DNA of 64,000 bases from Ruegeria arenilitoris (GTDB lineage Bacteria; Pseudomonadota; Alphaproteobacteria; Rhodobacterales; Rhodobacteraceae), in assembly GCF_013031355.1 (NCBI RefSeq), contig NZ_WPZO01000009.1, forward strand, positions 1 through 64,000, given 5' to 3'. Positions 1 to 64,000 of this stretch are shown here, piece after piece. The position numbers were made by a program, and so were the translations under genes. The number at the start of each line of letters is the position of its first letter. Position 1 is the first letter of the stretch. The notes beneath the pieces were generated by a model. That model was not told the DNA's origin. It worked only from the letters and a program-made list of their open reading frames with translations, and made no database searches.

Positions 1-83
1 ACGGCAACGGCGAAGTCGAAGCCAAGGTCAAAGCCGAGGTCGCAGACCTCTGCGCCAAATTCCCAATCTATCCCAACCTGTAA
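1..83 (+). CDS. glyA: serine hydroxymethyltransferase, C-terminal end (partial)
   Basis: Only the last 26 codons are inside the window, in the frame ending at TAA 81-83. The encoded tail contains VADLCAKFPIYPNL, which resembles the extreme C-terminus of alphaproteobacterial GlyA proteins. GlyA is a PLP enzyme that interconverts serine and glycine with 5,10-methylene-tetrahydrofolate. The next gene, 17 bases downstream on the same strand, is a malyl-CoA lyase of serine-cycle type, which fits because GlyA condenses glycine and the C1 unit in that cycle. The short length limits certainty; the sequence left of the window would settle it. Confidence 0.65.
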   Translation, partial: GNGEVEAKVKAEVADLCAKFPIYPNL

Positions 84-100
84 GTTGAAGGACCCGAACC

Positions 101-1078
101 ATGAGCTTTCATTCCATTGAACAAGCCCCTGCCCGTCTGAACCGCAGCGAGCTGGCCGTTCCGGGCAGTCAGCCCGGTATGTTCGAAAAGGCGGCGCAGT
201 CGAATGTAGACGTCATTTTCCTTGATCTGGAAGACGCCGTTGCGCCCGATGAAAAGGAACAGGCGCGCAAGAACATCATCGAAGCGCTGAACGACATCGA
301 CTGGGGCAACAAGACCATGTCGGTGCGGATCAACGGTCTGGACACCCACTACATGTACCGCGACGTGGTGGATGTGGTCGAACAGGCTGGTGAACGGCTG
401 GACTTGATCATGATCCCCAAGGTCGGCACCGCCGCTGATGTCTATGCCGTCGATATGCTGGTTACTCAGATCGAAGACGCCAAGGGCTACAAGAAACGCA
501 TCGGCTTCGAGCACATCATCGAAACTGCGCTGGGGATGCAGAATGTCAGCGAGATCGCAGCCGCGTCGAAGCGCAACGAAAGCCTGCACTTTGGCGTTGC
601 CGACTATGCGGCCTCGACCCGCGCGCGGACCACGATCATCGGCGGCGTGAACCCCGACTACTCGGTGCTGACCGATGCGGACGCGGATGGTGGTCGCATG
701 ACCCATTGGGGCGACATGTGGCACTACGCTCTGGCCCGTATGGTGGTTGCCGCCCGCGCCAATGGCCTGCGCCCGATTGATGGGCCTTTCGGCGATTTCC
801 AGGATCCCGACGGCTATCGTGCCGCGGCCAAACGTGCGGCGGTTCTGGGTTGCGAAGGCAAATGGGCGATCCACCCCAGCCAGATCGCGCTGGCGAACGA
901 GGTGATGTCGCCGTCCGACGCCGAGGTCAACAAGGCTCAGCGCATTCTTGTTGCCATGGCCGAGGCCGAAGCCGCAGGCAAAGGCGCGGTTTCGCTGGAC
1001 GGCCGCCTGATCGATTATGCGTCGATCCGTCAGGCTGAAGTACTGGTAGAGAAAGCGGGCCAGATCGCTGCGGCCTGA
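101..1078 (+). CDS. mcl: L-malyl-CoA lyase, serine-cycle type (HpcH/HpaI family)
   Basis: The 325-residue protein cleaves L-malyl-CoA to glyoxylate and acetyl-CoA in the cytoplasm. It has the CitE/HpcH fold signature LDLEDAVAPDE at residues 41-51, RINGLD at 76-81, and the likely Mg-binding acidic residues E141 (in HIIETALG) and D168 (in GVADYAAS). From memory, the central region (STRARTTIIGG, then NPDYSVLTD, and GPFGDF near 228-233) matches the Methylobacterium serine-cycle MclA more closely than the Rhodobacter ethylmalonyl-CoA pathway Mcl1. ATG 101 has an AAGGA motif about nine bases upstream. It follows glyA closely, consistent with a serine-cycle operon, and ends at a strong terminator. 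Confidence 0.9.
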   Translation: MSFHSIEQAPARLNRSELAVPGSQPGMFEKAAQSNVDVIFLDLEDAVAPDEKEQARKNIIEALNDIDWGNKTMSVRINGLDTHYMYRDVVDVVEQAGERLDLIMIPKVGTAADVYAVDMLVTQIEDAKGYKKRIGFEHIIETALGMQNVSEIAAASKRNESLHFGVADYAASTRARTTIIGGVNPDYSVLTDADADGGRMTHWGDMWHYALARMVVAARANGLRPIDGPFGDFQDPDGYRAAAKRAAVLGCEGKWAIHPSQIALANEVMSPSDAEVNKAQRILVAMAEAEAAGKGAVSLDGRLIDYASIRQAEVLVEKAGQIAAA

Positions 1079-1101
1079 ACCGTTCAAGCCTGTAAAACAG
1101 A

Positions 1102-1132
1102 AAATGCGAGGGTTTGCGCCCTCGCATTTTTT
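1102..1132 (+). terminator. rho-independent terminator after malyl-CoA lyase
   Basis: A perfect 11-bp stem (AAATGCGAGGG, 1102-1112, with its complement at 1119-1129) encloses a 6-base loop and runs into a T tract. It lies 23 bases after the lyase stop codon. Confidence 0.92.
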
Positions 1133-1154
1133 GTGCGGTTGACCGCGTCGACTT

Positions 1155-1176
1155 GGCCAGCCCATCAGGGCTGGCC
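1155..1176 (-). terminator. hairpin downstream of the first BCCT gene
   Basis: GGCCAGCCC at 1155-1163 pairs perfectly with GGGCTGGCC at 1168-1176 around a 4-base loop, ten bases past the BCCT stop codon on the minus strand. There is no T tract in that direction, so the terminator role is inferred from position. Confidence 0.55.
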
Positions 1177-1185
1177 GGGATTTCG

Positions 1186-2862
1186 TCAGTTAGCTTCTTC
1201 AGCTTCGGCAAAGGTACTCTGCACACCATGCGACGACCGGATGCTGTCGCGCCAGATCGCTTTGATCAGGGCAATACACATCAGAACCATCACCAGTGAG
1301 AACGGCAGCGCACCGATCACCATCGCTGTCTGGATCGCCTTCAACCCGCCAACCAGCAGCAGTGCCGCAACAACCAGCCCCAGAGCAACGCCCCAGAAGA
1401 TGATGTGAGGCCGCGCCTTTGGACCTTCGTCGCCCGCCGCGTTGATGGTGTTGACGATAAGCACCGCCGAGTCCGCCGAGGTCACCAGATAGGTCATCAG
1501 CAGCACAACGATCACGATCGCCATCATCCAACCCAGCAGCTCACCCAGCATGAAACCGGTCATCGCAAAGATCTTGTCACCGTCGGAGGCACTGAAGATG
1601 ACGTCATTTGCGCCACCGTTCAACTCCAGATCAATCGCAGTTCCACCCGCGAAGGAGAACCAGACAAAGCACATGATCGCAGGCACGATCACCGCACCCA
1701 GAACGAACTCGCGAATGGTGCGGCCGCGCGAGATGCGGGCTAGGAACAGGCCGACAAACGGTGCGAATGCGACCCACCAGGCCCAGTAGAACACCGACCA
1801 GCCGCCCTGCCAGCCTTCCAGACTGTCGGCGACGCCTCCGGCCCCGTCACCGCGGAAGACGGTAAACAGCATGCCCGGCAGCGCAACCAGGTATTCCCAG
1901 ACGCCGACAAACAGGGCGTGCAGGCCAAAGAAGGTCGAGCCAAAAATCAGGAAGAACGACAGCAGGAAGATGGACAGAACCATGTTCAGGTTCGACAGCC
2001 ACTTGATGCCTTTGCCCACGCCGGACAGGGCCGACAAGGTAGAGGCCCCCATAATGACGACGATAGCAAATATGATCCCGACCGAGGAGGCCGTGCCTTC
2101 ATCATTCAGCAGCCACTCACCTACTCCGATGCGTGCCATGCCAGCAACGAATTGCTCGACCCCGAAGCCCAGCGTTTGCGCAACGCCCAGAATGGTGGCG
2201 ATCACCGCAACGATATCGATGGCGTGACCCAGCCAGCCCGACAGGCTGGAACCGAAAAGTGGTGTCAGCGACGACCGGATGGTCAGCGGCAGGCCACGGC
2301 GATACGCGAAATAGCCCAGCCCCAGACCGGCAATCGCATAGGACGCCCAGGCCGAGAACCCCCAGTGCAGATAGGACCATTTATAGGCATTCAAGACGTT
2401 GTCCGCCCCTGCCCCGGTCGCAAGGCCTTGGATCACATCCGGGTTGTTCTTGAAGTGATAGACCGGTTCAGCCACGGCCCAGGTCAGCATCCCCACACCG
2501 ATCCCGGCCCCGAACATCATGGAAAACCACGAGAAGTTGGAGAACTCCGGCACATCGTCATCCATGCCGATTTTCAGCCGGCCCGCTGCGGGCCAGATTG
2601 CCAACCCAATGCAAACCAGCACGAACAGGGCCATCACGTAGATGTACCAGCTGGCAAAGTTGGACAGGATAAAGCTGTTGAACCCGGACAGGACCGTTCC
2701 GGCCTGCTCGGGGAAGGCGACCGCCCAAATTACAAGGCCGCCTACCGCGAGCTTTGCCGTTACGGTTACATCAACGCTGAACCCCGAATAAAACCCGGTA
2801 TCTGCGGTTTTAATCGGCAGGTCCGTCAATGGCTCCGCGATTTTGTTGTCGTCGTTTGACAT
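1186..2862 (-). CDS. BCCT-family betaine/carnitine/choline transporter
   Basis: A 558-residue inner-membrane carrier with about 12 hydrophobic segments. Family hallmarks include the glycine-rich stretch FGAGIGVGMLTWAVAEP (about 117-133) and the BCCT signature around 360-386, with FYWAWW followed by ARISRGRTIREF. BCCT carriers import quaternary ammonium compounds such as glycine betaine, choline or carnitine using Na+ or H+. The substrate cannot be read from sequence alone. The upstream neighbour on the same strand is a GbcB-like reductase, so betaine or a related amine is the favoured substrate. No long C-terminal osmosensing extension is present, which suggests nutrient uptake rather than osmoprotection. 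It differs from the second BCCT gene at 39.4-41.1 kb. Confidence 0.9.
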   Translation of the reverse strand: MSNDDNKIAEPLTDLPIKTADTGFYSGFSVDVTVTAKLAVGGLVIWAVAFPEQAGTVLSGFNSFILSNFASWYIYVMALFVLVCIGLAIWPAAGRLKIGMDDDVPEFSNFSWFSMMFGAGIGVGMLTWAVAEPVYHFKNNPDVIQGLATGAGADNVLNAYKWSYLHWGFSAWASYAIAGLGLGYFAYRRGLPLTIRSSLTPLFGSSLSGWLGHAIDIVAVIATILGVAQTLGFGVEQFVAGMARIGVGEWLLNDEGTASSVGIIFAIVVIMGASTLSALSGVGKGIKWLSNLNMVLSIFLLSFFLIFGSTFFGLHALFVGVWEYLVALPGMLFTVFRGDGAGGVADSLEGWQGGWSVFYWAWWVAFAPFVGLFLARISRGRTIREFVLGAVIVPAIMCFVWFSFAGGTAIDLELNGGANDVIFSASDGDKIFAMTGFMLGELLGWMMAIVIVVLLMTYLVTSADSAVLIVNTINAAGDEGPKARPHIIFWGVALGLVVAALLLVGGLKAIQTAMVIGALPFSLVMVLMCIALIKAIWRDSIRSSHGVQSTFAEAEEAN

Positions 2863-2945
2863 CCTAAGTCCTCCCTTTGGATTGTCTCTTGTTTGGGTGA
2901 AACGGTTCCTCCGCTTTCATTTGTTCTTGTTGTGGTTTTTGCCGG

Positions 2946-4004
2946 TCACGCGTCCAACGCGACCGGTCCTTTAGGCCAGCTGCAGCAGGCCAGCACGTAG
3001 CCCTGTTCGGTATCGCCGGGTTGCAGCCCGCCCATGTCCTGCATTTCGACGTCGCCCTGGGTCAGGCGCACTTTGCAGTTGCCACACACGCCCTGCTGAC
3101 AGGCGGAATCGATCCAAACCCCGGCATTCAGCGCTGCCTCAAGCAGGGTTTGGCCTTCGTCCGCGTGCCCATGCAGACCGCTGAGCGAGAAATAGACCTC
3201 ACCCCCTGTGCCGCTGCTTTCTTCGATGGTGATCTTCTCGCCAAAGCTTTCCTCGTGCACCGCAGCAAACGGGATGACCGAGGCCACGTCGCGCGCTGCT
3301 TTCATGAAACCCTCGGGGCCACACATGAAAATGCTGCGCTCGGCGTGATCAGGCACAAGACGCTGCAGCAGGTCAGCCGATATCTGACCGGTTTCGCCCA
3401 CGAACCCGTCTTCGGCCTCATCCACAATCATGTGGACAGTCACATTGGCAAAGCGTCGGTTCAGAAATTCCAGCTGATCGCGGAAGATGATGTCTTTCGG
3501 CGAGCGCGCGAAATGCACAAAAACGATGTCCTTGGGCAAGGTCACGTCGGTGACGTATTGCAGCATCGACATAACCGGAGTGACGCCTGAACCACCGGAC
3601 AGGAACAGAGGCTTGTCGCTGGGAATATCCACCCAATTGAAGCCGCCGGTGATGTCCGCGATCTCAAGTTCCATGCCGGGTTTCATTTGATCGTTCAGAT
3701 AGTTGGACACCATCCCACCCGGAACACGCTTGACTGTAACCTGAATGTTGTGAGGCCGGGTCGGCGTGGACGAGATCGAATAGGCGCGCACATGCGGCTT
3801 GCCCTCGATCTCGAAACAGAAGGTCACGTACTGGCCGGGCTTAAAGTCGAAGCTGCGGCTTTGCGTGTCTTCGAAGACGAAGGTCTTGCTGTCATGTGTT
3901 TCGTCGATCACCGCCTTGCAGGTCAAAGTGGCAGGCCCACCCGCGTAGCAGGGTTGGTTATTGGCTGAACTCAGGGAAAACGGACTGTCCGTCGCAACGA
4001 GCAT
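2946..4004 (-). CDS. flavin/NAD(P)H/[2Fe-2S] reductase, GbcB-like (Rieske oxygenase partner)
   Basis: A 352-residue electron-transfer protein with three modules: an FAD-binding barrel (RAYSISS, 73-79), a nucleotide-binding domain (GGSGVTP 137-143, CGPEGFM 228-234), and a C-terminal plant-type ferredoxin with cluster cysteines C302, C307, C310 and C340. This order matches GbcB, the reductase that feeds electrons to the glycine-betaine monooxygenase GbcA. No oxygenase lies beside it; the nearest oxygenase alpha subunit is at 15.6 kb. It sits upstream of the BCCT carrier on the same strand with an 83-base gap and is probably co-transcribed. It differs from the second reductase at 13.5 kb, which has the phthalate-dioxygenase-reductase layout. 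Confidence 0.8.
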   Translation of the reverse strand: MLVATDSPFSLSSANNQPCYAGGPATLTCKAVIDETHDSKTFVFEDTQSRSFDFKPGQYVTFCFEIEGKPHVRAYSISSTPTRPHNIQVTVKRVPGGMVSNYLNDQMKPGMELEIADITGGFNWVDIPSDKPLFLSGGSGVTPVMSMLQYVTDVTLPKDIVFVHFARSPKDIIFRDQLEFLNRRFANVTVHMIVDEAEDGFVGETGQISADLLQRLVPDHAERSIFMCGPEGFMKAARDVASVIPFAAVHEESFGEKITIEESSGTGGEVYFSLSGLHGHADEGQTLLEAALNAGVWIDSACQQGVCGNCKVRLTQGDVEMQDMGGLQPGDTEQGYVLACCSWPKGPVALDA

Positions 4005-4082
4005 CTTGCGGAAACCTCCAGAATAGGGTTCGCGCGAGGATAATGGTGCAGTGGAACTGAAAAACGGCGCAGAATTGCGGTA

Positions 4083-4958
4083 TCAATCGGTTAAAACGAT
4101 TGATCGGTACTGGATCAGTTCTTTGAACAGGGTGACGGCCTGCGCCACCAACGCATCATGACGTTTTCGCACATGAACGATGGAATAGATGGGCTGGGGG
4201 ATCACGGGTGCATCCATCACCCGTTGCAATGACGGATACTCGGCGCACAGGCCCGGGGCGGCAAAGCCGGGGAAATAGGCGGTTCCACCGCTGGATTTCA
4301 GGAAGTCCAGCGCAAGATCGTCGCTTCCAACAACGGTCGAGCTTTGCGGCTGATCCGAAAAGGCCTCATCATGCTGGCGGTCAAAATAGGATGTATAGGC
4401 GACCTGAATGTAACGCGGCCAGGATACATCCTCGACCCGGTCACAATCGGTGGACAGCATTACATAGCTTTCGCTGCCCAATTCGCTGACAAACATGTCC
4501 GGTGCCTGCTGCGGGACGAAGACAATTCCGATATCAGTCTCACCGGTCAAAACATCGCGTTGAATCTGTTGTGAGAAGTTGGCCTCGAGATACAGATCCA
4601 GATGCGGGTTTCTTTCCCGGACCACCTTCGCCCAATCGATCAGCACAGATCGCGCCAGGCTGAACTGAACGGAAATCCGCAAACGCTGTCTTTTGCCACC
4701 GCCACCGGCCTCGACATCACGCCGCGCAAGGCTCCAGGCGGCCAGCAGCGATCGGCAATGGGTTTCAAATCGCCGACCCGCAGCCGTGGGCTCGGCCCCG
4801 CCCCGACCGCGCTCGAACAGGCGCGTGTCCAGCTCCTGCTCCAACTGGCGGATGCGGGCGCTGACTGTGGATTGGGTCACATTCAGACGTTCGGCGGTGC
4901 GGTTGAAGTTCCGCGTTTCCAGAACATCCATGTAGGTCACTAGCAGTTGGCGGTTCAT
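4083..4958 (-). CDS. LysR-family transcriptional regulator
   Basis: A 291-residue protein with an N-terminal winged helix-turn-helix (about residues 3-62, including FNRTAERLNVTQSTVSARI) and a LysR substrate-binding domain after a linker. It is divergent from the amidohydrolase/Rieske pair and 126 bases from it. A perfect T-N11-A dyad directly abuts its start codon, as expected for an autorepressing LysR protein that activates the divergent operon. The inducer is unknown, though the neighbours suggest a small carboxylated or ring-derived compound. Confidence 0.88.
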   Translation of the reverse strand: MNRQLLVTYMDVLETRNFNRTAERLNVTQSTVSARIRQLEQELDTRLFERGRGGAEPTAAGRRFETHCRSLLAAWSLARRDVEAGGGGKRQRLRISVQFSLARSVLIDWAKVVRERNPHLDLYLEANFSQQIQRDVLTGETDIGIVFVPQQAPDMFVSELGSESYVMLSTDCDRVEDVSWPRYIQVAYTSYFDRQHDEAFSDQPQSSTVVGSDDLALDFLKSSGGTAYFPGFAAPGLCAEYPSLQRVMDAPVIPQPIYSIVHVRKRHDALVAQAVTLFKELIQYRSIVLTD

Positions 4959-4960
4959 TT

Positions 4961-4977
4961 AATCGAAAATCTCGATT
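4961..4977. promoter_or_regulatory. probable LysR binding site (T-N11-A dyad)
   Basis: AATCGA at 4961-4966 and TCGATT at 4972-4977 form a perfect inverted repeat with a 5-base spacer, containing the T-N11-A pattern (T4963, A4975). It lies three bases upstream of the lysR start codon and 108 bases before the amidohydrolase start. Confidence 0.6.
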
Positions 4978-5084
4978 GATAGATGAGTTTCAATTGCATT
5001 TATTTGTCAAAACTTCGCAGATATCAAGCGTCGTTGAACAAGATAAAAAGCCCGCCCTTTTGGCGCCAGCAACAGGAGAAGTTC

Positions 5085-6167
5085 ATGTTCATCGTCGATT
5101 GCGACTGCCACAACTATTGGTGCAGCGCCACGGTTCTGGAACCGTATATGGATGGTCTGTTCAAGGACATGTTTGTCCGCGGCGAGCGGACCGGCCCGCG
5201 CGGTGCCTTCCCCCACGGCCACCGCCCATGGTTCCACCCCGAAGGTTTCGCCCGCCATGATGTGAACCCGATTGAGGAAGACGATAACTATCTGATAATG
5301 AAAGAAAAGCACCTCGATAAATACAATATCGACGTTGCAATTCTGACCGGCGACGAACCGATCGAAGCCTCGACCTTGGCCAACCCCTATTACGCCAATG
5401 CGCTGTGCAAAGCCTATAACGACTACATGATCGACTACTGGCTGCCCAAGGACGAGCGGTTCTGGGGATCAATCGTGGTGGCACCGCAGGATCCGCACCT
5501 CGCCGCTGCTGAAATCCGTCGCGTCGGCGGCCATCCCCGTGTCGTTCAGGTTTTGGTGAGCCACGGCGCCGCCCGCCCCTACGGCGATCCCTTCTACCAT
5601 CCGATCTATGAAGCCTGTGCCGAAATGGGCCTGCCGTTTGCCATGCACCTTGGCGGACAGGGTGGTATCAACTCGACCCCCATCGGTGCCGGGCCTTCGA
5701 CCTTCTTCTGGGAAACCCATGCGATCCTGCCGCAAACGGCTATGACTCACATGGCCAGCCTCATCGCCCATGGTGTGTTCGAAAAATGGCCAGAGCTGAA
5801 GGTGGTGATCATCGAATGTGGCGTCGCCTGGGTGCCATCGGTCCTGTGGCGTCTGGACTCGAACTACAAGGCGCTGCGCAAGGAAACGCCGTGGCTCAAG
5901 CGGCTGCCGTCCGAGTACTTCAAATCAAACATCCGCATGTCGACCCAGCCGCTGGAGCAGCCCGAGAACATCCAGCACCTGTGGGCCACGCTCGAGGCGA
6001 TGGATGGCGAGAACACCCTGATGTTCGCGTCGGACTATCCGCACTGGGATTACGACGACGTCAACAAGCTGCACGTCCCGCCTGCATGGCGCGAGAAAAT
6101 CTTCGGGCTCAATGCGTTGGACGTCTACACCCGCCTGCCGCGCCCTATGGCGCACGCCGCAGAATAA
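5085..6167 (+). CDS. amidohydrolase-2 family metal-dependent hydrolase/decarboxylase
   Basis: A 360-residue cytoplasmic enzyme of the amidohydrolase-2 (ACMSD-like) family. Visible features are the N-terminal VDCDCHNYW (about 4-12, a variant of the family DxHxH strand), a central AMHLGGQ, and a C-terminal FASDYPHWD carrying the metal or base Asp. Members hydrolyse or decarboxylate small carboxylated compounds; the substrate here is not identifiable. ATG 5085 is chosen because AGGAGA lies about seven bases upstream and the protein starts directly on the first beta strand; a longer frame opens at 4983 without support. The next gene, a Rieske ferredoxin, follows after 17 bases. Confidence 0.8.
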   Translation: MFIVDCDCHNYWCSATVLEPYMDGLFKDMFVRGERTGPRGAFPHGHRPWFHPEGFARHDVNPIEEDDNYLIMKEKHLDKYNIDVAILTGDEPIEASTLANPYYANALCKAYNDYMIDYWLPKDERFWGSIVVAPQDPHLAAAEIRRVGGHPRVVQVLVSHGAARPYGDPFYHPIYEACAEMGLPFAMHLGGQGGINSTPIGAGPSTFFWETHAILPQTAMTHMASLIAHGVFEKWPELKVVIIECGVAWVPSVLWRLDSNYKALRKETPWLKRLPSEYFKSNIRMSTQPLEQPENIQHLWATLEAMDGENTLMFASDYPHWDYDDVNKLHVPPAWREKIFGLNALDVYTRLPRPMAHAAE

Positions 6168-6184
6168 AGAAGGAGCTTTCGACC

Positions 6185-6538
6185 ATGGCAAACAAGCATT
6201 TCGCCTGCAAAACCGACGAAGTTCCCGCCAATGCGGCCAAGATCGTCACCGTGTCAAACATGCCGATCGGCGTATTCAAACTGGATGACGGCTATCACGC
6301 GCTGCTGAACATCTGCCCCCACAAAGGTGCCGCCCTGTGCGAAGGGCCGGTTTGCGGCACCACCCGCGAAACCGACTCGACCGAGTTCGTCTATGACCGC
6401 GCCGGTGAGATCGTCCGTTGCGCCTGGCACGGATGGGAATTCGACATTCGCAGTGGCGAGTTTCTGGTGGACTCGTCCATCAAAACACGCCGCTTTGACG
6501 TCTCGCAGGAAGGGGACGAGCTTTACGTCCACTTCTGA
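6185..6538 (+). CDS. Rieske [2Fe-2S] ferredoxin-like protein
   Basis: A 117-residue small Rieske protein. The cluster ligands are C44 and H46 (in ICPHKG) and C79 and H82 (in CAWHGW). The first motif is followed by an unusually long spacer containing the cysteine pair LCEGPVC. It has no catalytic iron domain, so it should be an electron carrier rather than an oxygenase. The start at ATG 6185 follows AAGGAG at 6169-6174; a longer in-frame reading from 5786 overlaps the amidohydrolase and is discarded. Co-transcription with the amidohydrolase suggests a shared pathway. A strong terminator follows. Confidence 0.88.
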   Translation: MANKHFACKTDEVPANAAKIVTVSNMPIGVFKLDDGYHALLNICPHKGAALCEGPVCGTTRETDSTEFVYDRAGEIVRCAWHGWEFDIRSGEFLVDSSIKTRRFDVSQEGDELYVHF

Positions 6539-6576
6539 AACCCCCCACAACTGTCTTCCGTCAGTTGTGACCGACT

Positions 6577-6610
6577 GGCGCTGCCCAAATAGCTGGGTAG
6601 CGCCTTTTTT
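6577..6610 (+). terminator. rho-independent terminator after the Rieske ferredoxin
   Basis: GGCGCTGCCC at 6577-6586 pairs with GGGTAGCGCC at 6595-6604 (one G-T pair) and is followed by six T residues. A second hairpin (CACAACTG/CAGTTGTG, 6546-6569) precedes it. The T tract reaches the stop codon of the convergent RND gene. Confidence 0.9.
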
Positions 6611-9600
6611 CATTCCGTCGCGACGCGTCTGACCACGCGGTAGATCATCACGAAGAAGACCGGCACGAAGACAACGCCCAACACCGTGGCCGAGATGACG
6701 CCACCCATCACGCCCGAGCCCATCGCCGTACGCCCCCCGGCACCCGCGCCGGTGGACAGGACCAGCGGCAGAACCCCCAGCGAGAACGCCATCGAAGTCA
6801 TCAGGATCGGTCTGAACCGCTGATGCGCCGCGTCCTTGACAGCTTGCAGCAAGGGTTCTCCGGCTACGACCTTGTCGCGGGCGAACTCGACGATAAGAAT
6901 CGCGTTCTTACCGGTCAGACCAATCACCGTCAGCAGTGCAACCTGGAAATAAACGCCGTTTTCAAACCCGCCCAGCCAGGCCCCGACCAATGATCCGGTG
7001 ACACCGATCGGCATCGCCAGCATCACCGCGAAAGGAATGGTCCAGCTTTCGTACAGGGCCGCAAGACACAGGAACACTGCGGCCAAAGACAGGGCATAAA
7101 GCATCCCTGCCTGATCCCCGGATTCCCGTTCTTCCAGCGACAGACCCGTCCAGGCGATCTGATATCCCGGCGGCAATTGCTGTGCCAGCGCCTCGATTTC
7201 GGCCATTGCTTCACCCGTGGTGAATCCTGGTGTAGGGCTGCCCTGCAGCTGAATGGCCGACACGCCGTTATAGCGATACAGCCCCTGCGGCCCGAATTGC
7301 CAATTCGCGGACGAGAAGTTCGACAGGGGCACCAGCCCACCGGAATCGTTGCGCACCCGCCAAGCCTCGATATCCTCGGGGACCATGCGGTACGGCGCGT
7401 CGCCCTGAACGTAGACGCGCTTGATCCGGCCCCGGTCCAGGAAGTCGTTCACATAGCGCCCGGCCCAGGCCACCGACAAAAGCTCACCTACTTCCTGCGC
7501 GGACAGCCCCATCGCACCGGCGGCGCGCCAATCCAGATTGATGTTGAACTGGGCCGCGTCCTCAAGTCCGTTCGGGCGGATCGAGGCTATCTTCTCGCTT
7601 TGCATGGCTAGGCCCATCAGTTGATTTCGGGCCTGCATCAACTCTTCATGGCCTTGGCCATCACGGGCCTGCAGGTAAAAGTCGAAACCGCTGACGTTGC
7701 CAAGCTCGATCACTGCGGGCGGCACAATCGGGAAAACAAAGGCTTCCTGAATCTGCGAGAAGGCACCAAAGGCCCGGCCTGCGATGGCCTGAACGCTGCG
7801 ATCCGGGGTCTTGCGTTCGTCCCAATCCTTCAGGCTGATAAAGGCAATGCCCATATTCTGCCCCAGCCCGGCAAAGCTGAAGCCGCGCACGGTAAAGACC
7901 GACTCGACGTTTTCGGCCTCATTCTCCAAATAGTACTGCTCAATCTGTTCCAACACTTCCTCGGTCGCCCCAGCGGTAGAGCCGGTCGGGCCCTGAACCA
8001 GAGTGAAAAGGATGCCCTGATCCTCTTCGGGCAAAAAGCCGGTCGGTGTGCGGGCAAACAGGAACACCATCGCGGCACCGATCAGCAGATAGATCAATCC
8101 CACACGCAGCGGGCGCCGGATCGAGAACCCGACCAGCGACGAATAACTCTCGGTCAGCCGGTCGAACCCGCGGTTAAACCATCCGAACAGGCCGCGATTG
8201 CGCTTGTCATGATCGGGCTTGCGCAAAAGCGTCGCGCACAAGGCGGGCGTCAGAGTCAGCGCCACCACAACCGACAGCATCATGGCCGAGACGATCGTGA
8301 TCGAAAATTGCTGGTAAATGACCCCGGTCGAGCCGCCAAAGAACGCCATCGGGATGAACACGGCGGACAGAACCAGAGCGATCCCGACCAGCGCGCCGGT
8401 GATCTGACCCATGGATTTCCTGGTGGCTTCGTAAGGGGAAAGCCCTTCTTCCTCCATGATCCGTTCAACGTTTTCGACCACGACGATGGCGTCATCCACC
8501 AGCAGGCCGATTGCCAGAACCATCGCCAGCATGGTCAACGTGTTGATCGTGAAACCAAAGGCCGAGATGATCGCAAACGTTCCCAACAACACGACCGGCA
8601 CCGCGAGGGTCGGAATGATTGTTGCGCGCAGGCTTTGCAGGAACAGGAACATGACGAGAAAGACCAGAACGATCGCCTCGATCAGCGTGTGGACCACTTC
8701 TTCGATCGAAATCTCGACAAAGGGCGTGGTGTCATAGGGTACGACGTATTCCACGCCGTCTGGGAAAAAGGCCGAAACCTCGTCTAGCTTGTGCTTCACC
8801 CGCTCTGCCGTATCCAGTGCGTTGGCGCCCGAGGCCAGCCGGATGGCCATGCCCGCAGTGGGCTTGCCGTTGAACCACGCGGATGTGGTATAGCTTTCGG
8901 CCCCTATCTCAACCCGCGCCACGTCGCGCAGCAGGACAAGCCCGCCATCGGTTTCCGCGCGCACCACGATCTGTTCAAAGTCTTCAGGCGTGGACAACAA
9001 CGATTGCGCAGTGATCGTGGCGTTCAGGGCCTGCCCTTCGACCGCTGGCAGAGCGCCGAATGACCCCGCCGAGACCTGAGCATTTTCTTCCGACACCGCC
9101 TGTACGATATCCGCGGGCGTCAACTCGAAAGCGGCCAGCTGTTCGGGGTTCAGCCAAATACGCATCGCATATTGCGCGCCAAAGACCTGAACGTTGCCGA
9201 CCCCTTCCAGACGGCTGAATTCGTCGACCATGTTGGACACCATATAGTCCGACAAATCCACCGCATCGAGGCGGTCATCGGTCGACACAAGTGCTGCCAC
9301 CAGAAGGAAACCACCCGAGGATTTCTCGACGATAACGCCTTGCCGTTGAACCGTTTCCGGCAGCAGCGGGGTCGCCTGGCTCAGCTTGTTCTGCACCTGC
9401 ACCTGCGCAATGTCCGGGTCGGTGCCGGTTTCAAAGGTCAGCGTGACCGTGGATGTCCCGGTCGAAGTCGAGGACGAGTTGATGTATCGCAGCCCATCAA
9501 GGCCGGTCATCTGCTCCTCGATCACTTGCGTCACGGTGTTGTTCACGGTCTGGGCAGAAGCGCCGGAGTAAGACGCAGTGACCTCAACCGTCGGCGGTGC

Positions 9601-9714
9601 GATCTGCGGGTATTGCGCAACCGGCAGGTTGAAAACAGCCAGCGTGCCGATGCCCATCAGCAGAATGGAAATGACCCATGCAAAAACAGGTCGGTCGATA
9701 AAGAAACGTGCCAT
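6610..9714 (-). CDS. RND multidrug efflux permease, HAE1 (AcrB/MexB-type)
   Basis: A 1034-residue inner-membrane permease with the AcrB topology: one N-terminal helix, a large periplasmic loop, six helices, a second large loop and five more helices. The proton-relay Asp pair is at 407-408 (AIGLLVDDAIVVVENVE), the same numbers as in E. coli AcrB, and the relay Lys lies in TGKNAILIVEFA near the C-terminus. It exports hydrophobic or amphiphilic compounds by proton antiport. The adaptor gene lies 56 bases upstream on the same strand. No TolC-type outer-membrane gene is adjacent, so a channel encoded elsewhere must serve. Confidence 0.95.
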   Translation of the reverse strand: MARFFIDRPVFAWVISILLMGIGTLAVFNLPVAQYPQIAPPTVEVTASYSGASAQTVNNTVTQVIEEQMTGLDGLRYINSSSTSTGTSTVTLTFETGTDPDIAQVQVQNKLSQATPLLPETVQRQGVIVEKSSGGFLLVAALVSTDDRLDAVDLSDYMVSNMVDEFSRLEGVGNVQVFGAQYAMRIWLNPEQLAAFELTPADIVQAVSEENAQVSAGSFGALPAVEGQALNATITAQSLLSTPEDFEQIVVRAETDGGLVLLRDVARVEIGAESYTTSAWFNGKPTAGMAIRLASGANALDTAERVKHKLDEVSAFFPDGVEYVVPYDTTPFVEISIEEVVHTLIEAIVLVFLVMFLFLQSLRATIIPTLAVPVVLLGTFAIISAFGFTINTLTMLAMVLAIGLLVDDAIVVVENVERIMEEEGLSPYEATRKSMGQITGALVGIALVLSAVFIPMAFFGGSTGVIYQQFSITIVSAMMLSVVVALTLTPALCATLLRKPDHDKRNRGLFGWFNRGFDRLTESYSSLVGFSIRRPLRVGLIYLLIGAAMVFLFARTPTGFLPEEDQGILFTLVQGPTGSTAGATEEVLEQIEQYYLENEAENVESVFTVRGFSFAGLGQNMGIAFISLKDWDERKTPDRSVQAIAGRAFGAFSQIQEAFVFPIVPPAVIELGNVSGFDFYLQARDGQGHEELMQARNQLMGLAMQSEKIASIRPNGLEDAAQFNINLDWRAAGAMGLSAQEVGELLSVAWAGRYVNDFLDRGRIKRVYVQGDAPYRMVPEDIEAWRVRNDSGGLVPLSNFSSANWQFGPQGLYRYNGVSAIQLQGSPTPGFTTGEAMAEIEALAQQLPPGYQIAWTGLSLEERESGDQAGMLYALSLAAVFLCLAALYESWTIPFAVMLAMPIGVTGSLVGAWLGGFENGVYFQVALLTVIGLTGKNAILIVEFARDKVVAGEPLLQAVKDAAHQRFRPILMTSMAFSLGVLPLVLSTGAGAGGRTAMGSGVMGGVISATVLGVVFVPVFFVMIYRVVRRVATE

Positions 9715-9770
9715 GGGGAACTTTCACATTTTGTTGCGGGAGTCTGAGCGCCTTAGTCCGTCCGCGCGGT

Positions 9771-10895
9771 TCAGGACTCCGGTTCCTCGGTTGGGGCTAC
9801 CGTCGCGCCGACCCCTATCTTTTGCAGCCCCGCAACGATCAGGCGGTCACCGGCCTTCAGGCCGTCCGTCACGATCCATTTGTTGCCTTCGGTGCCTCGC
9901 ACGGTCAGAATCCGTTCGGCCACCGTATTGTTTTCGTCCACCACCATCGCGGTCGGCTGGCCGCGCCGGTTGCGCGCGACGCCCTGCTGCGGTGCAAGCA
10001 CTGCGCCCCGCAGAACCTCGACCGGCAGATGCGCAGTGACATACATGCCGGGCAAGACAATCTGGTTGGGGTTCGGGAACTCGATCCGCAGAACCGATAC
10101 ACCTGTCTGCGGGTCTACCTGTGGTTCCGCCGCAAGAACTGTTCCGGTCTGATCAAAGGTCGACCCGTCCGCCAGCGAAACCGTCACTGTCGGGTCGATC
10201 GTTTGCAGAGCTGCCGTCTGCGAGGCTACGGCCCGGTTGAACCGCAACACATCCTGAGTTGAGACAGCAACGTCCACATAGACACGGTCAATCTGTCGGA
10301 TGACAGCCAGCGGTTCGGCCTGCTGTGCGGTGACCAGCGCGCCTTGCGTGGCCAGCGCCCGACCGACGCGGCCTGAAAGGGGTGCGCGGATCGTTGTATG
10401 CTGCAGGTCGATCTTTGCGGTTTGCAACTGTGCCTGCGCCACCAGCAAAGCCGCCTTGGCCGCGTCGCGCTCTGCCACAGCGCTGTCAACCGCCTGCTGG
10501 CTGGCTACGTTACGCAGCAACAGCTCTGCCACGCGCTGTTCTTCCTTTTCCGCGGCCGTCAGCCGAGCCTTGGCCTGAGCGACACTCGCAGTGGCCTGTT
10601 GCACCTGCGCGTCATAGACGTCATCGTCGATGCGATACATAGCATCGCCTTCCTGAACGGTGCCGCCTTCCTGAAACAGACGTTCGACAACAATTCCAGA
10701 GACCTGCGGCCTGACTTCGGCCACACCCAGCGCCGCGACGCGGCCCGGCAGTTCGGAAAACAGGGTCACGTCCTGCGCTTCCAACGTTACAACGGTCACC
10801 GGCACTGGATTGTTGGATTGCGCTGCGGCCAAGGACGTCAAACCGGAAAGCAATACAGTCAATGACGTAAGCAGGAAGGCTCGGGTTCTGAGCAT
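9771..10895 (-). CDS. RND efflux periplasmic adaptor (membrane fusion protein)
   Basis: A 374-residue protein with an N-terminal signal sequence (hydrophobic residues about 7-24, ending LAAAQS), a lipoyl-like half domain (VRPQVSGIVVERLF), an alpha-helical hairpin rich in Ala and Gln (about 85-155), and a beta-barrel region. This is the AcrA/MexA architecture. I see no lipobox cysteine at the cleavage site, so it is probably soluble or anchored by an uncleaved signal. It is the first gene of the two-gene efflux operon and is divergent from the GlxA/AraC-type gene at 11304. Confidence 0.93.
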   Translation of the reverse strand: MLRTRAFLLTSLTVLLSGLTSLAAAQSNNPVPVTVVTLEAQDVTLFSELPGRVAALGVAEVRPQVSGIVVERLFQEGGTVQEGDAMYRIDDDVYDAQVQQATASVAQAKARLTAAEKEEQRVAELLLRNVASQQAVDSAVAERDAAKAALLVAQAQLQTAKIDLQHTTIRAPLSGRVGRALATQGALVTAQQAEPLAVIRQIDRVYVDVAVSTQDVLRFNRAVASQTAALQTIDPTVTVSLADGSTFDQTGTVLAAEPQVDPQTGVSVLRIEFPNPNQIVLPGMYVTAHLPVEVLRGAVLAPQQGVARNRRGQPTAMVVDENNTVAERILTVRGTEGNKWIVTDGLKAGDRLIVAGLQKIGVGATVAPTEEPES

Positions 10896-11303
10896 CTTTT
10901 GCGTCTCCGTTCGGTGTTTTGTCTTAAGAAATAGTCGTGATTTGAGCGGCTTTTGGTGCCACTCAGGGTGTTAGAAACTTGTTCAGGCAAGGCGGCGCAG
11001 AATGAAAATCCATCAGGCGCAATTCTGCAGCGCTCTTCCTTCCCATAAATTCCTGATGAAGAAATGCAATAGACTTTTTACCCTGTTGCGTCCACTTCCC
11101 GTCTTCACATGTCCTTGTGCGTTTTCGAACACTTGAACATCTCTGCCCTGGCCGATGGAACTATTGACCGGAACATCCAGGGCCAGCTTTCCGGCCCACC
11201 ATAAGCCTGGTGGTCGAGCGTTTCAGCTTGAGAACTCTGACTGGACTAAGTTGAGGGGATCAATCATTATTTAGAAAAACAAAAAGACACGCGTCAGACC
11301 GGA
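10896..11303. other. 408-base divergent intergenic region
   Basis: It separates the efflux operon (minus) from the AraC-type gene (plus). No open frame with coding character is visible. A possible hairpin pairs GCGCAGAAT (10995-11003) with ATTCTGCAGCGC (11022-11033, one bulged base). The segment just before 11304 is A-rich. Promoters for both directions are expected here, but I cannot place them. Confidence 0.5.
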
Positions 11304-12302
11304 ATGAAGCCGCCCCTTTCACATGATCACCCTGTTACAGATACCGGCCCAAAACCGCATCTGTTTCACTTTGTCCTGCTGCCGCATTTTTCACATTTGT
11401 CGCTGATTTCGGCCATCGAGACGTTGCAGAATGCGAACCTCGTTGCGGACAGAAAGCTCTATGACTGGACGCTGTGCGGCACCGGAGAACAGGCCGTTCG
11501 ATCCAGTATCGGATGTGATGTTGCGGTTGATTTCGCGCTGAAGGATGTCGCGGCGGCCCGGGATATCGTTGTGGTTTCGGGCGAGCATGTCTTTGAGTTG
11601 GACGCATTCGACCTTGAAGTCAGCCTTGGGCGCCTCGCGCGCGGCGAGGTGCGCGTCACCGGGCTGGGCACCGGGGCCATACTGATGGCTCAGGCGGGCC
11701 TGATGGAAGACGCAACTGCCGCGATTCACTCTTGGTACAGGGTCGGTTTCAAGGAAACCCATCCAGGTGTGGAACTCAGCCGACAGACCCATGTCTCAGA
11801 GTCCCTGCGCTGTTCCAGTTCGGGCGGTGTATCTGCCATCGACTTGTTTTTGGACTTCATCGAACAGGATCACGGCGCGGATTTCGCCAGCGGCGTTGCT
11901 GAATGTATGTGCTACACGCCGCTCAGGCAGATTCAGAAATCCGTCGACACAAGTATCCCAAATAGTCTGACAGTTCCAAACCGCACAGTATCGCGCGTGA
12001 TCGCAGCGATGGAAAAACAGATCGAAGAGCCGGTGTCACCCGCCGTTCTGGCGGATCAGGCCGGTATCTCGCGACGGCAGATCGAGCGGCTCTTCAAGAA
12101 ATACCTGGGTATCACCCCAAAACAGCATTACAGAAAAATCCGCCTGAGAGAGGCCTACCGGCTGCTTATTCAGTCATCTCAACCGATCATCGATGTTGCC
12201 CTGGCCACCGGGTTCGAAACGCCCAGCCATTTCTCGAGGTGCTTCAAGGCCGAATTCGGCGAAACTCCGTACCAACTCAGAAACAGGAAGCGGATGGATT
12301 GA
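11304..12302 (+). CDS. GlxA/AraC-family regulator with GATase1-like sensor domain
   Basis: A 332-residue regulator. The N-terminal ~210 residues form a DJ-1/PfpI-like amidotransferase fold used as a sensor (HFVLLPHFSHLSLISAIE near 23-40, then VVVSGEHV). The C-terminal ~100 residues are an AraC DNA-binding domain with two helix-turn-helix segments (LADQAGISRRQIERLFKKYLG and VALATGFETPSHFSRCFK). This layout is shared by GbdR, CdhR, ArgR and similar regulators of quaternary-amine and amino-acid catabolism. It is divergent from the efflux operon and convergent with ohrR, so its target is unclear; a betaine-responsive role for genes elsewhere in the window is possible. Confidence 0.87.
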   Translation: MKPPLSHDHPVTDTGPKPHLFHFVLLPHFSHLSLISAIETLQNANLVADRKLYDWTLCGTGEQAVRSSIGCDVAVDFALKDVAAARDIVVVSGEHVFELDAFDLEVSLGRLARGEVRVTGLGTGAILMAQAGLMEDATAAIHSWYRVGFKETHPGVELSRQTHVSESLRCSSSGGVSAIDLFLDFIEQDHGADFASGVAECMCYTPLRQIQKSVDTSIPNSLTVPNRTVSRVIAAMEKQIEEPVSPAVLADQAGISRRQIERLFKKYLGITPKQHYRKIRLREAYRLLIQSSQPIIDVALATGFETPSHFSRCFKAEFGETPYQLRNRKRMD

Positions 12303-12321
12303 ATGTCCCGCCGATGTCCGA

Positions 12322-12759
12322 TCAGACCTCTGATCGCAAGCGAGCGGCAAGGGCCTGTATTTGACTCCGCAGCGCGTTCAGCTCGTCATCGTCCCGGCCT
12401 GTTGCGCGCGAGATGCACAGGCCGATCTCATACGCCTTTTCTTCCAACGCCCGCCCTTTTTCGGTCAGCGAAATCGTCACGCTCCGCTCATCTTGCGGAT
12501 TGCGCAGGCGCTGCACCAGATCAGCCCCCTCCATCCTTTTGAGCAATGGGGTCAACGTGTTGCTTTCCAACGTCAGCGCGTCACCCAACGCGCTGACCGA
12601 ACGGTTGTCGGTTTCCCAAAGCGCCAGCAAGACAAGGTATTGCGGGTAAGTCAGCCCAAGCTCGGCCAGCAACGGCCGATACAAGCGCCCCATCGCGTTA
12701 TTGGCGGAATACAGTGCAAAACAAAGTTGCTGGTTCAGAGGTAAGGCCTGTTTGGTCAT
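12322..12759 (-). CDS. ohrR: OhrR, organic-peroxide-sensing MarR repressor
   Basis: A 145-residue MarR-family winged-helix protein. The N-terminal peroxide-sensing Cys is C13, in the conserved LCFALYSA context, followed by LTYPQYLVLLALWE. The wing region includes RNPQDERSV. Oxidation of this Cys by organic hydroperoxides releases the repressor from DNA. The gene is divergent from ohr, 108 bases away, and the intervening region carries several matching dyads. The pairing with ohr makes the assignment strong. Confidence 0.95.
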   Translation of the reverse strand: MTKQALPLNQQLCFALYSANNAMGRLYRPLLAELGLTYPQYLVLLALWETDNRSVSALGDALTLESNTLTPLLKRMEGADLVQRLRNPQDERSVTISLTEKGRALEEKAYEIGLCISRATGRDDDELNALRSQIQALAARLRSEV

Positions 12760-12770
12760 TTGGTTTATTT

Positions 12771-12855
12771 AAATCGCGAGCGACTTAATCGCAAGAGATT
12801 GACAGGTAGGAAATCACCTCTTATTTGATCGCGCACGATTAAATCGCTAACGATA
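12771..12855. promoter_or_regulatory. array of OhrR-type operator dyads
   Basis: Imperfect palindromes built on AATCG and CGATT half sites lie between ohrR and ohr: AAATCGC-GA-GCGACTT (12771-12786), AATC...GATT (12787-12800), TTGATCG-N4-CGATTAA (12825-12842), and AATCG-N4-CGATA (12842-12855). The last two sit immediately upstream of the ohr ribosome binding site. This differs from the TACAATT-type box of Bacillus OhrR. Confidence 0.65.
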
Positions 12856-12867
12856 AAGGAGAGCGCA

Positions 12868-13296
12868 ATGTCCGTATCCCCCCTTTACACAGCCCACGGT
12901 GCCGCAACCGGTGGCCGTGACGGCAAAGGCACAATCACCGGTTCCGACGTGATTCTGAATCTGGCCACGCCCAAGGAAATGGGTGGCAATGGGAACGGCA
13001 ATAATCCCGAGCAGCTTTTCGCGGTTGGGTACTCGGCCTGCTATATTGGGGCTATGCAATACGCGGCGACGCAGGACAGCAGCCTGCCGAAAGTCCCAGC
13101 CGATGTTAAAGTCGAAGCTGCCGTTGGCATTGGCCCACGTGAGGCTGGCGGTTTTGGACTGACCGTTTCTCTGACGGTTACCCTGCCGGGTGTGGACAAA
13201 TCCGAGGCCGAACGCCTGACCGCAGCAGCCCACAAAATCTGCCCTTATTCGAACGCCGTTCGGGGCAACGTGGACGTTCAAACCGCGCTGTCCTGA
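12868..13296 (+). CDS. ohr: Ohr, organic hydroperoxide resistance peroxidase
   Basis: A 142-residue OsmC/Ohr-family thiol peroxidase that reduces organic and fatty-acid hydroperoxides. The two catalytic cysteines are C58 (in VGYSACYIGAM) and C125 (in ICPYSNAVRGN), spaced as in the family. AAAGGAGAG precedes ATG 12868 at good spacing. It is divergent from its repressor gene and followed by a hairpin at 13309-13344. Confidence 0.96.
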   Translation: MSVSPLYTAHGAATGGRDGKGTITGSDVILNLATPKEMGGNGNGNNPEQLFAVGYSACYIGAMQYAATQDSSLPKVPADVKVEAAVGIGPREAGGFGLTVSLTVTLPGVDKSEAERLTAAAHKICPYSNAVRGNVDVQTALS

Positions 13297-13308
13297 TCGA
13301 TTGTAAAC

Positions 13309-13344
13309 ACATTGCACCGTGTCCCTTTGGGCTTGGTGCAATGT
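13309..13344 (+). terminator. hairpin downstream of ohr
   Basis: ACATTGCACC at 13309-13318 pairs perfectly with GGTGCAATGT at 13335-13344, 12 bases after the ohr stop. No T tract follows. The rest of the gap to 13478 shows no gene. Confidence 0.5.
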
Positions 13345-13478
13345 CCCAAACCGCACCCGTCTTGCCCGCGATTGAAGGATTCAAAGCGCATCGTTGGATA
13401 TTGCTTTAGCGAAGATCAAAGACGTGCGGGTTTTATTCCCAAGGGTCAAAACGATGCGCGTCCGGGGTGTGCCTGATG

Positions 13479-14423
13479 CTAGAGCGCCAGCACCAGACGG
13501 TCGGATTTTGCGCGCGACACACAGGTGCAGAGATAGCTGTTCGTGGCCTGCTCCTCGGGTGTAAGGATGCCATCGCGATGATCCACTTCGCCTTCAACGA
13601 CATCAACCATGCAAGAGCCGCAGAGCCCTTCCGAACAGCCGAAATCCACATGGACGCCGTTGGTCTTGAGCACCTCGAGGATCGTTTCTTCCTTAGACAC
13701 CGAGTAGACGGCGCCGGTGGAATGAACCTCAATCTCAAAGCTGTCATTGGGTGCGTGTTCGATCTCTGACGCGGCGGCGAACCGTTCGAAATGGATCGCA
13801 CCACCGCGCAGAGCAGTGCCGGATTCCAATACGGCGTTCAACATCGGCTCGGGGCCGCAAGTATAGACGTCGGCCCCCATCGGCATGGATTGCATCACCG
13901 CCGCCAGATCGAACGCTCCATCGGTATCGTCACAATGCAAGTGATACCACTCATCCAGACCCAGAGCGCGGAACTGTTTGTCCATCGCGGCATAGTCTTT
14001 CGAACGCACGAGGTAATAGACGCGGAAATCCTGTCCCCGGTTCAGCAACTCGCGTGCCATTGCCACCAGCGGAGTGGCTCCAATACCGCCCGCAATCAGG
14101 GTAACGTGGCGATCATGGCTTTCCAGCGGAAAGTGATTGCGTGGCCCGCCGATGGCAAGCTCAGCGCCTTCCTCCAGATCATGCATGGCCTGGGATCCGC
14201 CGCGCCCGTCATCCTCACGTTTAACGGCCACGTTGATCATGCGGCCGTCTTGGCTCCAGCTCCAAAGCGAGTACTGGCGCACCAGATCCTCGGTCAGATG
14301 AACGTCCACGTGGGCGCCGGGTTCGAGGCCTGTGAACCGGCCACCGAGGATTTCGAAACAGAAATCCGACGTATCCGGGCTCAGTTCGGTTTTTCGGACA
14401 AGGCGCGCGGCTTGTGTGTTCAT
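13479..14423 (-). CDS. phthalate-dioxygenase-reductase-type oxidoreductase (CntB/VanB-like)
   Basis: A 314-residue reductase with an N-terminal flavin domain (RQYSLW, 49-54), an NADH domain (AGGIGATP 111-118, CGPEPM 189-194) and a C-terminal [2Fe-2S] ferredoxin (C263, C268, C271 and a Cys at 299 or 301). Carnitine monooxygenase reductase CntB and vanillate demethylase reductase VanB share this layout and length. It is divergent from the LysR gene that precedes the Rieske oxygenase at 15569, so it is the best candidate to supply that oxygenase with electrons. The start is uncertain: ATG 14423, 14435 and 14438 are all in frame and none has a strong ribosome binding site. Confidence 0.87.
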   Translation of the reverse strand: MNTQAARLVRKTELSPDTSDFCFEILGGRFTGLEPGAHVDVHLTEDLVRQYSLWSWSQDGRMINVAVKREDDGRGGSQAMHDLEEGAELAIGGPRNHFPLESHDRHVTLIAGGIGATPLVAMARELLNRGQDFRVYYLVRSKDYAAMDKQFRALGLDEWYHLHCDDTDGAFDLAAVMQSMPMGADVYTCGPEPMLNAVLESGTALRGGAIHFERFAAASEIEHAPNDSFEIEVHSTGAVYSVSKEETILEVLKTNGVHVDFGCSEGLCGSCMVDVVEGEVDHRDGILTPEEQATNSYLCTCVSRAKSDRLVLAL

Positions 14424-14487
14424 CAGGGTTCCCATCATTGTGTTTTGCCGGTTTCGCAACCGGCAACAAAACTGCAGAAAAAAACAT

Positions 14488-14505
14488 ATTTTTCAATTGC
14501 AAAAT
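14488..14505. promoter_or_regulatory. AT-rich near-palindrome between the reductase and lysR
   Basis: ATTTT (14488-14492) and AAAAT (14501-14505) flank a CAATTG core, giving a near-perfect dyad in the 137-base divergent region. It resembles a LysR box and is the likely target of the adjacent regulator. Confidence 0.45.
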
Positions 14506-14560
14506 TTCTCATATTCGGTTGAAGCACACTCACGTAAATTCCCAGGACCACGCAGCACGC

Positions 14561-15466
14561 ATGTCACGACGCCACTACAACCTACCTCCACTTGCCACGC
14601 TGTCCGCTTTTGAGGCGGCGGCGCGCCATCTGAGCTTCAAGGAAGCCGCAAGCGAGCTATCCGTCACCCCGGGTGCCGTGAGCCATCAGATCAAGGCGCT
14701 GGAGACCGACCTGAGCACGCCGCTATTTGTTCGCAAGCATAGGGGCGTCGAACTCACCGAAGATGGCGAGGCGCTCTACGAGGTTCTGGGCACATCTTTC
14801 CTCAAGGTGTCCAAAGTGTTGGAACAAGTTCGCAGCGGTGATTCCGAGAACCACGCCACTGTCGGATCGACCACCGCCGTTGCGGCCCTTTGGTTGTCGC
14901 CGTCGGTCATCCGGTTCTGGCAGGAATACCCGCATGTGAAAGTGAACCAGATGGCGCAGGATACGTCTTTTGCGGACCGCCCTGATCTGGATTTCTTCAT
15001 CCGTTACGGGCAGGAGCCGAACTCCTCGTTGCCGCATACAAAACTCTATCGCGATACCCTGACGCCTGTGTGCAGCCCCGAATTGGCCGCGGAGTTGAAG
15101 GGGGCCAGCCTCGGTGACCTGACGCAGCACCGCCTGATCCATCTGGAAACCAGGGACAATACCTGGACCACCTGGCCGGAGTGGTTTCAAGAACTTGGCT
15201 ATACCGGAAATTTACCGGCCCAATCGCGGGTTAACAGTTATGCGTTAGCCCTGCAGATGGCCCGCAAGGGGGCCGGCTTGGCGCTGGGGTGGAAGCGTCT
15301 GATTCAACCGATGCTCAGTTCGGGCAAGCTGGTGGCGCTTGAAGAGTTCAGCATTCCCGCCCCAAATAATTTCTTTCTGGTCGGGCGCGAAGATGAACAC
15401 CTTTCCGAAGGTGCGCTGGCCCTCAAAAATTGGTTGCTAAACGAAGTGCAAGGCGGATCGGTTTAG
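14561..15466 (+). CDS. LysR-family regulator, GcvA-like
   Basis: A 301-residue protein with the GcvA-type N-terminus: LPPLATLSAFEAAARHLSF, then the helix-turn-helix ASELSVTPGAVSHQIKALE. A substrate-binding domain follows (from about residue 92). ATG 14561 is chosen because the helix-turn-helix begins about ten residues later, as is normal; the upstream extension to 14414 runs through the AT-rich promoter and is discarded. It lies between the reductase (divergent) and the Rieske oxygenase operon (same strand, 102-base gap) and probably controls both. Confidence 0.9.
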   Translation: MSRRHYNLPPLATLSAFEAAARHLSFKEAASELSVTPGAVSHQIKALETDLSTPLFVRKHRGVELTEDGEALYEVLGTSFLKVSKVLEQVRSGDSENHATVGSTTAVAALWLSPSVIRFWQEYPHVKVNQMAQDTSFADRPDLDFFIRYGQEPNSSLPHTKLYRDTLTPVCSPELAAELKGASLGDLTQHRLIHLETRDNTWTTWPEWFQELGYTGNLPAQSRVNSYALALQMARKGAGLALGWKRLIQPMLSSGKLVALEEFSIPAPNNFFLVGREDEHLSEGALALKNWLLNEVQGGSV

Positions 15467-15568
15467 CCAGCCTCACGCAACGGTTAGGATTTTTGGTATT
15501 GAAGACGTACCTTTTGCGCTGCCAATGGGAAGGAAATCCAAAGCTAAAGACAAACTCAGGAGTGACTG

Positions 15569-16726
15569 ATGAACAAGCACGCATCGCTTTCGTCTGTTCT
15601 GACCCCGGTAAACACAGCGAAGGGGCTGCCGAACGAACATTATATCGACCCCGCCGTCTTCGCCGAGGAACGGGCCTCCGTCCTGTTCGCGAACTGGTCC
15701 GGTATCGGCTTTGGCAAGGACATCCCCGAAGCAGGCGATGCGAAACCGGTCGATTTCCTGGGAATGCCAATCCTGATGGTCCGCGACCGCAATGGTGAGA
15801 TCGGCGTGTTCCAGAACACTTGCCGTCACCGCGGCATGATTCTGGTCGACAAACCTCAGAAAATTCGAGGTGCGATCCGCTGCCCCTATCATAGCTGGTG
15901 CTATGGCCTGAATGGCGAACTGCGCACCGCACCGCACGTGGGTGGCCCCGGTCAGAACACGCACGAAGACCTGGATTTCGCCGAACTGGGTCTGGTTCGC
16001 ATCCGGTCCTACGTCTGGCGCGACGTTGTCTTCGTGAACGTTGACGGCAACGCCCCGGAATTCGAAGAGGTCCACGGCGAGCTGATGGAGCGCTGGAAAG
16101 AGTTCGAAAAGCCGATGTATCACGGTGGCGCCGGCGCATCCGTGCGCCTTGAGTTGGAGTCCAACTGGAAGCTCGCCGTCGAGAACTTCTGCGAGAGCTA
16201 TCATTTGCCTTGGGTTCACCCCGGACTGAACAGCTATTCGCGTCTGGAAGACCACTACAACATTAACGAGCTTGGCAAATACTCGGGTCAGGGAACGCTG
16301 GTTTACCGCCAGTTCGAAGGTCAGGACGGTGAAAAACTGGACGACTTCGAAGGCCTGAGCGACAAGTGGAATGAAGGCGCAGAATACATCGTCGTCTACC
16401 CGAACGTGATGCTGGGCGTTCAGCGCGACCACGGCTTCGCCTTTATCCTCGAGCCCGTGAACCACGAAAAAACCATCGAACATATCGAGCTGTACTACGC
16501 CAAAAAGCCCGAAGACGCGCCCGAGCATGAACCTTTGCGCGCCAAAAACTCGCAGCTTTGGAAAACCGTGTTCGAGGAAGACGTGTTTGTTGTTGAAGGC
16601 ATGCAAAAAGGCCGCCACGGCGTTCTGTTCGACGGGGGCCGCTTCTCGCCCGCAATGGACGGGCCGACGCACTGCTTCCACCATTGGGTCGCAACTCAGA
16701 TCGAAAAAGGTCGCACAGAAGCATGA
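15569..16726 (+). CDS. Rieske oxygenase alpha subunit for a quaternary ammonium substrate (GbcA/CntA-like)
   Basis: A 385-residue oxygenase. The Rieske cluster ligands are C85, H87, C105 and H108 (in CRHRG and CPYHSWCYG). The catalytic iron ligands are probably H212, H217 and D338. The bridging residue between the two metal sites is Glu (E209, in NFCESYH) instead of the usual Asp; as I recall, Glu here is typical of oxygenases acting on carnitine, glycine betaine and related compounds. The enzyme would hydroxylate an N-methyl or C-N carbon, releasing an aldehyde. AGGAG lies about six bases before ATG 15569. The downstream aldehyde dehydrogenase overlaps by four bases. Whether it prefers betaine, carnitine or stachydrine cannot be read here. 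Confidence 0.85.
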   Translation: MNKHASLSSVLTPVNTAKGLPNEHYIDPAVFAEERASVLFANWSGIGFGKDIPEAGDAKPVDFLGMPILMVRDRNGEIGVFQNTCRHRGMILVDKPQKIRGAIRCPYHSWCYGLNGELRTAPHVGGPGQNTHEDLDFAELGLVRIRSYVWRDVVFVNVDGNAPEFEEVHGELMERWKEFEKPMYHGGAGASVRLELESNWKLAVENFCESYHLPWVHPGLNSYSRLEDHYNINELGKYSGQGTLVYRQFEGQDGEKLDDFEGLSDKWNEGAEYIVVYPNVMLGVQRDHGFAFILEPVNHEKTIEHIELYYAKKPEDAPEHEPLRAKNSQLWKTVFEEDVFVVEGMQKGRHGVLFDGGRFSPAMDGPTHCFHHWVATQIEKGRTEA

Positions 16727-18174
16727 GCGACTTTCTGAAGGACGGTCTGGCCAGGAATTTTCTGGCCGGATCGTGGGTGGACGGCGACAACGGCGCGTCC
16801 ATTGCCGTCGAAGATCCGGGCAATCAAGATCATGTGGCAGACTGCGCACGCGCGGGTGAAGAAAGCGTCGGCAAGGCGCTTGAGGCGGCGCGATCCTCGT
16901 TCGAACGGGGCGATCTAGCCGATATGAACCCGGCGGAACGTGGTCGGTTGATGATCCGCATCGCGCAGGAAATCCGTAACATTGCGGATGAAGGTGCCGT
17001 TCTGCTTTGCCGGGAAAGCGGCAAGACGCTTGAGGCTGCCCGGGACGAATTCATCGAGGCCGCGCAGTATTTCGAATACTACGGCGGCGTCGCCGACAAG
17101 ATCGAAGGCAAATCGATCCCACTGGGTCCCGGCTATGCGGACTACACCGTGTTTGAACCCTATGGTGTATCGGCGCAGATCGTGCCGTGGAACTTCCCGG
17201 TATCGATCGCGGGCCGGTCGTTGGCACCGTCCATGGCGGCCGGCAACTCGACCATCATCAAATCTCCGGAACTGGACCCGATCGGCCTGGCCATGTTGGG
17301 CGTTGCGCTGGAGCGCGCCGAGGTTCCCGCGGGTGCAGTGTCGATCCTGAATGGTATCGGCTCGGATCTGGGTGCAAAGCTTGTAGCAAGCTCGCAGGTC
17401 GATCAGATCGTATTCACCGGTTCGGTCCCAACAGGCCAGAACATCCTGCGCTCGGCAGCGGACAACGTGATCCCGTCGCTGATGGAATTGGGTGGCAAGT
17501 CCGCGGCCGTGGCCTTTGACGATGCTGATCTGGATACGCTGATGTCCAGCCTGCAAAGCGGTGTTTTCTACAATGCCGGTCAGGTCTGCTCGGCCATGGC
17601 GCGGGTGTTGGTGCATCGCTCGATCTATGATCAGGCTGTAGAGCGCGCCGCAGAACTGGCCAACGGCCTGAGTGTCGGTCACGGTCTTGAAAACCCTGAT
17701 CACACGCCGGTTATTTCGGCCCTGCAATTGCAGCGCGTGGAAGAGATCACCTCGACCGCCCGTCAGGACGGCGCACGCGTTGCAGCGGGCGGTGCACGAC
17801 TGGACCGCAATGGGTATTTCATGGCGCCGACCATTCTGGCAGATGTCGATCCCGCAAGCCGCGTGGCGCAGGACGAAGTGTTTGGCCCCGTCACCTGCTT
17901 TACTCCGTTCGATACCGAAGCCGAAGCGATCGCTATGGCAAATGGCACTGAATTCGGGCTGGTCGCAGGTATTTTCACTCACGATCTGGCACGGGCGCAT
18001 CGGGTGGCACGCAAGCTGCGGGCCGGGCAGGTTTTCGTCAACGAATGGTTTGCCGGAGGCATCTCGACCCCGTTCGGCGGCGTCGGTAAATCCGGTTTCG
18101 GACGTGAAAAAGGGCTGGAGGCGCTGTACAACTATGTTCGTACCAAGAACATTGCGATCTCGCTGAAAGGTTGA
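16723..18174 (+). CDS. NAD(P)-dependent aldehyde dehydrogenase
   Basis: A 483-residue aldehyde dehydrogenase. The catalytic Cys is C289 (in NAGQVCSA), the general base is E255 (in MELGGKSA), and the cofactor motifs PWNFP (155-159) and FTGS (231-234) are present. Its ATG overlaps the Rieske oxygenase stop codon (ATGA at 16723-16726), implying translational coupling. It therefore probably oxidises the aldehyde released by that oxygenase: malic semialdehyde if the substrate is carnitine, or another amino- or semialdehyde otherwise. The closest general relatives are betaine-aldehyde and succinate-semialdehyde dehydrogenases. Exact substrate unknown. Confidence 0.9.
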   Translation: MSDFLKDGLARNFLAGSWVDGDNGASIAVEDPGNQDHVADCARAGEESVGKALEAARSSFERGDLADMNPAERGRLMIRIAQEIRNIADEGAVLLCRESGKTLEAARDEFIEAAQYFEYYGGVADKIEGKSIPLGPGYADYTVFEPYGVSAQIVPWNFPVSIAGRSLAPSMAAGNSTIIKSPELDPIGLAMLGVALERAEVPAGAVSILNGIGSDLGAKLVASSQVDQIVFTGSVPTGQNILRSAADNVIPSLMELGGKSAAVAFDDADLDTLMSSLQSGVFYNAGQVCSAMARVLVHRSIYDQAVERAAELANGLSVGHGLENPDHTPVISALQLQRVEEITSTARQDGARVAAGGARLDRNGYFMAPTILADVDPASRVAQDEVFGPVTCFTPFDTEAEAIAMANGTEFGLVAGIFTHDLARAHRVARKLRAGQVFVNEWFAGGISTPFGGVGKSGFGREKGLEALYNYVRTKNIAISLKG

Positions 18175-18176
18175 CC

Positions 18177-18416
18177 GTGGATCTGGAAGACCTGGATAAG
18201 AAACTCCTGCAGGCACATTCGGATTACGATGTACCTGCGTTGATCTGCCTATACCACGAGGCGGCAAATCAGGCAGAGCAGCGTCAGGACCACGACGCGG
18301 CCTGCTTTTACCTGACCCATGCCTTCGTGTTTGCGCTGGAATTCGGCGCACCCGAAGCGGATGAGCTGAACCAAAAGCTCTTCGAACGTGGTCGCGCGCA
18401 TCGTCTGGAGTTTTGA
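18177..18416 (+). CDS. small helical protein of unknown function
   Basis: A 79-residue acidic protein that I do not recognise. It appears all-helical with a TPR-like alternation (PALICLYHEAANQAEQ, then DAACFYLTHAFVFALEFG), and lacks a signal peptide, metal motif or transmembrane segment. GTG 18177 is preferred because AAGG lies six bases upstream; an in-frame TTG at 18171 overlaps the aldehyde dehydrogenase stop but has no spacing for a ribosome binding site. Tight spacing after the oxygenase and dehydrogenase genes makes it the last gene of that operon. It could be an assembly or scaffolding factor, but that is a guess. Confidence 0.75.
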   Translation: MDLEDLDKKLLQAHSDYDVPALICLYHEAANQAEQRQDHDAACFYLTHAFVFALEFGAPEADELNQKLFERGRAHRLEF

Positions 18417-18422
18417 AACAGC

Positions 18423-18451
18423 GGGAGCAATGCCTCTCAGGCAATGCCCCC
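18423..18451 (+). terminator. hairpin ending the oxygenase operon
   Basis: GGGAGCAATGCCT (18423-18435) and AGGCAATGCCCCC (18439-18451) form a 13-bp stem with two imperfect pairs, four bases past the small gene's region of stop. No clear T tract follows. The gap to 18573 otherwise shows no gene and should hold the promoter of the next gene. Confidence 0.5.
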
Positions 18452-18573
18452 GTATTCTTGCCGCTGGCCCTTAGGTTTAACCCACCTCACCCCACCTTGA
18501 ATTTTGTGGACATTGTCGATGGGCACCGGTTCGTGAAAGAAACTCAGCGAAACAAAACGCGCGAGATAACAAA

Positions 18574-20994
18574 ATGCGAACAGAAGCTCAGGCCGTAGTC
18601 ATCGGCGGCGGTGTAATCGGATGCTCGATCCTTTATCATTTAACCAAGTTGGGTTGGTCGGACGTTGTGCTGCTGGAACGGGATGAGTTGACCTCTGGCT
18701 CAACCTGGCACGCGGCGGCGAACATCCACGGGCTGCATGACAGCACCAATATCAGCCGTATCCAGCACTACACGATGAACCTGTATAATGCGCTGGAAGA
18801 GGAAACAGGCCAAAGCTGTGGCGTGTTCCAGCCCGGCTCGCTGTACCTGGCCCAAACCGAAGAGCGCGAGCATCAGCTCAAACTGCAGGCGGCCAAGGCC
18901 AAGCTCTATGGCATGAACTTCTATGAGATCAGCATCGAAGAGGCGCAGCGCCTGAATCCGCTGGTCAACTACGAAGGCATCCGTTGCGTGATGTTTGAAC
19001 CTGACGGCGGCAATGTCGATCCCTCTGGTGTGACCAACGCCTACGCGGTTGGTGCGCGCCAGCGCGGCGCCGAGATTCACCGCTTTACCCCTGTCACCGC
19101 GACCGAACAGCAGGACGACGGCACCTGGATCGTCAAAACCCCGAAGGGCGACATCAAAACGCCATGGGTGGTAAACGCTGCTGGCCTGTGGGGCCGTGAA
19201 GTTGCCAAACTGGCCGGGATCGATCTGCCGCTGCAGCCGACCGAGCACCAGTATTTCGTGACCGAAGCGATGTCGGACGTTCAGGCCCACCACACCCGCC
19301 TGCCTTCGGTCTCGGATCGTGACGGCGAATACTATTTGCGCCAGGAAGGCAACGGCCTGCTGGTCGGTGCCTATGAGAAGGACATGAAGTTCTGGGCCGA
19401 AGAAGGTACCCCGCTGGACTTCGCGCACGACCTGTTCCCCGACGATCTGGAGCGCATCGAAGAGAACATGATGAACGCCATCGAACGTCTGCCCGCCGTG
19501 GGTGAGGCCGGGATCAAGCGGGTCATCAACGGCCCGATGATCTGGTCGCCGGACTCGAACGTGCTGATGGGACCAGTCCCCGAAGTGGACGGCTATTTCT
19601 GCTGTAACGGCATCATCCCCGGCTTCTCGCAATCCGGCGGCATGGGCCTGATGGCGGCGCAGTGGATCATCGAGGGCGAGACCGAATATGACATGTTCGC
19701 CTGGGACATGGCGCGGTTCGACACCTGGGCCACCAGGGAATTCACCATGGCCAAGGTGCAGGACCAGTACGCACACCGTTTTGCCATCCACTTCCCGAAC
19801 GAAGAACGCAGCGCAGGCCGTCCTGCACGCGTGCGCCCGATCTATGAAACCCAGAAAGCCATGGGTGCGCTATTCGGCCTGAATGTCGGCTGGGAACATC
19901 CGCTGTGGTTCGCAGATGAACCGGGCGCCGTGGATACCAACGGCTTCACCCGTCAGAACTGGTGGGGGCCTGTGGGCGAAGAATGCAAGATGCTGCGAGA
20001 TCGCGCGGGCATCATCGATATCTCGAACTTTGCCAAATACGTCTGCAAAGGTCCAAGTGCTGCCGAATGGCTGAATGCCGTCTTCGCCAACACCATGCCC
20101 AAGGCGGTGGGGAGGTCGTGCCTGACCCCGCTGATTTCGAAACGCGGCGGAATCGCAGGTGACTTCACCGTCACTCGCGTGGCCGAGGACGAGTTCTGGA
20201 TCATCGGTTCGGGCATGGCCGAGCGTTATCACAAGCGGTTCTTCAAGCAGGTTTCGCTGCCCTTAGGCACAACCTTCGAAAGCAAGACCGAAGCGATGTG
20301 CGGCTTTAACGTAGCTGGCCCGAAATCGCGCGATATCCTGCAGCACCTGACCAACGCTTCACTGGCGACCGAGGACTTCCCGTTCATGCGTTCGGCCAAG
20401 ATCGAGCTTGCAGGGGTCGAGGTTCTGGCCCTGCGTGTGTCTTTCACAGGTGATCTGGGGTGGGAACTACACTGCGCCACCGAAGATCAGGCTCGCCTGT
20501 ATGACGCGCTGATCGAGGCTGGCAAGGATTTCGGCGCAGGCCCCGTTGGCAGCCGCGCGCTGATGTCGATGCGGGTGGAAAAGGGCTATGGTTCGTGGAG
20601 CCGCGAATACAGCCCCGAATACTGGCCGCATGAGGTTGGTCTGGAGCGCCTGTGTAAGTTCGAGAAGGACTTCCTGAACAAAGAGGCAGCGCTGAAAGTG
20701 CTGGAGAACCCCGCACGCGAACAACTGGTTCTGCTGCATCTGGACGAGGCCGACGTGACTGCCTCGAACGCGGACGCAACCGGCGGTGAGCCGATCTTTA
20801 AGGATGGCGACGGCATTGGACGCGTGACTTCGGGTACCTATGGCTACACCGTCGGCATGTCGCTGGCCTTGGGGTATGTCAAGAACGCCCAGCCGGGGGA
20901 TGAGGTCGAAGTCATGGTTCTCGGGCGCCCGCACAAGGCGGTTATCCTGCACGAGCCGCCGTTTGACGCAGCGGGTAAAGTGCTGCGGGGCTAA
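18574..20994 (+). CDS. FAD/GcvT fusion dehydrogenase, dimethylglycine/sarcosine dehydrogenase family
   Basis: An 806-residue two-part enzyme. The N-terminal ~420 residues are a DAO-type FAD domain with GGGVIG (11-16). H46, in SGSTWHAA, matches the histidine that binds FAD covalently in dimethylglycine and sarcosine dehydrogenases. The C-terminal ~380 residues are a GcvT-like tetrahydrofolate domain (KRGGIAGDFTVTR, later SFTGDLGWELH, and EKGYGSW). Such enzymes oxidatively demethylate secondary or tertiary amines and hand the methylene group to tetrahydrofolate. Its position after the Rieske oxygenase operon suggests it takes the demethylated product onward, for example dimethylglycine. It has two paralogues at 25.1-29.9 kb. 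The start has only a weak ribosome binding site. Confidence 0.9.
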   Translation: MRTEAQAVVIGGGVIGCSILYHLTKLGWSDVVLLERDELTSGSTWHAAANIHGLHDSTNISRIQHYTMNLYNALEEETGQSCGVFQPGSLYLAQTEEREHQLKLQAAKAKLYGMNFYEISIEEAQRLNPLVNYEGIRCVMFEPDGGNVDPSGVTNAYAVGARQRGAEIHRFTPVTATEQQDDGTWIVKTPKGDIKTPWVVNAAGLWGREVAKLAGIDLPLQPTEHQYFVTEAMSDVQAHHTRLPSVSDRDGEYYLRQEGNGLLVGAYEKDMKFWAEEGTPLDFAHDLFPDDLERIEENMMNAIERLPAVGEAGIKRVINGPMIWSPDSNVLMGPVPEVDGYFCCNGIIPGFSQSGGMGLMAAQWIIEGETEYDMFAWDMARFDTWATREFTMAKVQDQYAHRFAIHFPNEERSAGRPARVRPIYETQKAMGALFGLNVGWEHPLWFADEPGAVDTNGFTRQNWWGPVGEECKMLRDRAGIIDISNFAKYVCKGPSAAEWLNAVFANTMPKAVGRSCLTPLISKRGGIAGDFTVTRVAEDEFWIIGSGMAERYHKRFFKQVSLPLGTTFESKTEAMCGFNVAGPKSRDILQHLTNASLATEDFPFMRSAKIELAGVEVLALRVSFTGDLGWELHCATEDQARLYDALIEAGKDFGAGPVGSRALMSMRVEKGYGSWSREYSPEYWPHEVGLERLCKFEKDFLNKEAALKVLENPAREQLVLLHLDEADVTASNADATGGEPIFKDGDGIGRVTSGTYGYTVGMSLALGYVKNAQPGDEVEVMVLGRPHKAVILHEPPFDAAGKVLRG

Positions 20995-21012
20995 GCCGAC
21001 GCCTTCAAGAAC

Positions 21013-21040
21013 AGAGCCAGTCGCGTCGGCTGGCTCTTTT
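21013..21040. terminator. terminator between convergent genes
   Basis: AGAGCCAG (21013-21020) pairs with CTGGCTCT (21030-21037), followed by a T tract on the plus strand. It ends the FAD/GcvT gene and lies 12 bases past the stop of the convergent aminotransferase, so it may work both ways. Confidence 0.8.
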
Positions 21041-21051
21041 GCTTTCAGGCG

Positions 21052-22371
21052 CTATCCCGTGGCGCGGCTAAAGGCCTGATCCAGACCATCCGCCACGTGA
21101 TCGACGTCTTCCATCGACAGGCACATCGGCGGCACCATGCGCAAGCAGGATTGGTATGCGCCCGATTTCGACAGGATAATCCCGCTTTCGCGCGTGGCCT
21201 CAAAAACGGCGGCGGTGGTCTGCGGGTCCGGCTCTTTGGTCTTGCGGTCCTTTACCATCTCGACAGCCAGCATCAGACCGCGCCCGCGCACATCGCCGAT
21301 GACCGAGTACTTGTCCTTCAGCACGTGCAGGCGCTCCAGCAAGGCGGACCCCACGTCGCGGGCGTTTTCGCGCACCTTGTCCCCTTTGATCACCTGCAGA
21401 ACAGCCCGCCCTGCCGCGCAGGAGGTCGGATTGGCACCGTAAGTGTGAAACATGAACTTCTCAGCCATTGGGGCCGCAATTTCCTTGCGCGCGACCACCG
21501 CGCCCAACGGAAAGCCGTTGCCTATGCCTTTGGCCATGACCACGATATCCGGGATGACGCCATCGGCCTCAAACCCCCACATGTGATCCCCGGTGCGCCC
21601 GAACCCGGATTGCACCTCATCCGCGATATAGAGCCCTCCGGCCGCCCGCACCCGTTCGGCGGCACCGGTCATATACCCCTTGGGCATTTCGACGATGCCG
21701 CCATAGCCCTGCACGCTTTCCACGAAAATCCCGGCGACGCGGCCGGTTGTGGCGGCGTGTATGGTGCGCTCGATCTCGTTCAGATAGGGCTGCGCACCCG
21801 CGTTTTCGCCAAAGATGCCGCGATACTGATGCGGGTCAGGCACAAAGGCGACGTTGCCAGGCACCCCCGGATGGCGCCAGCCCGAGATCCCGGTGATCGA
21901 TTGCGCCGCAGCCGTCGGGCCGTGATAGGCCGACCGCAACGCCAGCAGATCAAGGTTACCGGTAAAGCTCCGCGCCATGGTCATGGCGAGGTCGACCGCC
22001 TCAGAGCCCGAATTGGTAAAATGCACCACCCATTCGATGTCACCGTTGGGGTTGGGCATGGTGGCAGCCAGCTCCTCGGCAAAATGGGCGGGCACCGGAT
22101 GGTAGAACATGGTGGTGCAATGGGTCAGTTCCTGTGCCTGCTCCATCGCCGCGGCGACCACCTTGGGGTGGCTGTGCCCGACCGAGATGCAGACGTTCAT
22201 GCCCAGAAGGTCGGTGTATTTGCGCCCTTCGACATCCCAGAGGTACTGCATCGAGCCCTTCTTGAAGACCATCGGCTCTTTGAAGGGGACAAACTTGCGT
22301 TGGCTTGCGGCGTAAAAGGTATCTCGCCGCCGAGCGGTGTCGTTCAGGGTCCAGTCGGTTTGCATGTTCAT
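21052..22371 (-). CDS. class III PLP aminotransferase, AGXT2-like
   Basis: A 439-residue aminotransferase. The PLP lysine is K281 (in MAKGIGNGFPLG), with the cofactor-binding DEVQSGFGRTG at 251-261 and the phosphate-binding NSGSEAVDLAM at 120-130. The N-terminus (DTFYAASQRKFVPF) and overall order recall alanine-glyoxylate / beta-aminoisobutyrate aminotransferase 2. It would move an amino group from a beta- or omega-amino acid to pyruvate or glyoxylate. Its ATG overlaps the stop of the upstream MttB homologue (ATGA), so the two are translationally coupled. This suggests that the demethylated product of MttB is an amino acid with a free amine. The substrate is unknown. Confidence 0.9.
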   Translation of the reverse strand: MNMQTDWTLNDTARRRDTFYAASQRKFVPFKEPMVFKKGSMQYLWDVEGRKYTDLLGMNVCISVGHSHPKVVAAAMEQAQELTHCTTMFYHPVPAHFAEELAATMPNPNGDIEWVVHFTNSGSEAVDLAMTMARSFTGNLDLLALRSAYHGPTAAAQSITGISGWRHPGVPGNVAFVPDPHQYRGIFGENAGAQPYLNEIERTIHAATTGRVAGIFVESVQGYGGIVEMPKGYMTGAAERVRAAGGLYIADEVQSGFGRTGDHMWGFEADGVIPDIVVMAKGIGNGFPLGAVVARKEIAAPMAEKFMFHTYGANPTSCAAGRAVLQVIKGDKVRENARDVGSALLERLHVLKDKYSVIGDVRGRGLMLAVEMVKDRKTKEPDPQTTAAVFEATRESGIILSKSGAYQSCLRMVPPMCLSMEDVDHVADGLDQAFSRATG

Positions 22372-23888
22372 GGCTGTTCTCCTTCGATTTCCCGGCTGCG
22401 GCGGGCGACGAATTCTTCTAGGGCTTCGCGGATTCCGGCGTCCATGGCCGGGGCTTCGTAGTCTTCGATCAATTGTTTCACCCGGGCGGTGGCACGGTCA
22501 TGCTGCCAATAGGCACCCTCGGCCGCCCATTGTTCGTAGGTGCCGTTGTCGGACATGTCGCCCATCCAGAAGGCGGTTTCGAAATTGTCCTGCGTGTGTT
22601 GCGCGCCAAGAAAATGACCACCGGGTTCCACCTCGGAAAACGCCTCCATCGCCTGCGCGCTTTCCGAAAAATCGACGCCCTGAACAAAGCGCTGCATCGC
22701 CGCGCAGCGATCCGCATCCATGACGATCTTTTCATAACCGGTGGTCAGCAGCCCTTCGAGGCACCCCGTGGCGTGGATGATGAAGTTCACCCCAGCCAAC
22801 GCGGCCCCCATCAATTGGGCCTGACTTTCATACCCCGCTTGCGCGTCCGGCACTTTGGAGGCGGTCAGACCGCCAACCGAATGGAACGGCAGACCCAGCC
22901 GGTCCGCCAGCGTCTTGGCGCACATCTGAAGTTGCGTACCTTCGGGCGTGCCGAAGGTTGGCGCTCCGGTCTTGAGCGATATGGGTGAAAAGAACGTCCC
23001 GAAAGCAGCCGGAGCACCGGGGCGGATGAGTTGGATCAACGCGACGGATGCCATCACCTCGGCCAGTACTTGCGCCAACGTAGCAGCCACCGAAACCGGC
23101 GACATCGCGCCCCCCAGCACGAATGGAGAGACCACCGTGCACTGCCCTGCCCGCGCGTATTCCTTCAGCGCCCACAGCATGGTTTCATCCATCACCAAAG
23201 GCGCGTTGGTGTTGACCACGGAATACAGCACGCAGTTTTCGTCAACGAAGTCCGCGCCCATGGCGATCTTGCACATCTCGATCGTATCGCGGGCCCGCTC
23301 GGGCGCGGTTACGGCCCCCATGAAAGGTTTGTCGTTCATGGTCAGATGGGTATGTGCCATCTGCAGGTGGCGCAGTGGCACGGGAATATCGACCGGTTCC
23401 ACCACCACTCCGCCAGAATGGTTCACGGCGCCCAACTGATGGTGCAGCTTGGTGATATTCTGGAAATCTTCAAGCGTGGCATAGCGCCGTCCATTTTCCA
23501 TGTCATGCACGAAGGGCGGGCCAAAGCTGGGGGCATAGACCTGAGCCTTTCCGCCGATCTGAATCGACCGGGCGGGATTGCGGGCGTGTTGGGTAAAGAC
23601 AGACGGCGCGGTGTTGATCTTGTCACGGCACCAGCCGGGGTCAAACCGCACCCGCTCGCCCTCGACCCGCGCGCCGTGGGCCTTGAACAGGTCCAGCGTG
23701 TCGGGGTCACCGCGAAACTCCATGCCGATCTCGTCCAGAATTCGGTCGGCATTGCGCTCAATGATAGCGATAGCTTCGTCGTCGATCAGGCTGACCAGCC
23801 CGATCCGCCGCGTCACATAGGGGGTGGATACCGCCCCCTTGGCGGCCCGCGCTTGAACGCGCGATTTGCGGCCTGAACGACGTGACAT
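22368..23888 (-). CDS. MttB-family methyltransferase lacking pyrrolysine
   Basis: A 506-residue member of the trimethylamine methyltransferase (COG5598) superfamily. The reading frame is continuous with no in-frame amber codon, so it belongs to the non-pyrrolysine branch that includes the anaerobe glycine-betaine methyltransferase MtgB. Recognisable stretches are SVVNTNAPLVMDETML and FGTPEGTQLQMCAKTLADRL. MtgB-type enzymes move a methyl group from a quaternary amine to a corrinoid protein. No corrinoid protein gene is adjacent here. ATG 23888 follows GGGGAGG at six bases; a TTG at 23903 is discarded. It lies between lysR and an aminotransferase on the same strand. The substrate is unknown. 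Confidence 0.88.
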   Translation of the reverse strand: MSRRSGRKSRVQARAAKGAVSTPYVTRRIGLVSLIDDEAIAIIERNADRILDEIGMEFRGDPDTLDLFKAHGARVEGERVRFDPGWCRDKINTAPSVFTQHARNPARSIQIGGKAQVYAPSFGPPFVHDMENGRRYATLEDFQNITKLHHQLGAVNHSGGVVVEPVDIPVPLRHLQMAHTHLTMNDKPFMGAVTAPERARDTIEMCKIAMGADFVDENCVLYSVVNTNAPLVMDETMLWALKEYARAGQCTVVSPFVLGGAMSPVSVAATLAQVLAEVMASVALIQLIRPGAPAAFGTFFSPISLKTGAPTFGTPEGTQLQMCAKTLADRLGLPFHSVGGLTASKVPDAQAGYESQAQLMGAALAGVNFIIHATGCLEGLLTTGYEKIVMDADRCAAMQRFVQGVDFSESAQAMEAFSEVEPGGHFLGAQHTQDNFETAFWMGDMSDNGTYEQWAAEGAYWQHDRATARVKQLIEDYEAPAMDAGIREALEEFVARRSREIEGEQP

Positions 23889-23998
23889 GTGGTGCCTCCC
23901 CAATTCCTGTTGGATACGGCGCGGGAGCCCGTGCCGGTTCCCTGACTATGCATTGGAAACGGGTCGCGAACAGGGGGAGAGGCCTTTGATCGGAAATC

Positions 23999-24976
23999 CT
24001 AATGATTGGGATTAGCGCCGGTGAAGTATGTGATCTGATCCGCGATGTCCGGAAAGCGGTGTTCGAAATGCGTACGCAGAATATCAGCACATTGATGGGC
24101 CAGACGGGCCGGGATATCGCCCAGATCCTCTTTGCGCGACACCACCTGCACGCCACGTTTGAAGCCGGAAAACGGCAACGGCACAATGCGCAGCGGCATC
24201 CCTTCGGCCACGCCGTCGATCAACAGTGAGGGCGTCAGGATCGCGAAACACTTGCCGGTCACTACGCCGGCCACCACCATCGAGGACCGGTCCGCCTCGA
24301 TCGCGCGGGGCAGGTTCAGGCGACAGCGTTGCAGGTGCTGATCCGTGCGTCGACCCACTGGGGTCAGCGCGCCAAATCGCACGAGTGACAAGCGTTTGGA
24401 AATGGCGTGGATATCGTCTTCGGGACCGTCGTAACCTTCGGGCAATACCAGAAAAAATGGTTCTTCCATAACGGGATAGGTGTCGTAATCGTCGCTCATC
24501 ACAAACAGCTCCGAGGTAACGGCAATATCGATCTTTCGCGCGGTCAGCGCACTTTGGTGGTCGCTGGCCAAGCCCGCCGACAGGATCAATTCCGGCACCC
24601 GCAGGTCATGTTCGACAAAGTCGAAAAGGCCCGGTGTCAGCGTCGTGGCGATTGAGGCCAGAAGCCCAACGCGCAACACCGGCAGCGTGGCAGCTTTCAG
24701 GTGGCGCAGGTCCGATTTCAGGTCTTCGATCTCGTTGAGAATGCGATACCCGTGCCGCTGCATCGCCTCACCTGCATGGGTCAGCCCCAGCGGCCTGTGA
24801 GATCGGTCGACCAATGTCACGCCAAAGGCGCTTTCCAGGTTTTTCAGATGCTGCGAGGCTGCCGATTGGGTGATCCCCAAGGCATGTGCTGCCGCCGTCA
24901 CATGGCGCATCTCCGCGACGGCCATGAACACTTCGATGGCCCGAAACAGGTTGATTTCAGTCTCATTGCGCGTCAT
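23999..24976 (-). CDS. LysR-family regulator of the MttB / FAD-GcvT block
   Basis: A 325-residue regulator with an N-terminal helix-turn-helix (VAEMRHVTAAAHALG, then ITQSAASQHLKNLE) and a LysR substrate domain. ATG 24976 is preferred over the longer frame to 25054 because a GAGGG motif precedes it and the helix-turn-helix then starts at the usual place. It is divergent from the FAD/GcvT pair, 161 bases away, and upstream of the MttB homologue on its own strand, so it is placed to control both arms. An ATCAT-N11-ATGAT dyad lies in the divergent region. Confidence 0.9.
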   Translation of the reverse strand: MTRNETEINLFRAIEVFMAVAEMRHVTAAAHALGITQSAASQHLKNLESAFGVTLVDRSHRPLGLTHAGEAMQRHGYRILNEIEDLKSDLRHLKAATLPVLRVGLLASIATTLTPGLFDFVEHDLRVPELILSAGLASDHQSALTARKIDIAVTSELFVMSDDYDTYPVMEEPFFLVLPEGYDGPEDDIHAISKRLSLVRFGALTPVGRRTDQHLQRCRLNLPRAIEADRSSMVVAGVVTGKCFAILTPSLLIDGVAEGMPLRIVPLPFSGFKRGVQVVSRKEDLGDIPARLAHQCADILRTHFEHRFPDIADQITYFTGANPNH

Positions 24977-25049
24977 TTGCGCCCTCTTTCCCGTTAATTG
25001 CAGCCGATTGCGCGATACGCCCTGGGCAGGAACGGCGCAAGCTCTGCTT

Positions 25050-25070
25050 ATCATTAGTTGTAGTTATGAT
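25050..25070. promoter_or_regulatory. probable LysR operator (ATCAT-N11-ATGAT)
   Basis: ATCAT at 25050-25054 and ATGAT at 25066-25070 form a perfect inverted repeat with an 11-base spacer, giving the LysR T-N11-A pattern. It lies about midway between the lysR start (24976) and the FAD/GcvT start (25138). Confidence 0.6.
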
Positions 25071-25137
25071 GATAGGTGACACTTGATCCCTTTCATGTCG
25101 CGGCGAACATGGACGGCAAGAGCGAGGAGTGCCATTC

Positions 25138-27531
25138 ATGGCGGGAACCATCATTATTGGAGGCGGCGCGATCGGGCTGAGCCTGGCCTATCATCTGGCC
25201 TCAGCCGGGGCGACAGATGTGCAGGTGCTTGAGCGCAACCAGCTGACCTCGGGCACCAGCTGGCACGCGGCCGGAATTGTCGGCCCGTTGCGCGCGACGC
25301 CGAACATGACCCAGTTGGCGATGTATGCCGGAACGCTATTCCCCAAGCTGGAAGAGGAATCAGGCCTGTCCACCGGGTATCGTCAAACCGGTGGCTATTG
25401 GCTGGCGCGTGACCCCAACCGAATGGATGAACTGCATCGCATTGCGTCGCTAGGTCGACATCTTGGGCTGACGCCATCCATCCTGTCCCCCGATCAAATC
25501 GACGTCCCCGGCCTCAGCACAGATGGCTTGGTCGGCGCGTTGCGGGTTGAAGAGGACGCAAACGTGAACCCCGTGGATCTGTGCATGGCCTACGCCAAGG
25601 CCGCCCGCGCCAAGGGGGTGCAGATCCGGGAAGGTGTGCGGGTGGACCGGTTGCTGGTCGAAGGCGGCGGGATCAAAGGTGTCGCTCTGGCCGACGGGAC
25701 CGAGTTGTTGGCGGATCGCGTGGCGTTATGTGCCGGAGCCTGGTCCAAAAAGCTGGCTGATGCAGCGGGGGTAGCCCTGCCCTTACAGGCGGTGGAACAT
25801 ATGTATGTAGTGACCGAGCCGATGGCCGGATTGCCTAACCCCTATCCGGTATTGCGTGATCTGGACCGTGGTTTCTACGTCAAAGGTGATGCGGGCAAGC
25901 TGGTGATTGGTGGCTTTGAGCCGAACGCGAAGTGCTGGGATGCCTTCGGCCCCGAGGGCGACCGCCCGTTTCTGGAACTGCCCGAGGACTGGGACCAGTT
26001 CATGCCCTTCATGGAGGGTGCCCTGGAATTGATCCCGGCGCTGTCCGAGACGGGCATCCAGCATTTCATGAACGGTCCCGAGAGCTTTACCCATGACACT
26101 CGCCCCCTGATCGGTCAGACCCCCGAAGTGGATGGGCTGTATGTGGCCACGGGTATGAACTCGGTCGGTGTCATGTCGTCGGCCGGTGTCGGACGGGTTC
26201 TGGCCGATTGGATGATCGCGGGCGAAGCGCCGATGGACCTGTGGGAGGTGGACGTGGCGCGCGTCGATCCTCTGGCTTCCGCTGCCGACCATATCGAAAC
26301 CCGGATGGAAGAGGCGGTCAGCGACGCCTTTGCCCTGCACTGGCCGTTCAAACAGCCCAAGGCCGGGCGCGGTCTGCGCAAATCGGCCTTGCACGACAAA
26401 TGGGCGGCGGCAGGGGCCGAATTCGGCCTCACCGTGGGTTGGGAACGCGGGCTGTGGTATGCGCGGGACGATAGCGAACGGGAACTGCCCTACTCCGTCG
26501 GAGAACAGCCCTGGCAGGAGATCATCCACCGCGAGGCCGCGATCATGGAGCATGGCACGGCTCTGATCGACCTGTCGCCATTTGGCAAGTTCGACATCAC
26601 CGGGTCGGATGCGTTGGCGCTGGTGCAATATCTGGCAACTGCCGATTTGGACGTCGCGCCCGGACGCGCGGTCTATACGCCACTTTTGAATGCTCGCGGA
26701 GGGGTTGAGGCCGACGTCACTGTCCTACGCCTTGGCTCGGATCATTTCCGAATGGTGTCCGGAGCCGCAACCCGGCAGAAGGACTTTGCGTGGCTCCGGC
26801 GTCACGGCACAGGGCGTGACGTAGTGATCCGGGACGTCACCGAAGACGTGGTGGTGATCGGCGTGATGGGCGCCGGGTCGCGTGATATTCTGGCGGCATT
26901 GTCTGACGCCGACTGGCAGGACTTCCCGTTCTCCAACGCCCGTGACGTTTTCGTGGCCGGCATCCCCTGCCGTGCGCTGCGGGTGAGTTTCGTAGGGGAG
27001 TTGGGGTGGGAGCTTTACATTCCCGCTCATCAAGGCGGGCCGGTATTTGATGCGCTCTACGCGCAAGGTGCGCGGCCGATGGGTCATTTCGCGCTGGACG
27101 GGTGCCGGATCGAGAAAGGGTTCAAACATTGGGGTCATGACCTTGGCCCTGATATTTCTCCGCTGGAGGCCGGGCTGGGCTTTGCCGCGGCGTGGGACAA
27201 AGAGTTTTTGGGCAAGGCGGCACTGGTCCGGCAAAAGGCCGAAGGCCCGCGTCGTCGCGCGGTGATCTTTGAGCTGCCGGACAAACCGCTCATTCTGCAT
27301 GACGAATTGATCCACGAAGGTGGTCGCGTGGTCGGTGCCACCACTTCGGGCGCACGAGGTGCCCGCACCCGCAAGACTTATGCACTGGGGCTGGTCGAGA
27401 TCGCGCCAGGTGAAACCCTGCCCCAGACCTGCGACCGCAGCTTCACCATCGAGGTGGCCGGCAAACACTATCCGGCGATCCCGCTGATGCGCCCGCCCTT
27501 TGACCCCAAGAACGAACGGATGAAATCATGA
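25138..27531 (+). CDS. FAD/GcvT fusion dehydrogenase (second copy)
   Basis: A 797-residue enzyme with an N-terminal DAO domain (GGGAIG at 8-13; H43 in SGTSWHAAG as the expected covalent flavin site) and a C-terminal GcvT domain (SFVGELGWELY and GCRIEKGFKHWGHD). It belongs to the dimethylglycine/sarcosine dehydrogenase family and would demethylate an N-methyl amino acid, passing C1 to tetrahydrofolate. ATG 25138 has GAGGAG eight bases upstream; a GTG at 25129 is discarded. Its stop overlaps the start of the next FAD/GcvT gene by four bases. The sequence is clearly diverged from both other copies, which argues for different substrates rather than recent duplication. Confidence 0.9.
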   Translation: MAGTIIIGGGAIGLSLAYHLASAGATDVQVLERNQLTSGTSWHAAGIVGPLRATPNMTQLAMYAGTLFPKLEEESGLSTGYRQTGGYWLARDPNRMDELHRIASLGRHLGLTPSILSPDQIDVPGLSTDGLVGALRVEEDANVNPVDLCMAYAKAARAKGVQIREGVRVDRLLVEGGGIKGVALADGTELLADRVALCAGAWSKKLADAAGVALPLQAVEHMYVVTEPMAGLPNPYPVLRDLDRGFYVKGDAGKLVIGGFEPNAKCWDAFGPEGDRPFLELPEDWDQFMPFMEGALELIPALSETGIQHFMNGPESFTHDTRPLIGQTPEVDGLYVATGMNSVGVMSSAGVGRVLADWMIAGEAPMDLWEVDVARVDPLASAADHIETRMEEAVSDAFALHWPFKQPKAGRGLRKSALHDKWAAAGAEFGLTVGWERGLWYARDDSERELPYSVGEQPWQEIIHREAAIMEHGTALIDLSPFGKFDITGSDALALVQYLATADLDVAPGRAVYTPLLNARGGVEADVTVLRLGSDHFRMVSGAATRQKDFAWLRRHGTGRDVVIRDVTEDVVVIGVMGAGSRDILAALSDADWQDFPFSNARDVFVAGIPCRALRVSFVGELGWELYIPAHQGGPVFDALYAQGARPMGHFALDGCRIEKGFKHWGHDLGPDISPLEAGLGFAAAWDKEFLGKAALVRQKAEGPRRRAVIFELPDKPLILHDELIHEGGRVVGATTSGARGARTRKTYALGLVEIAPGETLPQTCDRSFTIEVAGKHYPAIPLMRPPFDPKNERMKS

Positions 27532-29942
27532 CGGTCACGCAAGCTCAGGTCCTGATCATCGGCGGCGGTGCCATGGGGGTGTCGCTGATGTACCACCTGA
27601 CCAAGGCGGGTTGGTCGGATGTAGTACTAACCGAAAAGAACGATCTGACCCACGGGTCGACCTGGCACGCGGCGGGATTGTGCACGCATTTCGCTCATAA
27701 CCCGACCATTCAGGAACTGCGCGCCACCTCGGTCCGGCTGTATCGTGATATCTTGCCGGAAGAGACCGGCGGCACCTGCGGATTTCACCGCTCGGGCGCG
27801 ATGCGAATTACCTCGAACCCAGATCGCATGGATGAGTTCGCCCATGTGGCGGGGCTGAGCCGGTTCACCGGCTATGATCTGCAGATGCTGACCCCCGACG
27901 ATGTGGAGCGCCTGCATCCGCTGGCACGGACCGAAGGCCTGTTGGGCGGGATTTACGAACCCGATGACGGCCATGTGGACCCGACACTGGCAACCAATGC
28001 AATGGCGCAGGTGGCGCGCCGGAACGGCGCCACGATCCTGCGCTACAACCCTGTGACTTCAATCCGACGCGAGGGCGAGTTCTGGGTGGTCGAGACCGAA
28101 AAGACCACGATTCACGCCCACCATCTGGTCAATGCTGCGGGCACCTGGGGCTGGGAAATCGGTCACATGATGGGGCTGAACATCCCTTCGGTTCCGGTGC
28201 TGCACCAATACCTTGTAACCGACACAGTCGGAGCCGTGGCCGATCGCATCGCGGCAGGCCTGCCCGAACTGCCGATGATCCGTGACCCGGAAGAAAGCTG
28301 GTATGTCCGGCAGGAACGCGACGGGCTGATCCTTGGCCCTTATGAAAAGAACGCCGAGGCCTGGTCGATTGACGGCTGTCCGCCGGATTTTGGCGCCGAC
28401 CTGATGCCGCCCGATCTGGACCGGGTCGAGGACATCATCATGATGGCGATGGCGCGTATTCCGGCGCTGGAAACCGGCGGGATCAAATCGGTGGTCAATG
28501 GCCCAATTACCTTCACCCCAGATGCCAACCCGCTGATCGGTCCCGCCCACGGGCTGCCCAACGCCTGGCTGTTGACTGGGTCCTCGATGGGAGTGATGGA
28601 AGGCGGAGGCGCGGGCTGGTTCCTGTCCCATTGGATGACGCATGGTGCGCCGCCGATGGATGCGTTGGCCGTGGACAGCCGCCGGTTCGGCAGCTGGGCC
28701 GACCGCGACTATCGTGTGCAGAAGGCCATCGAGTGCTTCGGCTTGCAGTTCGGCGTACATTACCCGCACGAAGAACGCCCCGCCGCACGCGGCAAACGGC
28801 TGTCGCCGGTCCATGACCGGATGGTCGCACGGGGCGCGGTGATGGGCGCCGCTTATGGCTGGGAACGGCCTAACTGGTTTTCGGGCAAACAGGGGGACGA
28901 AGCCGCACCAAGCTTCCGCCGATCCAACTGGTTCGACCGGGTGGCGGTGGAATGTGAAACCGTCGCCAACCACGTCGGGCTGGCCGATATGTCGGTCTTT
29001 GCCAAGTTCGACGTAACCGGCCCTGACGCACGCGCTTTCGTGGACAGCATTGGCGCGAACCGAGCACCTAAGCCCGGGCGGATCAGCCTGACTCATGCCC
29101 TGACTCCGGCAGGCGGAGCTCAGTCGGAATTTACCGTATCGGTTCTGGCAGAGGATCACGTCTACCTGACCTCAGCCGCAGCCGCGGAAGAGATGGATGA
29201 CGATCTGCTACGCGCCCGTGCCGAAGGATTTGACGTCACCATCACCCGCGTGACCGACGATTTCGGGGTGCTTGGCCTGATGGGGCCGAAATCGCGGGAT
29301 GTACTGGCTGCGCTTACCAATACCGATCTTGGGGTGAACTTCCCCTGGTTGTCCGTGCGAGAAATCGACGTGGCTGGTATTCCCGTCCGGGCGCTGAGGG
29401 TGTCCTATGTCGGCGAACTCGGCTGGGAGTTGCATGTAAAATCTGCCGACATGCCCACCTTGTTTGATGCGGTGGAAGAGGCAGGTAAACCGCATGGCCT
29501 GGACTATTTCGGGGCCTATGCGATGAACGCGATGCGGCTGGAAAAGGGGTACCGCGCATGGGGCGCAGACTTCACCACTGAACGCACCCCGACGGAAACG
29601 GGTGCGGGTCCGATGATCAAGATGGATCATGAGTTCATCGGCAAGGATGCCCTAGCCACACGGATGCAGGCCGAAGATCGCTGGGACATGGTGTTGCTGG
29701 ACGTGGAAACCACCGACGTCGATCCGTATTACGCCCACGGTGTCTATCAGGGCGACCGCGTTGTTGGCATCGTCACCTCGGCCGCTTTCGGGCATCGCAC
29801 CGGCAAGACACTGGCGCTGGCCTATCTGCGCGACCGGACCGTGCGGAGCGGGCTGAGTGTCGAGGTTCTGGGTCAAAGGCGCGCTGCGGTAATTCTTGAC
29901 CAACCGCCCTATGACCCGGACAACAAACGCATGAAGAACTGA
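27528..29942 (+). CDS. FAD/GcvT fusion dehydrogenase (third copy)
   Basis: An 804-residue paralogue, translationally coupled to the second copy (ATGA at 27528-27531). It has GGGAMG at 12-17, the expected covalent flavin histidine H48 in HGSTWHAAG, and a GcvT domain (SYVGELGWELH and EKGYRAWGADF). The N-terminal segment (YHLTKAGWSDVVL) is close to the 18.6-kb copy, more so than to its direct neighbour. Two coupled enzymes of this family could remove successive methyl groups from one substrate. No separate heterotetrameric sarcosine oxidase genes are present in the window. Confidence 0.9.
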   Translation: MTVTQAQVLIIGGGAMGVSLMYHLTKAGWSDVVLTEKNDLTHGSTWHAAGLCTHFAHNPTIQELRATSVRLYRDILPEETGGTCGFHRSGAMRITSNPDRMDEFAHVAGLSRFTGYDLQMLTPDDVERLHPLARTEGLLGGIYEPDDGHVDPTLATNAMAQVARRNGATILRYNPVTSIRREGEFWVVETEKTTIHAHHLVNAAGTWGWEIGHMMGLNIPSVPVLHQYLVTDTVGAVADRIAAGLPELPMIRDPEESWYVRQERDGLILGPYEKNAEAWSIDGCPPDFGADLMPPDLDRVEDIIMMAMARIPALETGGIKSVVNGPITFTPDANPLIGPAHGLPNAWLLTGSSMGVMEGGGAGWFLSHWMTHGAPPMDALAVDSRRFGSWADRDYRVQKAIECFGLQFGVHYPHEERPAARGKRLSPVHDRMVARGAVMGAAYGWERPNWFSGKQGDEAAPSFRRSNWFDRVAVECETVANHVGLADMSVFAKFDVTGPDARAFVDSIGANRAPKPGRISLTHALTPAGGAQSEFTVSVLAEDHVYLTSAAAAEEMDDDLLRARAEGFDVTITRVTDDFGVLGLMGPKSRDVLAALTNTDLGVNFPWLSVREIDVAGIPVRALRVSYVGELGWELHVKSADMPTLFDAVEEAGKPHGLDYFGAYAMNAMRLEKGYRAWGADFTTERTPTETGAGPMIKMDHEFIGKDALATRMQAEDRWDMVLLDVETTDVDPYYAHGVYQGDRVVGIVTSAAFGHRTGKTLALAYLRDRTVRSGLSVEVLGQRRAAVILDQPPYDPDNKRMKN

Positions 29943-29951
29943 AGGTATCCC

Positions 29952-30716
29952 ATGGCGACACACCCGATTATCGTGCTTTGGTCTCATCCCCGCTCGATGT
30001 CCACCGCGACCGAGCGGATCATGCGGGAACGCGGCGATATGGACTGCGCCCACGAGCCGTTCATGTATGACTACTATGTGCATCGCGAAAGGCGAGTCAT
30101 GCCGCATTTTGACGTGCAGGAAGGCCATCCTACGCGGTATGAGGACATTCGTGACATGCTGCTGTCCCGGGCCGTAACCCGTCCGGTGTTCTTCAAGGAC
30201 ATGGCCTACTACGTTTTGCCTCAAATTCTTGAAGACGTGGCGTTTCTCAACCGCTTGACCCACGGATTTCTGGTGCGCGAGCCCGTAGCCTCGATTGCGT
30301 CATACCACCGACTGGACCCTGAGGTGACGGAGGAGGAAATTGGCCTCGAAGCGCAGCGATGGCTGCATGACGGGATCAAGGCAGTCACCGGTCAGGCGGC
30401 TCCGGTCATTTCCGCCGAGGACATGCGCGACGACCCTCGCGGTGTGATGAATGCGCTGTGGCGCGCTTGGGGGTTGGCCCCTGCGGATCACGCCTTTGAC
30501 TGGCAAAGCGATGTGCCAAGGGATTGGGGCCAGGTCGAAGGATGGCACGGAGACGTGAGTCAAGCGACCGGTATCCGCCCGATCGAGGAAGGTGAGCGCC
30601 AGCGCCAGATCGACAAGTTCGAAGCTCAGGCCGCAACAGCGCCGCAATTGCGCGAGTACCTCGACCATCACCTTCCGCACTATCAGGCATTGAAGTCGAA
30701 AAAACTGACAGCCTGA
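29952..30716 (+). CDS. sulfotransferase-like P-loop protein
   Basis: A 254-residue protein beginning with a beta strand and the loop SHPRSMSTATERIM (about residues 12-25), which matches the PAPS 5'-phosphosulfate-binding loop of sulfotransferases. A second conserved element, GFLVREPVASIASYH (about 100-114), matches the 3'-phosphate-binding Arg/Ser segment. It has no signal peptide or membrane segment. It lies nine bases after the third FAD/GcvT gene with AAGG before its ATG, so it belongs to that operon. Why a sulfotransferase fold is tied to amine demethylation is not clear; the acceptor is unknown, and a non-sulfotransferase role cannot be excluded. Confidence 0.75.
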   Translation: MATHPIIVLWSHPRSMSTATERIMRERGDMDCAHEPFMYDYYVHRERRVMPHFDVQEGHPTRYEDIRDMLLSRAVTRPVFFKDMAYYVLPQILEDVAFLNRLTHGFLVREPVASIASYHRLDPEVTEEEIGLEAQRWLHDGIKAVTGQAAPVISAEDMRDDPRGVMNALWRAWGLAPADHAFDWQSDVPRDWGQVEGWHGDVSQATGIRPIEEGERQRQIDKFEAQAATAPQLREYLDHHLPHYQALKSKKLTA

Positions 30717-30822
30717 CAATCCAGATGCGCAATGGGTCCCATTGAGGCAGCCGTTGGGGGCCGAATGACCTGACGTCGTGACAGGTTGCGGCGGTGTTGT
30801 TGCGATTTATCGAACAATCATA

Positions 30823-30845
30823 GATGCTTAAGCCATTATAGCATC
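30823..30845. promoter_or_regulatory. inverted repeat upstream of tetR
   Basis: GATGCT (30823-30828) and AGCATC (30840-30845) form a perfect 6-bp dyad with an 11-base spacer, about 120 bases before the tetR start. It could be an autoregulatory operator. The remainder of 30717-30967 shows no gene. Confidence 0.35.
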
Positions 30846-30967
30846 ACGGACTAACAGCGACAGACTTGGTAGTCAGCCGTTGTCAAACGGTGTATCAAGA
30901 GCTTTGCGCATTGTGTGCTGGATGCGCACTGACAGGTAACGCGCAGTTGCACCCCGTGGGCCGCCTT

Positions 30968-31570
30968 ATGAAACTGACTGAAATAAAAAGACAAAATATC
31001 ATCGAAGCCGCGGTTGAAGAGTTCCGCGAGCATGGGTTTCACGGTGCCAACACGACAAGAATCGCCAAACGTGCCGGAGTTTCCAGCCGAACGCTTTACA
31101 ACCACTTCGAAAGCAAGGACGCGCTGTTCGAAGCAATCGCCCAGATCATGATCGAGCGAAACTGCGTCATGGCGCCGGTCCCCTATGACGCGGATCGTGA
31201 CTTGAAGGCGCAGCTTGTAGACGCGCTTGATCAGTACGTCGTGGTGATCACCGACAAAGAAACGTTGGGATTGAACCGCATGGTCAACGCAGAACTTTTG
31301 CGAGATCTCGACCGCGCCCGGGCATTTTATGCCGAACTGACAACGCATGATTACCCAATCACGCAGCTCATCGCCAGTGCGATGGAGGCCGGGACCATGC
31401 GCAAGGCCGATCCCTCTTATGCGGCCAGCCAACTTCTTGGTCTGGTCAAGACGTTCTTCTTCTGGCCGGTCTATCTGCTGGGCGAGCGTCAGGATACGTC
31501 GGGCATAATGGATGACTGTGTGAACATGTTCCTGTCGCACTATGCTCCGGACAAGGACGCAGCTCGGTAA
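30968..31570 (+). CDS. TetR/AcrR-family regulator
   Basis: A 200-residue repressor with the standard N-terminal helix-turn-helix (KRQNIIEAAVEEFREHGF, then TRIAKRAGVSSRTLYNHFES) and an all-helical ligand domain. ATG 30968 is chosen because the helix-turn-helix starts a few residues later; the longer frame from 30866 crosses the dyad above. It stands alone between the FAD/GcvT operon and the autotransporter, so its target cannot be named. The ligand is unknown. Confidence 0.87.
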   Translation: MKLTEIKRQNIIEAAVEEFREHGFHGANTTRIAKRAGVSSRTLYNHFESKDALFEAIAQIMIERNCVMAPVPYDADRDLKAQLVDALDQYVVVITDKETLGLNRMVNAELLRDLDRARAFYAELTTHDYPITQLIASAMEAGTMRKADPSYAASQLLGLVKTFFFWPVYLLGERQDTSGIMDDCVNMFLSHYAPDKDAAR

Positions 31571-31939
31571 CGATGGGCGCAGACCCTGTGCGCCTGATGT
31601 TGTAGGACCGGTTCAAAGCCGTTTCCTGCCTTTGGGCATGCGTGCAAAAGGGGCGAGAACGTCGATACACCGCCCGATTTACCCGCTGATTGGCTAGGTC
31701 CGAGATGCCACTGCCCGCGGGCTTAATTCCAAACATACCTTCAAGTTAACGCCCAACTCGCTTTGAAGTGTATCAATATGAAATTGCTGTAAAATATCAA
31801 TTTGAAACTTGCCGGACTCAGATTGAAACGCTGCGTGCGAATTTTACATTCACAGCGTTTGAGTTTGCCACATTTAGGCCGGGTTTCGTTCTTAGAGAAC
31901 CTTCTAGCTAATAAAAAAAGCCTTTGAGGGGAGACATCC
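31571..31939. promoter_or_regulatory. AT-rich leader upstream of the autotransporter
   Basis: This 369-base gap has no convincing gene. Its second half (about 31740-31920) is markedly richer in A and T than the rest of the window, with runs such as AATATGAAATTGCTG and TAATAAAAAAAG. The region just before 31940 carries GAGGGGAG, a good ribosome binding site for a GTG start. The promoter of the autotransporter is expected here, and the base composition suits silencing or transfer. Confidence 0.5.
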
Positions 31940-34900
31940 GTGAATACAGGCGGTTTGGGGCGGTCCGTGCAGGCGCGCGTGGCCAGAGGTGGTCGTGTTG
32001 TCAAATGGAAAGGCAGGATTGCCAGCATTGCACCTTCGGTGTTTCTGGCCTCGGCATCCATAGGGACAGTGCCTTCGGGAATGGCCGTGGCAGAGGTTAT
32101 TTCCACTCCGCAAACCTCTCCGGTGATCTTTGCAAACGACGAGGATAACAGCATCACGTCCACAGGCTCGGTGGTCGTTTCCACGGCCACGGCCCCCGCC
32201 GTGACGCTCGATCCGGTTTATTCCAGCACTCTGACCAACGATGGCACCGTGTCGGCAACGGCCAATGCAACAGCTATTGGTCTGCTGGTGGACACTCAGG
32301 TGCTGCCCTCCGGCCAGATCGTGAACAATGGCGCGATCAGCGCAACTGTTGCCGCTGGAACCAGCAATGCCACGGCGATGAGCTTTTTGACCAACGGCGA
32401 TTTCGACGGGACGTTCCAGAATTCCGGTACGCTGTCGGCCAACGCCGCGACTATTGCAGATAATGCAGTCGCCGTCGGCGCCGGGTTCGAGGACGGCGTT
32501 CAGGCAACCGGATCGGTCCATAACGGAGGAACAATTTCCGCTGTGGCTGCAGCCGGATCCTCGAACGCGACAGCGGCGGCGCTGCAGTTTGGCGATGACG
32601 TCAACACCACCATCAGCAACACCGGAACCCTGAGTGCAACAACGGCCGGCGGCGCCAGTGTTTCGGCGGCCGGTGTCGATGTAGAGGGCGCGGTAAACGG
32701 AGACATTGTCAATTCGAACACCATCACCGTTCAGACCAATTCCGGTGCCGAAACGGCACAAGTCACAGGTGTACAGGTTGATAACGGCCTGACAGGCAAC
32801 GTGGTGAACTCCGGGAACATCACGGTAAAAGCACTCAACAGTCAGACCAGCTCAGATGTCGATGGTGTCCGCGTCAACAACGGCCTGCAGGGGAATGTGA
32901 CCAATTCGGGTACGATGACAATCTCCGCTTCGGGGTCATCATCCGTGGCCGCTGATGGATACTATGTCAGTAGTGGCCTGACGGGCAGCTTCCTGAACTC
33001 GGGCAGCATCCAGATCAACGCGCAGGGTGGCTTTAACGAAACCGATGCCGATGCATTCTATGTCAGCGGCGGGATGACTGGCGACATCACCAACTCCAGC
33101 ATAGTGACAGTCAACGCGGCGGGCTCGTCCTCGGTCGATGCGGACGCGTTCTATGTGAGCAGCGGCCTGACCGGTAGCTTCCTGAACTCCGGCAGCATTA
33201 CGGTCAAAGCCAGCAGCGGCTTCAGCGAAGGCGATGCGGACGCGTTCTACGTCAGCAGTGGCATGACCGGGGACATCACGAACACCGGTACGGTCACGGT
33301 CAAATCGAACAGCACGTCGGCGGCCGACGCCAGTGCTTTCAATGTCTCCAGTGGGTTTGATGGAAATTTCACGAACTCCGGAACAGTTTCGGTCAATGCG
33401 GCTGGTGGTTTCAGTCGAGCATCGGCAGAGGCCTTGCACATCGCCGGTGGGATGACTGGAAACCTCACGAACTCGGGCACCGTCACAGTCACCGCGTCCG
33501 GGTCGTCAGAGGTCCGCGCAGATGGGTTTGATATCAGCAGCGGCCTGACGGGGACAGTGACAAATACCGGCACAATTACCGTCAATGCCTCGGGGTCTGA
33601 CGAGATTTCGGTCAACGGGATCGACATTGCCGGCGGCCTAACAGGCGACCTCAACAACGGCGGCGACATCACGGTCAAGGCTGATGCCAGCAATTCAAGC
33701 GCGCGGGCCAGCGGCGTGGACATCACCAGCGGACTAACAGGCAGCATCACCAACTCAGGCAGTGTTACGGCAGTTGCACATGCAGGATCGGAAACAGCCA
33801 ATGCAGCCGGGCTGCGTGTCGGCGGAGGCTTTGTCGGGAATGTGAGCAATTCCGGCTCGATCCGTGCCGAGTCTGTTGCGGGCTCATCAGAAGCTTTGGC
33901 TTATGGTCTGGTGTCCTATGGCGACATGACCGGAAACATCTCGAACGGTGGGTCGGTTTCCATTTCGGCTTCAGGGGTGGACACGGCTACCGCGTCAGGT
34001 TTCCAGATCAATGGCGATCTGACGGGAATCTTTTCAAACACGGGCAGCCTGACTGTTGAAGCCTCCGCTTCGCACGCCTTTCACGAGGATGTCATGGTGA
34101 CGGGGCTGGATGTCACGGGCCACATTCAGGGCGGGTTCAGCAACGCCGGAACCGTGTCGATCAAAGGCACTGGAGAGAACAGGCAGGCTTATGTGTTTGG
34201 CCTGTTTGCCCATGATGGTGTAACCGGGAATGTCGAAAACTCCGGCCTGATCCGCAGCGAAGTGGACAGTGGGACCTCGGCCGATGTCTACGGCATCCGG
34301 ATCGATGGCGGTCTGGACGGCGCATTCTCGAACACGGGCACGATCGAGGTCATCGGCCACACGGATGAGGATGATTTGGACGCTTACGGCGTTAGCATTC
34401 GCGACGGTGCCACTGATGATATAAGCAACAGCGGCGTGATTACGTTGCAGGCAAATGCCGGTGGTGAGGCCGAAGCGATCGGGCTGAGAGTGTCCGGTGA
34501 GGCCGAGGTAGGCATCCTGAACTCGGGCACGATCTCAATTGTCACCCAGAGCCATACCGATGACGCGCTGGGGTACGGCATTTCCATCGTTTCGGGGCTG
34601 GACGGCGATATCATCAATTCGGGCGCAATCTCGGTTCAGGGGATCGGCGCGACCGAAGTCACCGTTGCCGGGATCTACGTCAATCAGCACTGGAACGGTG
34701 CGTTGAACAATTCCGGCACCATCCTTGCCATTGCGGATGCCGGCGAGGAAGAGGCGTTAGCCTATGGCGTTCTGACCCGAAATGACGCGGTGGATGCGGA
34801 TATCAACAACTCTGGCACTTTCGCAGTAAAAGCCAGTTCAGATGATGAATATGCCAACGCCTACGGGATCTACTTTGATCATGAAGCGCCCAACAGCAAT

Positions 34901-36994
34901 GTGACCAACACAGGATCAGTGGTAGTTCAGGCAGAAGCCCGGGAACAGGCGCTTGCATCGGGGGTCTATTCACAAAACGGGATGACGGGTGACTTCAGCA
35001 ACCAAAGCGCAATTACCGTCACGGCGAGTTCATCGAATAACACTGCAATCGCCAACGGATTTTATGTCGGTGGGGATGGTAGCGCCGATGACTTCAACGG
35101 TAGCATCACAAACACTGGTTCGGTAACCGTGCAATCCTCGGCGCAAGACGAAGCTGAGGCCCACGGGTTCTATGTCGATGAAACCGTCAACGGTGACTTT
35201 TCGAATTCGGGTTCGGTGACGGCACACGCAACCTCTCAGGACACCGAGGCGCAGGCCTATGGCTTTTACACCGGGTCAGGCGTCAACGGTAACGTCAGCA
35301 ACAGCGGTGCAATCGCGGTTCAGGCACAGGGTCACAGCGCCTATGTGGCAGGTGTGTTCATCCGCGATGGTCTTGATGGTTCGCTGACCAATTCGGGCAC
35401 GATCACCGCACAAAGCGTGTCCCCGACAGAGGATTCCTCGGCTCGCGGCATTTACATACGCGGGGGCACCAGCGGGTCAGTGCAAAACAGCGGTGACATC
35501 ACCGCTTTTGCCCAAGGGGCCGAGAGCGCGCGGGCGCAAGCCGTTCTGCTCTACGACACGATGGCGGGGGATGTCTCCAACTCGGGGACCGTGACGGCAA
35601 CGGCTGCGCTGGTCAATCCAACAGCCAGCGCCGACGGCACCGCGGCAGGGTTCTACATCGAAGACATGCAGGGCAATTTCTCGAACAGCGGGGTTATTCA
35701 GGCGACCGCTTCGGGCGGCAAAATGGTCAACGCCTATGGACTGTACTTCGATAACTTTGATGGTGAAATCACGGCAGTTGGCAATATCTCGGCAACCTCC
35801 GAAGCTGGCGATGCCTATGCGATCTTTCTGGGCACCGGCACCGGGACCCTGAACCTGGTCAGCACCGACACGGTCGGCGGCTTGATCCGGGTGCAGGATC
35901 ACAACGTCAATCTGGATGCCAATGGCGGCAGCACGGTGTTTTACTTCGAAGATGCCGCAGTGGGGTCCGGGGTGTTTACCACCACGGTTTCGGATGGGCG
36001 CTCGGGCTGGTTCGTGCAGGATGAAGGCGGTGCGGCACCTGTATACGCCAGTGTCGATTCCTCGGAACTGCTGACGTCGGCCGATGTGACGGCCTTTTAT
36101 GGCGTTGCGGTCAACGGCTCAGTGAATGCGCTGAACTACGGGGCGCAGGCTCAGGTCACGCGCAACTCGACTACCGGCCGGGTGCCTGGTATCAGCTTTG
36201 GCCCCTTCCGCCCCTATGTGATGATCGACGCCGCATCGCGCCAGTTCGAAAACGCAGGAACCGACACCGATGTTACATTGTTCAACGGCAGCGTCGGGTA
36301 CTCCGGACAGCTGGACAATGGTCTGGCGCTAGCTCTGGGGCTGGGGCTGTTCCGCTCGGACGGGGATACGGACACCACGGATTTCGACACTGATGGCGTG
36401 TATCTGGATGCCTCTGTGGGCCGTCAGTTCGGCTTGTATACGGTTGAAGCCGGTCTGGGTTTCGGCTGGTTGTCCACCGACCGGTCCCGCGAAATCACCG
36501 GCAGCGCCGATGCGAATGCCGAATATGACAGCACACTGGTGACCGCTTATCTGGGCGCCGAACGGCCATTCGACGTCAGCAACGCGTTCTCGCTGATGGG
36601 TTTTGGCGATGTGCGCTATACCCGCCAGAAGGATGACGGCTATACCGAGACCGGTTCCTCGGCCAATGCCACGGTCGGGGACAGCACAACCGAAGTGATC
36701 GAGGCCCGCTTGGGTGTCGATGTGGAGAGGGCGCTGAACAATGGCGGCATTCTGGTTGGTCAGCTGTCGGGCGTGCTGCGGCGGGATCTGGGCGATTCCG
36801 ATGCATCGGTGACGGTGTTCTCGACCACGCAGAGCCTGTCTTTTGCCTCGAACGATTTCACCGGCGGCAGCGTGTTGGTCGGGTACGAGCATGAGTTCGT
36901 CCCGAACATGCAGTTCGAGGCCAATGCCGAGCAGGAAATTGGCAGCGACGCGCAGGGACCGAACTTCCGGGCCGGACTCCGGTGGTCTTTCTGA
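31940..36994 (+). CDS. giant repeat autotransporter (type Va)
   Basis: A 1684-residue secreted surface protein. The N-terminus has a long basic stretch (ARVARGGRVVKWKGR) followed by a hydrophobic segment ending near SGMAVA (about residue 50), an atypical signal sequence. Residues about 97-1302 are about 38 repeats of roughly 31 residues with consensus N-S-G-(T/S)-(I/V)-T-V, an Ala/Ser-rich middle, then G-(F/I)-Y-V and G-L-T-G; these should stack as a beta-helix. The last ~285 residues form an autotransporter barrel starting near FGPFRPYVMIDAAS and ending in an aromatic residue (GLRWSF). GTG 31940 follows GAGGGGAG. No protease catalytic triad is evident; an adhesin or biofilm role is likely but unproven. 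Confidence 0.9.
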   Translation: MNTGGLGRSVQARVARGGRVVKWKGRIASIAPSVFLASASIGTVPSGMAVAEVISTPQTSPVIFANDEDNSITSTGSVVVSTATAPAVTLDPVYSSTLTNDGTVSATANATAIGLLVDTQVLPSGQIVNNGAISATVAAGTSNATAMSFLTNGDFDGTFQNSGTLSANAATIADNAVAVGAGFEDGVQATGSVHNGGTISAVAAAGSSNATAAALQFGDDVNTTISNTGTLSATTAGGASVSAAGVDVEGAVNGDIVNSNTITVQTNSGAETAQVTGVQVDNGLTGNVVNSGNITVKALNSQTSSDVDGVRVNNGLQGNVTNSGTMTISASGSSSVAADGYYVSSGLTGSFLNSGSIQINAQGGFNETDADAFYVSGGMTGDITNSSIVTVNAAGSSSVDADAFYVSSGLTGSFLNSGSITVKASSGFSEGDADAFYVSSGMTGDITNTGTVTVKSNSTSAADASAFNVSSGFDGNFTNSGTVSVNAAGGFSRASAEALHIAGGMTGNLTNSGTVTVTASGSSEVRADGFDISSGLTGTVTNTGTITVNASGSDEISVNGIDIAGGLTGDLNNGGDITVKADASNSSARASGVDITSGLTGSITNSGSVTAVAHAGSETANAAGLRVGGGFVGNVSNSGSIRAESVAGSSEALAYGLVSYGDMTGNISNGGSVSISASGVDTATASGFQINGDLTGIFSNTGSLTVEASASHAFHEDVMVTGLDVTGHIQGGFSNAGTVSIKGTGENRQAYVFGLFAHDGVTGNVENSGLIRSEVDSGTSADVYGIRIDGGLDGAFSNTGTIEVIGHTDEDDLDAYGVSIRDGATDDISNSGVITLQANAGGEAEAIGLRVSGEAEVGILNSGTISIVTQSHTDDALGYGISIVSGLDGDIINSGAISVQGIGATEVTVAGIYVNQHWNGALNNSGTILAIADAGEEEALAYGVLTRNDAVDADINNSGTFAVKASSDDEYANAYGIYFDHEAPNSNVTNTGSVVVQAEAREQALASGVYSQNGMTGDFSNQSAITVTASSSNNTAIANGFYVGGDGSADDFNGSITNTGSVTVQSSAQDEAEAHGFYVDETVNGDFSNSGSVTAHATSQDTEAQAYGFYTGSGVNGNVSNSGAIAVQAQGHSAYVAGVFIRDGLDGSLTNSGTITAQSVSPTEDSSARGIYIRGGTSGSVQNSGDITAFAQGAESARAQAVLLYDTMAGDVSNSGTVTATAALVNPTASADGTAAGFYIEDMQGNFSNSGVIQATASGGKMVNAYGLYFDNFDGEITAVGNISATSEAGDAYAIFLGTGTGTLNLVSTDTVGGLIRVQDHNVNLDANGGSTVFYFEDAAVGSGVFTTTVSDGRSGWFVQDEGGAAPVYASVDSSELLTSADVTAFYGVAVNGSVNALNYGAQAQVTRNSTTGRVPGISFGPFRPYVMIDAASRQFENAGTDTDVTLFNGSVGYSGQLDNGLALALGLGLFRSDGDTDTTDFDTDGVYLDASVGRQFGLYTVEAGLGFGWLSTDRSREITGSADANAEYDSTLVTAYLGAERPFDVSNAFSLMGFGDVRYTRQKDDGYTETGSSANATVGDSTTEVIEARLGVDVERALNNGGILVGQLSGVLRRDLGDSDASVTVFSTTQSLSFASNDFTGGSVLVGYEHEFVPNMQFEANAEQEIGSDAQGPNFRAGLRWSF
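32228..35845 (+). repeat. about 38 coding repeats of ~93 bp in the autotransporter
   Basis: Degenerate tandem repeats encode ~31-residue units. Most differ strongly at DNA level. The clearest recent duplication is a two-unit (~189-bp) block: 32987-33175 and 33176-33361 both open with SFLNSGSI and contain DADAFYVS, then GMTGDITN. Units near both ends of the array are more diverged than central ones. Confidence 0.85.
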
Positions 36995-37074
36995 TAGGTT
37001 CAGAACCGGTCAGACCATGAGCATTGGGGTATGGCGGATCAACCGCCCTACCCCGCCTTCATTTGAAGCGAGAG

Positions 37075-37097
37075 CTGCCGGGCTTTTGGCCCAGCAG
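37075..37097. terminator. hairpin between convergent autotransporter and TPR genes
   Basis: CTGCCGGGC (37075-37083) and GCCCAGCAG (37089-37097) pair with one mismatch around a TTTTG loop, in the 112-base gap between the two stop codons. It may end transcription from either side. Confidence 0.4.
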
Positions 37098-37106
37098 GCG
37101 CGGCGT

Positions 37107-39200
37107 TCAGAAATCTATCGCATGGTCGCCGATTGTCTCGACCAACGGCTTCAGTTGATCTTCGTATTTCAACCATTTGGCCTTGGATGACCTGTAAAGG
37201 GGCTGGCGCACCTGCTGAACGCTCGCGGTTCGCACGCGCCGTTTGCGAGCGTGGAAGTCAAGACAGTTGCTGTCCCAGTCCAACCCGCAATAGTCCAACA
37301 GGCGCTTGGTCTGGGCTTCGATATCATCGACCAACGCTTCGTAATGAACCGTCAGAAACGCGCCTTCGGGCAGCGTGTCGTGCCAGTGGTTCATGAGGCG
37401 CACATAGTTGTTAAAGTAGCGTCCCAATTCGACCAGATCATAGCTGTGCAGCTGACTGCGCTCGAACAGGCGTGTGTAGCAGGACAGGCAGGTGTCAAAC
37501 GGGTTGCGGGCGACGTGAACGATCTTGGCGTTCGGGAACAGACCGTGGATCAGGCCCAGCAGCTGAAAATTCGCGGGCATCTTGTCCACGATGTGCGGTA
37601 TTGAAGGCGCGTGCGCGGTCAGAATGTCGACATAGTCCTCGGCCCGCTGATTCAGCCGGCTATCCGATAGGGCCCTGACAGTTTCCGGCACCGTGGCCGG
37701 GTTGCCATCCAAGCGGCTGAACAGGTTTTGCATGTCATTCAGCTCACCTGCGCCGAAGACATTACTGTGCGCGTCCAGAATAGACTCGGTCAGCGTTGTG
37801 CCCGATCGGGGCATCCCCAGCACAAAGATCGGCCGGTCACTGTCCACGGCACAACCGCGCAGCCTGTCCATCATCTTGCTGTCGAAGGTGGTAATCAGAT
37901 CGTCCGTCAACCGATCCGTTTCCGCCGCGTCATAGTCGACCAAGCCACGCTTTAACCGGGCGCCGGTATCAAATTGCCGGAACGCCTCATCGTACCGCTT
38001 CAACTGCTCGTAACATTCGCCCATCGCATAGTGATAGGCCGCCGCTTTCTGGGGCAGCATGTCGGCAGCGGTGGGCAGAGCCGCTTCCATCTGGTGAAAG
38101 ATCGGGCTGTCCGGGGTGGTCTTGTCCACCTTTGACAGCGCAAGCAACGCGCCCAGCTTGTCTTCCGCGGTCTCAGCGGCCTGTTCGAACCGGGCGCGGG
38201 CGATGTCAGCGTCACCTTGTTCCAGCGCCAGATGTCCCAGCGCCAGCAGGCTGGCCGCCATGTCCGGTTTCAGCTCCAGCCCTTTTTCATAGTTCGCAAT
38301 GGCACTGGTCAGGTCGCCCAGATGAGCCTTGGCCATGGCGACGTGATGGAAGGCCACAGCGCAGTCCGGATCAAGGCGCACGGCGTTTTCGGCCTCGATC
38401 AAGGCCAGTTTGGGATGGTTCTTTTCAAACAGAACCTGTGCCAGCCCCACATAGCTTTCGGCCTTTTTCCCGTCGATCGCAATCGCGTTGCGAAAGGCGG
38501 CCTCCGCCTTGTCCAGATCGTTTTCAAGCAGGAAAATCCTGCCGAAATTCCGATGCAATTCCGCATCCTGCGGGGTGCGCTGCATCTGAGCCTCGGCCAC
38601 GGTGCGGGCGTCTGAGGGGTTCTCGGCCTCGATCAGAACGGAAATCAGGTTGTTGGCGGTCTCTGTCGAGGTCGGGTTGATCCGCAGCGCCTTGCGGTAA
38701 AACTCTGCCGCTTTCGTCCTGTCGCCATTATCGCGGGCAATGCTGCCAAGGTTGTTGATGGCGCGGTCAAAATCGGGGTCCAGTGCCAGCGCGCGGTGTT
38801 GCGAGGCTTCGGCCTCGGTCAAGTTGTTCTGGTCGTAGTAAACAAGGCCGAGGTTGGAATGCGCCGCGGCACTGCCAGGCGCCAGACGGATTGCGCGGTG
38901 CCCAATCTCGACGGCTTCGTCCAGCTCACCGGCCGAGCGCAGGATTTCCACGAAATTCGCCAGAAACACGGCGTCGTTCGGCTGCAGCCGAACCGCTTCG
39001 CGCATGGCTTTGACGGCAACGTCCCCCTGCCCTGCCAGAAATGCGGTAAGGCCGACCATCTGATGCGCGTGCGCATGGGCTGGTGCGGCTTTGACAATCT
39101 CGGAAAACAACGTGGCCGCCGGTTTCAGTTCGCCCTTCTGATAATGCGACATCGCCAGTTTAAAGGCATCCTGAATAGAAATCGTTTGGCCTTGGGCCAT
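37107..39200 (-). CDS. TPR-repeat sulfotransferase
   Basis: A 697-residue two-part protein. The N-terminal ~400 residues are roughly ten tetratricopeptide repeats (AAAHSNLGLVYYDQNNLTEA and similar). The C-terminal ~260 residues are a sulfotransferase domain with the PAPS loop FVLGMPRSGTTLTESIL and the 3'-phosphate element VHVARNPFDTCLS. The order resembles fused TPR-sulfotransferases common in alphaproteobacteria. There is no signal peptide. ATG 39200 is preferred with GGAG upstream; a longer frame to 39431 has no support and crosses a hairpin. It is convergent with the autotransporter, and a role in modifying a surface glycan or protein is possible but only inferred from position. Confidence 0.87.
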   Translation of the reverse strand: MAQGQTISIQDAFKLAMSHYQKGELKPAATLFSEIVKAAPAHAHAHQMVGLTAFLAGQGDVAVKAMREAVRLQPNDAVFLANFVEILRSAGELDEAVEIGHRAIRLAPGSAAAHSNLGLVYYDQNNLTEAEASQHRALALDPDFDRAINNLGSIARDNGDRTKAAEFYRKALRINPTSTETANNLISVLIEAENPSDARTVAEAQMQRTPQDAELHRNFGRIFLLENDLDKAEAAFRNAIAIDGKKAESYVGLAQVLFEKNHPKLALIEAENAVRLDPDCAVAFHHVAMAKAHLGDLTSAIANYEKGLELKPDMAASLLALGHLALEQGDADIARARFEQAAETAEDKLGALLALSKVDKTTPDSPIFHQMEAALPTAADMLPQKAAAYHYAMGECYEQLKRYDEAFRQFDTGARLKRGLVDYDAAETDRLTDDLITTFDSKMMDRLRGCAVDSDRPIFVLGMPRSGTTLTESILDAHSNVFGAGELNDMQNLFSRLDGNPATVPETVRALSDSRLNQRAEDYVDILTAHAPSIPHIVDKMPANFQLLGLIHGLFPNAKIVHVARNPFDTCLSCYTRLFERSQLHSYDLVELGRYFNNYVRLMNHWHDTLPEGAFLTVHYEALVDDIEAQTKRLLDYCGLDWDSNCLDFHARKRRVRTASVQQVRQPLYRSSKAKWLKYEDQLKPLVETIGDHAIDF

Positions 39201-39398
39201 AATGTATGCTCCGGTCTCTGATACCCCTGCACAGGCGTTAAGCGCGTGCTTTTTCTGTTCTGGTGATTGGTAAAGAGAACGCCGGACACCGTCCATCCAA
39301 AGTTGAGCGATTTCGGGGCATTTGCGCATCAAATGCGCCTGCCAGCGTAACGCGCACCATTTGAAAGCGCTGCTGGTTGGGCAAGGTCGTTGCCTTGA

Positions 39399-39422
39399 CC
39401 ACTGGGCGAAACCGCCCAGTGG
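39399..39422 (-). terminator. hairpin downstream of the second BCCT gene
   Basis: CCACTGGGCG (39399-39408) and CGCCCAGTGG (39413-39422) form a perfect 10-bp stem with a 4-base loop, 22 bases past the BCCT stop on the minus strand. The T-rich side faces the plus strand, so termination efficiency is uncertain. Confidence 0.6.
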
Positions 39423-39443
39423 AGTTTTCAATTCCGCAGGCTG

Positions 39444-41135
39444 TTACGCGTGCAGGTCTTGTTTAAGCCTCGTGCCATCAGGCGCAACACTCTGTTCCTG
39501 GATCGGGGCTGCCGACGGATCCTCGTTCAGCGACTTCATCAGGCCCCATACCATTGCGATCAACACGAAGGAGATCGGAAAGGCTGCAGCGATCGATGCT
39601 GTTTGCAATGCGGCCAGACCGCCCGCCAACATCAATGCAATCGCGGTCGCACCGATCCCGACGCCCCAGATGATGCGGAACTTCTTGGGTGGGTTGTCGT
39701 CGCCCATCGAAAGCATGGTGGTGATGACCAGCGTGCCCGAATCTGCCGAAGTTACGAACCACGAAAACAGCAGGATGGTCGCCAGTGCCGACATCGGCCA
39801 CGCCATCCATTCCATGTCGCCCATCCACGAGGTGGTACCTAGGTTGCCGATGGTGCCGTATAGCGCGGCGGGCAGATCCCAGTTCCGCACGGTTGCAATC
39901 ACACCTGCCCCGTTTTCCGAGGCCGGACCCGCACCCATGTGCAGCTCTTGCCAAATGGCATTGCCGCCAAACATGCAGAGCCAGAAGAACACCATGACGG
40001 TCGGTACAAACAGAACGCCCACCATGAATTCGCGGATCGTGCGACCGCGCGAGATGCGTGCGATGAACATGCCGACCATCGGTGCCCATGCGATCCACCA
40101 GCCCCAATAGAAGATGGTCCAGCCACCCTGCCAGGCGATATGTTCATCAGAGGATGCCGCCCAGAACCCCATCGGAACGAAGTTCCACAGGTAGTCGCCC
40201 ATGGACGTCACGAAAAAGCCCATCAGCCATTGGAACGGGCCGATGATGACAAACAGCGCAAGCAGCAGGATCGACAGCCAGATATTCCATTCCGAGATGA
40301 TACGGATGCCTTTGCCGACGCCCGATACGGTCGAGACGATGGCGATGATGCTGACCAAAACGATCAGGCCGATTTGCAGCGCCGTCGTTCCTTCGATGCC
40401 AAATAGCACGTTGAGGCCCGTAACCATCTGACTTGACCCCAGGCCAAGCGAGGTGGCGATCCCGAAGATCGAGCCGAACACCGCCAGCAGGTCCACAGCG
40501 TGACCCCAGGGGCCATAGATACGTTCACCGATCAGAGGGTACAGAGCCGAGCGCATGGTAAGCGGCAATTTCTTGCGGAAACCGAAATAGGCGAGGCTCA
40601 GTCCGACGAGTACATACAGCGCCCAACCATGCAGACCCCAGTGGAAATATGTGACACGCATTGCGTCAATGGCGCGTTGCATGTTCATTTCCGTGTGGCC
40701 CGCCAGATCGGCATGGGGGTTGTTCGGATAGCCCCAGACCTGGGAGTTGTCGAAGTAGAAGATCGGTTCCGCCACCCCGAAGAACAGGATGCCGATACCG
40801 ATACCGGCCGAGAACAGCATGGCGACCCAGCTGAAATTCCCAAACTCTGGGCGCGAGTCATCGTCCCCCAGACGCAGTGACCCGAATTTCGAGAACATCA
40901 GCCAGAGGCAGAAAAAGAACGCGATGGCAAACAGCGTGATGTAGTAAAAGCTCAGGCCGTTTTCGATCCAGCTGCGGATGGATTTGTACAGACCGCCTGC
41001 AAATTCCACGTTCATGACCGTGAAAATGACAAAGGCTGCGATCATTCCTTTCGCTGCAATGCCCATTCCCGGGTGAAGGCCGGTGAAGAAACCCTCCTTC
41101 GCCACAAGATGTGAGTTTTGATGTTGCTCGTCCAT
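39444..41135 (-). CDS. BCCT-family transporter next to the carnitine operon
   Basis: A 563-residue inner-membrane carrier with the BCCT signatures: FSAGIGIGILFFGVAEP and, near the eighth helix, FYWGWWIAWAPMVG followed by ARISRGRTIREF. It is divided from the carnitine operon by 143 bases and a strong terminator, on the same strand, so it may be separately transcribed. Context points to L-carnitine, gamma-butyrobetaine or betaine uptake. ATG 41135 has GGGAGG five bases upstream; a TTG at 41156 is discarded. It is clearly diverged from the BCCT gene at 1.2 kb (for example FFGVAEP instead of LTWAVAEP), suggesting a different substrate. Confidence 0.9.
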   Translation of the reverse strand: MDEQHQNSHLVAKEGFFTGLHPGMGIAAKGMIAAFVIFTVMNVEFAGGLYKSIRSWIENGLSFYYITLFAIAFFFCLWLMFSKFGSLRLGDDDSRPEFGNFSWVAMLFSAGIGIGILFFGVAEPIFYFDNSQVWGYPNNPHADLAGHTEMNMQRAIDAMRVTYFHWGLHGWALYVLVGLSLAYFGFRKKLPLTMRSALYPLIGERIYGPWGHAVDLLAVFGSIFGIATSLGLGSSQMVTGLNVLFGIEGTTALQIGLIVLVSIIAIVSTVSGVGKGIRIISEWNIWLSILLLALFVIIGPFQWLMGFFVTSMGDYLWNFVPMGFWAASSDEHIAWQGGWTIFYWGWWIAWAPMVGMFIARISRGRTIREFMVGVLFVPTVMVFFWLCMFGGNAIWQELHMGAGPASENGAGVIATVRNWDLPAALYGTIGNLGTTSWMGDMEWMAWPMSALATILLFSWFVTSADSGTLVITTMLSMGDDNPPKKFRIIWGVGIGATAIALMLAGGLAALQTASIAAAFPISFVLIAMVWGLMKSLNEDPSAAPIQEQSVAPDGTRLKQDLHA

Positions 41136-41192
41136 CGAGCCCTCCCTTTCTGACAATGATCTGTCATTGATGTTTTGGTTTGGATGTCTCCC

Positions 41193-41225
41193 AAAAAACG
41201 GATCGGGTTCTGTTGACCCGATCCG
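41193..41225 (-). terminator. rho-independent terminator of the carnitine operon
   Basis: CGGATCGGGT (41199-41208) and ACCCGATCCG (41216-41225) form a perfect 10-bp stem; on the minus strand it is followed by TTTTTT (41193-41198). It ends the operon 54 bases after the carnitine dehydrogenase stop. Confidence 0.92.
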
Positions 41226-41278
41226 CCAGTGAATGCCGTCTCTAAATCGGGGAGAGGAAGAGGCGGCACATGCGTTTC

Positions 41279-42703
41279 TTAGGCCCGCAGGCCGACGTGA
41301 CGACCGACACCCTGAGGCGCAGGCAGTTTTGCGTGATCCTGAGCGTAAGTCGCGAGTTTCGCGGCCACGGCGTCGGTCGGCAGGGACGTCTTGCGTGCGT
41401 TCAGGTCCATGTGGATCAGCAGGGTTTCGACCGTGGCGGCCAGTTGGCCGTTCTCACCATAAAGGCAATGGAACAGCTGCATTTTCTTGCCTTCACCCTG
41501 CAGCACATGCGTGGTGATTTTCAGCCGGTCGCCCGCGTGCAGCTCGTCCAGGAACTGCATGTGGTTTTCAACGGTGAAATAGCTGTTGCCTGCCGCGACA
41601 TAGTCCGCATCCGCGCCGATCATCTCCATGAACCGGTCGGTCGCCTGGGCCGAAGCCTCAAGGTAGTGCGCCTCGTTCATGTGGCCGTTATAGTCGGTCC
41701 AGCTTTGCGGAATGGTGCGATCCACGGTGACGGGCAGATCATCAATCGCCGGTTCGGGCATGGTGGCTTCGTGCGTGTTCAGCACGCCGCCTGCGCCGCT
41801 GCCGGTCTTCTTCAGCGCGCGCATCATGCCGATCAGGTTGTCATCGCGTAGACGTTCCAGCTCACGGATCGACATATGGCCGGATTGCGCATCGGACTGA
41901 CCGGCGATCAGGTCGACCAGTTCATCGGTGAACTCGGGCACGTCCATCAACTTGGTCCAGGGCCACTGCAGGGCCGGGCCGAACTGCGCCATGAAGTGTT
42001 TCATGCCTGCTTCGCCACCGGCGATCCGATAGGTCTCGAACAGGCCCATCTGCGCCCAACGCAGGCCGAACCCCATGCGGATGACTTCGTCCAGCTCTTC
42101 TGTGGTGCAGATGCCGTCCTTTATCAGCCACAGGCCCTCGCGCCAGACAGCTTCAAGCAGACGGTCACCGATATGGGCGTCGATTTCCTTGCGGACGGTC
42201 AGCGGGTACATCCCGACCGAGCGCAGGATGTCCGATGCTGTGGCGCAGGTTTTCGCCTCACCAACCAGCTCAACCAGCGGCAGCAGGTAAACCGGGTTGA
42301 ACGGGTGCGCAACAACGACGCGGCCGCCATGCTCGTTCAACTCGGAGGGCTTAAACCCCGAAGTCGACGATCCGATCACCGCCTCCGCTGGCGACAGTTC
42401 GTCAATCTGCGCGTGAATCTTGTGCTTGAGGTCCAGACGCTCTGGCACGCTTTCCTGAACCCATGAAGCACCGGCCAGCGCTTCGCCCATGTCGTCATGA
42501 AAGGTCAATGTACCTTCGGCAGGCATCGCCTTGTCATAGAGCGCAGGCAGGGCGCGGCGGGCGTTCGCCAGCACTTCGCCGATCTTGCGCTCTGCTTCGG
42601 GGTCCGGGTCAAAAACTGATACGTTCCAGCCGTTCAGCAGGAACCGGGCGACCCAGCCTCCGCCGATCACGCCGCCGCCGACGATGGTTGCTTTTTGTGT
42701 CAT
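41279..42703 (-). CDS. lcdH: L-carnitine dehydrogenase fused to betainyl-CoA thioesterase
   Basis: A 474-residue fusion. Residues 1 to ~320 are a 3-hydroxyacyl-CoA-dehydrogenase-type domain: NAD loop GGGVIGGGW (9-17), GSSTSGFKPSEL, and AHPFNPVYLLPLVEL, carrying the catalytic His. Residues ~325-474 are a hotdog thioesterase with SWTDYNGHMNEAHY. The first domain oxidises L-carnitine to 3-dehydrocarnitine; the second hydrolyses betainyl-CoA to glycine betaine. This fusion is known from rhizobial L-carnitine dehydrogenases. It is coupled to the SDR gene by a four-base overlap (42700-42703). The product, glycine betaine, links this operon to the demethylation genes earlier in the window. Confidence 0.93.
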   Translation of the reverse strand: MTQKATIVGGGVIGGGWVARFLLNGWNVSVFDPDPEAERKIGEVLANARRALPALYDKAMPAEGTLTFHDDMGEALAGASWVQESVPERLDLKHKIHAQIDELSPAEAVIGSSTSGFKPSELNEHGGRVVVAHPFNPVYLLPLVELVGEAKTCATASDILRSVGMYPLTVRKEIDAHIGDRLLEAVWREGLWLIKDGICTTEELDEVIRMGFGLRWAQMGLFETYRIAGGEAGMKHFMAQFGPALQWPWTKLMDVPEFTDELVDLIAGQSDAQSGHMSIRELERLRDDNLIGMMRALKKTGSGAGGVLNTHEATMPEPAIDDLPVTVDRTIPQSWTDYNGHMNEAHYLEASAQATDRFMEMIGADADYVAAGNSYFTVENHMQFLDELHAGDRLKITTHVLQGEGKKMQLFHCLYGENGQLAATVETLLIHMDLNARKTSLPTDAVAAKLATYAQDHAKLPAPQGVGRHVGLRA

Positions 42704-43464
42704 GGTGCAAGTGTCTCCGTATGGCCATCAACGGACAGGACCTGTCCAGAAATTTTGTTACCTGCCTCCGAGGCAAGAAAATGGATGCTATTTGCGATGT
42801 CCTGCGCTTTGACCCATGTTTTCATGGACACGCCGGTCACATAAGACGCGCGAACGGTGTCTTCGCTTTCGCCACGTGCTGCGGCTTCGTTGGCAATCAC
42901 GCGGTCCATCCGCTCGCCTTCGACCGCGCCGGGGCAGATCGCGTTCACGCGGATGCCGAACGGTCCCAACTCCATCGCCAGCGTTTTCGTCATACCCACG
43001 ACGGCCCATTTCGCCGCCGCATAGGGCGAGCGCAGCGGATAGCCCATGATGCCAGCTGTCGATGAGGTCATTGCGATCAACCCGCTTTTCTGCGCTTTCA
43101 TCACCCGTGCCGCCCACCGGCAGGTCAGGTAAGACCCGTGTACGTTGGTGGCGACACATTGTTGCCAGGCGTCATAATCAAGGTCTTCGATCGGACCGGC
43201 AGGACCACCGGTGCCAGCATTGGCACAGACCACGTCAATGCCGCCCCAATCGACTTCAAGCCCGCTTAGAAATGCGTCCATTCCTGCTTCGGAGGTCACG
43301 TCGACAACCGAAGCCACAGCGTCGGGGTGGCTTTGCGCAAATTCGGCAACGGCTGTTGGGTCTGCATCACAGATCGCAACGCGGCAACCATCTTCAAGAA
43401 AGCGTTCGGCAATGGCGCGACCAATTCCAGCCGCGCCTGCTGTTACGAGAACGCGTTGCGTCAT
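42700..43464 (-). CDS. short-chain dehydrogenase/reductase in the carnitine operon
   Basis: A 254-residue classical SDR with the cofactor motif TAGAAGIGR (about 8-16), CANAG near 84-88, and the catalytic Ser and YAAAK (about 148-152, in PYAAAKWAV). Its ends overlap both neighbours by four bases, so it is fully embedded in the operon. Core L-carnitine catabolism does not require it. Plausible roles are oxidation of D-carnitine, or of 3-hydroxybutyrate to acetoacetate, which would feed the acetoacetyl-CoA synthetase next door. The sequence does not decide between these. Confidence 0.9.
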   Translation of the reverse strand: MTQRVLVTAGAAGIGRAIAERFLEDGCRVAICDADPTAVAEFAQSHPDAVASVVDVTSEAGMDAFLSGLEVDWGGIDVVCANAGTGGPAGPIEDLDYDAWQQCVATNVHGSYLTCRWAARVMKAQKSGLIAMTSSTAGIMGYPLRSPYAAAKWAVVGMTKTLAMELGPFGIRVNAICPGAVEGERMDRVIANEAAARGESEDTVRASYVTGVSMKTWVKAQDIANSIHFLASEAGNKISGQVLSVDGHTETLAP

Positions 43465-44390
43465 GCCGCAACGCCCTTGGCGACGGGTGCGCGCTTGGTC
43501 AGGCCCAGCTTTTCACGCACGGCGTCGGGGCCGATGATCTTGGCGCCCATGTTTTCGATCACGGTCACGGCGCGCTCGACCAGTTGCGCGTTGGTGGCCA
43601 GAACACCCTTGTCCAGGAACAGGTTGTCTTCCAGACCGACGCGGACATTGCCGCCTGCCAGAACCGACTGCGCGGCATAAGGCATCTGGTCGCGGCCCAG
43701 CGAGAATGCCGACCAGGTCCAGTCGGACGGCACATTGTTAACCATCGCCATGAAGGTGTTGATGTCGTTCGGCGCACCCCACGGCACACCCATGCACAGT
43801 TGCACCAGCGCGTTCGGTTCCAGAATGCCCTCTTTCACCAGCTGTTTGGCGAACCACAGGTGGCCAGTGTCAAAGGCTTCGATTTCCGGCTTCACGCCGA
43901 GATCGGTCATCATCTGACCCATCGCCCGCAGCATCCCGGGGGTGTTGGTCATCACATAATCGGCCTCGGCAAAGTTCATGGTGCCGCAATCCAGGGTGCA
44001 GATCTCGGGCAGGCATTCGGCGATATGCGCCATCCGCTCGGTCGCACCAATCATGTCAGTCGCTGCTTCGTTGACCGGGAACGGGCTTTCGGTCGAGCCG
44101 AACACGATGTCGCCGCCCATACCGGCGGTCAGGTTCAGAACCACATCCACCTCGGCATCGCGGACCCGGTCGGTCAGCTCGCGATACAGGCCCAGATCAC
44201 GCGACGGCGCACCGGTTTCAGGGTCACGCACGTGGCAGTGCACAACGGCAGCACCCGCCTTGGCCGCATCGATGGCCGAGTTCGCGATCTGCTCGGGAGA
44301 GCGCGGAACATGGGGGGATTTGTCTTGAGTGCCGCCCGAACCGGTCACGGCGCAGGTGATGAAAACTTCACGATTCATTGCGAGAGGCAT
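43461..44390 (-). CDS. BKACE (DUF849) 3-dehydrocarnitine cleavage enzyme
   Basis: A 309-residue beta-keto-acid cleavage enzyme. Family marks are the N-terminal ITCAVTGSGG (about 11-20) and the metal-binding HCHVRDPETG (about 51-60). BKACE proteins are Zn enzymes that condense a 3-keto acid with acetyl-CoA and cleave it; the dehydrocarnitine-active group gives betainyl-CoA and acetoacetate. Its location between a carnitine dehydrogenase-thioesterase and an acetoacetyl-CoA synthetase makes dehydrocarnitine by far the most likely substrate. ATG 44390 has AAGGA eight bases upstream; ATG 44378 has none. Confidence 0.93.
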   Translation of the reverse strand: MPLAMNREVFITCAVTGSGGTQDKSPHVPRSPEQIANSAIDAAKAGAAVVHCHVRDPETGAPSRDLGLYRELTDRVRDAEVDVVLNLTAGMGGDIVFGSTESPFPVNEAATDMIGATERMAHIAECLPEICTLDCGTMNFAEADYVMTNTPGMLRAMGQMMTDLGVKPEIEAFDTGHLWFAKQLVKEGILEPNALVQLCMGVPWGAPNDINTFMAMVNNVPSDWTWSAFSLGRDQMPYAAQSVLAGGNVRVGLEDNLFLDKGVLATNAQLVERAVTVIENMGAKIIGPDAVREKLGLTKRAPVAKGVAA

Positions 44391-44406
44391 GATGAGTATC
44401 CTTCAA

Positions 44407-46353
44407 TCAACATTTAAGGTCAGGGTGGTCCGTGAATTGTGCCAGCGCGCCGGGATTGATCAGGCCGGTCAGGTCACGGATGGGTTGGTTGTTAACGGCA
44501 TCCCGCACGGCCAGTTCGGCGGTTTTGCCGGATTTCGTACGCGGGATATCCGCGACTTTGATGATCTTTGCCGGGACGTGCCGCGGTGAGGCATTGGTGC
44601 GGATTTCGGATTTGATCCGGGACACCAATTCGCAATCAAGGGTCACATCCGTGGGAGTGGTCACGAACAGGACGACACGCACATCATTGTTGATGTTCTG
44701 GCCGACAACGACCGAGTCCTCGACCTGTTCGATCTTGTCCAGCTGCCGGTATATCTCGGCGGTGCCGATCCGGATGCCGCCGGGGTTCAGCGTCGCGTCC
44801 GACCGGCCCAGAACGACATAGCCACCTTGGTTCGTCTGGATGGTGAAGTCGCCCTGCCGCCAAATGTTCGGGTAAGTTTCGAAATAGCTGGAGCGATACC
44901 GCGACTGTCCCGGATCGTTCAGGAAACGGGTAGGCATCGACGGGTGCGCATTGCGGCAGACCAGTTCTCCGGCCAAACCTGACACCGGGTTGCCATCAGC
45001 ATCCAGCGTAGCCACGTCCAACCCCAGCATCGGGGCCTGAATCTCGCCCTTGTGAACCGGAAGCGTGGGGCAGCCGCCGATGAAGCAGCCCAGAATATCC
45101 GTGCCACCGCAGATCGAGGCCAGCTGCACATCTGCTTTCCAGTCCCGGTACACATGGTCAAACCCGTCCGGAGACAAGGGCGAACCGGTCGACAGCACTA
45201 CACGAAGGAAAGGAAGAGAGTGACTGTCGACCGGCCGAACACCGCGTTTGAGCGCGGCATCTATGAATTTCGCCGAGATTCCGAAATGAGTGACCTGCTC
45301 CGCCTCGACCAGGTCGAACAGGCGGGTGATACCCGGATAGGCCGGGTTGCCATCGAACAGGATGATAGCGGCCTCAGAGGCCAGCGCGGCAACCTGCCAA
45401 TTCCACATCATCCAGTTGCAGGTGCTGTAATAGAACATCCGGTCGCCCGCGCGCAGGTCGCAATGCAACTGTTGCTCGACCAACATGCGCAGCAGGGTGC
45501 CACCGCCCGAATGCTCGATGCATTTCGGTTTGCCCGTCGTGCCAGACGAGAACATCACGTAAAGAGGATCGCGGAACCCCATCGGACGGCAGTTCAGCGT
45601 GGGCGCGTCAGTGGGCTTGAAGCTGTCATAGGCGGTCGTGCCTTCGGGCAGGTCAGCCCCGTCCTTTGCATAGGGCCAGACGATGACCTGTTCGATCGTC
45701 GGCACGCGGGATGTGACAGTGGCGATGGCCTCACGGGTATCAAAAACCTTGCCATTGTAGAAATAGCCGTCGGCGGCGAACATCAGTTTCGGCGCGATCT
45801 GCCCGAAACGGTCCACGACCACGTCCGGCCCGCTTTCCGGCGCGCAAGAGGACCACACCGCCCCCAACGACGCCGTCGCCAACATGGCCGCCACGGTCTG
45901 CGGCATGTTCGGGACATAGCCCACGACGTGGTCGCCCGCGACAATGCCCGCGTCTTTCAGGGCGGCGGCCAGACGCTCGACTTCCTGCTTCAGCTCGGCG
46001 CGGCTCCACCGCAGGCGGCGACCGTCTTCGCCGTAGAAGATGATGGCATCGCGGTCGTCGGGATTCTTCAGAAAGGTCTCGACAATGTTCAGGCGTGCCT
46101 CGGGGAAGAACCGGACATTCAGAGGATCGGCGTCTGGGATCAGCGCCGCGTCCCCTGCTTCGCCGACCAGACCGCAGAATTCCCATGCAAGACGCCAGAA
46201 TGCGCCGGGCTGATCCACCGACCAGCGATGCAAATCCGCGTGGGCGTTAAACGCCTTTCCCGCCTGCTGGCTTGCAAGGTCGCGAAACGCAGCAAGCCGG
46301 GTTTGCGAGATTTGTTCGACACTGGGTGTCCAGAGAAGGTCAGCATCCAGCAT
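44407..46353 (-). CDS. aacS: acetoacetyl-CoA synthetase
   Basis: A 648-residue acyl-adenylate-forming enzyme. The ATP-binding motif MFSSGTTGKPK and the C-terminal catalytic Lys region PRTKSGKTAE are present, and SICGGTDILGCFIGGCPTLP is typical of acetoacetyl-CoA synthetases. It activates the acetoacetate released by BKACE so that it can enter central metabolism as two acetyl-CoA. It is the first gene of the carnitine operon; BKACE follows after 16 bases. ATG 46353 is chosen because the protein starts LWTP close to it, as in the family, with GGAGG 11 bases upstream; a frame to 46446 extends into the divergent promoter. Confidence 0.93.
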   Translation of the reverse strand: MLDADLLWTPSVEQISQTRLAAFRDLASQQAGKAFNAHADLHRWSVDQPGAFWRLAWEFCGLVGEAGDAALIPDADPLNVRFFPEARLNIVETFLKNPDDRDAIIFYGEDGRRLRWSRAELKQEVERLAAALKDAGIVAGDHVVGYVPNMPQTVAAMLATASLGAVWSSCAPESGPDVVVDRFGQIAPKLMFAADGYFYNGKVFDTREAIATVTSRVPTIEQVIVWPYAKDGADLPEGTTAYDSFKPTDAPTLNCRPMGFRDPLYVMFSSGTTGKPKCIEHSGGGTLLRMLVEQQLHCDLRAGDRMFYYSTCNWMMWNWQVAALASEAAIILFDGNPAYPGITRLFDLVEAEQVTHFGISAKFIDAALKRGVRPVDSHSLPFLRVVLSTGSPLSPDGFDHVYRDWKADVQLASICGGTDILGCFIGGCPTLPVHKGEIQAPMLGLDVATLDADGNPVSGLAGELVCRNAHPSMPTRFLNDPGQSRYRSSYFETYPNIWRQGDFTIQTNQGGYVVLGRSDATLNPGGIRIGTAEIYRQLDKIEQVEDSVVVGQNINNDVRVVLFVTTPTDVTLDCELVSRIKSEIRTNASPRHVPAKIIKVADIPRTKSGKTAELAVRDAVNNQPIRDLTGLINPGALAQFTDHPDLKC

Positions 46354-46467
46354 GGTGAAACAGGCCTCCGGTCGGCAGAAAGTGTGAATCGTCTGGTGAC
46401 GAATTGACGCGAAGCTACTTTCAACTTTCCTGCGGAAACGATACAATTTTCGTCAGGAGGAATACAT

Positions 46468-47409
46468 TTGTCGTCAGAATCACACGAAAAGTTCGAATTC
46501 CTGCTGCTGGACGGGTTTTCAAACATGGTTCTGGCCAGCGCGCTGGAACCTCTGCGCGACGTCAAAATGCGCGCGATGTTCGCCAGTCTGGATTGGGAGG
46601 TCACAACTCTGGATGGCCTGACCGTGACCAGCTCGAGCAAGTTGAAGCTTTCGCCGGACAGACGGTTTGACCCCGACCAGACCAAAGGCACACTTGTCAT
46701 CGTGGCCGGTTACAGTGTGCGCGAACAGGTCAACCGGGAACTGGTTTCGTTGATCCGGGTGGCTTCCCGTAACGCGCGGCGTGTGCTGGCGCTGGATACG
46801 GCATCGTGGCTGCTGGCCGAAGCGGGGATTTTGGACGGCCATAGCGCAACCATCCACTGGCAGGAGCTGGATGCATTCGAGGAGGCCTTTCCAAACGTGG
46901 ATGTTTCCAACGCCCGGTTTGTACGATCGGGGCCTTTCATGACATGCGGTGGGGCCAGCACCGCGTTGGAAATGGTTCTTGAACTTATCCAGGACACGTT
47001 TGGCCCGGCAGCGGCATTTGACGCGTCGAGCATGTTCCTTTTCGATCCCGCCCGCCAAAAGGATCAACAGCGCGGCGCTGCCTGGTTGCGCGACCGCGGA
47101 TCACCCAAACTGCTGAATGCGCTCAACATCATCGCAGAGAATGTCGAACACCCCCTGACCACATTCGAACTGGCCGAACGTGTTTCGTTGTCAGAACGGA
47201 CCCTGAACCGGGCATTCGCGCAGGAACTGGGGATGACGACCGGAAAATACTACAAGCTCTATCGCCTGCAGCACGCGCGATACCTGGCGCAGGAAACGCG
47301 CCTGAGCACTGAGCAGATCGCCCTGCGATGCGGATTTTCCTGCGCGTCAGCGCTGGGTCGCTCATTCACCAAAGAATTTGGCAGGCCAATCAGCACGTTC
47401 CGTTCCTGA
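46468..47409 (+). CDS. GlxA/AraC-type regulator of carnitine catabolism (CdhR-like)
   Basis: A 313-residue regulator with an N-terminal DJ-1/PfpI-like sensor domain (EFLLLDGFSNMVLASALEPL near 9-28) and a C-terminal AraC DNA-binding domain (LAERVSLSERTLNRAFAQ and IALRCGFSCASALGRSFTKEF). This is the layout of CdhR, the carnitine-responsive activator in Pseudomonas. It is divergent from the carnitine operon, 114 bases away. The TTG start is supported by a perfect AGGAGG at 46455-46460, seven bases upstream. The 3-dehydrocarnitine or carnitine response is inferred from context. Confidence 0.9.
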   Translation: MSSESHEKFEFLLLDGFSNMVLASALEPLRDVKMRAMFASLDWEVTTLDGLTVTSSSKLKLSPDRRFDPDQTKGTLVIVAGYSVREQVNRELVSLIRVASRNARRVLALDTASWLLAEAGILDGHSATIHWQELDAFEEAFPNVDVSNARFVRSGPFMTCGGASTALEMVLELIQDTFGPAAAFDASSMFLFDPARQKDQQRGAAWLRDRGSPKLLNALNIIAENVEHPLTTFELAERVSLSERTLNRAFAQELGMTTGKYYKLYRLQHARYLAQETRLSTEQIALRCGFSCASALGRSFTKEFGRPISTFRS

Positions 47410-47575
47410 TGCCTCATCTTTCAGGCGAGTAGCAGGGCTACAGCGATCGGTACCAAGGTGCTCCCACGTCAGCGTTACAAATTGTTGACGTAAACGAAAA
47501 TCTGTCATCTTAGTATTAATTTGATACCATAAAATTCGAATGTTTGAAAAAGATACCGCATAGCGAAGGTTCTTT

Positions 47576-49063
47576 ATGTCGAAGTTCAAATTTCCTACCG
47601 CGTTCACGATCCTGTTCATCCTGATTGCCGTTGTGGCCGCCCTGACTTGGGTCATTCCCGCCGGTGAATACGAACGCCAGATGAACGAAGCGCTTGGCAG
47701 CGAGGCACCGGTTCCAGGCACCTATCACGAGGTTGAGGCAAACCCGCAGGGGATTACCTCGGTCATTCTGGCCCCTATCGCGGGGATGTATGACCCGAGC
47801 CTTCTGGGCAGTTCGTCGAGTGCCGCAATTGATGTTGCGTTCTTCGTTCTGATTATTGGCGGCTTCCTTATGGTTGTGACGAAAACGGGCGCGATCGATG
47901 CGGGGATTGGGTGGTTGTTGCATCGGCTTGCGGGGCGGGAAATCCTGATGATCCCGATCCTGATGACCGCCTTTGCCTTTGGTGGAACAAGTTACGGCAT
48001 GGCCGAAGAGTCGCTGGCCTTTTACGCGTTGGTTATTCCAGTGTTCATCCGGGCGGGGTACGATTCATTGACTGGCGTTGCGGTGATCATGCTGGGCGCG
48101 GGCATCGGAACGCTTGGATCGACCTTCAACGCCTTCGCAACCGTTGTCGCCTCACAGGGGGCCGGTATTCCGTTCACCAACGGGATCGTGCTGCGGTTCA
48201 TCATTTTGGCCTTGTGCCTGGGCGCCGGGATCGCGTTCGTCATGCGCTATGCGTCGCGGGTCAAGGCCGACCCCTCGCGGTCCGTTGTGGCGGATCAGGC
48301 CGAGTCGAACCGGGCGCATTTCCTTAAAGGGTCCCAAGACGATGACGCCTTCCCCGAGATGACCCGCATCCGGTCGGTCATCCTGATACTATTCGGCCTG
48401 ACATTTGCCATCATGATCTATGGCGTGGTCGCGCTGGGGTGGTGGATGGCCGAGATGTCGGGCCTGTTTCTGGTCATGTCGATCATCGTCTGGTGGGTCG
48501 GCAAGCTGGACGAAGGGTCGCGCATGGATGAGGCGGCCTTTGTCGACACCTTCGTTGATGGGGCTCGCGACCTGCTGGCCGTCGCGCTGATCATCGGAGT
48601 CGCGCGCGGTGTGGTCGTCATCATGGACGCGGGCAAGATCACCGATACGATCCTGGCCAGCGCCGAGGGGTTTGTCTCGGGGCTCAGCGAGTTTGCCTTC
48701 ATCAACGCCATGTTTGGCATTCAGATTCTGATGTCGTTCCTTGTGCCCTCGTCCTCGGGGCTGGCGACGCTGTCGATGCCGATCATGGCGCCGCTGGCCG
48801 ACTTTGCGGGCGTCGGGCGCGATCTGGTCGTGACTGCATACCAGTCGGCGAACGGCTGGGTGAACCTGTTCAACCCAACCTTTGCGGTGGTCATGGGTGG
48901 TTTGGCCATCGGGAGGGTTTCTTATGACCGCTGGCTACGCTTCATTTTCCCGCTGCTGCTCATTCTGGCCGTCATCATCTGCGCGGCACTGACGGTTGGC
49001 GCGATGGTGGATCCGGGCATAGACGGGCCAGCGACTGAGACCTCGGACAGCACAGCGAACTGA
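47576..49063 (+). CDS. YfcC-family amino-acid carrier
   Basis: A 495-residue inner-membrane protein of the YfcC/ArcD-like (C4-dicarboxylate anaerobic carrier) family with about 12 hydrophobic segments. Recognisable stretches are WVIPAGEYER near the N-terminus, FGGTSYGMAEESLAFY, GSTFNAFATVVASQ, and FLVPSSSGLATLSMPIMAPL. It is the first gene of the arginine deiminase operon and probably imports arginine or exchanges arginine for ornithine. GAAGG precedes ATG 47576. The 166-base gap after the regulator has no gene and should hold the operon promoter. Confidence 0.88.
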   Translation: MSKFKFPTAFTILFILIAVVAALTWVIPAGEYERQMNEALGSEAPVPGTYHEVEANPQGITSVILAPIAGMYDPSLLGSSSSAAIDVAFFVLIIGGFLMVVTKTGAIDAGIGWLLHRLAGREILMIPILMTAFAFGGTSYGMAEESLAFYALVIPVFIRAGYDSLTGVAVIMLGAGIGTLGSTFNAFATVVASQGAGIPFTNGIVLRFIILALCLGAGIAFVMRYASRVKADPSRSVVADQAESNRAHFLKGSQDDDAFPEMTRIRSVILILFGLTFAIMIYGVVALGWWMAEMSGLFLVMSIIVWWVGKLDEGSRMDEAAFVDTFVDGARDLLAVALIIGVARGVVVIMDAGKITDTILASAEGFVSGLSEFAFINAMFGIQILMSFLVPSSSGLATLSMPIMAPLADFAGVGRDLVVTAYQSANGWVNLFNPTFAVVMGGLAIGRVSYDRWLRFIFPLLLILAVIICAALTVGAMVDPGIDGPATETSDSTAN

Positions 49064-49072
49064 GGTTTCGCC

Positions 49073-50446
49073 ATGACCGATCAGACCTCAGCCAAGACGA
49101 CATCCGGCGCCCTCGGGCTGACCGCATGTATCGCCTTGGTCGTAGGGAACATGATCGGGTCCGGAGTGTTTCTGCTGCCGGCCTCGCTGGCTCCGCTTGG
49201 CCCGATTGCAATCGGCGGATGGGTTCTGACCTCGGCGGGCGCGCTCGTACTGGCGATCATTTTCGGGCGCCTGTCGCGGATCGTCTCTAAACCCGGAGGA
49301 CCTTACGCCTATTCCCAAGAAGCCTTCGGGGATTTCGCCGGGTTCATCATTGCCTGGGGGTATTGGATCGCGCTCTGGACCGGGAACGCGGCAGTCGCCG
49401 TTGCGCTAGTGGGGTATTTGGGCTTCCTGTTCCCGATCATCGTGGAGGTTCCGATGTACGGGCTGGCCACCGCGCTGGTTGCGATCTGGTCCCTGACGCT
49501 GATCAACATTCGAGGCGTCGAAGGCGCCGGAGCGGTGCAGGTCGTGACCACAGTTTTGAAGCTCGCACCGTTGCTTCTGATCGGCATTCTGGGCGTTTTC
49601 TGGATCGAACCTGCAAACTACATCCCGATCAACCACAGTGGAACAACGGCGTTTTCGGCGATCTCGGCGGCGGCGGCGTTAACGCTCTGGGCCTATCTGG
49701 GTCTTGAATCTGCCACTGTGCCCTCGGGCGATGTGATCGAGCCGGAAAAGACCATCCCGCGGGCTACCGTCATCGGCGTGATCATCGCCGCGGCGGTCTA
49801 TATCTCGGTCACCGCTGTTTCGATGGGGGTTCTGCCTCCGCATATCCTCGCGGAATCTGCCGCCCCTCTGGCCGCGGTCGCAGAGATTATGTTCGGCCCG
49901 TTCGGGGCCATTCTCATTGCCTGCGGTGCGGTAATCTCGACATTCGGAACACTCAACGGATTCACACTGCTCAGCGGTCAGGTCCCTTACGGCGCCGCGC
50001 TGGATCGGGTATTCCCTGCCACGTTTGCGCAGAAATCAAAGTTCGGGACACCTGCCAACGCGCTGATATTGTCGAACGTGCTGGCTTCGGTCCTGATCAT
50101 CTTGAACTACGCCCAGGGCCTCGTGGCCGCGTTCAATTTCGTCATCCTGCTAGCCGTTGTCGCAAGCCTTCTTCCCTATGCCATCTGTTCCGTTGCAGAG
50201 ATCATGATCCGCCTGAAAGGCGGAGAGCTGCTGCGCGGCCCTGAACTGGCCAAGGTGGTCGTGCTTGGCGCGCTGGGGTTCATCTATTCGGTCTGGGCCT
50301 TCATCGGATCAGGGGCCGAAACCGTTCTGATCGGCACCGTCCTGTTACTGGCGGGTGTGCCGATCCATGTCTGGGTCCGCTGGAGCCAGGCAAAGGAAGC
50401 AGAAGACATTCAGAAAAATGATGCCTCGAAAGGAGAGTTGCCATGA
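49073..50446 (+). CDS. APC-family amino-acid antiporter
   Basis: A 457-residue inner-membrane protein with about 12 helices and the APC signature near the N-terminus ([23 protein letters not shown], residues about 21-43, with GSG in helix 1). AdiC- and PotE-type arginine:agmatine and arginine:ornithine antiporters share this. It follows the YfcC gene by nine bases and overlaps arcA by four. Two unrelated carriers in one arginine deiminase operon are notable; this one would suit an arginine:ornithine exchange. Confidence 0.88.
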
Positions 50447-51669
50447 AATTCGGCGTTCATTCCGAGATCGGAAAGCTCAACAAGGTGATCGTCTCGCGTC
50501 CCTCACTGGCGCATGACCGCCTGACACCGCGAAACTGCGAAGAGCTTTTGTTCGACGACGTTATCTGGGTTGAACAAGCCCGCAAGGACCATGCCGAATT
50601 CTGCTCGCTGATGCGCGAACGCGGGGTCGAGGTGTATGACATTCAGGATCTGCTGGCCGAAGCGATTGCCTCAGATCCGGCGGCACGGGCCTTCCTGCTG
50701 GATCGTCTGATCACTCCGAACATGGTCGGACTTGGCTTTTCGGTCGAAATGCGGGCTTGGCTGGACGAAATGGACGCCAAATTGCTGGCGCGTCACATGC
50801 TGGGCGGGATCATCTTTGCGGACCTTCCCAAAGGCATGATCGATGAACAGTTCGGCGATCTGGTCACGCTGGGGGATTTCATCCTGCCCGCCATTCCCAA
50901 TGCACAGTTCCAGCGCGACCCGTCCTGCTGGATTTTCAACGGCGTCACGACGAACCCGATGTATTGGCCCGCACGCAAGCCGGAAACCCTGATCATGCGA
51001 ACCGTCTACCGGCACCACAAGATGTTCAAAAACGCCGAGTTCGAATTCTGGTGGGGCGACAGTGACGGCGATTTCGGGCTCGCCTCGGTCGAAGGCGGCG
51101 ATGTTCAACCAGTCGGCAACGGCACTGTCTTTATCGGCATGGGCGAGCGAACAACCCGGCAGGCCGTGGCACAGGTGGCCGAAGCCTTGTTCCGCAAAGG
51201 CGGGGCTGAGCGTATTGTGGCTTGTGCAATGCCCAAAAGCCGCGCCGCCATGCATCTGGATACGGTCTTTACCTGCCTCGACCACGACAAGGTAACCGCA
51301 TTCAAAGAGGTTGCCGATCAGATCACCTGTATCTCGATCCGCCCCGGGGATCGCGGGGAATTGGATATCCGTGTGGAAAAAGAGCACCTTTTCGACGTCT
51401 ACAAAGAATCTTTGGGGCTGAACTCGCTGCAAGTCATTTCGACCGGGGGCAACGAATTTCAGGCCGAACGCGAACAATGGGACGATGGCAACAACGTCGT
51501 GGCCCTCTCACCTGGTGTTGTCGTTGGCTATGCGCGCAACACTTTCACCAACGGCAAGATGCGCGATGCGGGGATCGAGGTGATCGAAATCTCGGGACAA
51601 GAGTTGGGCCGTGGCCGCGGTGGCGGACACTGCATGACCTGCCCGATCGATCGTGACCCCGCGTACTGA
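50443..51669 (+). CDS. arcA: arginine deiminase
   Basis: A 408-residue guanidine-modifying enzyme converting arginine to citrulline and ammonia. The catalytic Cys is in GGGHCMTCP near the C-terminus; the catalytic His lies in [11 protein letters not shown] and the substrate-binding Asp in FQRDPSCW. The length and FTRD-like motif match bacterial ArcA. Its start overlaps the antiporter stop (ATGA). The pathway continues with arcB and arcC downstream and gives one ATP per arginine, useful when oxygen is short. Confidence 0.95.
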
Positions 51670-51726
51670 ATTCATGATGGGCGCGACCCCTTGCGCCCAA
51701 AGACTTTTTGTTAGGGAGAAACAAAA

Positions 51727-52725
51727 ATGGCATTCAATCTCAAAGGCCGCAGTTATCTGAAAATTGCCGACTTCACCCAACGTGAAATGCTGTATCTGCT
51801 GGATTTGGCCCGCGACCTGAAGCGTGCAAAATACGCACGTGCCGAACAGCAGTCGCTAAAGGGGAAAAACATCTGTTTGATCTTCGAGAAAACTTCGACC
51901 CGCACCCGCTGCGCGTTTGAAGTTGCGGCTTACGATCAGGGTGCGAACATCACCTATCTTGACCCATCGGGCTCGCAGATCGGTCACAAGGAATCCATGA
52001 AAGACACCGCCCGCGTATTGGGGCGTATGTTCGACGGGATCGAGTTTCGCGGTGCGGGACAGGACATGGTTGAAACCCTGTCGGACTATGCCGGTGTGCC
52101 TGTCTACAACGGCCTGACGGATAACTGGCACCCGACCCAGATGCTCGCCGATATGCAAACCATGATCGAACATGCCGACAAACCACGCAAAGACATCGTC
52201 TATGCCTATTCAGGTGATTGCCGGTCGAACATGGGGAATTCGCTGCTGATGTTGGGTGCGATTATGGGCTGCGACGTCCGCATGATCTCACCCAAGGAAA
52301 CGCAACCCCATGACGATGTGCGCGAACTGGCGATGGAACGCGCCGCAAAGTCGGGCGCGCGGGTGACGATCACCGACGATACCTCGGCCGTCGAAGGGGC
52401 TGATTTCATCCATACCGATGTCTGGGTTTCGATGGGTGAGCCGAAAGAGGTCTGGGCCGAGCGGATCAAGCTGCTGAGCCCTTATCAGGTCAACATGGAC
52501 ATGATGAAGAGAACCGGGAACCCGGGCGTCAAGTTCATGCACTGCCTGCCCGCCTTCCACAATCTGGAAACCAAGGTGGGACAGGATATCCACGAACAGT
52601 TCGGCATCACGGAAATGGAAGTGACAGAGGAGGTATTCGAAAGCGATATGAACATCGCTTTTGAACAGGCCGAAAACCGGATGCACACCATCAAGGCGAT
52701 CCTGGTCGCCACGCTGGGGTCCTGA
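51727..52725 (+). CDS. arcB: catabolic ornithine carbamoyltransferase
   Basis: A 332-residue enzyme that converts citrulline and phosphate to ornithine and carbamoyl phosphate. It has the carbamoyl-phosphate motif [13 protein letters not shown] (about 55-67), a HPTQ element ([12 protein letters not shown]), and the ornithine-site HCLPAFHN near the C-terminus. The length and N-terminus ([18 protein letters not shown]) fit the catabolic, long form. GGGAG precedes the start. It sits between arcA and arcC. Confidence 0.94.
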
Positions 52726-52728
52726 TCC

Positions 52729-53667
52729 ATGGGACGCGTTGTTATAGCCCTCGGCGGCAACGCGCTTCTCAAACGGGGTGAGGCCATGACGGCGGACAAT
52801 CAGCGTAAGAATGCCAAGATTGCCGCCAAAGCCCTCGCTCCGCTCTGCGAAGCGCATGAGACCGTCATCACCCATGGCAATGGTCCGCAGGTCGGGATGC
52901 TGGCCCTGCAAGAGATCATGTACACCGATGTCGAGGAATACCCGCTGGACGTATTGGTCGGCGAAACCATGGGCATGATCGGTTACATGATCGAGCAGGA
53001 GTTGGGCAACATCCTGCCCTTCGAACACCACATCGCCACCTTGCTGACGATGATCGAGGTTGATCCCAACGATCCTGCCTTCGACAATCCGACCAAGTTC
53101 ATCGGTCAGGTCTATTCTGAAGCCGACGCTAAGAAGGAAGCGGCCGAGAAAGGCTGGACGGTGAAACCGGACGGAGAGTATTGGCGCCGTGTCGTGCCCT
53201 CACCCCGTCCAAAGCGCATCTTTCAGGTCGAGCCGATCCGCTGGATACTTGAAAAAGGCGCAACGGTCATTGCCGCCGGTGGTGGTGGAATTCCGACGAT
53301 GTACGACAAGGAGGCCGACCGAAAACTGGTGGGTGTCGAAGCCGTCATCGACAAGGATTTCGCTTCCTGCCTACTGGCCCAGAACCTTGGCGCAGATTTC
53401 TTTGTCATTGCAACAGATGCCGAGGCTGTATTCCTGAACTGGGGTGCGCCCTACCAGAAAGGTATCCGGTCAATCACGCCCGACGCTTTGGACGCATACG
53501 ATTTCCCCGCCGGTTCGATGGGCCCAAAAGTGCAGGCCGCGCAGGATTTCGTGCGAGAGACCGGTGGTCGGGCCATCATTTGCGCTCTGGCCGATGTCCC
53601 CGCCGCGGTTCGAGGGGAAAAGGGCACGACTATATCTTTGGGTGTCGGGGATACGCTGTTCCACTAG
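52729..53667 (+). CDS. arcC: carbamate kinase
   Basis: A 312-residue amino-acid-kinase-fold enzyme. It starts [16 protein letters not shown] and contains [14 protein letters not shown] (about 42-55), AAGGGGIPT and [12 protein letters not shown]. It transfers the phosphate of carbamoyl phosphate to ADP, the ATP-yielding last step of the arginine deiminase pathway. It starts four bases after arcB and is the last gene of the operon. Confidence 0.95.
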
Positions 53668-53691
53668 GAGGCAGGCAACCGGGCTTCGTCT

Positions 53692-53723
53692 GCAGGGCCT
53701 GGAAACCCAGGCCCTGCACTTTT
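53692..53723. terminator. terminator after arcC
   Basis: GCAGGGCCTGG (53692-53702) and CCAGGCCCTGC (53707-53717) form a perfect 11-bp stem, followed by ACTTTT on the plus strand. It also lies just after the stop codon of the convergent TPR gene and may serve both. Confidence 0.88.
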
Positions 53724-53725
53724 GG

Positions 53726-55366
53726 TCAGGAAATCCCGACCGTCCTGCAATAGCACGAGACCTTCACCGGAACTTCCGATCGCGCTGCGGCGATTTCGAA
53801 ACTGCGCCGGATATGGGGCAGTTCCTGAGTCTCGTCCCGCCGTTCCAGACATTCCATTAATCCACGCAGGCTCCAGACATTGCCCGGATGCTGACAGGCT
53901 CGGCTAAGGGTTTTGTCCAGCCCCAGATCCGCCCGGTATACGCGTTCGGCCTCTTCCAACTGGTTCTGCTCCATCAACAAGGCCCCCAGAGCATGGCGCG
54001 TGGGCTGCATCCATCCCCAAGGCTCGTCATATTCAAGGGTGTCGTCCAAATGGATCGCTTCGCGCAGATGCGTAAAGGCCTGTTCGTAATTGCCTTTGTG
54101 GTATTCAAGCTCACCCAGCATCATATTCTCGGCGATTTTCAACACGTCTGATGCTAGGTTGTTCACCACTCGCCGAGACTCTGGCACCTGCGCAACCGCT
54201 TCATAGAACAGCGCTTTTTCGGCTTCGGCCTCTTGCAGGCGGTCTAGGTTGGACAGCGCAATGGTCCGTGCATATCGCAACGTCGCAATGGAATAGCTGT
54301 AGATTTCGGGCTTGTCCGGCAGAGGCTCGGCCAGAATCTCCTGCCACATGCCAAAGCGGATTTGCACATGCTGTTTGATCGACAGATAGCATTCCAGAAA
54401 ATCGCCAAGTTCAATGATGACGCTTTCGGGAATGGACTGAACCATTTCGTCAGCCGTTTTCAGGGCAACGGACCGTTGCCCCTGAAACATCGCACCGTAG
54501 ATTTTGAAGTGATAGTCATGCATCCGGTAGAAGGTGTAAAAGTTGTTTCCACCGCGATAGGCATAGTATCTGGCGTTCGCTTCGGAGGCCTTCTGGTTGC
54601 GTTCAACGACCATCTGGTAGTTGCCGCACAGCACATCAACATGGGTCGGCATATGCCACAGATGGCCTGAATCAGGGATCAAACCGCCTAGCGCATCGCC
54701 ATGACGCAAAGCGCGCTCGGGGAAAGGCGACATTTCCAGCGTGTGAATGTACAGGTGCAGCAGACCGGCATGGTTCCAGGCCTTCGGGTCGGTTTCAAAG
54801 ATGTGGTCCATCGCGGCAACGATTTCCAGAGTGTCCGCGTTTTCGGCAGGTTCCCCTGTCTGCAAGTCCCACAATTGCCATGGCGTTCGGTTCATCAGCG
54901 CCTCGACATACAGCGTGCAGACATCCAGATTGCCGGGATTGGCCTTGTAGATGTCACGCATCGCCGCGCCGAAGGCATCGTTGTAGGGGCCGAACTCCTC
55001 CACATCGGCCGAGGTCGGGTAGCGCATGAACAAAGCCTCGATCAACGCGGCCTCAAGCGGTGAAACTTCGGATTTCAGCGCGTCCGCTGCCTGCAGGGCG
55101 GAATGCGCCGTCTCAAGGACTTCTGCCCGCTCCTCGGGGCTGTAGGTGAACCACCAGCGGTTGTAGTTCGGCCCGATTGCATAGGCGATCCCCCAATGAG
55201 CCATAGCGCAGCCGGGGTCCTCTTTCAGGGCGTTTTCAAAACAGACGATGGCTTCTTCGTGATTGTAACCATAGACCCAGGCAAGCCCGCGATCGAACCA
55301 CAATTGGGCCACCGGGAATTGTGTTGTGACCGGCCATGAATAGTTTCCCAAATCAAAATACTGCAT
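53726..55366 (-). CDS. tetratricopeptide-repeat protein of unknown function
   Basis: A 546-residue cytoplasmic protein built of helical TPR-like repeats (for example WFDRGLAWVYGYNHEEAIVC near 23-42, and LGALLMEQNQLEEAERVYRA). It has no signal peptide, membrane segment or catalytic motif that I can see. An aromatic- and His-rich central part (GHLWHMPTHVDVL and NNFYTFYRMHDYHFK) is unusual for a pure scaffold and could mark a ligand site. ATG 55366 is used, since a frame to 55387 has no supporting context. It is convergent with the arginine operon and separate from it. The family occurs in marine bacteria, but I know no function. Confidence 0.8.
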   Translation of the reverse strand: MQYFDLGNYSWPVTTQFPVAQLWFDRGLAWVYGYNHEEAIVCFENALKEDPGCAMAHWGIAYAIGPNYNRWWFTYSPEERAEVLETAHSALQAADALKSEVSPLEAALIEALFMRYPTSADVEEFGPYNDAFGAAMRDIYKANPGNLDVCTLYVEALMNRTPWQLWDLQTGEPAENADTLEIVAAMDHIFETDPKAWNHAGLLHLYIHTLEMSPFPERALRHGDALGGLIPDSGHLWHMPTHVDVLCGNYQMVVERNQKASEANARYYAYRGGNNFYTFYRMHDYHFKIYGAMFQGQRSVALKTADEMVQSIPESVIIELGDFLECYLSIKQHVQIRFGMWQEILAEPLPDKPEIYSYSIATLRYARTIALSNLDRLQEAEAEKALFYEAVAQVPESRRVVNNLASDVLKIAENMMLGELEYHKGNYEQAFTHLREAIHLDDTLEYDEPWGWMQPTRHALGALLMEQNQLEEAERVYRADLGLDKTLSRACQHPGNVWSLRGLMECLERRDETQELPHIRRSFEIAAARSEVPVKVSCYCRTVGIS

Positions 55367-55408
55367 ATCTTCAACCCTTTCTGCCAATTGATCACAGGGC
55401 AGAGTGTT

Positions 55409-55639
55409 TCAGGCGTCCTCGTAGCCAAGCCCGGGGTCGAAATGCCAATATTGCACCGGTGCGATGGCTGGCCGGTTCATGACCGCTTGGACAATGGACC
55501 GGATCTTTGGAACACGCTGCCCCAAACAGGTGGTGTCGCCTTCCCATTGGAACAGCATCTGGAGAAATATGTCCAATGTGCTGGTTTTCGCCGTCCAGCG
55601 TTTCACTGGGTCCCGCTCGGAATAACCGGAAGGCGATCG
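55409..55639 (-). pseudogene. possible C-terminal remnant of a glutathione S-transferase
   Basis: An open frame of 77 codons, bounded upstream by a stop, encodes a segment with DIFLQMLFQWEGD, VPKIRSIVQAVMNRPAIAPV and WHFDPGLGY. The order of a helix, P-x-I and an RPAIAPV-type helix end resembles the C-terminal helical domain of GST proteins. No N-terminal thioredoxin fold is visible upstream in any frame, and no good start codon with a ribosome binding site is present (GTG 55606 only). I read it as a decayed GST gene; a genuine small gene is the alternative. The rest of 55640-55929 shows no gene. Confidence 0.35.
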
Positions 55640-55929
55640 TTATCTGGCAGATCGTGCGGAGCGCAACACGTTATCAGATTGAAGCCCACCTAGGGGATCA
55701 AATGTATTTTAAAATCTGACGCTTAGATCGACTTAACCTTCCCAACGGGCAACGGCTTTGATCTAAAACCTACCGCCCTTTGGCACTCGCAAGAAGTTAT
55801 CCCTCCTCAAGAAATGCTCCATTGCGTTGCGGTGAAATTTTCATTCTAACATGTGAATAACAATGGACTCAGGTACTGCGTACGGTGGCGTTTCCCCTTG
55901 AGTTTTGTGTCTTGGCAGTGGAGGCAAAA

Positions 55930-57834
55930 ATGCGTCTAACACCTATGCTGAAAACCATCCTCGTTGTTCTTGCCGCGTCACCGGCCGCAGCTCAGGAAGC
56001 GATTCAGATTCCGCCGGAAAGCGCCGGGTATTCGCCATATCTGGAACAGGACTTCCCCAATCAGGTATTTTTCGGCGACACCCACCTGCATACGGCCTAT
56101 TCGGCCGATGCCGGTCTGGCTTTGGCCTCCCTGTCCCCTGACGACGCCTATCGGTTCGCCAAAGGTGAGGCCGTGACGTCCTCTCTGGGGGTTCCCGCCC
56201 GTCTGGCGCGGCCGCTGGATTGGATGGTGGTGACGGATCACGCCGAAAATCTGGGCCTTCCCGCCGCGCTGAATTCGGGCGATCCTGTGATGCAATCGAA
56301 TGATTGGAGCCGCTCGATCGCCGAAGCTTTTGAGCCAAGAACGATGGACGCCGTTCTCGAAGCGTATGGTATCTGGTTCGGCGAGGTAAACATACCCGGC
56401 GCAACGGACCCGATGGCCGGAACAGGGTTGGCCGAAACCTATTGGGCCAAAACCACCGAGGCTGCCGAGCGCCACTATCAACCCGGCGCGTTTACAACCT
56501 TCATCGGCTTCGAGTGGACTAGCTCGCCCACTGGAAACAACCTGCACCGAAACGTCATTTTCCGTGACGGCAAGGACATGGCGGATCAGATCATTCCCCT
56601 GTCTTCATATGATACGGAAGATCCCGAAGAGCTCTGGGATTGGCTGCAGGCCTATGAAGACAAGACCGGCGGGCAGGTTCTGGCGCTGGCCCATAACGGC
56701 AACCTGTCCAATGGCTTGATGTTCGATGACGTCACGTTGTCGGGTGAGCCACTCAGTGCGGACTACGCCGCCCGTCGCCAAAGGTGGGAGCCGATCTACG
56801 AGGTCACCCAGATAAAAGGTGACGGTGAGGCCCATCCTTTCCTGTCACCTGAAGACGAGTTCGCCGATTTCGAAACCTGGGACAAGGGCAGCTTTGGAAC
56901 GCAACTCAAGACCCCCGACATGCTGCCGCGCGAGTACGCGCGCGAAGCGTTGAAACGTGGGTTGGCCTATCAACGCGATCTGGGCGAAAATCCCTTTAAA
57001 ATCGGCGTGGTGGGGTCAACCGACAGTCATACCGGCCTTGCCACATCCACCGAGGATAACTTTTTCGGCAAGGTTTCCGCGCTGGAGCCCACCAATGATC
57101 CCATCCGCATGGAAGAAGCCATTACCGGGGCGCTGACGCCGGATGACCCATCTGACGACATCACGGCTGCCTACAGTTCGGCGTCGGGTCTGGCCGCAGT
57201 CTGGGCCCGCGAAAACACCCGCGAAGCGATCTGGGACGCGATGAAACGGCGCGAAGTCTATGCGACCACCGGCACCCGCCTGCACGTGCGTGTCTTTGCC
57301 GGCTTTGATTTTGTCGAAGAGGACCTGGCCCGCCCGGATTTCGCGGCCCATGGTTATGCGGCAGGCGTCCCCATGGGGGGTGATCTGACAGCCCCCGCGG
57401 ACGGTCAGGCGCCACGCTTTCTGGTCCGCACCCTGCGTGATCCGGATGGCGCCAATCTGGACCGTGTGCAGGTCGTCAAAGGATGGCTGGATGCCGAGGG
57501 CAACACGTATGAGGCCATCTATGACATTGCCTGCGCGGGCAATCGCGGCCCGGCGTCGGATCATCGGTGCGATGCCCCCGTCGGCAACACCGTCGATCCG
57601 GAAAATGCAACTTACACCAATGCGATCGGCGCACCGGTGTTGGGCGCCTATTGGACGGATCCAGACTTCGACCCGAACCAGCACGCTTTCTACTATGTGC
57701 GCGTGATCGAGATTCCGACGCCGCGCTGGACAACCTACGACGCCAAGGTGTTCGGGGTCTTGGTGCCAGACGACATTCCGACGTCGGTGCAGGACCGCGC
57801 ATACACATCGCCAATCTGGTACACACCAAGTTAA
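55930..57834 (+). CDS. secreted DUF3604 (PHP-like) protein
   Basis: A 634-residue exported protein with an N-terminal signal peptide (hydrophobic MLKTILVVLAASPAAAQ, cleavage near residue 22). Its start carries the DUF3604 mark FFGDTHLHTAYSADAG (about 47-62), then DWMVVTDHAENLG, VIGSTDSH-like GVVGSTDSHTG, and REVYATTGTRL. The HxH and DH motifs resemble metal ligands of PHP-type phosphoesterases. Function is unknown; a periplasmic metal-dependent hydrolase is likely. ATG 55930 is chosen because GGAGG lies six bases upstream and the signal peptide begins there. It is followed by a PpiC-like gene and a HupE/UreJ gene on the same strand. Confidence 0.87.
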   Translation: MRLTPMLKTILVVLAASPAAAQEAIQIPPESAGYSPYLEQDFPNQVFFGDTHLHTAYSADAGLALASLSPDDAYRFAKGEAVTSSLGVPARLARPLDWMVVTDHAENLGLPAALNSGDPVMQSNDWSRSIAEAFEPRTMDAVLEAYGIWFGEVNIPGATDPMAGTGLAETYWAKTTEAAERHYQPGAFTTFIGFEWTSSPTGNNLHRNVIFRDGKDMADQIIPLSSYDTEDPEELWDWLQAYEDKTGGQVLALAHNGNLSNGLMFDDVTLSGEPLSADYAARRQRWEPIYEVTQIKGDGEAHPFLSPEDEFADFETWDKGSFGTQLKTPDMLPREYAREALKRGLAYQRDLGENPFKIGVVGSTDSHTGLATSTEDNFFGKVSALEPTNDPIRMEEAITGALTPDDPSDDITAAYSSASGLAAVWARENTREAIWDAMKRREVYATTGTRLHVRVFAGFDFVEEDLARPDFAAHGYAAGVPMGGDLTAPADGQAPRFLVRTLRDPDGANLDRVQVVKGWLDAEGNTYEAIYDIACAGNRGPASDHRCDAPVGNTVDPENATYTNAIGAPVLGAYWTDPDFDPNQHAFYYVRVIEIPTPRWTTYDAKVFGVLVPDDIPTSVQDRAYTSPIWYTPS

Positions 57835-57841
57835 CCTGAGT

Positions 57842-57864
57842 GGGCAGGTGTTTTGCATCTGCCC
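57842..57864 (+). terminator. hairpin between the DUF3604 and PpiC-like genes
   Basis: GGGCAGGTG (57842-57850) pairs with CATCTGCCC (57856-57864, one G-T pair) eight bases after the DUF3604 stop. There is no T tract after it, so it may attenuate rather than end transcription into the next gene. Confidence 0.4.
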
Positions 57865-57891
57865 CAGCTGCCTTTCAATACGTGGTCTCGC

Positions 57892-58734
57892 ATGTCCGTT
57901 CTCAAAGAACCCCTGTTTCATTTTTTCCTGCTGGGCGGCGCGATCTTCGGCTGGTTCAGCTATCTCAATCCGTCGCCGTCTACGCCCGATGACGGAAACC
58001 AGATCGTTGTCGACATGCAGGACATCAACCGCTTCATCGACCAATTCCAATCAACTTGGCAACGCCCGCCCACACCGGAAGAACTGGCCGAACTGCAGGA
58101 CGCGTTTCTACGGCAAGAGGTTTTGGTGCGCGAAGCCCGCGCGCTTGGTCTGGACCAGGGCGACAGCATCGTCCGCAACCGACTGGCCCAAAAGATGGAG
58201 TTTCTGACCCTATCGCTGGCCCAGGCCTCAGAACCCGACGACGCGACCCTGCAGGCGCATCTGGACGAAAACAAAGAGCGTTTCCTGCGGCCCGAACGGG
58301 TGGCCTTTGAGCAAGTCGCAGTGGGACCAACGCCCGAGACCGCTCAGATCAACGAAATGCTGGGCGCCTTGAATGGGGGCGCGGACCCTGCGCAATTCGC
58401 TGGGCCAAGCCTGCTGCCGGCTGCGTTGCCGCTTAGCCCGGCGCAGAAGGTTGATGCCACTATGGGGCGTGGGTTCCATGCCCTGCTGAACGACTTACCT
58501 GTGGGACAGTGGGTTGGTCCAGTCGCATCCGGCTTTGGCTATCATCTGGTGCGGGTCAACACCCGTGAACCGGCACGACTCCCGGCATTTGAGGACATTC
58601 GCGAAGATGTTCTGTTCGATTGGCGGCGCAATTTAAAGTCCGACCTATCCGAGGCGCAGTTTGTTGCGCTGAAAGAAAAATATGACCTGATCACCCCCAC
58701 GCCGGAAGACATCGCCTGGAGGCTGGACCAGTGA
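57892..58734 (+). CDS. membrane-anchored PpiC-like peptidyl-prolyl isomerase
   Basis: A 280-residue protein with one N-terminal membrane segment (FHFFLLGGAIFGWFSYL, about 8-24), a SurA/PpiD-like helical region (about 45-110), and a parvulin-like domain (LPVGQWVGPVASGFGYHLVRV). The parvulin part is short and lacks some usual active-site residues, so it may be a chaperone rather than an active isomerase. ATG 57892 is preferred over a TTG at 57853 because the membrane anchor starts there, though neither has a strong ribosome binding site. Its stop overlaps the start of the HupE/UreJ gene. It may fold the exported DUF3604 protein or insert the HupE/UreJ protein. Confidence 0.82.
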   Translation: MSVLKEPLFHFFLLGGAIFGWFSYLNPSPSTPDDGNQIVVDMQDINRFIDQFQSTWQRPPTPEELAELQDAFLRQEVLVREARALGLDQGDSIVRNRLAQKMEFLTLSLAQASEPDDATLQAHLDENKERFLRPERVAFEQVAVGPTPETAQINEMLGALNGGADPAQFAGPSLLPAALPLSPAQKVDATMGRGFHALLNDLPVGQWVGPVASGFGYHLVRVNTREPARLPAFEDIREDVLFDWRRNLKSDLSEAQFVALKEKYDLITPTPEDIAWRLDQ

Positions 58735-59738
58735 TGAAACGCCTGCTGCTGGCCCTGTTGCTGGTTCTGCTGCCTGCCATCCAGGCTTTTGGCCACGCAT
58801 TGGAACCCGGATTTGCGGATATCCGGCAGCTGACCTCTCAAACCTGGCAGGTGTTCTGGCGCAAGCCGGATGTCGCGGGCCAACCCATGGCCATTGCACT
58901 TCAGTTGCCCGCCACGTGCACGCCGCAAACCGGCCCCGAACCCTTGTTCGACGGCTCCGCCTGGATTTCGGTTTGGGTTGCCGACTGTCCCGAAGGGCTT
59001 GCCGATGGCACGGTGTCTATCGAAGGTCTCTCGGGCCAGCGCACCGATGTTTTGTTGCGTCTTCAAATGCAAAGCGGGGCGACAGACACCATCCGTTTGA
59101 CCCCGGACCATCCGAGCCACCTGATCCCGGCGCAGGTGGGTGGTTGGAGCGTTTTCGGCAGCTATCTGGCGATGGGCTTTGAACATATTCTCGAAGGGTG
59201 GGATCACCTTCTGTTCGTCTTCGCCCTGCTGGTGCTGATCCGCGACTTCTGGCGCTTGGTCGGCGCGATCACGGCCTTTACGGTGGCGCATTCCATTACG
59301 CTGGCGTTGGCAGCGCTGGGTCACCTTTCGGTGCCCGGCCCCCCGGTCGAGGCGATCATTGCGCTGTCTATCGTGTTTCTGGCCGTCGAGGCACTGAAAT
59401 CCAATGCCGGTAAAATCCGCCTGTCCGAACGCTACCCCTGGCTGATCGCCTTCGCTTTCGGCCTGTTGCACGGGTTGGGCTTTGCCGGTGCCTTGCGCGA
59501 AATCGGGCTGCCAGAGCAGGACATCACCACTGCCTTGCTGGCCTTCAATCTGGGCGTTGAGGCCGGTCAGTTGGCCTTTGTCGGTGTTGTACTGATCGCC
59601 GCTATGACCCTGCGCTTTGCCCTGCCCCGTGTCGCCGCGCACTGGCGCACCCCCGGAGATTTCACCGCAACCGCCATCAGCTATGGGATCGGTGCGGTGG
59701 CAATCTTCTGGTTTGTCGAGCGGGTCATGTCCTTCTGA
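58734..59738 (+). CDS. HupE/UreJ-family membrane protein
   Basis: A 334-residue protein with a signal peptide (LLLALLLVLLPAIQAFGHA), a periplasmic domain of ~120 residues with a Cys pair, and about six membrane segments. The membrane part carries the HupE/UreJ marks GFEHILEGWDHLLFVFALL, TVAHSITLALAALG and FGLLHGLGFAGAL, rich in His and suited to metal transport (Ni in the characterised HupE proteins). No hydrogenase or urease genes are nearby. It is coupled to the PpiC-like gene (ATG within the GTGATGA overlap at 58731-58734). It may supply a metal to the DUF3604 protein; this is inference. Confidence 0.85.
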   Translation: MKRLLLALLLVLLPAIQAFGHALEPGFADIRQLTSQTWQVFWRKPDVAGQPMAIALQLPATCTPQTGPEPLFDGSAWISVWVADCPEGLADGTVSIEGLSGQRTDVLLRLQMQSGATDTIRLTPDHPSHLIPAQVGGWSVFGSYLAMGFEHILEGWDHLLFVFALLVLIRDFWRLVGAITAFTVAHSITLALAALGHLSVPGPPVEAIIALSIVFLAVEALKSNAGKIRLSERYPWLIAFAFGLLHGLGFAGALREIGLPEQDITTALLAFNLGVEAGQLAFVGVVLIAAMTLRFALPRVAAHWRTPGDFTATAISYGIGAVAIFWFVERVMSF

Positions 59739-59763
59739 ACCGCGCGACACCCGGACGGGGCCA

Positions 59764-60168
59764 TTATTTGGGAACCAGCAGCTTAGCCGTCAGACCAATC
59801 GTGTCGCGTGGGCCGGTCCCCGAGTCATAAAAGTCACGCTCGTAGCTCAATTGCCATTGCACCGGCAAACGGCCCGGCTGCAGGACCGAGAGCCCATTTT
59901 TCCGCGCTCAGCCCGCCGGTTCCTGTTGGCAGCAAGGCAGCGTGAGGCGTGCGATGTTATTCGTTCCCCCTAGCTGGAAAGGGATAGCGCCACGGAACTG
60001 ACGGACGTTTTGCGACCCCGATCTGTTATGCAGCGCGGGCGAATAAAAATTTTGCAACTGGAACGCCATGAGGGACGCGGTTAGATCACTTGCCTCACTT
60101 TCCAGAGACTGTTTAGAAAGTACAGGAGCGGCCGCCAGCGCGATGCAGCAAGCAACTGAAGGCATCAT
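59764..60168 (-). pseudogene. decayed outer-membrane protein gene
   Basis: Two minus-strand fragments appear to be the ends of one gene. The upstream part (from about 60168) starts MMPSVACCIALAAAPVLS, a signal peptide, then GAIPFQLGGTNNIARLTLP, and stops at 59908-59910. The downstream part (stop at 59764-59766), in another frame, reads QWQLSYERDFYDSG and TIGLTAKLLVPK, typical of the last strands of a beta-barrel. A full barrel would need ~200 more residues between them, so a large internal deletion with a frameshift is the simplest reading. The rest of 59739-60406 shows no intact gene. Confidence 0.45.
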
Positions 60169-60406
60169 ACCGCCAAGTTGGTCGGGCATAGGAAAAACCG
60201 TGAGTAAATTCCGTTCCACATTAATCGGATGCGAAGCCTGTTTTGCAATTTGCACAATACGCGCGGCGTCGGAATTCCAACCGGGTTTCGAAAGCTGTCG
60301 GTCGCCCCTAACAGTTCACCCAAAAGTTGACCGCATCTGATCCGTCGACACGGACGTACAACGCGCATGAGTTCAATGCGATTGCCAACCCTTTAAGGCC
60401 TGGACC

Positions 60407-61312
60407 TTAAGCCAACGCGCCAAAGCTGCCGATGACCTCCGCTGCATTGTCTGCGGCTTGGTGCACCGATGTCTCGAGAGGTTCGCCATTTCCCCAGGCC
60501 GCCAGAAATGCCCCGTTGAAACTGTCCCCGGCGGCGGTTGTGTCGCGAACCTGCTGCACCTGCCGCACTGGCACCCGGATGACAGGAGCGTTTGGCGTTT
60601 CAAGACATGTGACGTCGCCCCCGCCGTTCTTGACGATGACGAGACCACCGCCGAGCGCGCTGTATCGCCTTGCGGTGGCTTCGGGATCAGTGTCGCCGAA
60701 AGCCGTCTGCTCATCCTCGAAAGACGGCAGGATGATGTCTGCAATCCGCGCGCCAGCTTCGATCCAGTGGCGCATTTCTGCGGCGCTTTGCCATAGCCTT
60801 GGCCGGATGTTGGGATCGAACGCCACCTGTTTCCCCAGTTTTCGGGCGGCTTCCAGCGTTTCTACCAGAGTCTTTCGATCCGGCTCCGAGAGAATGGCAA
60901 GAGTAATCCCGGAGAAATAAACTAGGTCGCAGCCCGTGACCGCATGTTCCAGTTCTTGAGGATCAGCGGCAAGCATCCGCGCCGCACTATGCTTGCGCCA
61001 ATAGACGAAACTCCGCTCGCCCTCGTTTAGTTCGATCAGATACAGGCCCATGGTCCGGTCAGGATCGCGCCGGATCATGCTGGGGTCGATGCCATGCGCC
61101 TTGGTGAATTCCACAAAACGGTCAGACAACGCATCGCTCCCGACCCGGGAATAAAACGAAACGCGCCAGTCCTCGCTCATCCGTTTGCGCGCATACCATG
61201 CCGTATTGAATACGTCCCCGGCGAACCCCTGTTGAAACACGCCGTCGCCCCGCGGCGACATCTCAACCATGCACTCTCCGATGCACAGAAGCGTATTGGA
61301 TGCGGCCACCAT
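60407..61312 (-). CDS. kdgK: 2-keto-3-deoxygluconate kinase
   Basis: A 301-residue PfkB-family sugar kinase. The N-terminus LLCIGECMVEMSP matches KdgK proteins, and the C-terminal active-site motif is RDTTAAGDSFNGAFLAA with the catalytic Asp in GDS. It phosphorylates 2-keto-3-deoxygluconate to KDPG, the product of the preceding mannonate dehydratase. The start at ATG 61312 lies one base past the uxuA stop codon; a GTG at 61330 in the same frame overlaps uxuA and cannot be excluded. It is the last gene of the glucuronide operon in this window. Confidence 0.93.
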   Translation of the reverse strand: MVAASNTLLCIGECMVEMSPRGDGVFQQGFAGDVFNTAWYARKRMSEDWRVSFYSRVGSDALSDRFVEFTKAHGIDPSMIRRDPDRTMGLYLIELNEGERSFVYWRKHSAARMLAADPQELEHAVTGCDLVYFSGITLAILSEPDRKTLVETLEAARKLGKQVAFDPNIRPRLWQSAAEMRHWIEAGARIADIILPSFEDEQTAFGDTDPEATARRYSALGGGLVIVKNGGGDVTCLETPNAPVIRVPVRQVQQVRDTTAAGDSFNGAFLAAWGNGEPLETSVHQAADNAAEVIGSFGALA

Positions 61313-61313
61313 G

Positions 61314-62477
61314 TCAGATGCCGACAGCACTTAGAGTGTGCATGACCCCGCGCAGCTCGGCAAGGCCGCGCAGCCGTCCGATTGCGGGATAGCCGGGAAC
61401 CGAATGCCGTTCCAGATCGCTGAGAATGCGATGCCCATGATCTGGCCGCATCGGGATTTCAACGCCTGTTTCACGCTCCACACGCATGAGTTCCCGCACG
61501 ACCCCAATCATGTCCAGATCACCTGCCAGATGCATGTCTTCGTGGAAACTCCGGGGATCGTCTTCCCGTTTCACTGCGCGCAGATGGGCAAAATGGATGC
61601 GAGGCCCGAGTCGACGCGCGATTGCCACCAGATCATTTTCGGAACGCGCACCCAGCGATCCGGTGCACAAGGTGAATCCCAGCGCCGGGGACGCAGAGAT
61701 TGCATTAATGGCCTCCAGATCGGCCTGGGTTGAGACGATCCGCGGCAGACCGAACAGGTCCATGGGCGGGTCGTCAGGATGGATCGACAGCTTTGCTCCT
61801 TCGGCTTCGGCCACCGGTAGAACGATTTCAAGAAACGCGGCCAGCTGTTGCCGGAGCGACGCATGATCGCGATCGTCATAAGCCGCAAGGCAGGCCCGGA
61901 AGGTATCCAGCGTATAGCTTTCCTCAGACCCCGGCAGGCCAGCAATAATCGTTCGCGTCAACTTGTCGAGCATCGGCTGATCAGCCTTCGCATACCAGTC
62001 TTCCGCCGCCGCCAGATCCTGTGCCGTATAGCTGTCCTGCGCTCCGTCGCGCTGCAGAACGAACAGGTCAAAGGCGGCATAGGCCGTGAAATCGAACCGC
62101 AAGGCCAGCGCCCCGTCGGGCAGGGCGTAGTTCAGATCGGTGCGCGTCCAGTCCAACACCGGCATGAAGTTGTAACAGATGTTGCGAATGCCCTGACGGG
62201 CCAGACGGCGCAGGTTTTCGGCCCAGATTTGTGCATAGCGCTCCCAGCCAGGCGCACCGGTTTTTATGTCCTCATGCACCGGAATGCTTTCGGTCACGAC
62301 CCAGCGCAGCCCCGCCGCTTCGATCAACTCGCGGCGAGCTTTGATCGCTTCTTCCGGCCAGTCCTGACCGTTGGGAACCTCATGCAAGGCGGTAACGATC
62401 CCTTTCGCGCCGGTCTGACGGATATGAGCAAGCGGAATAGGATCTTTCGGCCCAAACCAACGCCAACTTTCCAACAT
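61314..62477 (-). CDS. uxuA: D-mannonate dehydratase
   Basis: A 387-residue enzyme converting D-mannonate to 2-keto-3-deoxygluconate. The N-terminus MLESWRWFGPKDPIPLAHIRQ matches UxuA (E. coli: RWYGPNDP), followed by GAKGIVTALHEVPNG; HPDDPP (metal-site His) and FAHLRA are also present. ATG 62477 is chosen on that N-terminus, with AGGGGG about seven bases upstream; a frame to 62537 overlaps gntR without support. It lies between the GntR regulator and kdgK on the same strand. Confidence 0.95.
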   Translation of the reverse strand: MLESWRWFGPKDPIPLAHIRQTGAKGIVTALHEVPNGQDWPEEAIKARRELIEAAGLRWVVTESIPVHEDIKTGAPGWERYAQIWAENLRRLARQGIRNICYNFMPVLDWTRTDLNYALPDGALALRFDFTAYAAFDLFVLQRDGAQDSYTAQDLAAAEDWYAKADQPMLDKLTRTIIAGLPGSEESYTLDTFRACLAAYDDRDHASLRQQLAAFLEIVLPVAEAEGAKLSIHPDDPPMDLFGLPRIVSTQADLEAINAISASPALGFTLCTGSLGARSENDLVAIARRLGPRIHFAHLRAVKREDDPRSFHEDMHLAGDLDMIGVVRELMRVERETGVEIPMRPDHGHRILSDLERHSVPGYPAIGRLRGLAELRGVMHTLSAVGI

Positions 62478-62499
62478 GACTGCCCCCTGTTCCCCGCGC

Positions 62500-63234
62500 T
62501 TAACCCGAGACCGTTTTGGAATATAAAAACCCGTCAAACTCGGGATCTTCGACGTCCGAAAGGTCCAAAAGTGTCAGCCGGACATTTTCAAGATGCTGCC
62601 ACATCGCCTGTCTCGCACCCTCTGCATCTCGGCGGCGCAACGCCTCAAGGACGGCCGCGTGATCGTCCAGCCATTGACTGCGATAACCGATGTCGAAAAT
62701 CCGCGAATGCAGCCTGTCCCACATCGGGCTGGATTCCCGCAAATGCCAGAGCGTATCGATCTGGTTGACCAGAACCGAGTTCTGTGTGGCCTCGGCAATT
62801 TGCAGGTGAAACTGGCGATCCGCGCTGTAATCGTCTTCGCCGGTTTCGATTGAGCGTTTCTCCAACTCAAGCGTTTCACGCAGCGACAGGATATCGCCCT
62901 TGGTCACCGTGGTCGCCGCGAACCCGGCGATGCTGCTTTCCAACAGTTGCCGTGCCTGTAACAGCTCGAACGGGCCATAATCGCCACCGGTCAGGCCCGA
63001 CCGGCCGGGCTGACGGTCCCGCACGTAGCTGCCCGAACCCTTGCGGACGTCCAGGTAGCCTTCGATCTCAAGCATGATGAAGGCCTCGCGCACCAGCGAC
63101 CGGCCAATCCCCATCTCTTTCGAGATCTGGCGCTCGGTCGGGAACTTGTCCCCCGGTTTGAAGCCATCCTGCGCGATCCGTTCAACCAGCTGCGCGGCCA
63201 CTTCCTGATAGGGGCGTTTCGAGGCGTCGGTCAT
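62500..63234 (-). CDS. GntR/FadR-family regulator, UxuR/ExuR-like
   Basis: A 244-residue repressor with an N-terminal winged helix-turn-helix (FPTERQISKEMGIGRSLVREAFIMLE, about 31-56) and a C-terminal all-helical FCD domain. E. coli UxuR and ExuR, which respond to hexuronates, share this architecture. Its ATG overlaps the stop of the beta-glucuronidase gene (ATGA, 63231-63234), so it is co-translated within the operon it most likely controls. Binding sites should lie upstream of the first gene, outside this window. Confidence 0.93.
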   Translation of the reverse strand: MTDASKRPYQEVAAQLVERIAQDGFKPGDKFPTERQISKEMGIGRSLVREAFIMLEIEGYLDVRKGSGSYVRDRQPGRSGLTGGDYGPFELLQARQLLESSIAGFAATTVTKGDILSLRETLELEKRSIETGEDDYSADRQFHLQIAEATQNSVLVNQIDTLWHLRESSPMWDRLHSRIFDIGYRSQWLDDHAAVLEALRRRDAEGARQAMWQHLENVRLTLLDLSDVEDPEFDGFLYSKTVSG

Positions 63235-64000
63235 GCGGTCTCCGTCTTGTTGTCTTCGGTCGTGTCGGCGATCTGGTGGTAATACTCAGCCAGAATGTGA
63301 AACGCCTGCTTTTTCGTTTTCTTGTCGGCGGCGATCAGGCCTTTGTGATTATAGCCGTTCTGGAACTTGTTCTGGCGGCGTTCTACCCGGAAATCGTACA
63401 GAATCCACGGCGACATGCCTTTGATATAGTCCAGACGCCTGAGGGTATCGATCTGGCGGCGATAGACCTCGGCCATGTAATCCTCGCTGAACAGCCCGGT
63501 CTTGGGACCATTAGGGCCGATCACCCCGTCCGCGCCGGTTTCCGAGATCACCACCGGTTTTTCCGGCGCTGAATTGGCGCCGATCCGGGCCAGGTCCTCG
63601 AAATCTTCTTCGTACCAGCCGTAATACTCGTTCAGCCCGATCACGTCGATATGGTCGGCCAAACGGTCTTCGATCCGGTTCTGGCTGTGGTTGACCAGAC
63701 AGGCGGCCGAAGTCAGGCGCGTGGGGTCCAGCGCCTTGGCGGTTTCGGCCAGACGGCGCATAAAGTCCAGACGCGCGTCGGTATCAGGGTTTTCATTGCC
63801 TACCGACCAGATGATGACCGAGGCGCGGTTGCGGTCGCGCTGGATCAGCTCACGCAGCTGATTTTCGGCATCTCGATAGGTGGCGGGGTTGGCAAAATCG
63901 ATGGCCCAGTAAACCGGAATTTCTTCCCACAGCAAAAAGCCCAACTCATCGGCAATTTCGGCCGCCCGTTCATGATGCGGGTAATGCGCCAGGCGCAGGA
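63231..64000 (-). CDS. uidA: beta-glucuronidase, glycoside hydrolase family 2 (partial, cut by window edge)
   Basis: The C-terminal 256 codons; the frame is open to base 64000. The acid/base Glu lies in SVGNENPDTD and the nucleophile Glu in VISETGADG. The NEYYGWY segment and an NxKG motif (N and K in YNHKGL) match GUS-type beta-glucuronidases, where the N-K pair binds the glucuronate carboxylate. The enzyme releases glucuronate from glucuronides for the downstream uronate pathway. TTG 63944 is internal (its region reads IADELGFLLWEE) and is not the start. No export signal can be judged, since the N-terminus is outside the window. Confidence 0.88.
   Translation of the reverse strand, partial: LRLAHYPHHERAAEIADELGFLLWEEIPVYWAIDFANPATYRDAENQLRELIQRDRNRASVIIWSVGNENPDTDARLDFMRRLAETAKALDPTRLTSAACLVNHSQNRIEDRLADHIDVIGLNEYYGWYEEDFEDLARIGANSAPEKPVVISETGADGVIGPNGPKTGLFSEDYMAEVYRRQIDTLRRLDYIKGMSPWILYDFRVERRQNKFQNGYNHKGLIAADKKTKKQAFHILAEYYHQIADTTEDNKTETA

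What the first reader, a model, noticed from the sequence alone, without database searches (positions are those of the whole stretch)
22368..30716. Bidirectional LysR-controlled block joining MttB, AGXT2-like aminotransferase, two FAD/GcvT dehydrogenases and a sulfotransferase-like protein
One LysR gene and one T-N11-A dyad (25050-25070) sit between two arms. One arm couples a non-pyrrolysine MttB to a class III aminotransferase by a four-base overlap; the other couples two FAD/GcvT demethylases to a P-loop protein with a PAPS-type loop. No known pathway I can name combines all of these. The set implies removal of several methyl groups from a polymethylated amino compound, then transamination of the freed amine. 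The sulfotransferase-like member suggests an extra or sulfated intermediate. This is the strongest candidate here for an undescribed catabolic system.
Basis: partly seen in the sequence, partly recalled or inferred. Interest (0 to 1): 0.8.

Follow-up and report, generated by a model that had tools for sequence, protein, structure and literature searches.

The report
Betaine demethylation regulon with sulfotransferase
A conserved set of bacterial genes beside one regulator looks built to strip methyl groups and then the amine from an unknown betaine-like nutrient, and it unexpectedly includes a sulfate-adding enzyme that tends to travel with the set across genomes.

Summary
The block is real and conserved. 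Among 37 loci with close MttB orthologs, AT adjoins in 36, LysR is present in 35, FAD1 in 36 and FAD2 in 33; three of the four FAD2 misses run off a contig end. A rearranged form, MttB'-FAD1-FAD2-AT on one strand, shows that the arms belong together. The divergent promoters share a LysR-type operator, degenerate in the window. The sulfotransferase is no stray neighbour: it occurs in 7 of 7 FAD1-positive genomes against 2 of 142 others, and in 30 of the 37 locus genomes. A PAPS-synthase gene abuts it in three genomes and is one gene away in a fourth; in two of the four it is an extra copy. The enzymes fit removal of three N-methyl groups from a quaternary amine, then PLP-dependent deamination, with a sulfation step somewhere. 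Substrate, order and site of sulfation are unknown, and no activity is shown. Eight literature searches, read as capped listings, showed no such pathway. L-carnitine is unlikely here. Boldest reading: sulfation makes a leaving group that the PLP enzyme eliminates.

The parts
21052..22371 (-). AT: class III PLP aminotransferase-fold enzyme, 439 aa (K281, E218, R411 conserved)
   Evidence: PF00202 291 bits; within 67 bases of MttB in 36 of 37 loci; the three residues in 42 of 43 aligned rows, one row gapped
22368..23888 (-). MttB: non-pyrrolysine MttB-superfamily methyltransferase, 506 aa (ATG 23888; alternative TTG 23903)
   Evidence: PF06253 676 bits; best solved matches 4YYC 580.8 bits and glycine betaine methyltransferase 9YCE 369.5 bits
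23999..24976 (-). LysR-type regulator, 325 aa (ORF runs up to ATG 25054)
   Evidence: PF00126 and PF03466; in 35 of 37 loci
   Evidence: ATTAG-N5-CTAAT shared by most orthologous regions, but not matched by the window itself
25138..27531 (+). FAD1: FAD/GcvT demethylating dehydrogenase, 797 aa (GTG 25129 or ATG 25138)
   Evidence: DAO, FAO_M, GCV_T, GCV_T_C; dimethylglycine dehydrogenase 5L46 404 bits, WHAAG histidine aligned
27528..29942 (+). FAD2: FAD/GcvT demethylating dehydrogenase, 804 aa
   Evidence: same four domains; dimethylglycine dehydrogenase 5L46 665 bits
29952..30716 (+). ST: PAPS-type sulfotransferase, 254 aa, Sulfotransfer_5
   Evidence: PF19798 57.7 bits over cut-off 23.2; PAPS motifs invariant in 17 rows; model pLDDT 91.8; co-occurrence; PAPS-synthase neighbours

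Best explanation
An inducible catabolic regulon for an as yet unidentified quaternary ammonium (betaine-type) compound. MttB moves the first methyl to a corrinoid protein, probably the genome's single MtgC-type protein. FAD1 and FAD2 then oxidise the dimethyl and monomethyl amines in turn, passing the carbons to tetrahydrofolate. The class III PLP enzyme removes the freed amino group. A PAPS-dependent sulfotransferase acts on the substrate or an intermediate, most simply on a hydroxyl group. LysR switches both arms from one operator. Shown: gene content, conservation, linkage, co-occurrence of ST, PAPS-synthase linkage, conserved motifs. Inferred: substrate class, induction, order of steps, THF as acceptor, the sulfation step and its place.
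For: Core conserved in 37 loci. MttB'-FAD1-FAD2-AT on one strand in G036, G038, G073 and G133; block MttB and MttB' group together at 100/99. ST in 7/7 FAD1+ against 2/142 FAD1- genomes, Fisher 1.3e-10, not corrected for kinship, and in 30 of 37 locus genomes. Sat/CysC next to ST in three genomes and one gene away in a fourth, an extra copy in two of the four. In six genomes a betaine-type binding protein and an SDR lie between FAD2 and ST (OpuAC domain confirmed for L081 and L132). One B12-binding_2 protein in the genome, nearest to MtgC models but below their cut-offs. Shared operator.
Against: No biochemistry. Seven of 37 locus genomes, four of them from isolates by their titles, lack an ST ortholog; six of the seven have only 33-35% paralogs, so sulfation is not strictly required or is done otherwise there. 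L072 lacks AT; L078 lacks FAD1, FAD2 and LysR on its contig. At the cut-offs used, G064 holds AT without FAD1 and G004 holds ST without FAD1. No corrinoid protein lies in the block. The window's own operator is degenerate.
Confidence: 0.62

Rival explanations
1. Plain three-step demethylation and transamination of a non-hydroxylated betaine such as beta-alanine betaine or gamma-butyrobetaine; ST is an accessory that sulfates a side product, an osmolyte or an alcohol for export, not a catabolic step.
For: AT keeps transaminase residues E218 and R411; 7 of 37 locus genomes do without an ST ortholog; ST stands among genes that look unrelated, by eye, in several genomes.
Against: ST co-occurs with FAD1 7/7 against 2/142, and a PAPS-synthase gene sits beside it in the same gene cluster in some genomes.
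Confidence: 0.22
2. A second glycine betaine route: MttB as glycine betaine methyltransferase, FAD2 and FAD1 as dimethylglycine and sarcosine dehydrogenases, AT turning glycine into glyoxylate.
For: Glycine betaine methyltransferase is a solved relative of MttB; FAD2 matches dimethylglycine dehydrogenase at 665 bits; the linked ABC binding protein is OpuAC-type.
Against: FAD1 orthologs occur in only 7 of 149 family genomes, rare for so common a nutrient; it leaves no role for ST; glycine betaine demethylation in Ruegeria pomeroyi is assigned to MtgBCD (PMC12478193, abstract and passages). A commoner MttB clade exists with an own-genome member, L003; whether it holds the known mtgB was not tested.
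Confidence: 0.08
3. Demethylating catabolism of L- or D-carnitine, giving 4-amino-3-hydroxybutyrate, which AT (with or without sulfation) deaminates.
For: Carnitine has a hydroxyl next to the amine-bearing carbon; the optional SDR is nearest to 3-hydroxybutyrate dehydrogenase, below cut-off; an MttB member that demethylates carnitine exists (PMC8604678, passages).
Against: Carnitine 3-dehydrogenase with a BCCT transporter beside it lies elsewhere in this window (41282-42703 and 39444-41156), so this organism has another route for L-carnitine.
Confidence: 0.08

Closest known systems
MtgBCD glycine betaine demethylation of Ruegeria pomeroyi (PMC12478193)
   Same: aerobic roseobacter; MttB-family methyltransferase with a corrinoid protein; later demethylation steps
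   Different: there coupled to methionine synthesis; term counts show neither 'sulfotransferase' nor 'aminotransferase' in its text; in the window's genome the MtgC-type gene lies outside the block
MtcB/MtyB/MtpB quaternary amine demethylases of Eubacterium limosum (PMC8604678, passages)
   Same: non-pyrrolysine MttB enzymes of distinct substrate sharing one corrinoid protein
   Different: anaerobic acetogen; no FAD/GcvT enzymes or AT in the pathway (recalled)
Ethanolamine-phosphate phospho-lyase (PDB 6TOR) and phospholyase (5G4I)
   Same: nearest and third-nearest solved relatives of AT
   Different: both have Lys where AT has Arg411
Dimethylglycine dehydrogenase (5L46, 4P9S)
   Same: whole-length match of FAD1 and FAD2, aligned WHAAG histidine
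   Different: named for a glycine derivative; here two paralogs stand in one block
Choline-O-sulfate utilisation (BetC sulfatase; recalled)
   Same: links quaternary amines with sulfate esters
   Different: removes sulfate; here a sulfotransferase and PAPS synthase would add it

Membership tests
MttB superfamily, non-pyrrolysine quaternary amine methyltransferase | full-length MTTB domain | tested here: met
   PF06253 676 bits, profile 1-499 of 500
MttB superfamily, non-pyrrolysine quaternary amine methyltransferase | no in-frame amber (pyrrolysine) codon | tested here: met
   open frame without stop
MttB superfamily, non-pyrrolysine quaternary amine methyltransferase | close relation to an enzyme of known substrate | tested here: inconclusive
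   glycine betaine methyltransferase 369.5 bits; 4YYC, named only putative, 580.8 bits
MttB superfamily, non-pyrrolysine quaternary amine methyltransferase | methylates a corrinoid protein from a quaternary amine | not testable with these tools
   one candidate corrinoid protein in the genome
Dimethylglycine/sarcosine dehydrogenase (FAD + GcvT) | DAO, FAO_M, GCV_T and GCV_T_C domains | tested here: met
   both proteins
Dimethylglycine/sarcosine dehydrogenase (FAD + GcvT) | flavin-linking histidine in the WHAAG stretch (role recalled) | tested here: met
   aligned in FAD1 and FAD2 with dimethylglycine dehydrogenase
Dimethylglycine/sarcosine dehydrogenase (FAD + GcvT) | tetrahydrofolate-dependent N-demethylation | not testable with these tools
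   folate-site residues were not examined
Class III transaminase (AGXT2-type) | PLP lysine, gateway Glu and flipping Arg (roles recalled) | tested here: met
   K281, E218, R411 in 42 of 43 rows, one row gapped
Class III transaminase (AGXT2-type) | closer to AGXT2 than to other class III enzymes | tested here: inconclusive
   no chain so named among 58 solved hits at E<=1e-40; best is ethanolamine-phosphate phospho-lyase
Phospholyase (ETNPPL type) | Lys at the flipping-Arg position, as in both solved phospholyases | tested here: not met
   Arg in AT
PAPS-dependent sulfotransferase | Sulfotransfer_5 domain above cut-off | tested here: met
   57.7 bits over 23.2
PAPS-dependent sulfotransferase | 5' phosphosulfate loop and 3' phosphate motif R..S (motifs recalled) | tested here: met
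   H12, P13, R14, S15, S17, T18 and R109, P111, S117, Y118 invariant in 17 rows
PAPS-dependent sulfotransferase | sulfate transfer from PAPS | not testable with these tools
   only genomic support: Sat/CysC and CysQ neighbours
MtgBCD glycine betaine system | acts on glycine betaine with MtgC and MtgD | not testable with these tools
   an MtgC-type protein lies elsewhere in the genome; MtgD was not searched
L-carnitine to glycine betaine route | carnitine 3-dehydrogenase in the cluster | tested here: not met
   at 41282-42703, outside the block; no match in any of 53 searched loci, L036-L088

The most novel reading that the evidence does not exclude
Sulfation-driven deamination: the sulfotransferase puts sulfate on the hydroxyl next to the amine-bearing carbon of a hydroxylated quaternary amine. 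MttB, FAD1 and FAD2 bare the amine, and the class III PLP enzyme expels sulfate and ammonia by beta-elimination. This would be a sulfate counterpart of the kinase/phospholyase route (as of phosphoethanolamine), a catabolic pathway in which sulfation activates an aliphatic osmolyte.
Probability: 0.17. Interest if true: 0.88.

Novelty: new variant of a known kind. Interest (0 to 1): 0.68.

Why it matters
Quaternary amines are major nitrogen and carbon currencies in seawater, and most MttB-family enzymes have no known substrate. Here a regulated gene set shared by many genera points to one such substrate, and a sulfotransferase, in some genomes with a PAPS-synthase gene beside it, sits with a breakdown pathway, where sulfation is not expected. 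The set makes the question directly testable: one inducer screen and four or five gene removals would settle it.

Tried and rejected
Arms independent: rejected. FAD1 lies in 36 of 37 loci, and a one-strand form exists.

Left-hand cluster (Rieske oxygenase, ALDH, third FAD/GcvT) as part of the system: rejected, found beside the block in 1 of 37 loci, L047; the loci reach at most 10 kb either side and some contigs end sooner.

AT as an ordinary phospholyase: weakened, since Arg replaces the Lys of both solved phospholyases.

ST as a stray neighbour: rejected by co-occurrence.

My first search for 13-base palindromes found little and was replaced by an arm search.

Led nowhere: literature searches on homarine, beta-alanine betaine, MttB/GcvT and sulfotransferases, of which I saw 3 of 3, 17 of 18, 20 of 26, 20 of 343, 12 of 1,963, 12 of 64, 1 of 1 and 10 of 13 papers listed; one search was on phospholyases (10 of 34 listed). 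The solved-structure search with ST gave no hit at E<=10. The phospholyase structure paper is not held.

Papers: PMC12478193 outline, abstract and 12 of 14 passages; PMC8604678 12 of 22 passages; PMC12482172 8 passages; all others search listings only.

Dropped rows: five of the 42 loci (L083-L087, MttB 50-52%) are left out of the 37. That scan uses six exact peptide patterns and finds close relatives only. Among the 35 intergenic regions two genomes stand twice (L036/L051, L038/L079). Three MttB loci (L020, L027, L033) were left out of the tree as copies of L039-L041. The structure job used 17 ST rows, all from the window and the loci; one search used 37 ST rows, 38 MttB rows and 43 AT rows.
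Full report
What is there. The block spans 21052-30716. On the minus strand: LysR (start 24976), MttB (22368-23888) and a class III PLP enzyme (AT, 21052-22371) coupled to MttB by a four-base overlap. On the plus strand: FAD1 (25138-27531) and FAD2 (27528-29942), also coupled by four bases, then ST (29952-30716) nine bases on. Pfam places them as MTTB, Aminotran_3, DAO/FAO_M/GCV_T/GCV_T_C twice and Sulfotransfer_5. NCBIfam gives no match above a curated cut-off among the families shown for the block proteins, and none at all for ST at E<=0.001.

Conservation. A pattern scan of one genome for each of 84,980 species with MttB returned 42 loci. Five are 50-52% relatives and were set aside. The other 37 (73-96%) come from genera or bins that belong to the Rhodobacteraceae group (placement of genera recalled), except that L055 and L076 are titled only 'Proteobacteria bacterium' and 'Alphaproteobacteria bacterium'. 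In the 37, AT adjoins MttB in 36 (not L072), LysR is present in 35 (not L077, L078), FAD1 in 36 (cut by the contig end in L066, L067 and L076; absent from the L078 contig) and FAD2 in 33 (those three contigs end before it; absent from L078). In a separate survey of 149 family genomes of 148 genera, MttB above 80% occurs in 3, FAD1 at 67% or more in 7 and AT at 75% or more in 9, at the E-value cut-offs set in those calls.

The two arms belong together. G036, G038 and G073 carry LysR divergent from MttB'-FAD1-FAD2-AT on one strand. G133 has the same four genes from a contig edge, and G139 has the pieces on two contigs, with an ST between FAD1 and MttB'. In a tree of 51 MttB proteins the block MttB and MttB' group together (100/99), apart from a commoner roseobacter group; the root is a midpoint and the program warns that long branches meet there.

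Regulation. ATTAG-N5-CTAAT, which fits the LysR T-N11-A rule (recalled), lies between LysR and FAD1: strict core TTAG-N5-CTAA in 17 of 35 regions, relaxed form in 24 of 35, against 0.0 and 0.38 in mononucleotide shuffles; with the two doubled genomes counted once, 16 and 22 of 33.

The sulfotransferase. In the 149 genomes, ST at 44% or more occurs in 9: all 7 FAD1-positive genomes, G139 (which holds FAD1 in pieces at contig ends) and G004. Counted strictly this is 7/7 against 2/142, Fisher 1.3e-10, without correction for kinship. In four of the seven it lies on another contig than the block (G036, G038, G073, G133), so linkage alone does not make the signal. In the 37 loci, ST lies inside 16. 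Seven have none: one no match, six only 33-35% paralogs. Total 30 of 37. The seven without are three MAGs and four isolates by their titles, so incomplete assembly does not explain them all.

PAPS supply. A bifunctional sulfate adenylyltransferase/adenylylsulfate kinase (NF004040, 1037 bits over 669 for the L081 protein) lies directly next to ST, on the same strand, in L128, L136 and L138 (the last cut by the contig end), and in L081 with only CysQ between it and ST. A CysQ-like gene also lies beside ST in L130, but its match is spread over several frames, so that copy looks interrupted. In the genomes of L081 and L136 the Sat/CysC gene is an additional full-length copy, in L081 100% identical (rounded) to the one elsewhere; in that of L128 it is the only copy found; for L138 the split contigs do not tell. 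The window's own genome has one full-length copy, unlinked, as do four other block genomes checked (L047, L065, L070, L088); none was found at E<=1e-60 in the L048 genome. L128, L136 and L138 may be one inherited arrangement, so independent events may be as few as two. ST keeps both PAPS-binding motifs (motif meaning recalled) and gives a confident model (pLDDT 91.8); its fold was not compared with solved structures.

Enzymes. FAD2 matches dimethylglycine dehydrogenase at 665 bits, FAD1 at 404 bits; both align the WHAAG histidine. MttB is nearest to 4YYC (580.8 bits), then to glycine betaine methyltransferase (369.5). AT is nearest to ethanolamine-phosphate phospho-lyase but has Arg411 where the two solved phospholyases have Lys; Glu218 and Arg411 are kept in 42 of 43 rows, one row gapped. 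The genome has 16 MttB matches and one B12-binding_2 protein, nearest to MtgC models though below their cut-offs, so this MttB probably shares that corrinoid protein.

Neighbours as clues. In six genomes (L128, L132, L135, L136, L139, L140) a betaine-type ABC binding protein and a short-chain dehydrogenase lie between FAD2 and ST; OpuAC was confirmed for L081 and L132, and the dehydrogenase is nearest to 3-hydroxybutyrate dehydrogenase, below cut-off, in the two tested. Three Leisingera loci (L053, L062, L066) have a PotD-like transporter and an OYE-like flavoprotein instead (families tested for L062). These point to a quaternary amine or similar substrate but do not name it. L-carnitine is unlikely in this organism because carnitine 3-dehydrogenase (748 bits over 592) sits elsewhere in the window; no relative of it lies in any of 53 searched loci.

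Most likely working. MttB takes the first methyl, FAD1 and FAD2 the next two, AT the amine; a PAPS-dependent sulfation acts on the substrate or an intermediate. Order, substrate and the site of sulfation are inferred. Because AT's nearest solved relative is a beta-eliminating phospholyase (chemistry recalled), sulfate could serve as a leaving group; Arg411 argues for transamination instead, so I hold this at 0.17.

Novelty. Eight searches of the held library aimed at the pathway listed no paper that by title and abstract start joins these parts; several listings were capped, and the library lacks most subscription papers, so a description elsewhere is possible. All protein families are known; the combination, above all a sulfotransferase that follows an N-demethylation block across genomes, appears undescribed.

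Noticed in passing
13479-20994: A neighbouring second cluster: DmmA-like reductase, LysR, Rieske oxygenase, ALDH and a third FAD/GcvT protein; the last three recur beside the block in 1 of 37 loci, L047.
   Followed up: partly
39444-42703: Carnitine 3-dehydrogenase next to a BCCT transporter.
   Followed up: yes
37107-39431: A 774-aa TPR plus Sulfotransfer_3 protein, a different sulfotransferase type, beside the BCCT transporter.
   Followed up: no
31940-36994: A 1684-aa highly repetitive open frame that looks, by eye, like an autotransporter; no Pfam match at E<=1e-5.
   Followed up: partly
L046:9998-18862: A Sulfotransfer_5 paralog (36%) in the same genome beside a Rieske oxygenase, an Amdase-like protein, a FAD/GcvT protein and a mandelate-racemase-family enzyme: a second link between this sulfotransferase family and demethylases.
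   Followed up: partly
L058:13941-21509: Right beside the block a second MttB / class III aminotransferase / FAD / FAD set of distant sequence (25-38%), as if the same plan served another substrate.
   Followed up: no
G000 whole genome: 16 MttB-family matches but only one B12-binding_2 corrinoid protein, next to a DUF1638 gene.
   Followed up: partly
L095:8066-15569 and L097:12257-19901: After AT in two genomes come an FGGY-type kinase (family tested in L095 only), a small DUF1330-like protein (name recalled) and an ABC transporter; their role is unknown.
   Followed up: no
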